Shown one piece after another: positions 1 to 42,283 of a stretch of DNA of 42,283 nt; the first letter of the stretch is position 1, and every line of letters starts with the position of its first letter. The stretch lies in the IMG/VR virus record IMGVR_UViG_3300043543_000392, positions 1-42,283 of that record; one strand, written 5' to 3'. This DNA comes from a virus. Below the pieces are notes generated by a model. That model ran no database searches. It had not been told where the DNA came from and saw only the letters and a program-made list of their open reading frames with translations. A program made the position numbers and the translations under genes.

Positions 1-2
1 CC

Positions 3-1013
3 TACCTCGACCGCCCCTTCATCAAGCGGCTGCCGGAGGAGATCCGGGAGGGAATCCGGAAGTACGGTATCCGCAACTGCTACCTGCTGACCCAAGCGCC
101 CACCGGTACGACCTCCCTCCTGGCTGGAGTGAACAGTGGGATCGAACCGTACTTCGACTTCGACTACCTGCGGAGCGACCGCACGGGCCAGTACAGCGTG
201 ACGTCGCGCTGGGCCGACCTGTACTACTCGCCGAACCGGCCGGAGTGGCTCGTGGCCGCGAACGACATCACGCCCGAAGACCACGTGCGGGTGCAGGCCG
301 CGGCACAGCGGTACAACGACTCCTCCATCTCGAAGACGGTCAACGCCCCGAACTGGCACACGGTCGAGGACGTGAAGCGGCTGTACATGCTCGCCTACGA
401 CAGCGGGCTGAAGAGCATCAGCTACTACCGGGACGGTTCGCGGCAGGAGCAGGTGCTCTACCACAAGGATTCGGCGGCGAAGCCCCCGGCTGAGCCGGTG
501 GATCCGCAAGAGGCGATCCGCGCCGCGCAGGAACTACTGGCTAAGAACGGAATCCCGGTGAGGCGACGACTTCCGGATGAGCGGCAGTCCATCACCCACA
601 AGTTCCGCGTGGGCGAGCAGGAAGGGTACATGACCGTGGGGCTCTTCGAGGACGGGACGCCGGGGGAGCTATTTGTCCACGTCAGTAAAGAAGGGACGAC
701 GGTTAACGCTCTGTATGACGTCATTGCCATGCTGACGAGCTACGCGCTTCAGTACGGCGTGCCGCTTTCGTCTCTAGTCGAGAAGCTGTCAGGGGTCAAC
801 TTCGAGCCTTCCGGTATGACTAGCAATCCGGCTATCCCTACCGCTAGAAGTGTGGTAGACTATGTATTCCGTTGGATGGGATTGAAGTTCCTGAATGGAA
901 AAGGGAGGACGACTAGGTACACATCTGGCTATGCCTGCCCAGATTGCGGGGTTTTGCTGACCCCCTCCGATGGGTGCTATGCTTGTCGGGAGTGCGGATA
1001 CTCGAAGTGTTAG
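3..1013 (+). CDS. nrdJ: Class II (B12-dependent) ribonucleotide reductase, C-terminal part (5' end outside window)
   Basis: Reduces ribonucleotides to deoxyribonucleotides for phage DNA synthesis. The reading frame is open from base 3, so the start lies upstream of the window; the first ATG inside (129) is internal. The visible part has the reductase barrel motif TQAPTGTTSLLAGVNSGIEP, a later stretch SGLKSISYYRDGSR, and a C-terminal Cys cluster (CPDCG, then CYACRECGYSKC), the zinc/thiol tail typical of adenosylcobalamin-dependent NrdJ. The final TAG is followed by the AGGAGG of thyX, so the two are probably co-transcribed. Codon use is strongly GC-rich up to about base 650 and then becomes mixed, like the rest of the window. 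Family is certain; class II rests on the Cys tail and the absence of a partner subunit in view. Confidence 0.93.
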   Translation, partial: YLDRPFIKRLPEEIREGIRKYGIRNCYLLTQAPTGTTSLLAGVNSGIEPYFDFDYLRSDRTGQYSVTSRWADLYYSPNRPEWLVAANDITPEDHVRVQAAAQRYNDSSISKTVNAPNWHTVEDVKRLYMLAYDSGLKSISYYRDGSRQEQVLYHKDSAAKPPAEPVDPQEAIRAAQELLAKNGIPVRRRLPDERQSITHKFRVGEQEGYMTVGLFEDGTPGELFVHVSKEGTTVNALYDVIAMLTSYALQYGVPLSSLVEKLSGVNFEPSGMTSNPAIPTARSVVDYVFRWMGLKFLNGKGRTTRYTSGYACPDCGVLLTPSDGCYACRECGYSKC

Positions 1014-1024
1014 GAGGATAAATC

Positions 1025-1687
1025 GTGGCCGACCTCTTCGAGCCTATCCAGGTCCGGTACGTTGACCATTCTGGTACTGACCTCACGGTGGTCAATGCAG
1101 CACGCGTTTCGTTTGGACGCATGAAAACCGTCCTTGACGACCAGGACAAACGCTTAATACAGTACCTGGCTAAGCATAATCACTGGTCACCGTTTTCCCA
1201 CCCTCACATCACACTCTGGGTGAAGGCCCCGGTTTTCGTCAGATCTCAGTGCTTCCGCCACAAGATTGGGTTTACGGAGAACGAGATCTCACGGAGGTAC
1301 GTTACTACGAATCTGTCTTTCTACTTGCCTAGGCTGAGAAAAGTTCATCCCCAAAAGAAGCAAGGATCTCTGCCGGATCCCATAGATAACGAAGCCAAGT
1401 ATCTAGACGAGGTTATCGAGTGGTACCGAAAATCTGTGGATATCTATCAATCCTTGATAAGTGCTGGTGTAGCCCCCGAGGTTGCGCGCGCGGTTCTCCC
1501 CCAGGGAGTTATGACTGAATGGTATTGGACTGGGTCTCTTTACGCTTGGGCTCGGTTCTATGGGCTACGGACAGCGGAGGACGCTCAGCGTGAAACCGGA
1601 GAGGTTGCCGAGAAGGCGGCAGAAATCATCTCGAAGCTTTTTCCTGTCTCTTGGGATGCTCTAATCCGATTAACGTGGGAGAAGTAG
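1025..1687 (+). CDS. thyX: Flavin-dependent thymidylate synthase ThyX
   Basis: Methylates dUMP to dTMP using methylenetetrahydrofolate and reduced flavin. At 220 aa it has the usual ThyX length. The signature at residues 78-92 reads RHKIGFTENEISRRY, one residue longer than the textbook RHRxxSxNExSxRY; this is a variant I associate with phage ThyX proteins. The downstream motif VLPQGVMTEWYWTG (about 157-170) and conserved Arg residues fit the nucleotide and flavin site. The start is GTG 1025, supported by AGGAGG ending about 9 bases upstream, directly after the reductase stop. It sits between ribonucleotide reductase and the dCTP deaminase gene, forming a dNTP-supply cassette. Function is secure. 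Confidence 0.95.
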   Translation: MADLFEPIQVRYVDHSGTDLTVVNAARVSFGRMKTVLDDQDKRLIQYLAKHNHWSPFSHPHITLWVKAPVFVRSQCFRHKIGFTENEISRRYVTTNLSFYLPRLRKVHPQKKQGSLPDPIDNEAKYLDEVIEWYRKSVDIYQSLISAGVAPEVARAVLPQGVMTEWYWTGSLYAWARFYGLRTAEDAQRETGEVAEKAAEIISKLFPVSWDALIRLTWEK

Positions 1688-1697
1688 GTTTCCTATA

Positions 1698-2201
1698 ATG
1701 TGCGTACTAACCGGCCCAGAGATTAGGAATAGAATTAACGCCGGCTCTTTGGTGGTCAGGCCTTTTACTGAGGACCTGATACAGCCCGCTTCACTAGACC
1801 TTCGCGTTAGTGGTGACTATGTGCTGTTCCCCAAAGATTCTACCGGAGAATCGTCCGAGTACAGAGTATGGGGGAAGGAAAAGATCATTATTTACCCGCC
1901 TACCTTCCTCCTAGCTAGTACCTTGGAGTGGGTAGAAATCCCCGAAGATTTGGTAGCCAGGGTAGAGGGGCGGTCCTCCTATGCAAGATTGGGGCTGTTC
2001 GTTCATACGTCAGCGGGGTATATAGACCCCGGGTTTAAGGGAAACATCACACTAGAGCTTTATCATGTTGGAGCACAACCGATAACCCTACATAAGGGTG
2101 ATGCTATCTGCCAGCTAGTGCTTTATTCCACCCTGGGTGATACGCAGTCCTACCAAGGTAGCTATCAAATGAGTTCTGGACCAATTACGTCTAAGCTGTA
2201 G
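1698..2201 (+). CDS. dcd: dCTP deaminase (possibly bifunctional dCTP deaminase/dUTPase)
   Basis: Deaminates dCTP to dUTP, which after hydrolysis feeds ThyX with dUMP. At 167 aa it fits the trimeric dUTPase/Dcd fold. Visible motifs: QPASLDLR (29-36), EGRSSYARLGLFVHTSAGYIDPG (90-112, with the two Ser and Arg of the substrate loop), and GNITLEL with the likely general base E120. These match the Dcd branch rather than plain dUTPase. Whether the enzyme also splits dUTP cannot be told from sequence. ATG 1698 lies 10 bases after the thyX stop with a weak GTAGG site. It completes the route from dCTP and ribonucleotides to dTMP together with the two upstream genes. Confidence 0.88.
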   Translation: MCVLTGPEIRNRINAGSLVVRPFTEDLIQPASLDLRVSGDYVLFPKDSTGESSEYRVWGKEKIIIYPPTFLLASTLEWVEIPEDLVARVEGRSSYARLGLFVHTSAGYIDPGFKGNITLELYHVGAQPITLHKGDAICQLVLYSTLGDTQSYQGSYQMSSGPITSKL

Positions 2202-2214
2202 CTGGGAGGTTCTG

Positions 2215-2829
2215 ATGGAGGAACGAATTTCTGTATTTTACGTCCATGTCGACTGCTTCCTGCAGTCATCTCAAAAGACTTACGTCTGGCATTTGAATCT
2301 CAAGCCTCAGGAGTACTGTTCCCTCTGCCTGGGAGGTATCGTAGAGGATAGTCCACACGTGCCCGTTTTGGTCTACGGGGAAGTTTCAACGACGGGTAGG
2401 CGATGGAAAAGAAATATCAGGCCGTACGCCATTCTGATTAACAGCCTCCTCTACGATATCACCCTCTTTTCAGAAGACGAGGACAGGTCGGTTGTTATCC
2501 CTACCGCCAGCCAATACCTCTACTTCGGCTTTGTCCCCACGGAGACTTTTGAGACCATAGGTAAAATTGTGGTCCCCGTGGTCCGACAGGTATCGACTGG
2601 TCCTGTTTCCCTTCCTCCAGAGATCGAGGACGTCTGGTGGATCATGGACGAGTTTCTGGCTCAGCCGATTTGGAGATGGTATAGGAGGGTAGACATTCTA
2701 GCACCTGCTTTCCCCCTCATTAATGACGAAGGCGGAATAGACGGCTATCGCGCTTTGCTTGCTAACCCGTATACTGTTCGTGATGAGAGAGAGTCGACGG
2801 AAGAAACTGCCCCGACGTCTTCGGGATGA
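2215..2829 (+). CDS. Hypothetical protein
   Basis: A 204-aa protein that I do not recognise. Residues 1-60 are a beta-rich stretch with a CSLC pair, the middle is rich in hydrophobic beta strands, and residues 150-175 are Trp-rich ([16 protein letters not shown]). The C-terminus is acidic and Ser/Thr-rich. There is no signal peptide or clear membrane segment. ATG 2215 is preceded by GGGAGG at good spacing. It lies between the dNTP cassette and the HNH/terminase block and its last 47 bases overlap the HNH gene. A packaging-associated or nucleotide-related role would be guesswork. Confidence 0.75.
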
Positions 2830-3022
2830 TATATTTCGTGCCTATGGTAATAGGTGCTTCTACTGCGGGGCGTTTGCTACTCAGCTAGATCACAGGGTTC
2901 CGATATCTAAGGGGGGAACCGATAGTGTAGACAACCTGGTTCCATCATGTCGTCGATGCAATTTGAGAAAAAGCGCACGTACACATCGAGACGGAGAGAA
3001 AAGATTTTTCGGGGGACCCTGA
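2783..3022 (+). CDS. HNH homing-type endonuclease next to terminase
   Basis: A small (79 aa) HNH nuclease. It shows the full motif set: CFYCG, then [11 protein letters not shown] (catalytic His region), [12 protein letters not shown] and a basic tail. The two CxxC pairs are the usual zinc ribs of the HNH fold. HNH proteins encoded beside terminase genes are known in HK97-like phages to take part in cutting DNA during packaging, which is the likely job here. I chose ATG 2783; GTG 2780 is equally possible, and neither has a good ribosome binding site, so translation is probably coupled to the upstream gene it overlaps. Its last 76 bases overlap the start of the small terminase in another frame. 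Confidence 0.9.
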
Positions 3023-3621
3023 AAGCTCAGGTTATAGCTCTGTATCTACGAGGGTTCTCCGAAAAAGAGATCGCTAAAGAAGTGGGAGTGGCTCCCAAAA
3101 CCATCGCCAATATATTGGACGGCCACCGTGCTGTTGTGGCTCAGTATGCTTCTTCTTTCCTTCTCGAAGACTTGTTTGCAATACGTGACCGAGCCTGGGA
3201 GTGGGCAATAGAAGTAGATAAGCTTCGGGAGGAGCTTCTTGCTACTTCCCCAGACGACCCCCAGTACGATGACTTACAACAGCGTTTTACCATGGTCATG
3301 GCGGCCTACCGAGATTGGTGGGATAGGTATATGGGGGCATACTATCGGTTTATCGGAAAATCCGAAGGTACATCCACTGTGAACATAGATGCTCGGCAGC
3401 AAGTTCTTGTGGTTAACGCCGAGGATTTCTACAAGAACCTTCAGGATGTTCGTCGGGCTATCCTAGAGAAGAGCCCCGAAGCTGAGACCTTACTTGCTCT
3501 ACCGGATGGGGAGGGGATATCTGATTGGATTTCTACGTACGGGGAAGTGGTAACACCTGACGAGAAAGCAGAGCCCGCTACCTTCGAGCACACTCTAGAG
3601 GTCCTAGAAGAAGATGGGTAG
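2947..3621 (+). CDS. Terminase small subunit
   Basis: The DNA-recognition subunit of the packaging motor. It is 224 aa, with a basic N-terminus and a helix-turn-helix at about residues 27-62 ([20 protein letters not shown], then [10 protein letters not shown]), followed by long helices for oligomerisation and an acidic C-terminus. Position directly before the large terminase supports the call. The start lies 76 bases inside the HNH gene; ATG 2956 is a second option nine bases later. Neither has a Shine-Dalgarno sequence, so coupled translation is likely. The C-terminus overlaps terL by 8 bases. Confidence 0.8.
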
Positions 3622-5290
3622 AACGCTTACCCAAATGGATAAGCGGGGGCTCGTTCAGCCCTTCTCTTACGAAGAGCTGCAAATTATTAAAGCGGCTCAG
3701 TCCGACTTTTGGATTTTTCTTACAACTGTCTATGCCGCGTCTTTCTTGGACAAGGAGTTCCTTTACTCTAGTGGGGACTACCAACCGTTTAAGCTAGGGG
3801 CTCTCCATAAAGCCTGGGCAGAAATAGCGTCTAGATACCCACGCTGGTGCATACTCGCTCCACGGCTTCATCTCAAGAGTACAATCCTCGGACGTGGATA
3901 TGTATTCTGGCGTTTGTTTTCAGAAGGGTCCGATATAGACGCGCTTTATATTGGATATAAACGCCCTCTTGCAGAAGAGCACGTGGAGGCTCTTAAGCGC
4001 GATATCAAGAAGAACCCCTATTGCCGTCTGTGGGTAGATAACAATCCCCTGGCCAAAAGCGTGATAGACTTCACCGTCGATTTTGGCGAACAACGATCGG
4101 ATGGTACTCCCTATCAGTGGCGGGCCACGGTTGAGCCCGAGGGGATTCTTGCGGCGACACGCGGTCGTCACCCAAAGGTAGTCATCTGTGACGACATCCT
4201 TTCGGACTTTTCTAACCCGGCTAGCTCCGTAGAGTTGGCCCATATCAACGATATCTTCGATCGCGTGATTCTTTCTCTTCCGCCTCCGGGTGGTGTTCTT
4301 GGTGTGGTGGGTACACCTCAGTCCCTCAACGACGTTCTCCACCGGCTTAAGGATAACCCCAGCTTCTACTTTGCTCGTTTCCGAGCCGTCAAGGATTGGG
4401 AAAACGGTATAACGATCTGGCCGGAGATGTACGATATTGAACGTCTCCGGAAGATCCGAGCGGAGGTTGGTCCAGCCGCCTTTGAAGTTGAGTATCAGCT
4501 CTACCCGAGATCCGAAGTAGATACCTTTATAAAAAGCGAACATCTATCTGCATGCTTCGATCCTTCTCTTGAGCTTTATTTCCCAAGGGAGGGGGCAACG
4601 TTCCCCAACGAAGAGTCCTGGCCGATTGTGGGGGGAATGGACATCGGGAAGGACGTCCACCCATCCCACATCTCCTTCTTCGTCGTTACGCCAGACGACT
4701 GGATGGTGCAGGTATATCACGAGTTCCTCCACAAAATTGACTACACCACTCAGGTAAAAATAATTAACACCGCTATAGAGTACTTCAATCCAATCCGCTT
4801 CCATTTTGACTCAACTCGATCAGAGCTAGACGATCGGGGCCTTACGAAGAGAGCACGGGGCGTGAAGTTTAAAAAGAACCTGAAAGCTTCGATGGCTACT
4901 CTCCTAGAGAAAAGAATTGTGAACACTTATAACAAGCTCGTTCTTGGTATTGACACTGGACCCGGCATTCTCTTCGCTGGCTCTGCTGATTCGCCGCAGT
5001 TTCAGTCTATTCTTCAGATCAACAAGGAACTAAAAGCTAGGGGCGGGATAGAGGGACACGGAGATGCGTTTTGGAGCAACGCATTGGCTGTCTGGTCTTG
5101 GGACGTCGGACCTAAGTTTGTGAGCGTTGGCGACGCTAGTTTCGTTACCCGATCGACTCCGACAATGACGAGAATTTCTCTAAGCTGCGATCATGATTGG
5201 GTAGCGTATGAGATTGACCTTCCTTATTTACCTACTCAGGTACGAGAGAAGTGTCGGCACTGCGGTGCTGTGAGAAATAAGAAAGCATGA
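3614..5290 (+). CDS. terL: Terminase large subunit (ATPase and nuclease)
   Basis: Motor protein that pumps and cuts phage DNA during packaging. It has 558 aa. The N-terminal ATPase has an unusual Walker A, LAPRLHLKST (81-90), a Walker B VVICDD (189-194) and a coupling motif VVGTPQS (231-237). The C-terminal RNase H-like nuclease has the acidic residues D343 (GGMDIGKD), D399 (FHFDSTRS) and D484 (GHGDAFWSNA). The last 40 residues carry a Cys/His cluster (SCDHDW, CRHCG) that may bind zinc and is not part of the core family. It overlaps the small terminase at the start and the next gene by ATGA at the end. Confidence 0.95.
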   Translation: MGRTLTQMDKRGLVQPFSYEELQIIKAAQSDFWIFLTTVYAASFLDKEFLYSSGDYQPFKLGALHKAWAEIASRYPRWCILAPRLHLKSTILGRGYVFWRLFSEGSDIDALYIGYKRPLAEEHVEALKRDIKKNPYCRLWVDNNPLAKSVIDFTVDFGEQRSDGTPYQWRATVEPEGILAATRGRHPKVVICDDILSDFSNPASSVELAHINDIFDRVILSLPPPGGVLGVVGTPQSLNDVLHRLKDNPSFYFARFRAVKDWENGITIWPEMYDIERLRKIRAEVGPAAFEVEYQLYPRSEVDTFIKSEHLSACFDPSLELYFPREGATFPNEESWPIVGGMDIGKDVHPSHISFFVVTPDDWMVQVYHEFLHKIDYTTQVKIINTAIEYFNPIRFHFDSTRSELDDRGLTKRARGVKFKKNLKASMATLLEKRIVNTYNKLVLGIDTGPGILFAGSADSPQFQSILQINKELKARGGIEGHGDAFWSNALAVWSWDVGPKFVSVGDASFVTRSTPTMTRISLSCDHDWVAYEIDLPYLPTQVREKCRHCGAVRNKKA

Positions 5291-5790
5291 ATATCTGGCT
5301 ACCACCATCCTCCAAAATAGAGATCTTTCGGAGGTTTCTAGAGAAGAATGGTCTCGTCGACGCTCGTATTCACTTAACCGGCCGTTACGTAATAGCTTTC
5401 ACGCCCACCCAGGCTTTTGGGACGTCATATAAAGTTCCTAATCTTAAGCGCGTTGTCGAGGTGGCGCTAGAGGACCTTGAGCCTGGTCCCTCCGTGCCGG
5501 TTAGAGAGGTTGGAAAAGAGGAGGTGCCAAACGGGCATTTACTGGAATCTCTGTATACGCGTAACTATCGCAGACTACTAATAGACCACCTTGCCCCGCC
5601 TCTTTTGCGTCCTTCCGAAGCTCTTTTGGCGGTACTATTCGCATTAGAAGGGGGAGAATCGATCATAAGCATACAAAAACCGCCTTCCTCCAATCTACCC
5701 GTTCTAATTGGAGGACGAACGTGGTGGTCTTTGGTAATGCCTGTCCGCCCATTAGTCGCGGAGGCATACCTTCTCGACCGAGATCTTTAG
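5287..5790 (+). CDS. Hypothetical protein downstream of terminase
   Basis: A 167-aa protein translated by a 4-base ATGA overlap from terL. I do not recognise a family. The N-terminal half looks like an alpha/beta fold (IEIFRRFLEKNGLVDARI, then strands), and the C-terminal third is hydrophobic (SEALLAVLFALEGG) but without a convincing membrane segment. In most siphophages the portal gene would be here, but this protein is far too short and lacks portal features. It is the last forward gene before the reverse-strand island. Confidence 0.7.
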   Translation: MNIWLPPSSKIEIFRRFLEKNGLVDARIHLTGRYVIAFTPTQAFGTSYKVPNLKRVVEVALEDLEPGPSVPVREVGKEEVPNGHLLESLYTRNYRRLLIDHLAPPLLRPSEALLAVLFALEGGESIISIQKPPSSNLPVLIGGRTWWSLVMPVRPLVAEAYLLDRDL

Positions 5791-5859
5791 GGCTCAATGT
5801 CCGGCGAGGCGAGCTCCCTTCGTTGCTGGGGGCAAATTTCCTTCGGATCTGTGTATCGC

Positions 5860-6369
5860 TCAGGCCAGGGGCTGATCTCCGGACTCGTCGGGGTCTCGAT
5901 CTCTGGTTGGGTCCTGGTTGGCATGTTCTAACGCCCTTTTTATTGTAGCTTCATCTGTCTCCGGCTCTTCCTGAGAACCAAACCCTAATCCAACCTGTTC
6001 CTTGAAATGCAGTTCTCTCGCTGCTACGGCCAGTTTTTGGATTACGGTGGCTCCTACGGGAGAACCGTCTGACCATTTATCAGTATAACTTACATTGTGC
6101 AGCAAGGAAAGTATTTCTACTTGCGATAGTTGTATCTCTACCTCTTCAGGCGGCTCAGGCCCAAAGAATCGACCCAAATGGTAGAGCAGTTTGAACGCTA
6201 GCGCTGGAAAGCCAGGCGGACATTCCCACTCCTCCCTCTTTCTAGGTGTATCTACCTTACAAACTTCGACTAAATAGAACAACTGGCTTTTAGAGAGCTT
6301 TACTCCTACGTAGCAAGGGGTGGGTTCAAACCTGGGAATAGGATGGAGGTCATTCCACGATCTTTTCAT
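5860..6369 (-). CDS. Hypothetical protein, third gene of reverse-strand island
   Basis: A 169-aa protein read leftwards. It is soluble-looking, with two helical segments (LSKSQLFYLVEVCKVD; FPALAFKLLYHLGRFF) and a strongly acidic C-terminal tail rich in Asp, Glu, Arg and Pro. No family is recognised and no catalytic motif stands out. It begins 11 bases after the stop of the upstream 235-aa gene, so they share a transcript. It ends 70 bases from the convergent forward gene, and no clear stem-loop terminator was found between them. Function unknown. Confidence 0.7.
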   Translation of the reverse strand: MKRSWNDLHPIPRFEPTPCYVGVKLSKSQLFYLVEVCKVDTPRKREEWECPPGFPALAFKLLYHLGRFFGPEPPEEVEIQLSQVEILSLLHNVSYTDKWSDGSPVGATVIQKLAVAARELHFKEQVGLGFGSQEEPETDEATIKRALEHANQDPTRDRDPDESGDQPLA

Positions 6370-6380
6370 TACTTCCCCCG

Positions 6381-7088
6381 TTAGTAGGGGATAGAGAACG
6401 CCTCGTAAGACGGCGCGCTGCTATAGTTGTAATCCCTTATAGGGAAGTAGTCTGGATCCAGCGGTATTTCCTGTGCAAGGATATATCCTCTATTCCATAC
6501 TTCTCTCGTGATCCCCCAGTCGTAGAATAGCCGCCTTCTCCACTCCGCCATTAGTCTTTGGTACTTGAACGGCAACTGCGTGAGCGGTACGTGCGGTCGA
6601 TTGCGCGGCTCCCTAGCCAACTCCCGTTCCATGCCCCACACGACTAGACGTACGTGATCGTCTGACATAGGATCTATCCCCTCTGGAGGGGGGAACCACC
6701 TGTCGTTCGCCCAGGCGTCGACAATTTGGCGAATGGTTTCTACCAAATCGTCGGCTAAGTCCTGAAAGTAGTACGGGAGTTCGGCATTTACCTGGAACGC
6801 CCGAGTAGGTGGAATTGGTTGCCCGTCGTCTCCTATTGGAATTTCCGCGATACGTTCACTCGCGTTTGAAGACACGCTGGAGATTCGCAAGCCGGTGGTG
6901 GTCACTCTTTCCCGGAATTCTTTCCACTGTTGAATTACTCTCGGGCTCAGCTCTTCCATTTCTGGAATATCCACATCTCTTTCAATAACTTCAACCAAGG
7001 AAGGGATTTTCTCTAACACCGCAGCTGCGCCGGTTGTGGCTGCGGCTGCCCAGCGGAGTACCCTGAGTCGCCTGCCCCTAATGACCAT
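6381..7088 (-). CDS. Hypothetical protein, second gene of reverse-strand island
   Basis: A 235-aa protein. The N-terminus is basic and then hydrophobic (VLRWAAAATTGAAAVL, about 10-25), which could be a short membrane anchor or signal-like segment. The rest is soluble with many Trp, Pro and Arg residues (ANDRWFPPPEGIDP; RLMAEWRRRLFYDWG) and a Tyr-rich C-terminus. No family is recognised. The start overlaps the end of the upstream 81-aa gene by 11 bases, which points to translational coupling. It is part of a three-gene reverse transcription unit inside the forward late genes. Confidence 0.72.
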   Translation of the reverse strand: MVIRGRRLRVLRWAAAATTGAAAVLEKIPSLVEVIERDVDIPEMEELSPRVIQQWKEFRERVTTTGLRISSVSSNASERIAEIPIGDDGQPIPPTRAFQVNAELPYYFQDLADDLVETIRQIVDAWANDRWFPPPEGIDPMSDDHVRLVVWGMERELAREPRNRPHVPLTQLPFKYQRLMAEWRRRLFYDWGITREVWNRGYILAQEIPLDPDYFPIRDYNYSSAPSYEAFSIPY

Positions 7089-7323
7089 TGTTCCACTCCC
7101 TATCCACTATCATACCCCAGAATGGACCAAACAACACGGAACAGGTGCTTTTGTACATTTCTTCCTCTTCCTCGGTCAGATCAATAGTACCACGAGGCGT
7201 AAGGATGACCCTATCGCGCTGGACATAAGGGATGGCAGCAAGGGAAAGCAAATGCTCTACCTGCCCATGGTTGATTCGGCGCTTGATGAATAGACTTATA
7301 TCTCGGGGTCCGGCCAGGAGCAT
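7078..7323 (-). CDS. Hypothetical protein, first gene of reverse-strand island
   Basis: An 81-aa protein of unknown function with an acidic centre (LTEEEEEMY) and a hydrophobic patch near the C-terminus (CSVLFGPFWGMIV). The start is placed at 7323 and not at the upstream ATG 7344, because AGGAGGT lies about 10 bases before 7323 and would fall inside the longer reading frame. A TAGACG-17 bp-TACACT promoter-like pair lies just upstream on the same strand. It is the first gene of the island and overlaps the next gene by 11 bases. Confidence 0.68.
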   Translation of the reverse strand: MLLAGPRDISLFIKRRINHGQVEHLLSLAAIPYVQRDRVILTPRGTIDLTEEEEEMYKSTCSVLFGPFWGMIVDREWNNGH

Positions 7324-7338
7324 GCCTTTTCGACCTCC

Positions 7339-7374
7339 TTGCACCTCTGCATGCTAGTGTACTACGCTTGGGTT
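7339..7374 (+). promoter_or_regulatory. Candidate leaderless promoter for the zinc-ribbon gene and late operon
   Basis: TTGCAC (7339-7344), an 18-base spacer and TACGCT (7363-7368) are followed by only 6 bases before ATG 7375. No Shine-Dalgarno sequence is present, and transcription would start at about the ATG itself. This TANNNT-6/7-ATG arrangement is the known signature of leaderless genes. It overlaps the divergent reverse promoter candidate. The -35 match is weak. Confidence 0.45.
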
Positions 7375-7384
7375 ATGACGTCTA
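7356..7384 (-). promoter_or_regulatory. Candidate sigma-70 promoter for the reverse-strand island
   Basis: Read on the reverse strand, TAGACG (7384-7379) is followed after 17 bases by TACACT (7361-7356). Each matches 4 of 6 consensus bases. The strong ribosome binding site of the 81-aa gene follows about 15 bases later. The site faces a forward promoter candidate, making this a divergent control region. Confidence 0.4.
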
Positions 7385-7539
7385 GGAGTCGAGGGGCTGA
7401 AATCATATGCCCGTTCTGTAAGAGGCTCCTCTTCAGGACGGACTTGCCTCGCGGGCAGGCCTACTGCTCTCTTTGCAAAAGGTGGTTCGGCTGGGATATA
7501 TCTAAACCGAAATCGGAGAACCCAAGAGGTAGCAGATGA
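7375..7539 (+). CDS. Small zinc-ribbon protein
   Basis: A 54-aa protein with two Cys pairs, CPFC and CSLC, about 20 residues apart, the layout of a rubredoxin-like zinc ribbon. It probably binds DNA, RNA or a protein partner. The start is taken as ATG 7375, preceded by a TACGCT box and no ribosome binding site; a longer start at TTG 7339 is possible but adds a hydrophobic stretch unlike zinc-ribbon proteins. The stop overlaps the start of the phosphoesterase gene (ATGA), so they are probably translated together. Confidence 0.75.
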   Translation: MTSRSRGAEIICPFCKRLLFRTDLPRGQAYCSLCKRWFGWDISKPKSENPRGSR

Positions 7540-8843
7540 AATTCACGAAGGAGTCCCCTGCGTATCAGCGTCTCCTGGAATTGGGGAGACTGGGGTTATC
7601 AAACGAAGAAATTCACGCAGTCCTTCTCACAGAGTTTCCCGACCTCAAGGTAAGCGTTAAGACAGTCGCCAACCGCCTTCAAGAGGCGGGCATCAAGACG
7701 AGATCAGCTCTCGTCATCATTAAACCGGTCGAGCGCGAGGAAAGGCTTAGGCTCGATAAGGAAATCCAGCGTCTCAAGGATGAGAACGCACAGCTCCGTA
7801 AACAGGTAACCGAAGCGCTACGTGAGGCTAACTTCCGCGATGCCTTCCTCCAAGCCGTTCGCAGTGCTCTAGAGGCCTTGCCGCCTCTCCCGACTGACCC
7901 CGTGCCTTTGCCGAAGACGAAGGGGAAGCGGCAGGACGCGGTTCTGGCGATTTGTTGCCTTCACTTTGGAGAATACGTCAGTCCGGCGGAGATGGGCGGA
8001 TTTGGCGGATACGATATCGATCTAGCTTGTGCCCGTTGGCAGCTGTGTGTGGAGTCAGCCATCGACCTTCTCTGTCGTCACCATCAGGCGGAAGGAATAG
8101 AGACCCTATATGTCGTGGACCTAGGAGATAATATCTCCGGCATGATTCACGACGAATTAGCTGAGACTAACTCTCTTCCGATAGGAAGACAAGTTGTTTT
8201 GGCAGCCCACCTTCTTAGTCTAGGCATCAGAGATCTAGCCAGTGCCGTTCCCAAGGTAAAGTTCATAGGAGTTCCCGGAAATCACCCCCGTCTTTACCGT
8301 AAGCCTCGGTTTAAGAACAAGGCGGCTGATAACTTCGATACCCTGGTCTATGAACAGATTGCGCTTGAGTGTTCCCGTCTAAGGAACGTAGAGGTTCACG
8401 TATCACCATCGTTCTTCCACATTCAAAATATTCGCGGGTTTAACTTTTGGTTTGCTCACGGAGATAACATCCGAGGCTGGGCCGGGATACCTTACTACGG
8501 ATTCGATCGTGCCGAGGCTAGATACGGAGAGTTTCTATCTCGGTCTCAACTATCTATTGACTACTGGGTTTGGGGAAACTTCCACACTGCCGCAGCTACC
8601 CAGAAGCCTCGCGGTGCAAGAATTATGACAGGGTCCTTTAAGGGGCCGGACGAGTTTGCTCTAGGAGCTATACACACCGGTAGCGATCCTATTCAGGTAC
8701 TGTTCGGTGTGCATGAAGATAGAGGCAGGACGTTCCACTACGATATCAATCTTGCGAGAGCAGATCCGAGAGTCCATAATAGATATCTGTTCCCGACCGA
8801 TTCTTCGCTTCTTTCCCTCGCTAAAGAGGCCGGATTGCTATAA
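7536..8843 (+). CDS. Calcineurin-like metallophosphoesterase with N-terminal HTH and coiled coil
   Basis: A 435-aa two-part protein. Residues 1-60 look like a helix-turn-helix (LSNEEIHAVL, VSVKTVANRLQEAGI), followed by a coiled coil at about 65-115 (RLRLDKEIQRLKDENAQLRK). The C-terminal 300 residues form a metallophosphoesterase: CCLHFGEY, DLGDNISG, GVPGNHPR, FAHGDN and GNFHTA match the five metal-binding blocks. The first Asp of block I (usually DxH) is Cys here, and block V is GNFH where GHxH is usual. Such enzymes cut nucleic acids or phosphate esters. The DNA-binding front end suggests a DNA nuclease or a processing factor; the substrate is unknown. ATG 7536 has AGAGGT about 10 bases upstream. 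Confidence 0.85.
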   Translation: MKFTKESPAYQRLLELGRLGLSNEEIHAVLLTEFPDLKVSVKTVANRLQEAGIKTRSALVIIKPVEREERLRLDKEIQRLKDENAQLRKQVTEALREANFRDAFLQAVRSALEALPPLPTDPVPLPKTKGKRQDAVLAICCLHFGEYVSPAEMGGFGGYDIDLACARWQLCVESAIDLLCRHHQAEGIETLYVVDLGDNISGMIHDELAETNSLPIGRQVVLAAHLLSLGIRDLASAVPKVKFIGVPGNHPRLYRKPRFKNKAADNFDTLVYEQIALECSRLRNVEVHVSPSFFHIQNIRGFNFWFAHGDNIRGWAGIPYYGFDRAEARYGEFLSRSQLSIDYWVWGNFHTAAATQKPRGARIMTGSFKGPDEFALGAIHTGSDPIQVLFGVHEDRGRTFHYDINLARADPRVHNRYLFPTDSSLLSLAKEAGLL

Positions 8844-8851
8844 TAGCTTAT
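8836..8851 (+). promoter_or_regulatory. Extended -10 promoter giving a leaderless GTG gene
   Basis: TGCTATAAT (8836-8844) is a perfect extended -10 element (TG, one base, TATAAT). The GTG start codon of the next gene begins 8 bases after it, exactly where transcription would start, and no ribosome binding site is present. No convincing -35 is seen, as is usual for extended -10 promoters. Confidence 0.6.
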
Positions 8852-9310
8852 GTGGCTAGACCGATAACCCCGACGAAGATTTATAGAGCGGCGGTTGGCG
8901 CTCTTAGGCTATCCGGGCAGGTGGCGTTTCAGAAAAGTCAACAACGTGTCCCTGTTAGGACAGGAAGACTTAAGGCTTCTGGGCGCTACCGGACTGTACC
9001 GGGGGGCTTTACGATTTCCTATCGCACTCCCTACGCAGCCAGAATAGAGTTTGGTATCCGTCCCGGCCGAACGATTAACGTTCGGAGACACCGCTATCGC
9101 GTTCCGCCCGGAACAGTCGTGACCTCGGGCGGGAAGAAGAGAACGATTAAAGCTGGGTATCGCTATCGCGGTCCATATTCCTATGTGACTAAAGGACAGG
9201 CGGGAAGGTACTACCTTACTTCCTCCTTGCTGGAGGAGCTGTCGCAGTTCAGCGAACGATTCTTGAGGAATTTGGCCGACTTGGGCCTTCGACCTAAGAG
9301 GGGTAGGTAG
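8852..9310 (+). CDS. HK97 gp10-like head-tail joining protein
   Basis: A 152-aa protein with the gp10 family pattern: RVPVRTGRLKASGRYR (about 29-44), PYAARIEFG (near 68-76) and a C-terminal segment YYLTSSLLEEL. gp10-like proteins sit at the neck between head and tail. The family normally lies after the connector gene downstream of the capsid; here it is 12 kb before the capsid. It is strongly basic. The start is GTG 8852, the only reasonable start, sitting 7 bases behind a perfect TATAAT and without a ribosome binding site. Confidence 0.8.
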   Translation: MARPITPTKIYRAAVGALRLSGQVAFQKSQQRVPVRTGRLKASGRYRTVPGGFTISYRTPYAARIEFGIRPGRTINVRRHRYRVPPGTVVTSGGKKRTIKAGYRYRGPYSYVTKGQAGRYYLTSSLLEELSQFSERFLRNLADLGLRPKRGR

Positions 9311-9321
9311 GCCACAAGTCC

Positions 9322-9350
9322 TTGAAATAATGATAAATCTGTTCTAAAAT
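9322..9350 (+). promoter_or_regulatory. Strong sigma-70-type promoter
   Basis: TTGAAA (9322-9327), a 17-base spacer and TAAAAT (9345-9350). Each box matches 5 of 6 consensus bases, and the region is AT-rich in a mixed-composition genome. It lies in the 75-base gap before the 203-aa gene, whose AGAGGG ribosome binding site follows about 25 bases later. It is probably an internal promoter of the head gene block. Confidence 0.68.
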
Positions 9351-9385
9351 CTTGGCGGATAAATCTATTTTTAGAGGGCCGATCT

Positions 9386-9997
9386 ATGGCTAACGAAGGA
9401 TACCAGATGGCCCGTAAGGTGCGGGCGAAAAAATACCCCACCGTTCGCATTTCTCCTCGTCCGATGGACGGACGCCTAGCTAAGGCGCTCCGCGGTGACT
9501 TTGTTCACGTTGTTTCGGCCGAAAACGGTGGGGTGTACTTGGAGTTGTGGAGGAACGGAGAGAACAATTTGTACTACCTAAGCACTGGTGCGTCCCTAGC
9601 CCCCGCTCCTCTACCTCTCCAGAAAGGACCTCGTCTGGATCGAGCCCTCGACAGGTTCTTTGGTCTTCTTCTGTCACAAAAAGGCTCTCTTCGGAAAAGG
9701 CTTAAGAAGAGTAAAGAGGCTCCCTGTACGCCGTGTGCATACAGCGCTTTGGTGAAGGCTGTGCACGATATCAAGGCTCTCCTGAAGGGAGAGGGCTGGG
9801 AGCGCCTTCCGGAAGGCTGGGATAAAGAAAGCGTGAAGCAATATTGGACCTCCCTTACTCGGCGGAACGTGAAGAAGTGGGGTTTTACTGAATGTGTCGA
9901 GCGGATGAGTGGTCACGTGGATAATCCCGAAGCGTTTTGTGCTTCTGCCCATAAAGAGGCTCTTGGGCGATGGCCAGCGGAGGACCCGAAGGAGTAA
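9386..9997 (+). CDS. Hypothetical protein with C-terminal CV/PEAFC motif
   Basis: A 203-aa protein, basic overall. Residues 1-75 look beta-rich (FVHVVSAENGGVYLELWRNG). The middle has a CTPC pair. The last 40 residues carry FTECVERM then DNPEAFCASAHKEALGRWP, a module with two Cys separated by about 15 residues. A closely similar module opens the next gene. I know this module from phage head-region proteins of unknown function. The start ATG 9386 has AGAGGG 7 bases upstream and a strong promoter before it. Confidence 0.75.
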   Translation: MANEGYQMARKVRAKKYPTVRISPRPMDGRLAKALRGDFVHVVSAENGGVYLELWRNGENNLYYLSTGASLAPAPLPLQKGPRLDRALDRFFGLLLSQKGSLRKRLKKSKEAPCTPCAYSALVKAVHDIKALLKGEGWERLPEGWDKESVKQYWTSLTRRNVKKWGFTECVERMSGHVDNPEAFCASAHKEALGRWPAEDPKE

Positions 9998-10002
9998 CTA
10001 GC

Positions 10003-10719
10003 ATGCCGATGGGTAAGTATTCCAGCTTCGACGCTTGTGTGAAGGCTAATTCGGATAAGCGTGATCCGGAGGCTTATTGCGGGAAGATCTATTGGCAGAC
10101 CGAAGGCAAAAAGAAGCACAAAAAGGAAAATAAATCTAACAGCTTTGAAGTTAGCAATCCGCACGGGACTATGAGCATGTCTAATAGTGATGATGAGGTT
10201 CGCCTTCGCGTTCGCCTAGAAAAGCACGCTGGCCACAAGGTGCGAGTGGGGAATCGATCGTATCCCTCAGATAGAGTGCCTCACCATCACCACAAAAATT
10301 ATTGGCATGCTCTTAGACCGGTTCGTAAGGCGATTCATAGTGTTGTGGCCGAGCTGGGGGACGAGGAAAGCCCGGACGGTACTGTTAAAGACCAGCCCTA
10401 CGCGGTGGCCTTTGGTCCTGATAACTACAAAGACCTGATGAAGAAATGCGACGTCCTTATTGGGCGTCTTATGGGCCTCACCAACAAGGGAGCTACGAAG
10501 AAGCAATTTGGTTTCCCCAGTAACCTAGTCGATCATATTTCCCGTGCTCTGGCAGCGGTCCACGGGAAAGAAGTACTCAATCCCCGCTATGAGCAGGTGT
10601 GTAATCTTTTGCGGCAAGCCCTGGATCTCCTTACTGCTATAGAGAGGGAGGAAGAGTCGGCTCTGGGGGAGGCGATCACCGTTGTTACCGATCAACGGGC
10701 GCTTCTTGCGCAAAGCTGA
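10003..10719 (+). CDS. Hypothetical head-region protein with N-terminal CV/PEAYC motif
   Basis: A 238-aa protein. It begins with YSSFDACVKANSDK and RDPEAYCGKIYW, the same two-Cys module that ends the previous protein. Residues 35-90 are Lys/His-rich, including HHHH near residue 85. The second half is helical (YKDLMKKCDVLIGRLM; YEQVCNLLRQALDLL). The start is placed at ATG 10003 because AAGGAG lies 8 bases upstream; the in-frame ATG 9970 has no such site and would overlap the previous gene by 28 bases. Function unknown; context suggests head assembly. Confidence 0.72.
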   Translation: MPMGKYSSFDACVKANSDKRDPEAYCGKIYWQTEGKKKHKKENKSNSFEVSNPHGTMSMSNSDDEVRLRVRLEKHAGHKVRVGNRSYPSDRVPHHHHKNYWHALRPVRKAIHSVVAELGDEESPDGTVKDQPYAVAFGPDNYKDLMKKCDVLIGRLMGLTNKGATKKQFGFPSNLVDHISRALAAVHGKEVLNPRYEQVCNLLRQALDLLTAIEREEESALGEAITVVTDQRALLAQS

Positions 10720-10737
10720 GAATAACTTTATCCTCTC

Positions 10738-10751
10738 CGTAGTAGACTACG
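10738..10751. repeat. Short perfect inverted repeat, possible operator
   Basis: CGTAGTAGACTACG is two 6-base arms around a 2-base centre, in the 69-base gap between the 238-aa and 90-aa genes. The centre is too short for a stable RNA hairpin, so a protein-binding dyad is more plausible than a terminator. Chance occurrence cannot be excluded. Confidence 0.3.
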
Positions 10752-10788
10752 TAATTTCTGCCCTCAACAAATCGGAGGAGCAACAGGA

Positions 10789-11061
10789 ATGGGAATTTAT
10801 GATCAAGTGCCGGGCTATAACTACGGAGAGGGGAGCGGTCAAGGTCGAATGCAAAATCGACCGAGGTTCAGAATGATTGGTCGCAACACGGTTCGCGCTG
10901 GTATCTACGTTCTATGCAATCGTCCTTTGGACGATCACTTTTTTATTGATGATAAATGGCGGTGTCGTACCTGGGGACGTTGTAGGAAATGTGGCTTCCC
11001 CCTAGATGACCACCAAGGCTGGCAAGGCACGAAATTGACATGTCCTCCCATCACCTTCTGA
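10789..11061 (+). CDS. Small zinc-binding-like protein with internal repeat
   Basis: A 90-aa protein. The N-terminus is Gly/Tyr/Arg-rich. From residue 40 it has two copies of a short motif, CNRPLDDHF and CGFPLDDHQ, with further Cys residues (WRCRTWGRCRKCG and a final TCP). Five Cys and two His suggest a zinc knuckle duplicated in tandem. ATG 10789 has GGAGGAG at good spacing. The end overlaps the next gene by 22 bases. Function unknown; position suggests a head or packaging accessory role. Confidence 0.68.
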   Translation: MGIYDQVPGYNYGEGSGQGRMQNRPRFRMIGRNTVRAGIYVLCNRPLDDHFFIDDKWRCRTWGRCRKCGFPLDDHQGWQGTKLTCPPITF

Positions 11062-11948
11062 AAGAAGCTGGGGATGGCGCGGGCGGACCCGTAGTCGGGG
11101 CGGACGTTTATACGCCCGCCATCGGACCTGGCCGACGCAAGGTCAGCAAAAAGAAAATCTACGTAGATAACATTCAGGACGTCCCGCCTAGGTACAGACC
11201 AAGGCGGGGTCCTCGCGGTGGGATTTATTACGACCCCGCGCAAGATCGCGCAGAGCAAGGCCTAGGGCGGGAGCCTGAAGCATTACCGCGTCTTCTTCCG
11301 AGCAAAGAGGACATACACCGATTTGGACTGGGCGGTAAATATGCGATTTTTAGGGTGAGGGGAGGGAGCACGAAAGTATTCATCCCGGCAGAGGACGTAG
11401 AAGAAGGGAAGCACGATGTTACTAGGATTCTAGCTAAGCTCCCTCCTCGTGCGAGGATTGTATTCCGCATGGTGGTTCCTAACGTTTTGTGGAAGAGCGG
11501 GTTTATCGGACAAGAACACGCTTACATTCAGCATCGTCCGGAGCTGATGATCGTAAGCAATCAGCTCCTAGATCTAGCCGATGAGGCTATAGTACGCATT
11601 GTACTCCACGCTATGGGCCACTTTCTGCTACAAGAAGTCAGAAAGTCTTATCCAAGTATGGCCATCTATGCCAAGCAGATATGGGAAAAGTGGCAGTCGA
11701 TAGAGAAGGCTTTGGACGGAATAGACGTTCGGTATTCCCTTATCGGAACTGAACTTATCCCAGGCGGGCTCGGTGTTCTTCTGAAAGGATATGCTCCTCG
11801 CAGCGATATAGCGTCCCGAACCTTCGACGAGTATTTTGCAGAATCCTGCGTAGAGTACTTCATCGATCCAGATGTGGTGCCAGAGCGTTTGAGATCTGTT
11901 CTTGAATCTCTTGAGCGGAATATTGCCAATGTCAGAAAGAGACAATAA
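11040..11948 (+). CDS. Degenerate zincin-like head morphogenesis protein
   Basis: A 302-aa protein. Residues 1-35 are low-complexity. Around residues 54-65 the motif RRGPRGGIYYDP occurs, a stretch common in phage head morphogenesis proteins. Residues 190-206 read VRIVLHAMGHFLLQEVR, which aligns with the HExxH helix of metalloproteases but has Ala where the catalytic Glu should be. Downstream FDEYFAESCVEYFIDP would supply a third ligand or Glu. A structural zincin-like fold or an enzyme with altered chemistry are both possible. Overlaps both neighbours by about 20 bases. Confidence 0.7.
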   Translation: MSSHHLLKEAGDGAGGPVVGADVYTPAIGPGRRKVSKKKIYVDNIQDVPPRYRPRRGPRGGIYYDPAQDRAEQGLGREPEALPRLLPSKEDIHRFGLGGKYAIFRVRGGSTKVFIPAEDVEEGKHDVTRILAKLPPRARIVFRMVVPNVLWKSGFIGQEHAYIQHRPELMIVSNQLLDLADEAIVRIVLHAMGHFLLQEVRKSYPSMAIYAKQIWEKWQSIEKALDGIDVRYSLIGTELIPGGLGVLLKGYAPRSDIASRTFDEYFAESCVEYFIDPDVVPERLRSVLESLERNIANVRKRQ

Positions 11949-12108
11949 GCGCAAGGTTAAGGTAGTCCGCTCCTGGCTAGCGGGAGACGGAAGGGATATC
12001 GGCCCGTCTACCGGCCAGGGGAAGATCGCTATCGTTGCGATCTATGATCAGGAAACAGGAAATCTAATTACTGAGTCCATTGAAGCATATCATCGCCATG
12101 GCGCATGA
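11929..12108 (+). CDS. Small hypothetical protein
   Basis: A 59-aa protein with a basic N-terminus (SERDNKRKVKVVRSW) and a beta hairpin-like second half (KIAIVAIYDQETGNLI). The start is taken at ATG 11929, which overlaps the previous gene by 20 bases, with GAGCGGA as a moderate ribosome binding site; the ATG at 11902 lies deeper in the previous gene. The end overlaps the protease start by 11 bases. No family recognised. Confidence 0.6.
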   Translation: MSERDNKRKVKVVRSWLAGDGRDIGPSTGQGKIAIVAIYDQETGNLITESIEAYHRHGA

Positions 12109-13234
12109 CCTTCCTTCTGAACTAGCTCACGAGGTTGTCCCCCAATGGTATCAGCCCTCCTACGGGACCCTGCGGGTGCTGGGCAACCGTGGGCTTAACG
12201 ATTCCTACACCGATCGTGAGATTATTATTGGAGGCTATGCCTCCCCGATGGTTATCGACCGAGAAAATCACTTGATTCTTAAAGAGGCCATGAAAAAGGA
12301 CCTGCCCAGGTTCCTGGCCAAGCCCGAGTATGCTAATGCGATGATCCTTCACACCAACGTTCAAGTCGGACAGGTAATTCCTGAATGGACTGATCCGGAG
12401 ACCGGAAAGGTTTATCGGACGGAAGTAGATGAAATTGGACTACATGTAGTTATCAGGCTTCGGACCGATCCCTATCGTCCAAAGATCGTGGACAAGGTCA
12501 TAGACAAGATTCTAGACGGAAGTTTACGTGCTTTTTCGATTTCTGGAGATGCTCCGCCGGAAAGTCGTCAGTATATCTGTGCGGATGGAACGTGCTTTTG
12601 GATCATTCCCGAAATCGAGTTCTATGAGATCACTATCTGCGAAGAGGGTGTTAACCAGGACGCCAAGATGGTAATCCTTTCCAAATCTTCTCCCGCGCAG
12701 GAGGAATGTGAAGCTTGTGAGGAGCTGAAGGATAAAATAGAGACTATTGCTGGTCACATCGGTGAAGAGCCCGTTGTCCAGATGCTGGAAGATACTGTTG
12801 ATGCGCGCATGCGTCTTGCGGCGGCTGGTAAGTCTGAGGAGGAACTAGTATCTGCTATAGAAAAGAGTGATCCAAACACCATACTTTTACCTTTTACAAA
12901 GAGCTTGGCTACTCCCGGCGGTAAGCAGGTAGCCGAGCTTGCCCAAAAGTACGCTAGATATTTGCGGAGAGGGGCTTCTCCAGAAGACGCTTATCATACC
13001 CTTCTTGAAGAAGGGCCTGATTGGTTTGGAACACGTAGTGAGATGTTCCGTAGATGGCTAGTTGTCGTCTATCGAGAAGGCCTGCCTATCCCCGCGGTGT
13101 ACTTGAGAATGGGTGGAGGTAAGGGCTACATTGATCGTACTATGACTGCGTGGGACTTACTGCAAACGTCTTTGTCTCCCATCGAGGCCGTACGTCGCGG
13201 ACCCGCGGCACAGCCTCATGCTAGAAAGAGGTAA
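12098..13234 (+). CDS. XkdF-like prohead protease
   Basis: Likely serine protease that processes scaffold and capsid during head maturation. The protein is 378 aa from ATG 12098. Residues 45-190 show the family pattern: IIIGGYASPMVIDRENHLI, a His in MILHTNVQVGQVI, GLHVVIRL, a Ser in GSLRAFSISGD, and FYEITICEEGVNQDAKMVI. His and Ser are the expected catalytic pair. The C-terminal half, starting with a CEACEEL pair, is helical and could act as a delivery or scaffold segment. TTG 12080 is an alternative start in the same frame. Proteases of this kind normally sit just before the scaffold and capsid; here a block of fibre genes intervenes. Confidence 0.75.
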   Translation: MAHDLPSELAHEVVPQWYQPSYGTLRVLGNRGLNDSYTDREIIIGGYASPMVIDRENHLILKEAMKKDLPRFLAKPEYANAMILHTNVQVGQVIPEWTDPETGKVYRTEVDEIGLHVVIRLRTDPYRPKIVDKVIDKILDGSLRAFSISGDAPPESRQYICADGTCFWIIPEIEFYEITICEEGVNQDAKMVILSKSSPAQEECEACEELKDKIETIAGHIGEEPVVQMLEDTVDARMRLAAAGKSEEELVSAIEKSDPNTILLPFTKSLATPGGKQVAELAQKYARYLRRGASPEDAYHTLLEEGPDWFGTRSEMFRRWLVVVYREGLPIPAVYLRMGGGKGYIDRTMTAWDLLQTSLSPIEAVRRGPAAQPHARKR

Positions 13235-13240
13235 GGAACC

Positions 13241-13459
13241 TTGCCCTCATCAGACTTTTCTTGGTACTCCTCTTTGACGTCGTTTATCCTGGAGCAAATT
13301 AAGAAGGCTAACTCCGATCGCCGGCGTATAGCCAACGCTTTGGTCTACGCCGAGCTAACGGGCCAGCTTCTTGCATTACAAGACGTTCTGGCCTATGTTC
13401 ACTCATTAGTTTACGGAGGTGAGTCGAATGAGCCGGAAGAAGGCCGCCCCCTCAACTAA
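13241..13459 (+). CDS. Small helical protein
   Basis: A 72-aa protein, mostly helical (SLTSFILEQIKKANSDRRRI; ALVYAELTGQLLALQDVLAYV) with an acidic end. The TTG start at 13241 has TAAGGA 3 bases upstream plus AGAGG further up, so the start is only moderately supported. It overlaps the HAD gene by 32 bases. Function unknown. Confidence 0.55.
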   Translation: MPSSDFSWYSSLTSFILEQIKKANSDRRRIANALVYAELTGQLLALQDVLAYVHSLVYGGESNEPEEGRPLN

Positions 13460-14081
13460 TCTAATCTTCTGTGACATTGACGGAATTATCGCGGACTTCT
13501 CCTTGGAGTTTACGAGGATGGCCGCGATTTATTACAAGACCCCAGTCATAAGTACTCCGGATGTTCAGGATTGGTGGTACTCCGACCTGGGTTTGAGCGA
13601 GGAACAATGTCGCAAGATAATGGAAAGGATTAGTAACACCCTCAACTTCTGGAGGAAGGTCCCCCCGCTTCCCGAAGGGCTCTCTGGAATAATGCGTATA
13701 CTCCAGGTCAGCCCAGTTGTATTCTTTACATCTCGGTTTCCAACCATTGGAGACTCGGTCTGGACTCAGACGGTATCTTGGTTTCAGATCCATGGCATAC
13801 AAGAGCCGGTTCTTTTAGTTGCCCAAAACTCTATCTTTCCGCACCCACTGCAGCGTCCTACAAAGTCAGAACTGGTCGAAGTCTGGAGGCCGTGGTTGGT
13901 TATAGAAGACAACCCGTATGAGCTGGAAGCGCTGAGCGCTATCAACAAAAATAACTCGTTTATCCTTTGGGCCTACGATCGGGCGTACAACCGAGACGCT
14001 CCGGCTAACGAGCGAGGATCTATGACTAACCTGCTAGAATTCCTGGGTTTGGGGGATGATCGCCGTGAGGATGTCTCTTGA
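13428..14081 (+). CDS. HAD-superfamily 5'-nucleotidase-like phosphatase
   Basis: A 217-aa HAD hydrolase. Motif I is FCDIDGIIADF (D16 and D18), motif II FFTSRFP (near 100), a Lys in TKSELVE for motif III, and VIEDNPYE for motif IV. The pattern resembles 5'(3')-deoxyribonucleotidases, which dephosphorylate dNMPs. ATG 13428 has GGAGGTG about 8 bases upstream; an in-frame GTG at 13419 overlaps that site and is rejected. In a phage with its own dNTP enzymes, removal of unwanted dNMPs is a reasonable job, but the substrate is inferred. Confidence 0.78.
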   Translation: MSRKKAAPSTNLIFCDIDGIIADFSLEFTRMAAIYYKTPVISTPDVQDWWYSDLGLSEEQCRKIMERISNTLNFWRKVPPLPEGLSGIMRILQVSPVVFFTSRFPTIGDSVWTQTVSWFQIHGIQEPVLLVAQNSIFPHPLQRPTKSELVEVWRPWLVIEDNPYELEALSAINKNNSFILWAYDRAYNRDAPANERGSMTNLLEFLGLGDDRREDVS

Positions 14082-14379
14082 AGAAAGAGAGGCGTATATC
14101 GAAAGGTTTTTGTGGGACAAATGTCTGCCTGTTCTGTCTGCGAAAGGCATAGATTACTCAGCCGGTAAGGCAGCGAACTCTAACTTCGACAGAATAGCGG
14201 AGGCTGTAGGGGTATCCAGATTCTCTGTATGGGCAGTGTTCTTCCAGAAGCACGTAGGTTCTATACTGTCCTACCTAAAGGGAGGAACCTCCGCCGAGCC
14301 TATTGACACAAGAATCGCCGATGCAATAAACTACCTTTTGATTCTTGCCTCGATGATTCACGAAGAAGGGGAAAGTTGA
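14056..14379 (+). CDS. Small helical protein, weak resemblance to nucleotide-modification-associated domain
   Basis: A 107-aa all-helical protein. Features are FDRIAEAVGVSRFSVWAVFF, a KHVGSIL segment and IDTRIADAINYLLILASM. The KH...RI.DaiNYL pattern is reminiscent of the small helical domain family found near nucleotide-metabolism genes in phages (DUF1599/Nmad1 type), but I cannot confirm membership. It overlaps the HAD nucleotidase by 26 bases and the next gene by one base, suggesting joint translation. ATG 14056 is used; ATG 14071 is an option. Confidence 0.6.
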   Translation: MIAVRMSLEEREAYIERFLWDKCLPVLSAKGIDYSAGKAANSNFDRIAEAVGVSRFSVWAVFFQKHVGSILSYLKGGTSAEPIDTRIADAINYLLILASMIHEEGES

Positions 14380-14864
14380 TGTCGCACGATCTCGGGAACT
14401 GGAAGGCTCGATGGGTCTGCCGCAAGTGGAACTGTGAAGACGACTTTGTTGCCGGGAAGGATCCGGACGAAGAAATCGTCGTTGAGGGTAATATTCTGAC
14501 CACGGCCGGGATTAATAAGCTTTGGAACCTTGTGGTCGGTGGGGCTAGCGATTACTTCAACTCCTCCAACTCGTACATCGGGGTGGGCGACTCTACTACT
14601 GCCGAGAACGCCAGCCAAACCGACCTGCAGGCTACGACTAACAAGTTCCGAAAGGTAGTCGATAGCGGCTATCCGCAAATTAGCGGCAACCTTATTCGCT
14701 TCCAAGCCACGTTTGGTTCTAGCGAAGCCAACTTTGCTTGGAACGAAGCTGGTGTGTTCAACGCAGCGACCGGTGGAACGATGCTAAACCGGAAGGTCGT
14801 ATCGCTGGGTACTAAGTCCTCGGGCGCGACCTGGTCGTTGGTTGTGGAAATTACCATCACGTAG
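14379..14864 (+). CDS. Tail fibre-type structural protein
   Basis: A 161-aa protein that opens the fibre block. It contains NILTTAGINKLWNLVVGG, SSNSYIGVGDSTTAEN and WNEAGVFNAATGGTMLNR, a pattern common in short phage proteins next to tail fibres and receptor-binding proteins; the fold is expected to be beta-rich. The N-terminus is Trp/Cys-rich (WVCRKWNC). ATG 14379 shares its A with the previous stop TGA and has GGGGAAAG upstream. Role in host attachment is inferred from similarity and position. Confidence 0.68.
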   Translation: MSHDLGNWKARWVCRKWNCEDDFVAGKDPDEEIVVEGNILTTAGINKLWNLVVGGASDYFNSSNSYIGVGDSTTAENASQTDLQATTNKFRKVVDSGYPQISGNLIRFQATFGSSEANFAWNEAGVFNAATGGTMLNRKVVSLGTKSSGATWSLVVEITIT

Positions 14865-14876
14865 TAGAGTCGGTCC

Positions 14877-16451
14877 ATGCCGACGTTCAAGGAACCCCTG
14901 GAAGTCCAGGATCGGGCTATTATTCTATCCCGTACTGGACTTCGTCTTTTGTTGATCGATAGCGAGGCTCGTCAGCTAAGGTGGGCTGGGCGAATGACCG
15001 TGGGAGGCATTCACAGCCCACACCCGGCAGCGGTACTGGACGTTAGTAAATCCCAAAAAGCTATTTTTCTTCCTCTTCTAACTACTGCCGCTCGGAACAG
15101 TCTTCCCAACCCTCAAACTGGGATGTTGATCTATAACGTAACCACTGGACAGGTGGAGGTTTACCAGGCTGGTGCTTGGCAGGCTCTGGGATCTGGAGGA
15201 GGAGGAGGCCCGTCTATTACGTTTCAGGAAGACGGCGCTGATTTAGCTGCCCGGCCAAAGGTGAATTTTGGTTCCGGGATCGTTGCTTCAGATAATTCTG
15301 CCAACAATAGAACAGACGTTGAAGCAGACTATGGTATCTCTGCGGATATTCAATCAGTTGGATCTTCTAATCAAGCGGGATCCTCTCCGCGAGTTGCCCG
15401 GGCAGACCACGTCCACGCTCTCCCGCCGGTTCTGGACAGCAACGCGCGTGTTGCAATTCGTCAATCAGGGACGACGATAGGTACAAGGAGGGCTATCAAT
15501 TTTCTTGCTGGCCCAAACGTCGCTTTGAATATATCTGACGATAGCACGAACGAGGAGGTAGACGTTGAAATCTCTGCTAGCGGCTCTGGCCTCACTATCT
15601 ACGAAGACGGCACCCCTTTAACGCCAAGGGGGGGCCTGAACTTTGGTGACGGCGTCGTCGCGTCAGACGACGGCGTCAATAACAGAACGAACGTAAACAT
15701 CGATTATGGTAGCACGGCGGAGGTACAGCCAGTCAGCGGTTCTGCTAATGCTGGCACGTCCCTCAGACTTGCGCGTATAGATCACGTCCACCCCGTTCCG
15801 AATACACTGGATAGTAATGCGCGAGTTCAGGTTAAGAATAATGGAGCCGCTGTAGGCACCCGCCGAGCTATAAACTTCATCGCTGGCAGTAACGTCACAC
15901 TTTCTATATCCGATGATGCTTCCAATGAAGAGGTGGACGTAACGATTTCTGCCGCCGGCGGTGGGGGTGGCAGTGACCCAAGTACCTTTATTCTTCGCGG
16001 CTTGTTGGCGGACCGCCCCACGCCGTCCATGGCAGGAAGGCTCTACTGGGCCTATGACGTCGGTGTGTTATACAGAGATAGTGGCAGCGCCTGGCAGACG
16101 TACTCGGATGGGCTGCATCACATGGTGTGGGTCTTCTCTGGACCGCTTGCAGTGACAGCCGGTATGATACGGCTGCGTCCCAACCAGCCGGGCACGATTC
16201 TTGGCGTTAGGTGCTCAGCCGGGACAGCTCCGGCGGGTAGCAGTATAATAGTTGACGTCAAGAAAAATAACTCTACTATTTTTCCTGCCAGCCCTAAACC
16301 AAACGTCCCCGCCGGGTCCAATGACGGGAGCTTAGCGACCCCAGATGTGACTTCGTTTTCCGCTGGAGATATATTCACCTGTGATATAACCCAGGTAGGA
16401 TCTTCTAACCCGGGATCGGATCTAGTGGTAACACTTTTTTGGGTGATCTGA
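14877..16451 (+). CDS. Tail fibre protein with two tandem repeats
   Basis: A 524-aa fibre. Residues about 110-235 and 238-360 are two copies of one module: ITFQEDGADL / LTIYEDGTPL, VNFGSGIVASD / LNFGDGVVASD, ARADHVHALPP / ARIDHVHPVPN, then LDSNARV in both, and GTRRAINFLAG / GTRRAINFIAG. A Gly-rich linker leads to a C-terminal domain of about 160 residues (ILRGLLADRPTPSMAGRLYW onward) that looks like a beta-sandwich tip. DHVHP motifs are typical of phage fibre collar domains and may bind metal. The N-terminal 100 residues resemble an attachment domain (FLPLLTTAARNSLPNPQTGM). It probably forms trimers. Confidence 0.8.
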   Translation: MPTFKEPLEVQDRAIILSRTGLRLLLIDSEARQLRWAGRMTVGGIHSPHPAAVLDVSKSQKAIFLPLLTTAARNSLPNPQTGMLIYNVTTGQVEVYQAGAWQALGSGGGGGPSITFQEDGADLAARPKVNFGSGIVASDNSANNRTDVEADYGISADIQSVGSSNQAGSSPRVARADHVHALPPVLDSNARVAIRQSGTTIGTRRAINFLAGPNVALNISDDSTNEEVDVEISASGSGLTIYEDGTPLTPRGGLNFGDGVVASDDGVNNRTNVNIDYGSTAEVQPVSGSANAGTSLRLARIDHVHPVPNTLDSNARVQVKNNGAAVGTRRAINFIAGSNVTLSISDDASNEEVDVTISAAGGGGGSDPSTFILRGLLADRPTPSMAGRLYWAYDVGVLYRDSGSAWQTYSDGLHHMVWVFSGPLAVTAGMIRLRPNQPGTILGVRCSAGTAPAGSSIIVDVKKNNSTIFPASPKPNVPAGSNDGSLATPDVTSFSAGDIFTCDITQVGSSNPGSDLVVTLFWVI

Positions 16452-16453
16452 CC

Positions 16454-17470
16454 ATGTCCTCGCGATCTCGATACTATATAGAATATCCAGCCTGGACCGA
16501 CTTTGTCCTAAGCCTTTCGGATATCAGCCTTAACGACTCTGACAATGCCGTTGCCTGGATTCTCCCTCCGCTTGCTCAAGGGGATTCTATAGGAGGCCTT
16601 AGGGTATTCGTCAGCACCCGGGTAGGATCTCCTCCTAGTTATAGGATCGCGTTTACCACCAACCCTTTTACGTGGCCCTCTTCTGTTCCTACGGGGTACA
16701 ACGGGTCTTCCCCGGAATTGTTTAGTCCTCCATCTAGTACTGGATGGTTTTCCATTAACCTCACTACTCCAATCTCTGTTCAAAGCTCTGATGACGTAAT
16801 TTACGCAATAGTATTTCCTGGACCTACCCCTCCTAATACGTCCAATTACATAGCTGTTCGTAGGTCGATGTCTGGTTACTCGTTGAAGGGGTATTCCTAC
16901 TCCTATAGCTATACCACATTGTGGTTGTCTGCTAGCCCTCCCAGTAGCACTAACACGATGGCGCCTATAGTCAACGGAAGTTACATAGATATCGGTGCAA
17001 ATGGAGTGAGCTCACAGAGTGCTAGTAGTACTACCGAAGACGGAGTGAGGTTCTCCCTCCCGTTTTCTGCATCGTGTATTGGCGTGAGTCTTCGGACCTC
17101 GTACACCACCGACCAGACTGTTTCTGTTACAGCCTCCCTGTATGACGATGCTGATAATATCCTTCGCCAGACTAGTCTTAGCAACTACCGTATACGGGAT
17201 ATACTATTCGTATGCTGGCCAAGTCCAATAAACCTTAGTGCTTATACGTGGTATAGACTAGGGTTTGTAACCTCTGTGCTCAGAACCTCCTACTATGCTG
17301 TATTTAGTAACTACGATGCTATGAGGAATATGCTCAACGGTTTTGCCTCTGATTATATCCGCCGTCCTGCCGGAGGAGGTAGCTGGACTACTGTTCAGTA
17401 CGCTGGCCTTCCTGTAACATTACTTTTGTCCAATGTAAATATAGGCACTCAATTCGGATTCTTGGGGTAA
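16454..17470 (+). CDS. Tail fibre or receptor-binding protein, beta-sandwich type
   Basis: A 338-aa protein rich in Ser, Thr, Tyr and Pro with regular beta-strand periodicity, likely two beta-sandwich domains (about 1-165 and 175-338). It has no recognised catalytic motif. The start is ATG 16454, three bases after the previous stop; a TTG at 16439 in frame would overlap the fibre gene. The composition and the position between other fibre genes support an external tail role; the specific ligand is unknown. Confidence 0.65.
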   Translation: MSSRSRYYIEYPAWTDFVLSLSDISLNDSDNAVAWILPPLAQGDSIGGLRVFVSTRVGSPPSYRIAFTTNPFTWPSSVPTGYNGSSPELFSPPSSTGWFSINLTTPISVQSSDDVIYAIVFPGPTPPNTSNYIAVRRSMSGYSLKGYSYSYSYTTLWLSASPPSSTNTMAPIVNGSYIDIGANGVSSQSASSTTEDGVRFSLPFSASCIGVSLRTSYTTDQTVSVTASLYDDADNILRQTSLSNYRIRDILFVCWPSPINLSAYTWYRLGFVTSVLRTSYYAVFSNYDAMRNMLNGFASDYIRRPAGGGSWTTVQYAGLPVTLLLSNVNIGTQFGFLG

Positions 17471-17473
17471 ATC

Positions 17474-18166
17474 ATGGCCGAGAAGACCGTTTTTAGTAAT
17501 CCGCAAAACAGAGCCCGATCCTTCCTCGCTTCTTCGATTACTAGTGCTGATACGACCTTGGCCCTACAAAGCGGGGGAGGTTCTCTCTTTCCTTCCCCTC
17601 CCTTCCTGATCACTATTGACGACGAAATACTACGGGTTACTGCTAAAACCGGTGACACGCTAACGGTCTCTAGGGGCCAAGAAGGTACGATTCCCGCGAG
17701 CCATAACGCCGGTTCTCCTGTGGAGCTAAGAATAACGGCAGGCGCTTTAATCGAAATTCACAGCGCAGTGAATAACCTCGAAGAGACAGGTCACGTCTTA
17801 GCTCATTGGTCTTTTTCTATCCCAGGAGCTAACCAGTCTCTAATAAGCTCGGTTCTTTTGGGGGGTGTATCTGACCAGACACTAGTTGTTACCCCCCGCT
17901 CGGGGTCTCTAACGGGAATTTCCGCTCTTTGGACCGGGCGTACCGGTGGCAGTTCTGGAAGCTTAACTATTGCGGTAAGAGTTAATGGGTCTACTGTCTG
18001 GTCTATCGCCCTTTCGGCCACGACGACTAAAGTAACGGCTACTAGTACTGCCGGAACGTATAACTTGTCCGCTGGCGATGAGATTGGAGTGTCCTACTCA
18101 ACAGATTCTTCGTGGAACGGGACTGGCGGGAATATTTTAGTGACGGTGTTTATGTCTCCTAAGTAA
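17474..18166 (+). CDS. Tail fibre-type protein
   Basis: A 230-aa protein. The N-terminal 95 residues carry a pattern frequent in phage structural proteins: ITSADTTLALQSGGG, FLITIDDEILRVTAKTGDTL and TVSRGQEGTIPASHNAG. The C-terminal 120 residues form a jelly-roll-like domain (TVWSIALSATTTKVTATSTA) similar in style to the end of the upstream 524-aa fibre. The start ATG 17474 follows GGGG at good distance and is 3 bases from the previous stop. Expected to be part of the tail-end adhesion apparatus. Confidence 0.7.
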   Translation: MAEKTVFSNPQNRARSFLASSITSADTTLALQSGGGSLFPSPPFLITIDDEILRVTAKTGDTLTVSRGQEGTIPASHNAGSPVELRITAGALIEIHSAVNNLEETGHVLAHWSFSIPGANQSLISSVLLGGVSDQTLVVTPRSGSLTGISALWTGRTGGSSGSLTIAVRVNGSTVWSIALSATTTKVTATSTAGTYNLSAGDEIGVSYSTDSSWNGTGGNILVTVFMSPK

Positions 18167-18178
18167 CAAGATGCGCGC

Positions 18179-19993
18179 ATGTACGATAGATTTACCTTTG
18201 ATCAGGCCCTCTTCGACAACCCTTCCTCTATTCCGATCGCGGTGGCAAGCGGGCAAACCCCACCGCCGCGCCATCACGCTATAGCTATCCGAGGGTCCGT
18301 TGCCTGGATAGTCTATCAGAGTGGTGGCGGGTTGGTGGCAAGGTTTTCCACTTCTCCATTTGTCACGTGGAGTTCTCCATATACCATTAGTTCGGGTGGT
18401 TCGGACGTAGCTTCGCTATTTATTGATCCAGACGAGAATGTGCACGTTATATATGCACAAGGGGGCACGCCTACTAGTAATACCGATGAGCCTGTATACT
18501 ACAGGCCGATAGTTCGTACCTACAATGGATGGAGCTTGGGTTCGCAACAGATTATTGCTGGAGGCGGATTTGTCTGGGATGCAGATCAGGCGTCTAGACG
18601 ATCCCCGGTTTGGGCCGTCTTTCCCGACGGTCGATTTATGGCTGCGTATCTAAGGAAGCAGTACGATTTCGTTACTCTCTCTACTATCCACTCTCTATTT
18701 CCCTTCTCATGGGCAGACGCTTCCTCTCTTCTTTCCGCAGCCGTTTCTGTAGACGATGAAACTAGGGTTGCCCTAGATATTGATTCTGTGTCTGTTGTGT
18801 GGGCAGTCGTAGAAACTGGCTCAAGCTATGCCCTGGCCAGAGCAACTAATTTAGAGACGATGGATTTCGAGGTTGTCGATCGCTGGTTTGGAGATGACAG
18901 CGATCAGTTCGCTGTTCTGGTGGCTGGCCGGGAAGTCTATTCGGTTTTCCTAAGAGCTAGCAGACCATTCCTAAGAATTTTTAATATTGACGATTCGTCG
19001 GTAACGGAGCAAGTACTTGATACATCGGACGCGGAAAGTATATCCATAGGATTCAGCGAAGCTGAGAACGTTCCGGTAGTTGTTTGGTCGACTCAGGCAT
19101 CGGAAATAAAAGCAAGGCGTGTGGGAGGGACTACGACCACTGTTGCGTCTGGGGGGAGCCCGTCTAACGTGGCCGTCCCCCGGAGGTTCTCTAGCTTAGT
19201 CATTTCATGGACTGATTTGGCGTCAGATACGGTATACAGCTTTCCAATCTCACTTTTCGCGGATCAGTACTATGCCGTTTCCGACACTGCCGTAGGAAGT
19301 GATAGTCTATTTCGTAACGTTATACGTACCTCCTCCGATAGTGGAATCTCATCCGACGTACTTCGTTTGCTGGTTAGCGTTGAGGACTCGGGTGTCGGAC
19401 AAGATACACTCCCCCGCAAGACCGTTAGAATCCAGGATTCCGGGGCGGGAGCGGAAGTTTCTTCCTACCCAAGGCTGAGGGCTTCTGATTCTTCTTCCTC
19501 TATATCTGACACCGTATCCCGCATCGTACGTATAAGCCTGGTGGACTCAGGAACCGGGGTGGAGCAGTACGCGGTCCGTCTATATACCTACGATAGCGGC
19601 AACGCTCAGGAGTTTCTGGGGGATTCGACTATCTTCCTACAAGACTCACACGAGGGAGTCGATTTCTCGTATGTAAAGGTAAACATAGGCGAGACCTCGT
19701 CTTCCGTAGAATCCTACTTAATTATTCAAGCAATAGATGAGGCAGGCAGTTCTACGGACAACGTCATATTTAGGCCAATTCTTCAGGAATCGCTCTCGGC
19801 CGAGGACACTGCTTGGTCCTCTTCCGGAAACTTGGCCGACGTGGGTATGTCGAGCGACTGGTCAGCTCTTTATGTACGCGTGTTTGATCAAGCGACAGGC
19901 TATGACAGTTTCCTGGTCTCCCAGTTGATTACACCTATGCGAGTTAGGCTTCTTGTTGCTGGCGGTAAAATAAGATTGAAGGTGGAGAGCTAG
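18179..19993 (+). CDS. Large tail protein: beta-propeller-like domain plus short DSG repeats
   Basis: A 604-aa protein. Residues about 20-360 consist of repeated four-strand blades (VAWIVYQSGGGLVARFSTSP; VHVIYAQGG; SVSVVWAVVETGSSYALARA), in keeping with a beta-propeller. Residues about 365-550 hold about ten repeats of 16-20 residues with the core [D/E]SG.G.[D/E], for example EDSGVGQDT, QDSGAGAEV, VDSGTGVEQ. A beta-solenoid or fibrous stalk is plausible. No ribosome binding site is evident at ATG 18179, 12 bases after the previous stop. Position in the fibre block suggests a receptor-binding or polysaccharide-binding protein. Confidence 0.68.
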   Translation: MYDRFTFDQALFDNPSSIPIAVASGQTPPPRHHAIAIRGSVAWIVYQSGGGLVARFSTSPFVTWSSPYTISSGGSDVASLFIDPDENVHVIYAQGGTPTSNTDEPVYYRPIVRTYNGWSLGSQQIIAGGGFVWDADQASRRSPVWAVFPDGRFMAAYLRKQYDFVTLSTIHSLFPFSWADASSLLSAAVSVDDETRVALDIDSVSVVWAVVETGSSYALARATNLETMDFEVVDRWFGDDSDQFAVLVAGREVYSVFLRASRPFLRIFNIDDSSVTEQVLDTSDAESISIGFSEAENVPVVVWSTQASEIKARRVGGTTTTVASGGSPSNVAVPRRFSSLVISWTDLASDTVYSFPISLFADQYYAVSDTAVGSDSLFRNVIRTSSDSGISSDVLRLLVSVEDSGVGQDTLPRKTVRIQDSGAGAEVSSYPRLRASDSSSSISDTVSRIVRISLVDSGTGVEQYAVRLYTYDSGNAQEFLGDSTIFLQDSHEGVDFSYVKVNIGETSSSVESYLIIQAIDEAGSSTDNVIFRPILQESLSAEDTAWSSSGNLADVGMSSDWSALYVRVFDQATGYDSFLVSQLITPMRVRLLVAGGKIRLKVES

Positions 19994-19997
19994 AACA

Positions 19998-20372
19998 ATG
20001 AAGGCAGCTCACCTAGCCAGTTACCAGGCTGTAGCAAAGGCCATCGAAGGACCCACTTATTTTTTGGGGCAGGACATACCCCCCATTGTCGTGGTGCTTT
20101 CGTACGACACGGGCGGGTATGTTGATATGAATATGGCGACGGACGTGCGCCTTGTTATTGCCCGACTAGGATCGTCACGTAATCTGGCCAATGTTCCGGG
20201 TAGTACGTCTAACGTTAATCTGTCCCGCGGGGAATACCGATTCGATCTTCCCCCAGATCTTTTTCCGTCCCCCGGTAGATATATTGCACAGGTTGCCTAT
20301 CGGATATCAGGCAGAGATCAGCTTACCCAGCCCTTCATAATTACAGTTTTGGAGCCTGTTCCGCAAACCTAG
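19998..20372 (+). CDS. Small Ig-like tail or baseplate protein
   Basis: A 124-aa, beta-rich protein. The order of strands, with YFLGQDIPPIVVVLSYDTGG early and GRYIAQVAYRISG late, resembles the Ig-like N-terminal domain of baseplate upper proteins (BppU type), but similarity is loose. ATG 19998 has GGAG about 12 bases upstream and lies 4 bases after the propeller gene. It is the last gene of the fibre block. Confidence 0.6.
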   Translation: MKAAHLASYQAVAKAIEGPTYFLGQDIPPIVVVLSYDTGGYVDMNMATDVRLVIARLGSSRNLANVPGSTSNVNLSRGEYRFDLPPDLFPSPGRYIAQVAYRISGRDQLTQPFIITVLEPVPQT

Positions 20373-20374
20373 CT

Positions 20375-20542
20375 ATGCCGGTTCATTGGGAACACAGAGA
20401 CAGAAAGCTTCTCTCCAGGAGGAAAATGAAAGTACATGGGAGGAGTATATTTATTTGGGATTCTATTGATAGGGCGAAAACCATGGAAAGAAAATCCAGG
20501 GGGCCATATAATTCCCCTCGAAGAAAGGGACGGAGTACGTAG
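20375..20542 (+). CDS. Possible small basic protein
   Basis: A 55-codon reading frame that starts 2 bases after the previous stop and ends 1 base before the next start codon, so it fills the gap exactly. The product is very basic (LLSRRKMKVHGR; RRKGRST) and has no known motif. An AGGAGG at 20417-20422 lies inside it and could serve internal ATGs at 20426 (too close) or 20436 (different frame, running into the membrane protein). Tight packing favours a gene; the lack of a ribosome binding site at 20375 is against it. Confidence 0.4.
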   Translation: MPVHWEHRDRKLLSRRKMKVHGRSIFIWDSIDRAKTMERKSRGPYNSPRRKGRST

Positions 20543-20543
20543 A

Positions 20544-20783
20544 ATGTACGAAAAATCCATTTTGAAATCCAAGACGTTCTGGTTCAATGCCTTGGCGTTT
20601 GTTGCTGTCCTGGTAACGGCAATGGTAGATGTTGAAATCATTCCTCCTATGTACGCCGCTCTAGCTATCGCTGCGGCGAACATCGTACTTCGTGCCGTTA
20701 CCGACACGGCGGTCTATGTTCCCGAGAGAGAAGATCTTCGGGTTATACTCGAAAGGATTCTAAAGATCGGCAAGAACTATTGA
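20544..20783 (+). CDS. Small membrane protein with two TM segments (holin-like size)
   Basis: A 79-aa protein. TM1 is about residues 13-29 (FNALAFVAVLVTAMVDV), and TM2 about 35-52 (MYAALAIAAANIVLRAV). The N-terminus is basic and the C-terminus is charged. Size and layout fit a phage holin, but the gene lies just before the scaffold and not with a lysin. ATG 20544 has GGAG 8 bases upstream. A longer frame from ATG 20436 is open but has no proper ribosome binding site. Function: holin or another small membrane factor; undecided. Confidence 0.6.
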   Translation: MYEKSILKSKTFWFNALAFVAVLVTAMVDVEIIPPMYAALAIAAANIVLRAVTDTAVYVPEREDLRVILERILKIGKNY

Positions 20784-20808
20784 CTTGTGCCAAAGATCGT
20801 AAGAAAAT
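20780..20808 (+). promoter_or_regulatory. Candidate promoter before scaffold and capsid genes
   Basis: TTGACT (20780-20785), a 17-base spacer and GAAAAT (20803-20808). The -35 matches 5 of 6 and the -10 matches 4 of 6. It overlaps the stop codon of the membrane protein gene and leaves a 5' untranslated leader of about 30 bases. A separate promoter for the most abundant virion protein would make sense. Confidence 0.45.
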
Positions 20809-20844
20809 TCACCGTGAAACCCTTCTAAGTTTGAGGACACTAGT

Positions 20845-21603
20845 ATGGCAAAGCGTCGCGTGTCTAAGGCGAAGGTCAACAAGGAAATGACTTACGACCT
20901 CCTAGAGGACGAGGACGAACTCGACAGCCTCCTAGACGGAGAGGAGGACGAGGAAGCTCCTCTTCTGGACGAGGAAGAGGAGGACACAGAAGCTGACGAG
21001 GCAGCTCCTGAAATGAAGGGGCTCTACAAGGCACTCGCTGAGCGGGATGCGCTAATCGTCGATCTGGCCAAGGCTGTCCGAACGCTCGCGAAGCGAGTTA
21101 TGGCCATGGAGAAGCGGGTCCCAACGAGCGATTTCCGGGTCGGCGGCTCCGAGGATCTCGGCACGCCAGAGACTTACTCTGGTGGTACCCCGCAGGAACC
21201 CGGCCTAACGCCCGGCGAACCGCAGGGTCTTGCGAAGGACGATAAGTGGAGCAATTTCGGGGAGAAGGATTCTACCGTTCCCGGCAATGCTCCTGTGACG
21301 CCGGATACGAAGGATTGGCCTGCCGATCAGACGGTAGTGGATGGTCGCGGCGGTGGGCTATCAGGCATGGCACCGCATGGGGTGCGGGGTATCAATAAAT
21401 CGGTCGAGGAGCTAAACGCTAAGGTGGCCCTTCTGGAGAAAGCCTTGGAAGCTGCGGGGATTGTTGTGAAGGCTCTGCCGACCACGATCGGCGCGCCCGA
21501 CGCTCAGGGCCAGCAAATTACGCTCGAAGACGCGTTCGAGAAGGCGAGGAGCCTCTCGTTCCGTGAACTCAACCGACTGCGCGAGCAGATGGGGGAACTG
21601 TAA
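20845..21603 (+). CDS. Capsid assembly scaffold-like protein
   Basis: A 252-aa protein right before the capsid gene. The N-terminal 60 residues are extremely acidic (LLEDEDELDSLLDGEEDEEA) after a short basic start. A coiled coil follows at about 60-92, then a Pro/Gly-rich linker, then a helical C-terminus (about 190-252). This is the usual architecture of HK97-type scaffold proteins, whose helical end binds capsid subunits. Codon use is strongly biased towards GC-ending codons, like the capsid gene. GAGG precedes ATG 20845 at good spacing. Confidence 0.75.
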   Translation: MAKRRVSKAKVNKEMTYDLLEDEDELDSLLDGEEDEEAPLLDEEEEDTEADEAAPEMKGLYKALAERDALIVDLAKAVRTLAKRVMAMEKRVPTSDFRVGGSEDLGTPETYSGGTPQEPGLTPGEPQGLAKDDKWSNFGEKDSTVPGNAPVTPDTKDWPADQTVVDGRGGGLSGMAPHGVRGINKSVEELNAKVALLEKALEAAGIVVKALPTTIGAPDAQGQQITLEDAFEKARSLSFRELNRLREQMGEL

Positions 21604-23034
21604 ATGACGACGGGTACGAAAGCTACTATCTTTACCCCTCGAACGCTGGCGGATTGGCTGGCTAGAGTTCCGGGCGGCTCGTACCGCGAGCAGCGGTACG
21701 GCATGTTCGGTCCCGGCAGCGGCCTCCTCATGAAGGACATCACGACTTCTCCGCCGGCAGACGCGTTCGTAGCTTCGAACTTCTTTGTCAACACCTTTGG
21801 GGCGAAAGTCTGGGATGCACTGAACAACCAGACTCGCGCCTTCAATCTGATTCGGAAGGTTGCCTGGGGCCCCACGACCGGTTGGCGTATCCGCTCTGAG
21901 CGGCAAACCAATACTCGGCCGGTAACCGAAGTCGGGGCGCTGCCTGACATCGACAGTCCCGAGCTGAAGACGGTCTACCTTCAGCCGAAGTTTATTGTGA
22001 CCCCGGGCGGTGTGTCCGCTCTCGCCCAATTCCTGGGGACCCTCGAAGGTGGTATCGGCGATGCGCTTGCGGTGGCGCAGGAGTTCGCAATGCTCGACCA
22101 CACGAAGCGCATTAACCAGATGCTTGTTGGTAAGCCTTGGTCTCGTATTACAGGTGCGTCTGGTTCGACGATTACGGTCGTCGACGCGCAAGGCTTCTCG
22201 GCTGGGGACACAATTGGGTTCATTAATGACACAAACGGGGCCGATATCGCCGGTACCCGTGTGGTGCAATCCGTCGACTACGCTACGAATCAGATCACGC
22301 TCGATAGCGCTCCCCCGGGCGGTGTCAGCGCCGGCGATTTCGCTATGGTCCTCGTCTACGCCGGTATTCACTCGCTTGATACGGCCGTGGCGAACGACGA
22401 TGCTCGGGATGTTGGCGGCGTGCAGCCAGCGGCTGGTCGGACTCCGTACGGGTCCATTCCGCGTGGCGGCCGAAATGGTAGTGATCCGGCTGAGTTCTGG
22501 GCGGCGGGTACCGTTCTCGATAACGGTGGGGTGCTTCGCCACCTCAGTACGCAGCTTTTGGACCAGGCTATTGACTCGGTCCGCCGCGCTGGTGGCGAGC
22601 CCGACCTAATCCTTACCCAGGTCGAGCAGATTACGCGACTTGGTACGATTCTCCAAGCCAACCAGCACTTCATCGGTGAGGGTACCTTCCAAGTCAAACT
22701 CGGCGGTGAAGGCACGCTTCGCGGCTATCCGACCGGCTTCCAGGTCGCGACGTACAAGGGTATTCCCCTATTCCACGACTTCGATGTTGCGCGGTCGGAG
22801 CAGCAAGCGGCCAACGGCAACAGCACCCGCGGCGGTCACGTGTACGTCCTAGACACCCGGTTCCTGGAAATTCCGGTGCTGTGGACGACTCAGTACATGG
22901 AAAGCCGCGACTACCTACAGAACAACATGCTAGGCATCAAGTTCATCTTCGTTACGGCGATGGAGCTTCGGTGCCTAGACTTCCGCAAGCAGGCGAAGAT
23001 CGTCGACCTAAGCGACGGTACGAACCTCACGTAG
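21604..23034 (+). CDS. Major capsid protein, HK97 fold with inserted beta domain
   Basis: A 476-aa protein starting one codon after the scaffold stop. Features fitting the HK97 fold: a helical N-arm, then SERQTNTRPVTEVGALP (E-loop region), a spine helix around LAVAQEFAMLDHTKRINQM, and P-domain strands towards the end (RGGHVYVLDTRFLEIPVLW). Residues about 178-255 (ITGASGSTITVVDAQGFSAG to DSAPPGGVSAGDFAMVL) look like an inserted beta domain. No cleavage site can be pinned down. Codon bias is the strongest in the window, as expected for the most abundant protein. GGGGGAA near the scaffold end acts as ribosome binding site. Confidence 0.88.
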   Translation: MTTGTKATIFTPRTLADWLARVPGGSYREQRYGMFGPGSGLLMKDITTSPPADAFVASNFFVNTFGAKVWDALNNQTRAFNLIRKVAWGPTTGWRIRSERQTNTRPVTEVGALPDIDSPELKTVYLQPKFIVTPGGVSALAQFLGTLEGGIGDALAVAQEFAMLDHTKRINQMLVGKPWSRITGASGSTITVVDAQGFSAGDTIGFINDTNGADIAGTRVVQSVDYATNQITLDSAPPGGVSAGDFAMVLVYAGIHSLDTAVANDDARDVGGVQPAAGRTPYGSIPRGGRNGSDPAEFWAAGTVLDNGGVLRHLSTQLLDQAIDSVRRAGGEPDLILTQVEQITRLGTILQANQHFIGEGTFQVKLGGEGTLRGYPTGFQVATYKGIPLFHDFDVARSEQQAANGNSTRGGHVYVLDTRFLEIPVLWTTQYMESRDYLQNNMLGIKFIFVTAMELRCLDFRKQAKIVDLSDGTNLT

Positions 23035-23060
23035 TGAGGCTGCTGTAGGCGATGTTTGAC

Positions 23061-23101
23061 GGGGGCGGGCTACGATCTAGACGCATCAACAGCCCGCCCC
23101 C
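23061..23101 (+). terminator. GC-rich stem-loop after the capsid gene
   Basis: GGGGGCGGGCT (23061-23071) pairs perfectly with AGCCCGCCCCC (23091-23101) across a 19-base loop, 26 bases after the capsid stop. There is no T-run on either side, so it is not a classical intrinsic terminator. It could dampen readthrough or protect the capsid mRNA 3' end. Confidence 0.55.
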
Positions 23102-23140
23102 ATCCACAGAAAAACATATTCTTGAAGAGGCTAGATAGCC

Positions 23141-23581
23141 ATGCCGAAGCGTCGAAGAGTTCTCTACGAAACCACGATTAGGACCGTTGATAAGCACGGT
23201 AAGGGTATGGAGGAATTTGAAAAGGGTACCGCGACGGTTCGCGGTACGAGCGATCGGGCGGTGGTGTACGTCCCGGAAGTGGACGTCCGCGTCGTTGATG
23301 TCCGCCTGCTTCGGCTAAGCAACGACAGCCCGACCTCCTACACCCTTAATGTTATCGCGTCTAATGATCCGACCGCAGCCCCTTCTGCAAGTAACCGGAT
23401 CATCGCAGAGCTAACTTCTCCGCCGACCTCAGGCACTGTGATGTACGCCACTCTAACTAATAATGCCCTGAAGGTACCAGCTGGTACGCCCATTATTGTT
23501 GTACTAAGTAGCGATAATAGCGCCTCCCTCGTTGGCGTCGAGGTCACTGCTATCCCCTACCTTGGGGATGTGACGTACTAG
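23141..23581 (+). CDS. Possible capsid decoration or head protein
   Basis: A 146-aa, beta-rich protein directly downstream of the capsid gene. The N-terminus is basic (PKRRR). Strands such as VVYVPEVDVRVVDVRLLRLS and PIIVVLSSDNSASLVGVEVT suggest a beta-sandwich. Small proteins of this size after the capsid gene are often decoration (cement) proteins, an inference from position. ATG 23141 has GAAGAGG about 13 bases upstream. Confidence 0.6.
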   Translation: MPKRRRVLYETTIRTVDKHGKGMEEFEKGTATVRGTSDRAVVYVPEVDVRVVDVRLLRLSNDSPTSYTLNVIASNDPTAAPSASNRIIAELTSPPTSGTVMYATLTNNALKVPAGTPIIVVLSSDNSASLVGVEVTAIPYLGDVTY

Positions 23582-23603
23582 TAAAACACGCGGGGGTTAA
23601 CGT

Positions 23604-23750
23604 GTGACCTCTCCGCAAATTCGCGTAGATCGCAACCGACGACGCCTTTCGTGGGTAGAGGCGTCGGGGACCGGTACTTTCGTGGTCGAACAGACTGGCG
23701 GTACGGGAACAATAAGAGTTTACCTCGCACTTGTAGACGCGGACTACTAG
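23604..23750 (+). CDS. Small 48-aa protein between head genes
   Basis: A GTG-initiated frame with GGGGG 7-8 bases upstream, ending one base before the next ATG. The product starts with a basic stretch (VDRNRRRLSWVEASG) followed by beta-type sequence (TGTFVVEQTGGTGTIRVY) and an acidic end. The style resembles part of the preceding 146-aa protein. Tight spacing and a clear ribosome binding site make it a likely real gene. Function unknown. Confidence 0.6.
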   Translation: MTSPQIRVDRNRRRLSWVEASGTGTFVVEQTGGTGTIRVYLALVDADY

Positions 23751-23751
23751 T

Positions 23752-24852
23752 ATGCAGAGGCCGGATATTGTCTGGCTACACCGGGCCGGTACTCTCCAAC
23801 CCGTATCCTTTCCGGCATCATTGCAAAACGGGGACGTTCTATACGTAGGTCATCGAGAGTGGCTATCCGGCCTGTTTTTCGTTTTAGAGTCCGATGTCAG
23901 CCCTTCTACTCGCACCTCATATACCGTCGAGTGCTACCTGGTCGACGAGTGGGCTGAGGTATTGCCGGAGCGGTTTTTCGAGAACCAACAGGTCGGGTAT
24001 ATTTGGGATATTGCTTGGAACTGGCAAGGAACCGGAGTTTTGTACTGGGGAGACGTTCCTCCCGGGCATTCCCCCAATCAGTCCTCCTCTAGTTTTCCAG
24101 TCCCAGGCCAATCCCCACCTTCTAGCTATCATGGCTATTGGTATCGAATAGCGATCTCAGATCTGTCTGGGGCAGGCGTCTCCGTCCAAGACATCTACGT
24201 TGTGCTTTACAATACATATACTAGTGTTCACGAGGTCTCTAGATTCTTAGGACTGCCCGGTTTCCACGAGCTGACGGTTCCACATATCGATGCTATACGC
24301 AGGACGATTCGTGCTCAGGAGGACTGGCTAGACAATTACTGCCGCCGAACCTGGCGCTTCAGGTCGAGATTTGCAGAAACGGCCGATTTCAACCCCTATG
24401 GGATTAAGCCACGGTTCCAGCCTTTATACCTGGTGACTAGATTAGGGCTGTGGAACGGTACGGCCTTTGAGATCTTGGAGTATGGCCGTGGAAAGCAATA
24501 CTTCATGGATAAAGACCGGGGAATGATTTATTTTACCCTACCATCTTTCCGGCTGCGCTATTACTCCTTCCTGCTTTCCCGGTACCTCCGCCAGCCGGCT
24601 TCCATTGTTTTCGACTACGTATACGGCGAGGACTTCGACGTATCGCCGCAGCGGGAGGATGTTAGGTTTATAATTAACCGACTCGTCGGTCACGAGCTTG
24701 TCGTAAACAACGACGAAACCGGTATATTTACCTCAGGACTAGAAGTTCTTACGAAAAGAGAAAAGGCCGAGGCCTGGCTTACTTCAGCTACAGAACGTGC
24801 TGATACCCTTCGCCAGGTATACGCCACTGGTCTAGGCGCAGGACTATTCTGA
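23752..24852 (+). CDS. Head-tail connector-like protein with extra N-terminal domain
   Basis: A 366-aa protein. The C-terminal part from about residue 160 has the helical start of gp6-type head-tail connectors (SRFLGLPGFHELTVPHIDAI, then AQEDWLDNYCRRTWRF). The N-terminal 155 residues are an Arg/Tyr/Trp-rich beta domain not usual for connectors (TYTVECYLVDEWAEVLPERF; SSYHGYWYRIAI). It follows the head genes and precedes a tail-terminator-like gene, the expected connector position. Function by position and weak similarity. Confidence 0.6.
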   Translation: MQRPDIVWLHRAGTLQPVSFPASLQNGDVLYVGHREWLSGLFFVLESDVSPSTRTSYTVECYLVDEWAEVLPERFFENQQVGYIWDIAWNWQGTGVLYWGDVPPGHSPNQSSSSFPVPGQSPPSSYHGYWYRIAISDLSGAGVSVQDIYVVLYNTYTSVHEVSRFLGLPGFHELTVPHIDAIRRTIRAQEDWLDNYCRRTWRFRSRFAETADFNPYGIKPRFQPLYLVTRLGLWNGTAFEILEYGRGKQYFMDKDRGMIYFTLPSFRLRYYSFLLSRYLRQPASIVFDYVYGEDFDVSPQREDVRFIINRLVGHELVVNNDETGIFTSGLEVLTKREKAEAWLTSATERADTLRQVYATGLGAGLF

Positions 24853-24855
24853 TAT

Positions 24856-25479
24856 ATGAGCGTTATTCAAGAAGAGAACCTGATTACCTTAGCAACCCCA
24901 AGCCTAGAAATACTGGGCTCAGAGCCCGTCCCGCCGGAAATTGTCCGGGATTTGCTACGTAGCGCCTGGATGCCGACACACCGTCTCCCCCGCCCGGAAA
25001 TTCACATCCAAGACGATGTAACCTTGCCTGGCGAGCAGGTGCACCTGGCGCGAGCAGACTACATTCTTATTGGCGAGACTACGATTGAAGAGCGTCAGGC
25101 TGGTCATCGGTACGAATACAAAGACATTGACGTGACTGTAACGATCGGTCTTTATACCAAACACAGTCGTCAGCGTCTATATGACATGATGGCAGAGGTT
25201 CGTAGAATAGTTTATACTTATCAGAGGTCGCTGCGTCCTTACCAACAACTCTACTTCGATTCTTTTGTGGAGGATAGCAGCGGCAAGCACGGATTCTGGG
25301 CAGGAAGCGTACAAATTCGCTTAACCGCTCGGGACGTGCCGATTATTACAGGATTCTCGACCGGATCGGAGCCGCAAAGCGTGCCGGATGCCGAAACCAG
25401 TGGCTTTGGGTTCTCGATGGAAGATACTGGGGCAGAGCCGACCGAGGAGCCTCCGGTTCCGCCCCCGACCATAAACTAG
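24856..25479 (+). CDS. Tail terminator / tail completion-like protein
   Basis: A 207-aa protein. The core has the pattern of tail terminators: a domain with strand IDVTVTIGLYTKHS, helix LYDMMAEVRRIVYTYQRS, and a late strand GFWAGSVQIRLTARD. The last 40 residues are a disordered Glu/Pro-rich tail. It lies between the connector and the tail tube gene, where tail terminator genes normally sit. The protein would cap the tail tube and join it to the head. Confidence 0.65.
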   Translation: MSVIQEENLITLATPSLEILGSEPVPPEIVRDLLRSAWMPTHRLPRPEIHIQDDVTLPGEQVHLARADYILIGETTIEERQAGHRYEYKDIDVTVTIGLYTKHSRQRLYDMMAEVRRIVYTYQRSLRPYQQLYFDSFVEDSSGKHGFWAGSVQIRLTARDVPIITGFSTGSEPQSVPDAETSGFGFSMEDTGAEPTEEPPVPPPTIN

Positions 25480-25492
25480 CAGGGCGAGGCCT

Positions 25493-26494
25493 ATGCCAGT
25501 CATTAGAACGGAACGAGCCAGGGTTTTGTGGGGCCCAGAGGCTACGTTTGGGATGCAATCCTCCGGCCCCTACCGCCGCTTTGGCATACACGACACCATT
25601 AACGCCCCCGATCCTGAATATGCGTGGGAGCCTTTCTTTGGGGTCTTCTCACCTCGATCTCGTGCTACCATTCTTCGCGGTCGAGTAACTTATCGTGGAA
25701 GCATTCCCGATATAAGACTTCAGTCTGACAATCTCTCTTTTATCAAAGACGGCTTTATCCTCGGTGATGCGAACACTACTCTCTTAAGACCCTTTACTCT
25801 GTTTATTGACTACGCCGACACAACCGGGGCTCGTCACCTAAAGCGGTACTACCTTGGCGGCAAGGTTAACCGCTTTACTCTCGCCGCCGCGGAAGGACAA
25901 GAGCTTCGTCTCAATATCGACGAAATGCTTTTCCTTCGGCTTGTCGATCCGAGGGCGGGTAACGACCCCGGTGGCCAGGGGTTCCGCGATCCAGCTTCAG
26001 ACCCCGGTCCGACGGCCGCCGGGCGCTTCATGTTTGCACACGGGAAAGTTACGCTATTCGGTATGGAATTTCCTCGGGTTCGCAGGTTTGCTCTAAGCGG
26101 AGACCACCAAATAGAGCCGAGGTATTACATTCTCCGCGACAGTACTACTATGCGACTCAACCCCAACGACCTTATCGAGGGGAAGCGTGTTTATCGTCTA
26201 GAAGTAGACGTCGATATTGTCGACCCCCAAGAGCTAGAGCTATGGGATTTCTTCGCTAACCAGGGCGCAGCCGGGGCCGCTTCTCCGACTGTTGGCGGTA
26301 TCTGTAAACTAGAGTTCAACCAGACCGGAAGCGGTGAAGGTACGGCTCAGCTAACTATTCAGGCCGGCATTAATCCGTCGGCGGTAAAACCCGCGTCTGT
26401 CATAGTCTCGGCTCCTCATAACATTCCCGCTCCACCGGCGGGAGTTGTGACTGTTACCGCCACGTTCGATGTTGATGACGTTCTGATTACGTAG
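25493..26494 (+). CDS. Tail tube protein
   Basis: A 333-aa protein. Features: an N-terminal ARVLWGPEATFGM, RGSIPDIRLQSD in the first third, LRPFTLFIDYADTTGARHLK and a central domain FALSGDHQIEPRYYI resembling two repeats of the tail-tube barrel, and a C-terminal VTVTATFDVDDVLIT. It sits directly before the frameshifted chaperone pair and the tape measure candidate, the standard order for siphovirus and myovirus tails. No sheath gene is seen, so the tail is probably non-contractile. GGGCGAGG precedes ATG 25493. Confidence 0.8.
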   Translation: MPVIRTERARVLWGPEATFGMQSSGPYRRFGIHDTINAPDPEYAWEPFFGVFSPRSRATILRGRVTYRGSIPDIRLQSDNLSFIKDGFILGDANTTLLRPFTLFIDYADTTGARHLKRYYLGGKVNRFTLAAAEGQELRLNIDEMLFLRLVDPRAGNDPGGQGFRDPASDPGPTAAGRFMFAHGKVTLFGMEFPRVRRFALSGDHQIEPRYYILRDSTTMRLNPNDLIEGKRVYRLEVDVDIVDPQELELWDFFANQGAAGAASPTVGGICKLEFNQTGSGEGTAQLTIQAGINPSAVKPASVIVSAPHNIPAPPAGVVTVTATFDVDDVLIT

Positions 26495-26534
26495 TAGACT
26501 TCTCAAGAAGAGCCTAAGGAAGGGGATAGGACGA

Positions 26535-26933
26535 ATGGATAGCCAAATCAGCATAGAGGAGCTTCTTGTTACCACTGAGCCAACTAGAGAGGTGGAAGTT
26601 CGGGTAGACGACGAACGATCGTTTACGGTATCCCTACGACGACTGAGTTTTGTGGAAAAAACCGCCTGCATATCGTCCGCTACAGATTACGAAACTGACG
26701 AGCGAGGCCAGGTTAAGGCGGTGTTCCACCTAGACCGATATTACGTGGAAGCACTTAAACGCATGATCGTGAAGGCCCCCTGGCCTATCACTTCGCAGAT
26801 GCTACAAAAGCTCCGCCCAGAAATCGGACAACAGCTGTTTTCATTAGTCCCTCCCCCCTTTGGAGACGAGCCCTCCGAAAATTTTTTCGGCGGGTCCGTC
26901 GAGCGCTCGAAGGGGAAGAAGCGGACCCCATAG
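26535..26933 (+). CDS. Tail assembly chaperone (gpG-like, zero-frame product)
   Basis: A 132-aa protein with a basic and acidic mix, the usual size of the first tail assembly chaperone. It would bind the tape measure protein during tail assembly. The start has a strong ribosome binding site (AAGGAAGGGG) 9 bases upstream. Near its 3' end is a slippery run that would produce a longer -1 product. The zero-frame C-terminal end after the slip site is Lys/Arg-rich. Confidence 0.78.
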   Translation: MDSQISIEELLVTTEPTREVEVRVDDERSFTVSLRRLSFVEKTACISSATDYETDERGQVKAVFHLDRYYVEALKRMIVKAPWPITSQMLQKLRPEIGQQLFSLVPPPFGDEPSENFFGGSVERSKGKKRTP

Positions 26934-27109
26934 TCCCTAGACTCGCCCTAGAGCTAATCCTTCTTAAGGCAGGTATCCCCTTCTCTGAGATAGCCAAGCT
27001 CGACGACGCTCGGGTGTTCACCTATGCTGCTATACTGAAATATTGGCAGGAGCAGGAAATCGAGCAATTTAGAGGAATGACTAGCCAGGTGTTCTCTAGT
27101 GGATGGTGA
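26535..27109 (+). CDS. Tail assembly chaperone fusion (gpGT-like) by -1 frameshift
   Basis: The -1 frame after the slip at about 26885 continues without a stop to TGA 27107-27109, giving a product of about 191 aa in total. Its extra 74 residues (EELADP-like acid start, then LALELILLKAGIPFSEIAKL and VFTYAAILKYWQEQE) form a helical second domain like gpT. The zero-frame gene has no ribosome binding site in front of this part. This is the conserved G/GT arrangement that precedes tape measure genes. The second domain binds tail tube and tape measure proteins. Confidence 0.8.
26879..26928 (+). promoter_or_regulatory. Programmed -1 frameshift signal: slippery heptamer and stem-loop
   Basis: A AAT TTT (26879-26885) is a canonical X XXY YYZ heptamer in the zero frame, and T TTT TTC (26882-26888) overlaps it as a second option. 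Six bases after the first lies GGGTCCG (26892-26898), which pairs perfectly with CGGACCC (26922-26928). Between them TCGAGCGCTCGA (26899-26910) is itself self-complementary. Spacer length and stem position are as expected for -1 frameshifting. Confidence 0.85.
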
Positions 27110-28223
27110 GCTGAGCCGCACTTACACAATCCAGATTTCATCTGAGGAGATCCAACAGATGGCCAAGGCTCTTCAGATGATTCAGGTTCTTTTGACTGGC
27201 GGTGCTGGAGGCGGCGCTGGTCAGGAGCAGGCAAAGCGCACGGGCGAAGAAGTAGTCGCCCGGGGTACACGAAAGGCTCATCAAGATCCCTCCTTCCGAT
27301 CTATCTTCACTCCGCTTGTTGCGTTGGAGGGAATAAAGCAGCTTATAGCTAACTCGCGCGTCGCTAATACCTACCTAAGCTCTATGGGAAAGGTATTTGG
27401 TGCGGCCATTGATCTTCTTCTCCTTCCGCTTACACCGATTTTCAATCTTCTTCTAGTACTCTTGGCTAAGCTGTTGCCTCATATCGTAGCCTTTTCAGAG
27501 TGGCTGCGTCCAAAAGTTGAGGAGTTTATCGGGTGGATTAAGGAAGTCTGGAAAGCCATTAAAGATCTAGATTTCAAGAAGCTTTTAGGGCTAGGTAAGG
27601 AGTTTTTTACGGATCCAGACAAAGCTATTGGAGGCATAGCCACACTAGCAGGGCTGATGATTGGTGGTCAGCTGTTAGCAAATGCTATGGGGTTGGGTAA
27701 AGCCGGCCCCCTCGCGGCTGGTGCGGCGTTGTTCGGCCCGGTGCGTGGACTGTTTACGGCAGGAAGAGGACCGTTCCCCGCATTTGGACTTTCTTGGCAG
27801 AGACTCGCGGTCGGCGCGCCGCTCATTGCTGGTGGCTATCTTCTTAATAATCAGGTTCAGAGCGAGTGGGCGCGCACGCTGGGCATGCTAGCGGCCGGAA
27901 CTGGTATAGGCGCGACAGTTGGGGGTGTTCCAGGTGCTTTAATCGGCGGTCTTACAGCGGGGGCTATCAGACTCGGCGAGGAGCTGCCAGCGGTGGGAGG
28001 ATTTTTCCGCGGTGTGTCTAAATTCCTCGGCTTTGGACGTCAGGAACAGCCTAGGCCTGTTCAAACCGTCCCCACGGGCGTTACGACATCAGGCGGGAAT
28101 GTTACTTACATAAACACACAAAACATCAACGTTCAGGTCCGCGGTGAGAGCACAGACAGGGTTCTAAGAGAGATTATGAATAACTACGATCAATACCTTA
28201 TGAGACAAGCGAGGTATGGATGA
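27099..28223 (+). CDS. Short tape measure protein candidate
   Basis: A 374-aa protein directly after the chaperone pair, the standard place of the tape measure gene. It starts with GTG 27099, 8 bases before the chaperone stop codon ends. Residues 80-125 and 180-300 are hydrophobic and Gly/Ala/Leu-rich (LLLLPLTPIFNLLLVLLAKL; GGIATLAGLMIGGQLL; ATVGGVPGALIGGLTAGAI), as in membrane-inserting parts of tape measures. Only the first 30 and last 90 residues are hydrophilic, and long coiled coils are missing. At the usual 0.15 nm per residue it would make a tail of about 55 nm. Confidence 0.7.
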   Translation: MDGELSRTYTIQISSEEIQQMAKALQMIQVLLTGGAGGGAGQEQAKRTGEEVVARGTRKAHQDPSFRSIFTPLVALEGIKQLIANSRVANTYLSSMGKVFGAAIDLLLLPLTPIFNLLLVLLAKLLPHIVAFSEWLRPKVEEFIGWIKEVWKAIKDLDFKKLLGLGKEFFTDPDKAIGGIATLAGLMIGGQLLANAMGLGKAGPLAAGAALFGPVRGLFTAGRGPFPAFGLSWQRLAVGAPLIAGGYLLNNQVQSEWARTLGMLAAGTGIGATVGGVPGALIGGLTAGAIRLGEELPAVGGFFRGVSKFLGFGRQEQPRPVQTVPTGVTTSGGNVTYINTQNINVQVRGESTDRVLREIMNNYDQYLMRQARYG

Positions 28224-29131
28224 GCGAGGGTTGGTTTGTAGACTTTGTGTTTCCAGAAGGGAACGGGGAATTTTCCTTCTTCGCCGACTCTGTGTCTATC
28301 ACGCTACAGCGCAATCCGTCCGTGTTTCCAATTGTAGGAGACACAAGCACTGGGGACGTGCGGTTTGTTTGGGTAGATCTAGGGTTGCAGGAGATAACCC
28401 TTCGTGTGGAGGGAACTCTCAGGTTTGGCGTGTTTGATGTTGTGGGGTTTGAATCCGCATTTCTTAAGTCGTGGAGATCTGAGTTGGCACAAACGGCAGA
28501 TGCTGTTGATCAAAACAAGCTTGTTCGCATAGGCATTAGGGACCCCAGAGATGGCTGGTTACGGTCTTTTTTTGGTATCCCCCGCCGGTTTGAGAAGACA
28601 GCGGCAGGAGGCGGAGTTCAGTGGCAATATCGAGCTGAGTTTGCGGTACTGAAGTTTCCCTACCAGACATTCCTTGCTACGCTTAGGGGAGAGAAAGCAA
28701 TTGGGGAAAGAGTAGGGATCCAATTCCCTCAGGGATTTACATGGATCCCGGTGGATCGAATTACTACTGTTGTGAATCGACAACCGGCTGTCGTGCCTTT
28801 GGTGGGAAACACCGACACTGGAGAACCGAATTGGTTTTTCACGGATTTAGGCCTCGCAGAGCTAGACATTCAGCTCATGGGGGTTCTTCCCGATACGATG
28901 ACTCCTCACCCTCTCGATATCCTTTCCGGCATGTCCGGAGCCTGGATTAACGCAAGGGCAGGCGATACTTTCCGTGGATCGGAACGGGACCACACTATCG
29001 GCATTACTGTGGAGGCTCCGGAGGGCACTATTACGTACTGGTGTATCCCACGAGGATGTACGTTAATAAGGATCGGGCAGACATCTCGGTGGGAATACAG
29101 GTTAGAGTTTTCGGCAATAGACAGGAGGTGA
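28220..29131 (+). CDS. Tail protein with tandemly duplicated domain (distal-tail candidate)
   Basis: A 303-aa protein made of two diverged copies of one domain. Copy 1 (about 20-155): VSITLQRNPSVFPIVGDTST, VWVDLGLQEITLRVEGTL, FFGIPRRFEKTA, WQYRAEFAVL. Copy 2 (about 175-303): ITTVVNRQPAVVPLVGNTDT, FFTDLGLAELDIQLMGVL, YWCIPRGCTLIR, WEYRLEFSAI. It lies directly after the tape measure where the distal tail protein normally is, and overlaps it by 4 bases. The duplication suggests a ring with twice the domain count per subunit. A perfect AGGAGGTGA at the end belongs to the next gene. Confidence 0.7.
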   Translation: MSEGWFVDFVFPEGNGEFSFFADSVSITLQRNPSVFPIVGDTSTGDVRFVWVDLGLQEITLRVEGTLRFGVFDVVGFESAFLKSWRSELAQTADAVDQNKLVRIGIRDPRDGWLRSFFGIPRRFEKTAAGGGVQWQYRAEFAVLKFPYQTFLATLRGEKAIGERVGIQFPQGFTWIPVDRITTVVNRQPAVVPLVGNTDTGEPNWFFTDLGLAELDIQLMGVLPDTMTPHPLDILSGMSGAWINARAGDTFRGSERDHTIGITVEAPEGTITYWCIPRGCTLIRIGQTSRWEYRLEFSAIDRR

Positions 29132-29135
29132 GGTA

Positions 29136-30767
29136 GTGTACACACTTGCTGGCGGTGTTCGTCTGCAGATTTCTGATATGCGACTCCCGGGAGAAACCTG
29201 GGCGGACCTTCCTTATATTATTTCGCTAAGAATCGCTTGGAGTGCTGAGGAGAGGTCAGGCGATCTAGAGGCGGTCGTTCCCGTTGTCCCTTCTCTCCCG
29301 ACAATTTATCCGTTCCAAAGAATAAGGGTTTGGAGTGACGATCTGGGTGCACCCCTGTTTGTAGGAAGGGTTATGCAGCTTCAGCCGGAGTTTCTGGGGG
29401 CATTAGCTAGCCCTACCGGCAGGGGTTATAAGTGGAAGATATTTGCTAGAGACTACATGTATGCCTTGGCTGATAATTTTGTCCAAGCCGACAAAATGCA
29501 TCCTACTATTCCTCTCCAACCAGATCCATCCGCGACGTACGTACCTGTCTATGATGAAGCAGGTCCGCAGATGCAGCCGCCGGGCCAAGGCCCCGCCCCA
29601 CGGATTGTTATTATCCGTGACTTAGTTACGAAGCTCACCGGCAATGACGTGCCCAGATCCGTGACGCTGGTAGCTGGCGATCCTGGGAAGCCCGTTAGAA
29701 GGAATTACCTGCGGTCACCGCAGACTACGATTTTGGACGCCGTTTTCCAACTCGCTAGAGAGCAGCCCTGGGACGAGAATTATAGCGGCGTCGGTTACAC
29801 GTTCCGCGTCGCTCCTCCAGGGCGGCTTCGCACTGGGGCAGAATTCGAATACCTACGTAGAGGCTCAGTAGAGTGGGATCCGGCTCTTTCTTTTTCATGG
29901 TCTGATCCTCCCAGTCCTACCAAAATCCCGATTATTTCATTCAAAACTGAACTTGAAGGGTTCAATGTTTATTCGAGAACTACAGTGCTTGGTAGGGGGC
30001 TGGCTAGCCTACGCGCCGATGCTAGGCGTGTTGCAGCTATGGAAGACATGTGGGATCCAAGCAATAACGCGTTCCTGGTCACACGAGAGGCCTTGTCTCA
30101 CGACGACGCACTAGTTGAGTTAACTGAACTGCAGGATAGGGCGCGGTCCGCGTTAGTTACGTACCCCCCTAAGTATCGCGGACCTGCCATAGGCTCGATT
30201 ACTGTACAGGGTATACCTATAAGCACCCAAGGGACCGTTCCCATTCCCGGGGATGTCATTAGGTTAGATCCTCCTCCACCTGGCCTTCAGGACGAAGCAA
30301 CGGGAAACAGATTTGTCATAGACCAGTGGGTCTATGAATGGCCCAACCTCAGTACTTACGTTCTAAATCGACGACCGCGCGCTACCGCTGTAGTTACTCT
30401 TCGGGAAATGGCCCAAAGAGGCCTCGGGATACTTTCAAAAATCAAGAACTACTACGACACGTGGTGGCAGAAGGGAGTACCTCGTCGGTACGTTATTCCC
30501 CATGGATTTGGGGTTGTCCCGCGTTACGCTCAGGTGTACGCTGCAGCGGGCGATGACGATTTGACGAAAAACAGCGTTCCCAGTTCGGTTATGGTTCCCA
30601 TGAGGTATCTTGATCCAGACCTTGGCCGACCGGCCGGAATGCAGATTGTCCTGGCTACCAACCAAGAGATTGTGATAGAATTCTCAGAAGATCTGGCCTT
30701 TTGTTCCCCACGAAACCGGTTTCTTACGCTTAGCCAGGACGCAGTACGAGTAATCGTTGAGCCATGA
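29136..30767 (+). CDS. Tail hub / tail-tip protein, first paralogue
   Basis: A 543-aa protein with an AGGAGGTGA ribosome binding site and GTG start. Blocks: YPFQRIRVWSDDLGAPLFVG and WKIFARDYMYALADNF near the N-terminus, a central domain with PIPGDVIRLDPP and FVIDQWVYEWP, and a C-terminal domain (RRYVIPHGFGVVPRYAQVY). The domain order resembles tail hub proteins of siphophages (gp27/gp44-like barrels), an inference from position. The next two genes repeat the same blocks in the same order. It overlaps the next gene by ATGA. Confidence 0.65.
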   Translation: MYTLAGGVRLQISDMRLPGETWADLPYIISLRIAWSAEERSGDLEAVVPVVPSLPTIYPFQRIRVWSDDLGAPLFVGRVMQLQPEFLGALASPTGRGYKWKIFARDYMYALADNFVQADKMHPTIPLQPDPSATYVPVYDEAGPQMQPPGQGPAPRIVIIRDLVTKLTGNDVPRSVTLVAGDPGKPVRRNYLRSPQTTILDAVFQLAREQPWDENYSGVGYTFRVAPPGRLRTGAEFEYLRRGSVEWDPALSFSWSDPPSPTKIPIISFKTELEGFNVYSRTTVLGRGLASLRADARRVAAMEDMWDPSNNAFLVTREALSHDDALVELTELQDRARSALVTYPPKYRGPAIGSITVQGIPISTQGTVPIPGDVIRLDPPPPGLQDEATGNRFVIDQWVYEWPNLSTYVLNRRPRATAVVTLREMAQRGLGILSKIKNYYDTWWQKGVPRRYVIPHGFGVVPRYAQVYAAAGDDDLTKNSVPSSVMVPMRYLDPDLGRPAGMQIVLATNQEIVIEFSEDLAFCSPRNRFLTLSQDAVRVIVEP

Positions 30768-32122
30768 GAGGGATCGTACTCGACTGGTTTGTTTCTAAAA
30801 ACATGGCGATGCCCACAGCGGACTCACCAGATGCGTCCCAAGAGGAGTGGGAGCCGGCGAAGTATCTAATTCGGGCGAGGGTATATGCCCATTTGGGGCA
30901 TCGACCATCGTATGTTGAGGCCACCTTTGCTATTACTGGTGTCGGGGCTGTATTCCCATGGCAGCGTGTTAAAGCTGTAGATCGCATGACTGGGACTCCC
31001 ATAGGGATCTGGCGTGCGGAATCTGTTGTACGTGAATCCGATCCGGAGCTCGGGCTAGTTTGGAGACTACGCGGGGTGGATTGTCTGTACGGGGTGGAGG
31101 ATAACTACATTCGATCTCCATTTATCAACTCTCTTCCTGAAGATTACACCGAGTGGCCTACGGTCGATGTTGCAAGAGAGGAAGACTTTACGAATGAGGG
31201 GTTCCCCTCTGCTCGGGAAAAGGTGGGTCCTAACTACGTGGGGGCCAAAGCTAGAAGAGGCTGGATATTCAAAGACCTCACTCGTTTTTCATCCGGCTCG
31301 TACGACTCTCCGTCGCGGCCAATAGTAGCGGTTTATAACCGCTCCGACCCAGTTTGGGACGGGAACGAACTTAATGCTAACTGGTCGTTAGCATCTGGCA
31401 TTCCGGCCAATCGATTGATGGCCGACGTTGCTAAGGCGTGGCCCTGGCCTCCTGGGGAGAAAGGAATAGGGTGGGATTACCGATCTACCTGGATTGGAAA
31501 GGAGGAGCCGTTTAGCCCGAGTGGACAGGCTGTAGAGATCTTCCCGAGAGGGTCGCAGAAGCCGGATTTGCCCTGTTTTGGGAATCCGGGGCCCCCCAGA
31601 ACTGGTAACAAGCCGTGCGGGGAAATTAAGTACTTAGTAGCGTACTTTCAGGGAGTGCCAACACTAAAAGCTATGATCCTGAATGACCCGCCCTCCCCTG
31701 ATCTCCTCTGGGCTCTACGTCCGCTTCCTAGTCACGATAAGTATATCGAAGCGACCGATCTTGTTGCGTTTGTAGTAGCCGTATGTGATCCGGACGAGAA
31801 GCTAGGAAACATAGACCTATCCAGCCTGTGGTCCTTTTCGAGGACGGTTGGAAACAGCACCACACCAACATCTATCTTCGGAGTGGTGAGGAGAGGTGCT
31901 CCCGTCAAACATCCAGTTCTTACTCATTATTATCGTGTTGGCGGAAGAACGTTCGCTAAATACCTCTACATTCTGTATTCAGATTGGTGTGGATCCCCGT
32001 TTTTGGGAGGGACAACCTCCTCTCAAGGATGTCTAACGGTGGGCCACGGATCTGCAGGGTTTGCTTGGATAATCCCATCATTAGGAGAGGCAACCTTTTG
32101 CTGCAAGTGGAGAAGGCGTTAG
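30764..32122 (+). CDS. Tail hub paralogue, N-terminal part before in-frame amber
   Basis: A 452-aa product. Residues 25-115 match the N-terminal blocks of the previous gene: FPWQRVKAVDRMTGTPIGIW and LVWRLRGVDCLYGVEDNYIR. From about residue 200 it has a Trp/Pro-rich region, and from about 290 a beta-propeller-like segment begins (FVVAVCDPD, YLYILYSDWCGSP). The frame stops at TAG 32120-32122 within that propeller-like region; the next gene continues in the same frame 6 bases later. Either two polypeptides form one structure, or the amber is sometimes read through. Confidence 0.65.
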   Translation: MRGIVLDWFVSKNMAMPTADSPDASQEEWEPAKYLIRARVYAHLGHRPSYVEATFAITGVGAVFPWQRVKAVDRMTGTPIGIWRAESVVRESDPELGLVWRLRGVDCLYGVEDNYIRSPFINSLPEDYTEWPTVDVAREEDFTNEGFPSAREKVGPNYVGAKARRGWIFKDLTRFSSGSYDSPSRPIVAVYNRSDPVWDGNELNANWSLASGIPANRLMADVAKAWPWPPGEKGIGWDYRSTWIGKEEPFSPSGQAVEIFPRGSQKPDLPCFGNPGPPRTGNKPCGEIKYLVAYFQGVPTLKAMILNDPPSPDLLWALRPLPSHDKYIEATDLVAFVVAVCDPDEKLGNIDLSSLWSFSRTVGNSTTPTSIFGVVRRGAPVKHPVLTHYYRVGGRTFAKYLYILYSDWCGSPFLGGTTSSQGCLTVGHGSAGFAWIIPSLGEATFCCKWRRR

Positions 32123-32128
32123 AGCATT

Positions 32129-34132
32129 ATGTTTGTTGCATGCGGTCGTAAATTTCTCAACAACAGTCTGTTGGGTGGCGTTGTAGTCTTCCAGGGTAAA
32201 GACGGACTGTTTAGTGAACTTGTGGGAACAGGATTCACAAACCCCTGGTGTCTGAGGTCCCTGAAGCTTAACAATGGCGAGGATGTATTATTCTTCATAG
32301 ATGCGATTGGGTATACTCCAGCACCTCTTGGCGGGAAACTTATGAGATTTTACCAGGGGGCCTGGGAGGAAATTGGTGTCCCAAATTATTTTTGCTACAA
32401 CGTGTACATAGACGGTACCCGACTGTGGGCTCTCTTTGATTTGCGATCTGATGCCGACATTGGCAACCCGTCTTCAGAAGGAACGAGGGTATATCTTAGT
32501 GAGGACTTAGGATCTACCTGGACGCATGTATACACTCTAGCGGGCGGCGAGTTCCTAAACCGTAAACCATTTGGCTACGCTATTGTAGCTTCAGGAGCGA
32601 ACGTGGTTGTATTAGGCGTGGAGACCGTTGGCTGGAGGGTCCGATTTTGGAAATCGACGGACGGAGGATCTACGTGGTCATTCATTGTCCCGACTGCTCC
32701 AACCTCTTGGGTATCGGTACAGGGACGAAACAAAGCATTGGTCGTAACACCCTCTCAAACCTTCCTTTCAGTGTTAACTCCCACTAGCGGGACAGCGTAT
32801 ATATGCGCGTCTAGCGATTTAACTTCCTGGTCGATCGTAGTCGCTACCAATAGCGGTGCTAATCGGTGGTCGGCTCGTCGAGTCTGCGGGCGAACGCTGT
32901 TCTTTAACGACGATTCATCTCTTCACCCCGGCGTCATAGCGGTGAGAGATGACCTCTCTGTTGACTATGCCCATCCTCCTCCAGCTTTCGGAGCCGTAGC
33001 TTGCCACGACAATAATCTACTGGTAGGGAGAACTTATACCTCGGGTACGGTTACCAACAATGACGTGCCATATTTCTTAATGGAAGGCGACCACAGTTCT
33101 TCGCCGAACTTTCAGTCGCTATCTCAACGCCTTTACGAGGACCTAGGCTTTTATCTAGCTCCTGGGCGAGAGGGAATTCTTGGAGACGTTGTACCGTCCG
33201 AACCTGAAATCCCAGAACCTCCTCCGGACGGGACGCCGGTGGGGCCAAGTCCGTGCGTGCCGATAATTTCTGTTTCTCCCGTCATTGATGCGACGGGGAT
33301 CTACTCCAGGGTTCGGTCATACGGCCTTGGAATAAATAACGCTTCTGAGGATACTTCTGCTCTCATCCCTCAGAGGGAAACCGATTGGGACCCCCAGCAA
33401 GGGTACTACATTGTCCGGAGAGAGCTTCAAATTAACGATTATGGCGTTACAGAAGGGGAGGAATTAAGGAATCTGGCCTATGCTCACCTGACTGATCCCT
33501 CGGCTAAACTCCGCGGCTTTACTTCCTTAAGAGTGGTTGTCCCCTCGTTACCGTCGGACAACACGACCGGTAAGCCACTGCAGCCGGGCGATACGATAGT
33601 TGTCCATGACACTATTGCGGCGGCGTATTCCCAGAGCAATGAGTGGGTAGTGGACGAGTACGTGTACAAATGGCCTGAGGATATTACTGAGATAATTGCT
33701 TCCCAGAAGTCCGCAGCAATGCTTGAATCGGCTGGGGGTAACGTAAGGATATACGGAGCTGCTTTTTCCAGCGAAGGGGAGTACTGGGAATCCGATTGGA
33801 TTCCTCCTTTGCAAGTTGTTGGCGGAAAGCTATCCTGCGTTGAGGTTATCCACCGAACAGGCGTGGTTCCATCCAGAATTCTCGTAATAGCCGCCGATCG
33901 TCCGATAGAAAACTGGTGGGACGATGAAGAGGTATCTAAGAATAGAATCCTCTTCGTTCCTCCTCTCCACGAGGACCCCACTTGGGGTCCGACTGGGTAC
34001 ACAGTAGTCTTCTCGGATGGCTACTCAGTAGTCTTAGGGATAGCAGCTACACTTATGGTGACACGAGATAAGCAGTTCCCTGAAGCCATCTTCTCGGCCC
34101 AGAAAACCTACAAGGTTCTCTTGTTCCCGTGA
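32129..34132 (+). CDS. Tail hub paralogue, propeller plus C-terminal part after in-frame amber
   Basis: A 667-aa product. Residues 1-330 continue a beta-propeller (VYLSEDLGSTWTHVYTLAGG and STDGGSTWSFIVPTAP are BNR/Asp-box-like blades). Residues 380-667 match the second half of the 543-aa gene: YSRVRSYGLGIN, WDPQQGYYIVRREL, LQPGDTIVVHD, WVVDEYVYKWPE and VIHRTGVVPSRILV. ATG 32129 has GGAG 16 bases upstream, rather distant. The end overlaps the lysin gene by GTGA. The protein likely forms a hub subunit with an added carbohydrate-binding or sugar-cleaving propeller. Confidence 0.68.
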   Translation: MFVACGRKFLNNSLLGGVVVFQGKDGLFSELVGTGFTNPWCLRSLKLNNGEDVLFFIDAIGYTPAPLGGKLMRFYQGAWEEIGVPNYFCYNVYIDGTRLWALFDLRSDADIGNPSSEGTRVYLSEDLGSTWTHVYTLAGGEFLNRKPFGYAIVASGANVVVLGVETVGWRVRFWKSTDGGSTWSFIVPTAPTSWVSVQGRNKALVVTPSQTFLSVLTPTSGTAYICASSDLTSWSIVVATNSGANRWSARRVCGRTLFFNDDSSLHPGVIAVRDDLSVDYAHPPPAFGAVACHDNNLLVGRTYTSGTVTNNDVPYFLMEGDHSSSPNFQSLSQRLYEDLGFYLAPGREGILGDVVPSEPEIPEPPPDGTPVGPSPCVPIISVSPVIDATGIYSRVRSYGLGINNASEDTSALIPQRETDWDPQQGYYIVRRELQINDYGVTEGEELRNLAYAHLTDPSAKLRGFTSLRVVVPSLPSDNTTGKPLQPGDTIVVHDTIAAAYSQSNEWVVDEYVYKWPEDITEIIASQKSAAMLESAGGNVRIYGAAFSSEGEYWESDWIPPLQVVGGKLSCVEVIHRTGVVPSRILVIAADRPIENWWDDEEVSKNRILFVPPLHEDPTWGPTGYTVVFSDGYSVVLGIAATLMVTRDKQFPEAIFSAQKTYKVLLFP

Positions 34133-35160
34133 GCAGTCTATTTGGGGCAGAGTGTATCCCGAGGTATACCGTCGGTGCTCCGGCTGGGTCCTGTCCTGGC
34201 CTCCTTACTGGTCTTATTTGGCCAGTCCCGACGGATAGGGATATATTGATAACCGCTTACTACCGCCCACCTTGGTATCCAACTCATAACGCGATAGATA
34301 TCACTTACAAGGACGCTAGGATCCTTCCTGTCGGTACCCCAATTTTGGCAACGGCTGCTGGGAAGGTCGTCGCCGTAGATCCAGGAGGGGGAAGCAGGTG
34401 TGGCATATACGTGGTCCTGTTCCATGATTACATAGCCCCTTCTGGGATCCGGATGACGTTTTATTCTGGATACTGCCACCTGTCTCAGGTGAATGTATCA
34501 ATCGGTCAATCTGTCTCCCAAGGAGAGGTGATTGCTTTTAGTGGTAACACGGGGCACAGTACAGGCCCCCATCTTCATTTCTATATCAACATTAGCGGAC
34601 GGAGTGGGGAAGAGGGGGCTTCTCCGGTAGATCCCTGTACCGTGCTTCCCAATATCCCCGGCAGAATTTTCTGGTACGACGAGCCTACTGGCCGTGTCTC
34701 TCCCGGGTGCAGCCCAAGTCAACATGGGAAGGATTGCGATCCCGCAGGTGGCGGGGCCTCACCGCCCGGCAGCTCTGATATTGTACGATTAATCTGCGAG
34801 ATGTTCCTTCGAGTCAACCCCGATCGAACGGCTGCCAATATCGCCGTCGCGGTGGCGGCAGCGGAGTCAGGCCTGAACCCCCGCGCGGTGAATGTTAACC
34901 AGGGAAGCACCGGCTGTCGGTGTTCGTTCGAGTGCCGCAATGAGGACTGGGGGCTGTTTCAAATAAACCTCCAATGCTATGCAGACAGACTAAGGAATTT
35001 AGGGATTATTCGAAGATCCGAAGACCTTTTCGATCCAGCCACGAATATCGCGGCGGCTATCCTCATATCCGACGCCGGCCGCAACTGGAGACCTTGGGTT
35101 ACGTACCTAACGGGTGCCTACCAGCGGTTCTTCCTAAAACCCGGCTACACCTGCTCCTAG
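34129..35160 (+). CDS. Tail-associated lysin: M23 peptidase plus lytic transglycosylase domain
   Basis: A 343-aa protein with two peptidoglycan-cutting domains. Residues 30-155 are an M23 metallopeptidase: HNAIDI (H53, D57), GYCHLSQ (H117) and GPHLHF (H148, H150), which complete the zinc and catalytic set. Residues 215-335 are a goose-lysozyme/SLT-like transglycosylase: AAAESGLNPRAVN with catalytic E246 and DWGLFQIN. A Gly/Pro-rich linker with several Cys joins them. No signal peptide is visible. GTG start 34129 overlaps the stop of the hub gene by 4 bases. It probably sits in the tail tip to open the cell wall at infection. Confidence 0.87.
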   Translation: MSSLFGAECIPRYTVGAPAGSCPGLLTGLIWPVPTDRDILITAYYRPPWYPTHNAIDITYKDARILPVGTPILATAAGKVVAVDPGGGSRCGIYVVLFHDYIAPSGIRMTFYSGYCHLSQVNVSIGQSVSQGEVIAFSGNTGHSTGPHLHFYINISGRSGEEGASPVDPCTVLPNIPGRIFWYDEPTGRVSPGCSPSQHGKDCDPAGGGASPPGSSDIVRLICEMFLRVNPDRTAANIAVAVAAAESGLNPRAVNVNQGSTGCRCSFECRNEDWGLFQINLQCYADRLRNLGIIRRSEDLFDPATNIAAAILISDAGRNWRPWVTYLTGAYQRFFLKPGYTCS

Positions 35161-35176
35161 GAGATAAGGAGAAACA

Positions 35177-35497
35177 ATGTTCAACGTTAGTGGAGCCGTG
35201 TTTTACCCCAGAAAGGATGCATTTGAGATCCTGAGGGACCGCTTCTCGCAGCTATTTGGGGAAGCGGAACAGCGCACTATAAACGCATCCGGCGTTACCG
35301 TCAAGGTCTTAACGTTTACGGGGGATCGAGCCTTGATCCTCGCCCGACCCCTGGCAAGTGAGGCCATGTTGGTAGACGTAGTCCTTCCCACACGCCCCTC
35401 CCTGGAGGATATACTGGGGATCGGAGAGGCTCTAAGGACCGCCTCCTCTAGAGCCTCCATCCTGCTTAGTCAAATCAACCGCTTAGAGGCACCCTAG
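35177..35497 (+). CDS. Hypothetical protein between lysin and polymerase
   Basis: A 106-aa alpha/beta protein that I do not recognise. It starts with FNVSGAVFYPRKDAFEILRD, then VTVKVLTFTGDRALILARPL, and ends in a helix (IGEALRTASSRASILLSQIN). AAGGAG lies 6 bases before ATG 35177. It is the first gene of the replication block; a role there is not shown. Confidence 0.7.
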   Translation: MFNVSGAVFYPRKDAFEILRDRFSQLFGEAEQRTINASGVTVKVLTFTGDRALILARPLASEAMLVDVVLPTRPSLEDILGIGEALRTASSRASILLSQINRLEAP

Positions 35498-35507
35498 GAG
35501 GTTTTCC

Positions 35508-38009
35508 TTGCCGCGCGATCGCTTCTGCTCCCGATGCCCGTTGTCTGACGGGGCCAAGAATGTTTGTATTTGGGGGGATGGACCGGAAGATGCGAAGGTC
35601 GTGTTCGTGGGGAGGAATCCTGGATACGACGAGGACCGAGCCGGAGTCCCTTTTGTTGGACGATCTGGCCAACTCCTCCGCCAGCTTGTAGAAGAAGCTG
35701 GATTTAGGAACGTTTACTTCACGAATCTGGTCAAGTGCGTGACTCCGGAGAATAGGCCGCCGACTAAGGCAGAGATAGCTGCCTGCTCGGTGTACCTTCG
35801 CGAGGAGCTGGACAGAATCCGACCTAATTACATCTTTGCCTGCGGTAACGAAGCTTGGAGCTACCTAACCGGTCGCAAGGCTCAGGGGGGGATCCTCAAA
35901 GAAGTCGGAAGACCTCCGGTAGAAATCAACGGTAGTTATATCTTTCCGATCCCCCATCTCTCTTATTACGTGCGTCAGGGAGGTCTAGAGGATCATCCCG
36001 GCGGTCGCAAGGCTCGGGCAGAATACCTAGCCGCGATAACTGCTTACTTTACGTGGATTCAGCGGCTGGAGGGGGGCCAGAAAGAGTCGGGAGACGTGGA
36101 AACTATTCTCTGCCGCTCCCTGTCTCAAGCGCGAGAAGCAATCCAAGAGCTATCTACCGCCGACGTCCTCGCGGTAGACGTAGAAACGCTGGGTCTATAC
36201 CCCGACGGAGAGAACCGCCTTTTAACTATCCAGGTGTCTCCGGATGGTAAACGTGGCTTCGTATTCCCCTGGCATCATCCGGAAAATGCTGACGCCGCGG
36301 AAGAGTACTTCTCGTACGTGAAGGAGGCTCTTTCTCGACTATTCACGGAAAAGAAGGTGGTGGCACACCACGCACAGTTCGATGTTCTCTGGCTGAGAAA
36401 GAACGGGTTTTCTATTAGGGTCACTTACGATACCAAGGTTGCCGCCCATCTAATTAACGAGAATACGGACACAAGCCTGAAATCTCTTGCCGAGTCTCTT
36501 CTCGGCGTTCCCCCCTACGGTTTGGAATTCAAGGACGGCGAAATCTACGCTTTGCAGGTGCTGGGAGAGTACGGGGCCAAAGACGCGGCGTACACCCATC
36601 GCCTGCGGGAGCTGCAGCTAGATGTGTTTCGCCGGGACCCGGATTTAGCACGGTTGATGCGGAGACTGATCGTTCCTGGTATCGACTTGTTCGTGCGAAT
36701 GCAAGATCGCGGGATAGCCGTCGATTGGCAATCTTTAGAGATAGAAGAAGAAAAGCTTTCTCGTAGGATTCAAGAAATCGACGAGGAGCTGTTTGCTCTT
36801 TTGCCGGAGGCGGATACAAGTGTGGATGCGTCCACGCCTTGGGCTGAGATCTTAAGGCCTCCAGACATGGTGTCCCAGGAGAACTCAATTGGGGGAGACC
36901 TCCTAGGCGTACTCCTTTTTGACGGTCTGAAATTCCCGGTGAATCCAGCCTGGCGTACTGACGTCCGCGGGACGGTATTGGTTAGCTCTAACCGATTGGA
37001 AGATTTGCGGGATATTGTAGAGGAAGAAACAGGGCAGTACGTCCTTGAACTCTTACGCGAGAGGTCCGATGCAGAAAAGACCTTGGGGTTCTTTAAGGGG
37101 TGGAGGAGGGAAGCTAAGAGCGACGGCAAGCTACACCCCGAGTATCGGTGGGATGCCACTGTTACTGGACGGACTTCCTGCCGATCTCCCAACCTACAAC
37201 AGGTACCAAGAAACCCGGAAATCCGAAAGCTATTCATCGGTAGTGAGGGTTGGAATCTTATTTCCGTAGACTTTTCCCAGATCGAGCTTCGCCTCATTGC
37301 TCATGAGTCGCAGGATCCCGTGATGCTCGCGGTATTCCGCGACCCCAACGGCGATATTCATACAGAAACCGCGGCGGCAGTGACCGGGAAGCGTCGGGAT
37401 GAAATCACAAGCGAGGACCGCCGACGAGCGAAGGCCGTAAACTTCGGCTTCTGTTACGGCATGGGAGCCGCCAAGTTTCTCGATTACGCAAAGTATAGCT
37501 ACGGCGTACGCATGAGCCTTGCAGAGGCCGAGGCGGCGAGGGAGGCGTATTTCTCGCGCTATCGCAAGCTGCGGGAATGGCAGAACAAGCGGCGGGAGGA
37601 GGCCAAGGCATTGGGGTTCGTTCGAAGCATCCTTGGCCGTAAACGCCGACCTGAGAAGATTTGGTCTCCCAATCGAGAGGAGGAGGCTGCCGCCCTTCGA
37701 CAGGCTGTTAACTCCCCGATCCAAAGCGCCGCGTCAGATCTAGCGGTCATGGCCGCTCTCCTCCTCCCGATTGACGAAGAGGAGATCCGGCCGCTAGCAT
37801 TCGTCCACGATGCCTGGCTTTTTGAGGTGCGGAAAGACGTTGTAGATAAATGGTGCAGCATCATCCGGAAGGTGTTCGAGGAAGTCCTACCGACCTCCCT
37901 AAAGGAGGGCTGGGGCGTAGAACTACTGATTCCCCTTAAGGTCGATATCTCCGTAGGGCCTAACTGGGGGTATATGGAAAAATGGGTTGGGACAGCAAAA
38001 GAGAGCTAG
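35508..38009 (+). CDS. Uracil-DNA glycosylase-like / family A DNA polymerase fusion
   Basis: An 833-aa replicative polymerase. Residues 1-180 match family 4 uracil-DNA glycosylases: four Cys for a 4Fe-4S cluster (C7, C10, C77, C93), GRNPGYDED at 35-43 and H150 in PHLSYY. The catalytic block GE[AG]PG reads GRNPG and the HPS block reads HLS, so catalysis is doubtful. Residues 215-370 are a 3'-5' exonuclease (D224, E226 in DVET; AHHAQFD; YGAKD). The rest is the polymerase: motif A VDFSQIELR near 587, motif B RAKAVNFGFCYG, motif C FVHDAW near 766, with Ala where HDE is usual. TTG start 35508 has AGGAGG at ideal spacing. Similar glycosylase-like fusions are known in SPO1-type phages. Confidence 0.88.
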   Translation: MPRDRFCSRCPLSDGAKNVCIWGDGPEDAKVVFVGRNPGYDEDRAGVPFVGRSGQLLRQLVEEAGFRNVYFTNLVKCVTPENRPPTKAEIAACSVYLREELDRIRPNYIFACGNEAWSYLTGRKAQGGILKEVGRPPVEINGSYIFPIPHLSYYVRQGGLEDHPGGRKARAEYLAAITAYFTWIQRLEGGQKESGDVETILCRSLSQAREAIQELSTADVLAVDVETLGLYPDGENRLLTIQVSPDGKRGFVFPWHHPENADAAEEYFSYVKEALSRLFTEKKVVAHHAQFDVLWLRKNGFSIRVTYDTKVAAHLINENTDTSLKSLAESLLGVPPYGLEFKDGEIYALQVLGEYGAKDAAYTHRLRELQLDVFRRDPDLARLMRRLIVPGIDLFVRMQDRGIAVDWQSLEIEEEKLSRRIQEIDEELFALLPEADTSVDASTPWAEILRPPDMVSQENSIGGDLLGVLLFDGLKFPVNPAWRTDVRGTVLVSSNRLEDLRDIVEEETGQYVLELLRERSDAEKTLGFFKGWRREAKSDGKLHPEYRWDATVTGRTSCRSPNLQQVPRNPEIRKLFIGSEGWNLISVDFSQIELRLIAHESQDPVMLAVFRDPNGDIHTETAAAVTGKRRDEITSEDRRRAKAVNFGFCYGMGAAKFLDYAKYSYGVRMSLAEAEAAREAYFSRYRKLREWQNKRREEAKALGFVRSILGRKRRPEKIWSPNREEEAAALRQAVNSPIQSAASDLAVMAALLLPIDEEEIRPLAFVHDAWLFEVRKDVVDKWCSIIRKVFEEVLPTSLKEGWGVELLIPLKVDISVGPNWGYMEKWVGTAKES

Positions 38010-39475
38010 CTATCTACGTCCTTTCCGGGCTTCGTACGACCTACGATCTCGCCGCCTGCATAGAGTCCGGGGTCAATTCATCCTCCTTCGAGTTTGATAG
38101 CAACCTCCAGTCCGCGTTCGATTACATCTGTAGGCGTATATCCTCCGGCAAGGCTGTCAGCAAGGAGGACATACAGCGCCTCTTTGGAATCGAGCTTCGG
38201 GAGGACGTTGCCGACCTCAGGCCGTACGCAGAAGAGTTCTCCAAGCAACTCTTCATCGAGAGTCTGCACGAGAACTTCAAAAAAATGACCGACCTTTTGT
38301 ATGAGAATCCGTGGCAGGCCTACAGGACATTCCAGGCGCGGATGAGTCGGCTTCTCGTGCCAATTCGTTATCGAGACGACACCATCCAGGAAATGACGTC
38401 TGTACGAACGCCGGATAACCGCCGCTGGTGGATTCCGGACGTCCTCCCCGAAGGGTGGCCCTGCATTCTCTACGGCAAAGGCGGGCAGGGAAAAGGGTAT
38501 TTGGCTGTGTACTTGTCTCTCTGTCTATCACAAGGCCGCCCTTTCCTGGACCGGCCGGTACGGCAGGTGCCGGTCCTCTACCTCGATTGGGAGATGGATC
38601 GCGACGAGTTCGTTCGGAAGGCCGTGGAAATATGGACCGGAACCTTCGAAGCGATCGAGCAAGAGGAGTGGTCGTGGCCGAACCTCTACTACCGACGTTG
38701 TACGCTGCCAATAGCAGACATGATGGCGGAGCTTTCCGACTTTATCTACGAGAGAAAGATCGGGGTGGTGCTGATAGACTCTTTTGGATTTGCCGTAGCG
38801 TCCGGACAAAGGAGCACGAAGGATGTAACGAAATCCTCTGACATTCTTTCCACTATGGCATTACTCCAGCAGCTTCCAGCTACGGTGGTCATCATCGACC
38901 ACGAGCCACGCGGTTCAGACAACCCGTTCGGCTCCATTTATAAGGAGAACGCGACTCGATGGATATGGCGCGTCACCTCTGAGCACGACCCGGACAATCC
39001 CTCCGTACTTTTCCAGCATCTTGAGGTCCGCAAAGGCAATATTGACTCGAAAAAGCAGGACCTCTATACGCGACTGGAGTGGAGGCCGGTCGAGACTAAA
39101 AATGAGTGGGAGCGTAGGTACTCGCTTCTCGTATCTGCCGTCGCAGAGAGTGATGTACCTGTTGACATACGGGAGAGGTGGGAAGATGGCAAGTCAACCC
39201 CCACAGGTGACGTAGCGAGAATCGAGACCATCCGTTTCATCCTGGAGAACCTTCGTCGAGAAGGTGTAAAGCCGGTTGCAGTCGATGTACAGGATATAGG
39301 CCTCAATCTGGGGGTCAGTGCCTCTCAGGCCTACCGATGGGCAGAAAAGATGGTGATGAAGGGACTCCTCTCTCGGGTGTCCGTAAAGACTGGAAAGGGG
39401 GGAAGGCCGAGAATACTTTACGGCCTTCCTGGTGATACTACTGGCTCCGGGAATCCGGATGTGGAAGACCTCTAG
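37982..39475 (+). CDS. RecA-fold replicative helicase-like ATPase (RepA/DnaB type)
   Basis: A 497-aa ATPase. The first 110 residues are helical and resemble the DnaB N-terminal region. The ATPase core follows: Walker A region LYGKGGQGKGYLAV (162-175), where the final Ser/Thr of GKGGxGK[ST] is Gly; VLYLDWEMD; Walker B VVLIDSFG (260-267); VVIIDHEP as the next strand. C-terminal residues 400-480 look like a winged helix (VSASQAYRWAEKMVMKGLLS). It probably unwinds DNA at the phage replication fork or loads primase. It overlaps the polymerase gene by 28 bases. At the other end its stop lies in a CTAG shared with the convergent gene. Confidence 0.78.
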   Translation: MGWDSKRELAIYVLSGLRTTYDLAACIESGVNSSSFEFDSNLQSAFDYICRRISSGKAVSKEDIQRLFGIELREDVADLRPYAEEFSKQLFIESLHENFKKMTDLLYENPWQAYRTFQARMSRLLVPIRYRDDTIQEMTSVRTPDNRRWWIPDVLPEGWPCILYGKGGQGKGYLAVYLSLCLSQGRPFLDRPVRQVPVLYLDWEMDRDEFVRKAVEIWTGTFEAIEQEEWSWPNLYYRRCTLPIADMMAELSDFIYERKIGVVLIDSFGFAVASGQRSTKDVTKSSDILSTMALLQQLPATVVIIDHEPRGSDNPFGSIYKENATRWIWRVTSEHDPDNPSVLFQHLEVRKGNIDSKKQDLYTRLEWRPVETKNEWERRYSLLVSAVAESDVPVDIRERWEDGKSTPTGDVARIETIRFILENLRREGVKPVAVDVQDIGLNLGVSASQAYRWAEKMVMKGLLSRVSVKTGKGGRPRILYGLPGDTTGSGNPDVEDL

Positions 39476-39933
39476 GGGGTGTATTCCCCATTAGAACTCG
39501 CGCTAGTGTTGTAGCGGTCGATGAGTTTTTGAAACAGATCCTTGGTCGCTCTAATATCTTCCGTGGCCTTCCTCTGAGATTCGATGGCGACCTCTAGGTC
39601 AGCGATAAGTTGACGTAGAGTAGCGAACATATCCCGTGCCTGCATAATGTCCCCCTGTAGATCGGCAAGGGCTGTGCGAACTTGCACCACAAGTTCTGAA
39701 ACCTCTTTAGTGAGGACTACTGTCCTGTCTGCGAGCGTGTGTACAAGCTGCGTTGCTTGCTGCACGAGCTGCATAACTGAAGACCAGAGGGTGGACGCAT
39801 CGGTTCGGTCGACCTGTCCGGCCATTTCCCAGCGCCGAAGCCTCGTCTGTAGCCAGGTGCCCAGGAAACTGAAAAGGACTCCTATAGCTGTCCCACCCAG
39901 TCCAATAAGAGCAAGAATTACCTGCTCCGGCAT
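39472..39933 (-). CDS. Holin-like protein with one TM segment and coiled coil
   Basis: A 153-aa protein. The N-terminus is one hydrophobic segment of about 21 residues (VILALIGLGGTAIGVLFSFLG), followed by a basic stretch and a long coiled coil (about 45-135). The gene lies directly after the GH25 lysozyme on the same strand, the usual place of a holin. A single TM plus a long coil also fits a small spanin- or XhlA-like membrane protein. Its ATG follows a run of nine G. It ends on CTAG, shared with the helicase stop. Confidence 0.65.
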   Translation of the reverse strand: MPEQVILALIGLGGTAIGVLFSFLGTWLQTRLRRWEMAGQVDRTDASTLWSSVMQLVQQATQLVHTLADRTVVLTKEVSELVVQVRTALADLQGDIMQARDMFATLRQLIADLEVAIESQRKATEDIRATKDLFQKLIDRYNTSASSNGEYTP

Positions 39934-39942
39934 CCCCCCCCC
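39934..39942 (-). repeat. Run of nine G directly before the holin-like start codon
   Basis: On the reverse strand GGGGGGGGG stands immediately before ATG 39933, preceded by GA. It lies between the stop codon of the lysozyme gene (ends at 39943) and the holin-like start. It also acts as the ribosome binding site. Such homopolymers slip easily during replication. Confidence 0.6.
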
Positions 39943-40914
39943 TCATGGTACAGGCTTGTTTTTGTCGAGCGCATCCGCTGCCGTCGCTAGCTGCGCACCA
40001 AGCTTCTGCAACCGACGCCAGATCGCCCGAAGCCCCTGCCCCAGGTCTTCCGTACCCAGTTCGGCTGTTCGGGCTACTTGACGAAGAGCGTTTTCTACCT
40101 CCGTTTTGACGGCCAGCGGGCCGATAAGCTGGCGGAATAGATCTGCCCAGGCCTGCCTCGGCCCCGGGTCGATGGCCAGGTGGACAGGAAGATCTTTCGC
40201 CGTCGTTCCGATAATGTTGCGCGCGTCGGGATGCTTGATTAGGGCTTCAGCAAAGGCCTTCGCATAGGCGGGGTCGTTCCGTAGCTTTTCGAGTACTTCC
40301 ATAGCATCTTCCTCTTCCTCTGGGATCCACCAGTAGTTTGCGTCTCGACGTCGTCCGCACACAAAGTAAAGGGATGTGTATTGGTGCACGGATACTCTAC
40401 TCCATCCACCGTACGACACGGTTTGTATCGGCGGGGCTGGTTCGCTGTTCGGCCCATACTCTGCATGCCACAACTTGAGCGAGGAAAACTCGGTTGTATT
40501 GGCCATGTATGTAGGCCAATACCACCTACCTGTATAGATTCCCGGCTCTATTCCGGCATTGCGGATGTCGTTAACGTATCTCCTAACTGCCGTAATTCTC
40601 CGCTCGGGAGTCATTCCCGGAGCTTCCCATGAACCGGTCGCTTCTACGTCGAGCCAGATTCTTTTTATTCCTCCCTCCTCCCTTGCAATGGCAAGGGCGT
40701 TCTCTACTTCTCTCCCTTCATGAGGGAGTCCGAAGTAGAGATAAGCGTACAAATCCTCGGCTTTTATTCCCGCCATCCGACACCGCTTTAGCATGGAGCG
40801 ACTAATTTCTCGATCCCAACACCCTATGATGACGCGCTCCACGCCGTTTTCCTTGAAGCAACGTTCGGAGAAAGTTGAGTAATCGTGATTAGAGATGTCC
40901 AGTACGACGCCCAT
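39943..40914 (-). CDS. GH25 lysozyme (endolysin)
   Basis: A 323-aa muramidase. The N-terminal 200 residues match glycoside hydrolase family 25: VVLDISNHD (D6), IIGCWD, YAYLYFGLP, IWLDVEATG with D89 and E91 as the catalytic acid pair, and GIYTGRWYWPTYM. The C-terminal 110 residues (AYAKAFAEALIKHPDARNII onward) are helical and may bind the cell wall or a partner. It degrades peptidoglycan for lysis. The holin-like gene follows after 9 bases. The start ATG 40914 has no ribosome binding site and sits 8 bases behind a TAGACT box. Confidence 0.88.
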   Translation of the reverse strand: MGVVLDISNHDYSTFSERCFKENGVERVIIGCWDREISRSMLKRCRMAGIKAEDLYAYLYFGLPHEGREVENALAIAREEGGIKRIWLDVEATGSWEAPGMTPERRITAVRRYVNDIRNAGIEPGIYTGRWYWPTYMANTTEFSSLKLWHAEYGPNSEPAPPIQTVSYGGWSRVSVHQYTSLYFVCGRRRDANYWWIPEEEEDAMEVLEKLRNDPAYAKAFAEALIKHPDARNIIGTTAKDLPVHLAIDPGPRQAWADLFRQLIGPLAVKTEVENALRQVARTAELGTEDLGQGLRAIWRRLQKLGAQLATAADALDKNKPVP

Positions 40915-40922
40915 CGAGGGTC

Positions 40923-40951
40923 AGTCTACCAAAAACGCCTAAGACTTTCCA
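40923..40951 (-). promoter_or_regulatory. Candidate promoter for lysis genes, leaderless arrangement
   Basis: On the reverse strand TGGAAA (40951-40946) and TAGACT (40928-40923) are 17 bases apart. The lysozyme ATG starts only 8 bases after the -10 box, where transcription would begin, and there is no ribosome binding site. Each box matches 4 of 6. Confidence 0.5.
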
Positions 40952-40957
40952 GGGGAG

Positions 40958-40987
40958 TTGCAGCACGCCCTGGCTTACTGCTAAGCT
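40958..40987 (+). promoter_or_regulatory. Weak forward promoter candidate for the tRNA unit
   Basis: TTGCAG (40958-40963) and TAAGCT (40982-40987) are 18 bases apart in the 108-base divergent gap between the lysozyme and the small forward gene. Matches are poor. A forward promoter must exist here or further upstream, as the gene on the left points the other way. Confidence 0.25.
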
Positions 40988-41022
40988 AGAACTAGCCGTG
41001 GGGTCCTGGAGGTGCACTCACA

Positions 41023-41265
41023 ATGTCTGGCAGCGTATCGCTCAGCAAGCAGCAAGCCCTGTTTGCAGCCACGGAGAGGCTAAAGGGTATCATCCAGGAG
41101 CTTGAGGGTCTCATGGACCAGATCAGCGAGATGGTAGGGGGAGACGAGGACGCCCTTTCATCCCTGGGGGAGCATGAATTTTGGGCTAAGGTAGACTTAG
41201 GGTTCTACCACATGACACTGGGCAAGGTGTTGCAGGGCATGGGTATCCACCAGGTTGGCCGGTAG
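41023..41265 (+). CDS. Small acidic helical protein overlapping tRNA-Ile
   Basis: An 80-aa protein, mostly helical and acidic (ATERLKGIIQELEGLMDQIS; HMTLGKVLQGMG). No family is recognised. ATG 41023 has GGAGGTG 10 bases upstream. Its last three codons and the TAG stop lie inside the first ten bases of the tRNA, so RNA processing of the tRNA would destroy this mRNA's 3' end. Lies alone on the forward strand between reverse genes. Confidence 0.7.
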   Translation: MSGSVSLSKQQALFAATERLKGIIQELEGLMDQISEMVGGDEDALSSLGEHEFWAKVDLGFYHMTLGKVLQGMGIHQVGR

Positions 41266-41331
41266 CTCAACGGTGAGAGCAGCGGCCTTATAAGCCGCAG
41301 GTTGCGGGTTCGAGTCCCGCCCGGCCGACCA
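41256..41331 (+). tRNA. tRNA-Ile (anticodon UAU), CCA encoded
   Basis: Acceptor stem TGGCCGG / CCGGCCG (first pair T-G wobble), D stem GCTC/GAGC with an 8-base loop, anticodon stem GCGGC/GCCGC with loop CTTATAA (anticodon TAT at 41289-41291), variable AGGTT, T stem GCGGG/CCCGC with TTCGAGT loop, discriminator A and encoded CCA. It reads AUA codons directly. Most bacteria read AUA with a lysidine-modified CAU tRNA. The fold is complete with no mismatches apart from the terminal wobble. Confidence 0.93.
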
Positions 41332-41373
41332 ATTCGTCCAAGAGTAATCCGTGCTTGACTAGGACTAACATGC

Positions 41374-41418
41374 AAAATCGAAGGCCCAGCACTATTGCCG
41401 CGCTGGGCCTCCGATCTT
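41374..41418. terminator. Bidirectional terminator between tRNA and reverse genes
   Basis: AGGCCCAGC (41382-41390) pairs with GCTGGGCCT (41402-41410) over an 11-base loop, and the stem extends through TCG/CGA with one mismatch. On the reverse strand the stem is followed by CGATTTT; forward, by CGATCTT. It lies just after the convergent ends of the tRNA and the 68-aa reverse gene. Confidence 0.8.
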
Positions 41419-41420
41419 GC

Positions 41421-41627
41421 CTAGTTAAACTTGTTGCGGATTACGGCTGCAATCTCCTGCTCAATGAAGGTTGCCAACTCTTCGCTGCGGTCGCCGGATA
41501 CGATGATGCGTACGCGCTCGCCTGTATCGAGATCAACGCGTACCACATCCTCGTCGCGCTCAACGTTGAGTGCTTGCGGGACCCAGTACGCGCCGAGCAC
41601 CTCCACGGTGATCCAGGTCTCTTCCAT
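41421..41627 (-). CDS. Small hypothetical protein
   Basis: A 68-aa protein with beta strands first (WITVEVLGAYWVPQALNV, VVRVDLDTGERVRIIVSG) and a C-terminal helix (ELATFIEQEIAAVIRN). Unrecognised. AGGAGG lies 7 bases before ATG 41627, inside the end of the upstream gene, so the two are cotranscribed. It ends next to the terminator. GC-rich codons set it apart from the window centre. Confidence 0.72.
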   Translation of the reverse strand: MEETWITVEVLGAYWVPQALNVERDEDVVRVDLDTGERVRIIVSGDRSEELATFIEQEIAAVIRNKFN

Positions 41628-41628
41628 C

Positions 41629-41868
41629 TTAATCCTCCTCGTCCTCGATGAGATCGGCGGCCTTCAGTAGGTACTGGGCGCTCTCCGCGAGGGCGTCGGC
41701 TGCATGAGCGAGCCGCTTGCCGAGGTCGCGAATCTTGCCGCCCTCCAGCGGCAGGTTCGCGTCGAGGTCCAGCACCCACCCATCGACGCGGCTGAAGGCT
41801 TTCCGCAGATCAACGTACGCCTCGTCCACGAGAGAGGCAGCCCTCTCCAGTAGTTCGAGCTTGTCCAT
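41629..41868 (-). CDS. Small helical protein
   Basis: A 79-aa protein made almost only of amphipathic helices (MDKLELLERAASLVDEAYVD; GKRLAHAADALAESAQYLLK). ATG 41868 has GGGGGAAGG 3-10 bases upstream and is the supported start; the frame is open further upstream (to 41994), but that part crosses the promoter. A good sigma-70 promoter lies 30 bases upstream. Function unknown. Confidence 0.72.
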   Translation of the reverse strand: MDKLELLERAASLVDEAYVDLRKAFSRVDGWVLDLDANLPLEGGKIRDLGKRLAHAADALAESAQYLLKAADLIEDEED

Positions 41869-41896
41869 TTCCTTCCCCCTTCTTTTTTCTACCTCT

Positions 41897-41925
41897 AGTC
41901 TAGCACCGTCGGCAGCGGCTGTCAA
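41897..41925 (-). promoter_or_regulatory. Sigma-70-type promoter for the small reverse genes
   Basis: On the reverse strand TTGACA (41925-41920, perfect), a 17-base spacer and TAGACT (41902-41897, 4 of 6). It leads to the 79-aa gene with a leader of about 22 bases that carries a purine-rich ribosome binding site. The -35 box overlaps the stop codon of the upstream gene. Confidence 0.72.
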
Positions 41926-42149
41926 GTACCCGCAAGAAGTTTTTCGAGGTCCTCGATCTTTGCCCCACGAAGGACCTCGCGGGGCACGTTCCACGTCGGA
42001 ACGATACCGTACTCGTCCCGGCTTGGAGCGATCTCGACCAGGGGGGCGTCCATCAAGGCGTCGCCGAACAGCAACGCCACTGGGTCGAAGACGTCGCGCG
42101 ATTGATCGGCGAGGTCAAGAAGATCGTCGAGGTTAATAGCAACAGTCAT
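41922..42149 (-). CDS. Small hypothetical acidic protein
   Basis: A 75-aa, acidic protein (VAINLDDLLDLADQSRDVF; REVLRGAKIEDLEKLLAGT), mostly helical. No family recognised. ATG 42149 has no ribosome binding site and overlaps the upstream stop by ATGA, so translation is coupled. It ends within the promoter of the following gene. High GC. Confidence 0.65.
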   Translation of the reverse strand: MTVAINLDDLLDLADQSRDVFDPVALLFGDALMDAPLVEIAPSRDEYGIVPTWNVPREVLRGAKIEDLEKLLAGT

Positions 42150-42283
42150 TTTACGCCGGCCGGGTCAAGGAGGAGGCGGAGAGGCTCCACGAGGCGACCC
42201 GGAAGCTGCCGGTGGTAGCGCAGGGCGACGATCGCGGCGAGGGCCGCCTGCCGGGCTGTAAGAGCAGGAAGGATCGCCAGGCG
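42146..42283 (-). CDS. Partial CDS running off the right edge
   Basis: The reverse frame is open from the window edge to TGA 42148-42146, encoding 45 residues of the C-terminal end of a protein (LAILPALTARQAALAAIVAL then RYHRQLPGRL). The ATGA overlap with the next gene and the matching GC-rich codon use support a real gene. The visible part is Ala/Leu/Arg-rich and hydrophobic. Start and function lie outside the window. Confidence 0.5.
   Translation of the reverse strand, partial: RLAILPALTARQAALAAIVALRYHRQLPGRLVEPLRLLLDPAGVK

Follow-up and report, generated by a model that had tools for sequence, protein, structure and literature searches.

A reverse-strand island in the late region of the window, the 42,283-nucleotide stretch of viral DNA analysed here (IMG/VR record IMGVR_UViG_3300043543_000392), carries three genes, A, B and C, which form a conserved, mobile cassette common to phages and bacterial chromosomes. 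The preliminary description of this DNA had suspected an accessory module, and a survey of phages for the block bears this out: it is patchily present and occupies variable sites in otherwise unrelated phages, as expected of a moron, stands alone on chromosomes and matches no virion family, rather than being a set of standard virion proteins that all relatives retain at this position.

Organisation of the island

The three reverse reading frames flanked by rightward genes that were initially described are real, since 95% of the stretch 5791-7344 is covered by minus-strand reading frames of at least 80 aa, a coverage reached by none of 1000 dinucleotide shuffles (mean 10%). Together with the short gene B, the unit extends over 5787-7323 on the minus strand and comprises four genes rather than three (Table 1). 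In the window the cassette members follow an unrelated 81-aa gene, are ordered C-A-B and are inverted relative to the late genes. The 81-aa gene lies outside the conserved cassette and has a homologue solely in a 99% identical IMG/VR contig from sample 3300043544, in which the same block is present; the two sequences differ by too few changes for a Ka/Ks ratio. The proposal of a tightly overlapping operon holds for the 81-aa and 235-aa genes (11 nt of overlap) and for the 169-aa gene and gene B (65 nt) but not for the 235-aa and 169-aa genes, which are separated by 11 nt. Gene B shares those 65 nt with the end of gene A and another 4 nt with the end of the rightward 167-aa gene.

Table 1. Genes of the island and of its left flank in the window
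Feature	Position	Strand	Remarks
Terminase large subunit (TerL)	3614..5290	+	phrog_38, E 6e-31; nearest recognised late gene to the left
167-aa gene	5287..5790	+	No family match; separates TerL from the island and is convergent with the latter
Gene B, 45-aa peptide MPTRTQPEIETPTSPEISPWPERYTDPKEICPQQRRELASPDIEP	5787..5924	-	Cassette member, overlooked in the preliminary description
Gene A, 169 aa	5860..6369	-	Cassette member
Gene C, 235 aa	6381..7088	-	Cassette member
81-aa gene	7078..7323	-	First gene of the island; ATG at 7323; 88 aa from upstream GTG

The strong ribosome binding site attributed to the island is present as AAGGAGGT before the ATG of the 81-aa gene and is the sole copy of this 8-mer on both strands of the window. 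The suggestion that the island has a promoter of its own, and with it self-regulation, gained no support: the promoter-like site has 8 of 12 matches, a score that random 120-nt stretches drawn from the window reach in 32% of cases. A scan of the minus strand of the island for consensus promoters, the type within reach of such a scan, returned 0 sites, and the repeats found flanking the island are short and imperfect.

Conservation and structure of A, B and C

The island proteins were said to belong to no recognised family, and searches of Pfam, PHROGs, NCBIfam and PADLOC agree in giving no convincing match, as do searches of PDB sequences. PADLOC returned stray weak matches and no defence family for A, C and the 81-aa protein of the window and for 19 C proteins, and in PHROGs the A and C families matched no structural phage (virion) family. 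None of the libraries tried has a name for the A, B or C family. Their relationship to the copies found elsewhere is well defined: profiles from which the window copy had been excluded each ranked its counterpart top of the 809 ORFs in the window, at E values of 3.5e-35 for C, 2.2e-21 for B and 2.7e-6 for A, and a profile of chromosomal A likewise has the 169-aa ORF as its best match among all ORFs of the window.

B is the part of the cassette with the highest conservation. This Pro/Thr-rich 45-aa peptide contains one conserved Cys and is 40-73% identical to the window copy, compared with 26-36% for C and 13-24% for A; its conserved C-terminal half reads PWPERYTDPxxICPQQRRExASPDVEP. Such conservation suggests that B probably interacts with a near-constant partner. 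C has a conserved core at approximately residues 100-218 with the invariant residues V149, R155, E156, E160, L172, R178, E182, R184, R185 and W198, and its AlphaFold2 model is helical with a confident core (pLDDT 75). The model of A is an alpha/beta structure of mixed strands and helices (pLDDT 82). Fold searches at E <= 0.001 gave no match in the PDB for A or C and none in BFVD for A. A resemblance of A to BIRC6 was considered and is not trusted, the PDB fold matches having E values of 0.05 and worse and TM scores of 0.38-0.40.

Tracing the host

With single proteins as queries, IMG/VR, GTDB contigs and phage records yielded only the 99% relative. The breakthrough came from the use of the phage ribonucleotide reductase as a host tracer, followed by a search for the 235-aa protein in the class of Bacterium HR29. 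The reductase (window 1-1013; L003 5241-7439) is 87% identical to the enzyme of Bacterium HR29 and 70-83% identical, over the best segment, to those of Chloroflexi/Dehalococcoidia metagenome-assembled genomes and one unclassified bacterium, identities that point to a host in or near this group. The G+C content of the first 1 kb of the window is 61%, compared with 49-56% for most of the window, and this difference, together with the 87% identity to HR29, suggests that the reductase was likely acquired from a host.

In the Chloroflexota class to which Bacterium HR29 belongs, the 235-aa query detected C in 14 of 393 genomes (up to E 2.6e-23). Phylum-wide samples of Chloroflexota, which were not shown to include any known carrier, yielded matches in 0 of 400 genomes, and a sample of Actinomycetota yielded one marginal match (E 8.7e-4). 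A scan of viral contigs with A gave 0 matches and missed the carriers of A that were detected via C and B.

The cassette in other phages

Four further carrier phages emerged from IMG/VR when C and B were used as queries: G741, G742, G935 and G936. Each has the genes in the order A-B-C and collinear with the late genes. In G741 (60 kb) and G935 (32 kb; its sample also yielded the 99% relative) the cassette lies between TerL and a gene in the position of the portal, whereas it follows the endolysin in G742 (52 kb, with an integrase) and precedes it in G936 (36.5 kb, G+C 34%). The arrangement in G741 spans the contig ends and assumes a circular or permuted genome. G741 and G935 have TerL and the portal-position gene in common (E about 1e-75 and 1e-106, respectively); the latter is without a name in PHROGs and is called portal by position and appearance. 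Placing the island where a portal gene would normally be thus proved apt, and no portal was recognised in the window itself, including by comparison with the portal-position genes of the other phages. Apart from a common helicase match to G742, the window and the four phages share no detectable sequence but the cassette. The five phages represent four unrelated backbones. By eye, the tail region of G936 also contains a row of similar-looking genes, each approximately 140 aa in length (20656-22703, L118).

The cassette on bacterial chromosomes

A and B accompany C in all 14 chromosomes in which C was found. Chromosomal A is approximately 130-145 aa and B approximately 45 aa long, both encoded upstream of C, and the order in chromosome G009 is B-C-A. 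Many copies of A and B have a good ribosome-binding site in front, and in most copies the start of C is no more than a few bases from the end of B. All three genes are under purifying selection on the chromosomes where this was tested, with pN/pS values of 0.12-0.45 in two groups of chromosomes and B the lowest in each.

The chromosomal copies, carried by relatives of the probable host, are operons that stand alone among varied housekeeping neighbours which, by eye, include genes for a sulfatase, a thiolase, a luciferase-like oxidoreductase and an acyl-CoA dehydrogenase, and the same inspection recognised no phage genes and noted no defence island around them. Within the family that includes HR29 and G281, 8 of 38 genomes carry the cassette. 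In three genomes (G199, G002 and G003) the cassette and the ortholog of a gene that neighbours it in G281 are on separate contigs, which implies that its location differs within one family. A comparison with empty sites around the G281 copy found no synteny to compare, and no tRNA-linked insertion was seen near most of the chromosomal copies. In a tree of A, B and C combined, phage and chromosomal copies are interspersed and a single phage clade is rejected (AU p = 0.007); the window and G009 copies form long branches. Genome G036 has a homologue of A (L101 7369-7761, minus strand) beside which no B or C was found, approximately 3 kb from a gene that by eye looks to be of the DUF262/GmrS type (L101 2355-4547, minus strand).

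Possible functions of the cassette

A set of genes that is kept intact in unrelated phages and in bacterial chromosomes often has a function in the conflict between them. Host takeover, exclusion or anti-defence, the roles initially considered for the island, are all possible. The reading tentatively preferred here, which falls somewhat short of an even chance, is that the cassette is a mobile accessory, moron-like module whose benefit lies in interference with competing phages; this would explain its retention by both phages and bacteria, and that retention fits a role in phage-phage competition. In the biochemistry that we infer for it, B would be short and flexible and would bind, through its conserved C-terminal half, a partner that evolves slowly, which may be a host protein or else C itself at its conserved core. 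A and C would produce or control this interaction, and the most likely benefit would be superinfection exclusion or an anti-phage activity exerted late in infection. Speaking against this reading are the lack of a defence family match for the cassette proteins, the chromosomal surroundings, in which no defence island was noted by eye, and the long branch of the window copy. More specifically, and more doubtfully, the cassette may represent an undescribed three-component system of phages and Chloroflexota for phage-phage competition in which the near-invariant, disordered B is the effector or switch under the control of A and C.

The late-region position and the collinearity in other phages fit a late phage function such as takeover or lysis control equally well. 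Made late in infection, the cassette could promote host takeover or time lysis, with B blocking or recruiting a conserved host protein and thereby favouring virion production or setting the moment of lysis, and with the chromosomal copies being domesticated. All five phages carry it in the late region, in two of them adjoining the endolysin, and the conservation of B suggests a conserved partner; however, stand-alone chromosomal copies under purifying selection would need a separate benefit and A and B are without an evident membrane segment, and on balance this explanation is rather unlikely. That A, B and C instead assist the assembly of the head, neck or packaging apparatus would be in keeping with the lineage of G741 and G935, where the cassette is collinear and flanked by TerL and the portal-position gene, but is decidedly improbable in view of the differing positions in other phages, the inverted orientation in the window, chromosomal copies without phage neighbours and the lack of a virion family match.

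Two further explanations take the small size of B as their starting point. If C (or A) were toxic and neutralised by B, the cassette would be a toxin-antitoxin or addiction unit, consistent with the translation of B directly before C in most copies and with the invariant charged residues of C. Antitoxins usually diverge together with their toxins, whereas B is the most conserved part of the cassette, and the searches matched neither families nor folds of toxins or antitoxins; such a unit is improbable. Likewise, a 45-aa, Pro/Thr-rich peptide that has a single conserved Cys and is encoded next to two larger proteins recalls a RiPP-like locus in which A and C process B as a precursor peptide. 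The C-terminal part of RiPP precursors is usually the variable core, but it is here that B is conserved, and A and C match no modification enzyme, protease or transporter, so that this origin is very improbable.

Interference with competing phages, the preferred reading, has precedents in that late-region genes which interfere with other phages are known, such as the phage-borne defence Tab (PMC10884400). Phage morons and anti-phage cargo, including Tab and the P2/P4 hotspots (PMC9122126), are likewise small, patchy insertions at variable sites of phages. The cassette differs from Tab and the P2/P4 cargo in being also host-borne, in having no sequence match to a defence family and in consisting of three genes including a peptide, a comparison that does not extend in detail to gene order and chromosomal copies. 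The Tai antiviral family is reported to be encoded in chromosomal loci, prophages and satellites (PMC11364771), and its likeness to the cassette, which occurs in phages and chromosomes, is one of distribution only. Should the exclusion reading be true, the little-studied phages of thermophilic Chloroflexota would carry in the cassette a new defence or counter-defence module. The B motif ICPQQ[RK]RExASPDVxP offers a short handle with which to find the system and fish out its target.

Other features of the window

The late genes of the window follow an unusual order (7536-23034, plus strand) in which phosphoesterase/exonuclease-like, neck, protease and fibre-like genes precede the gene for the major capsid protein, which is located 16 kb downstream of TerL. 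Two genes at 39472-40914 (minus strand) resemble, by eye only, a holin-like protein and a GH25-like lysin, the latter candidate having no match among PDB sequences. A DNA polymerase A is encoded at 35508-38009 (plus strand) with a domain of the uracil-DNA-glycosylase superfamily fused to its N-terminus, and this fusion is probably widespread, as other phages have proteins whose best alignments span 98-99% of its length at 30-32% identity. The window also contains one tRNA-Ile with the anticodon TAT (41256-41331, plus strand).
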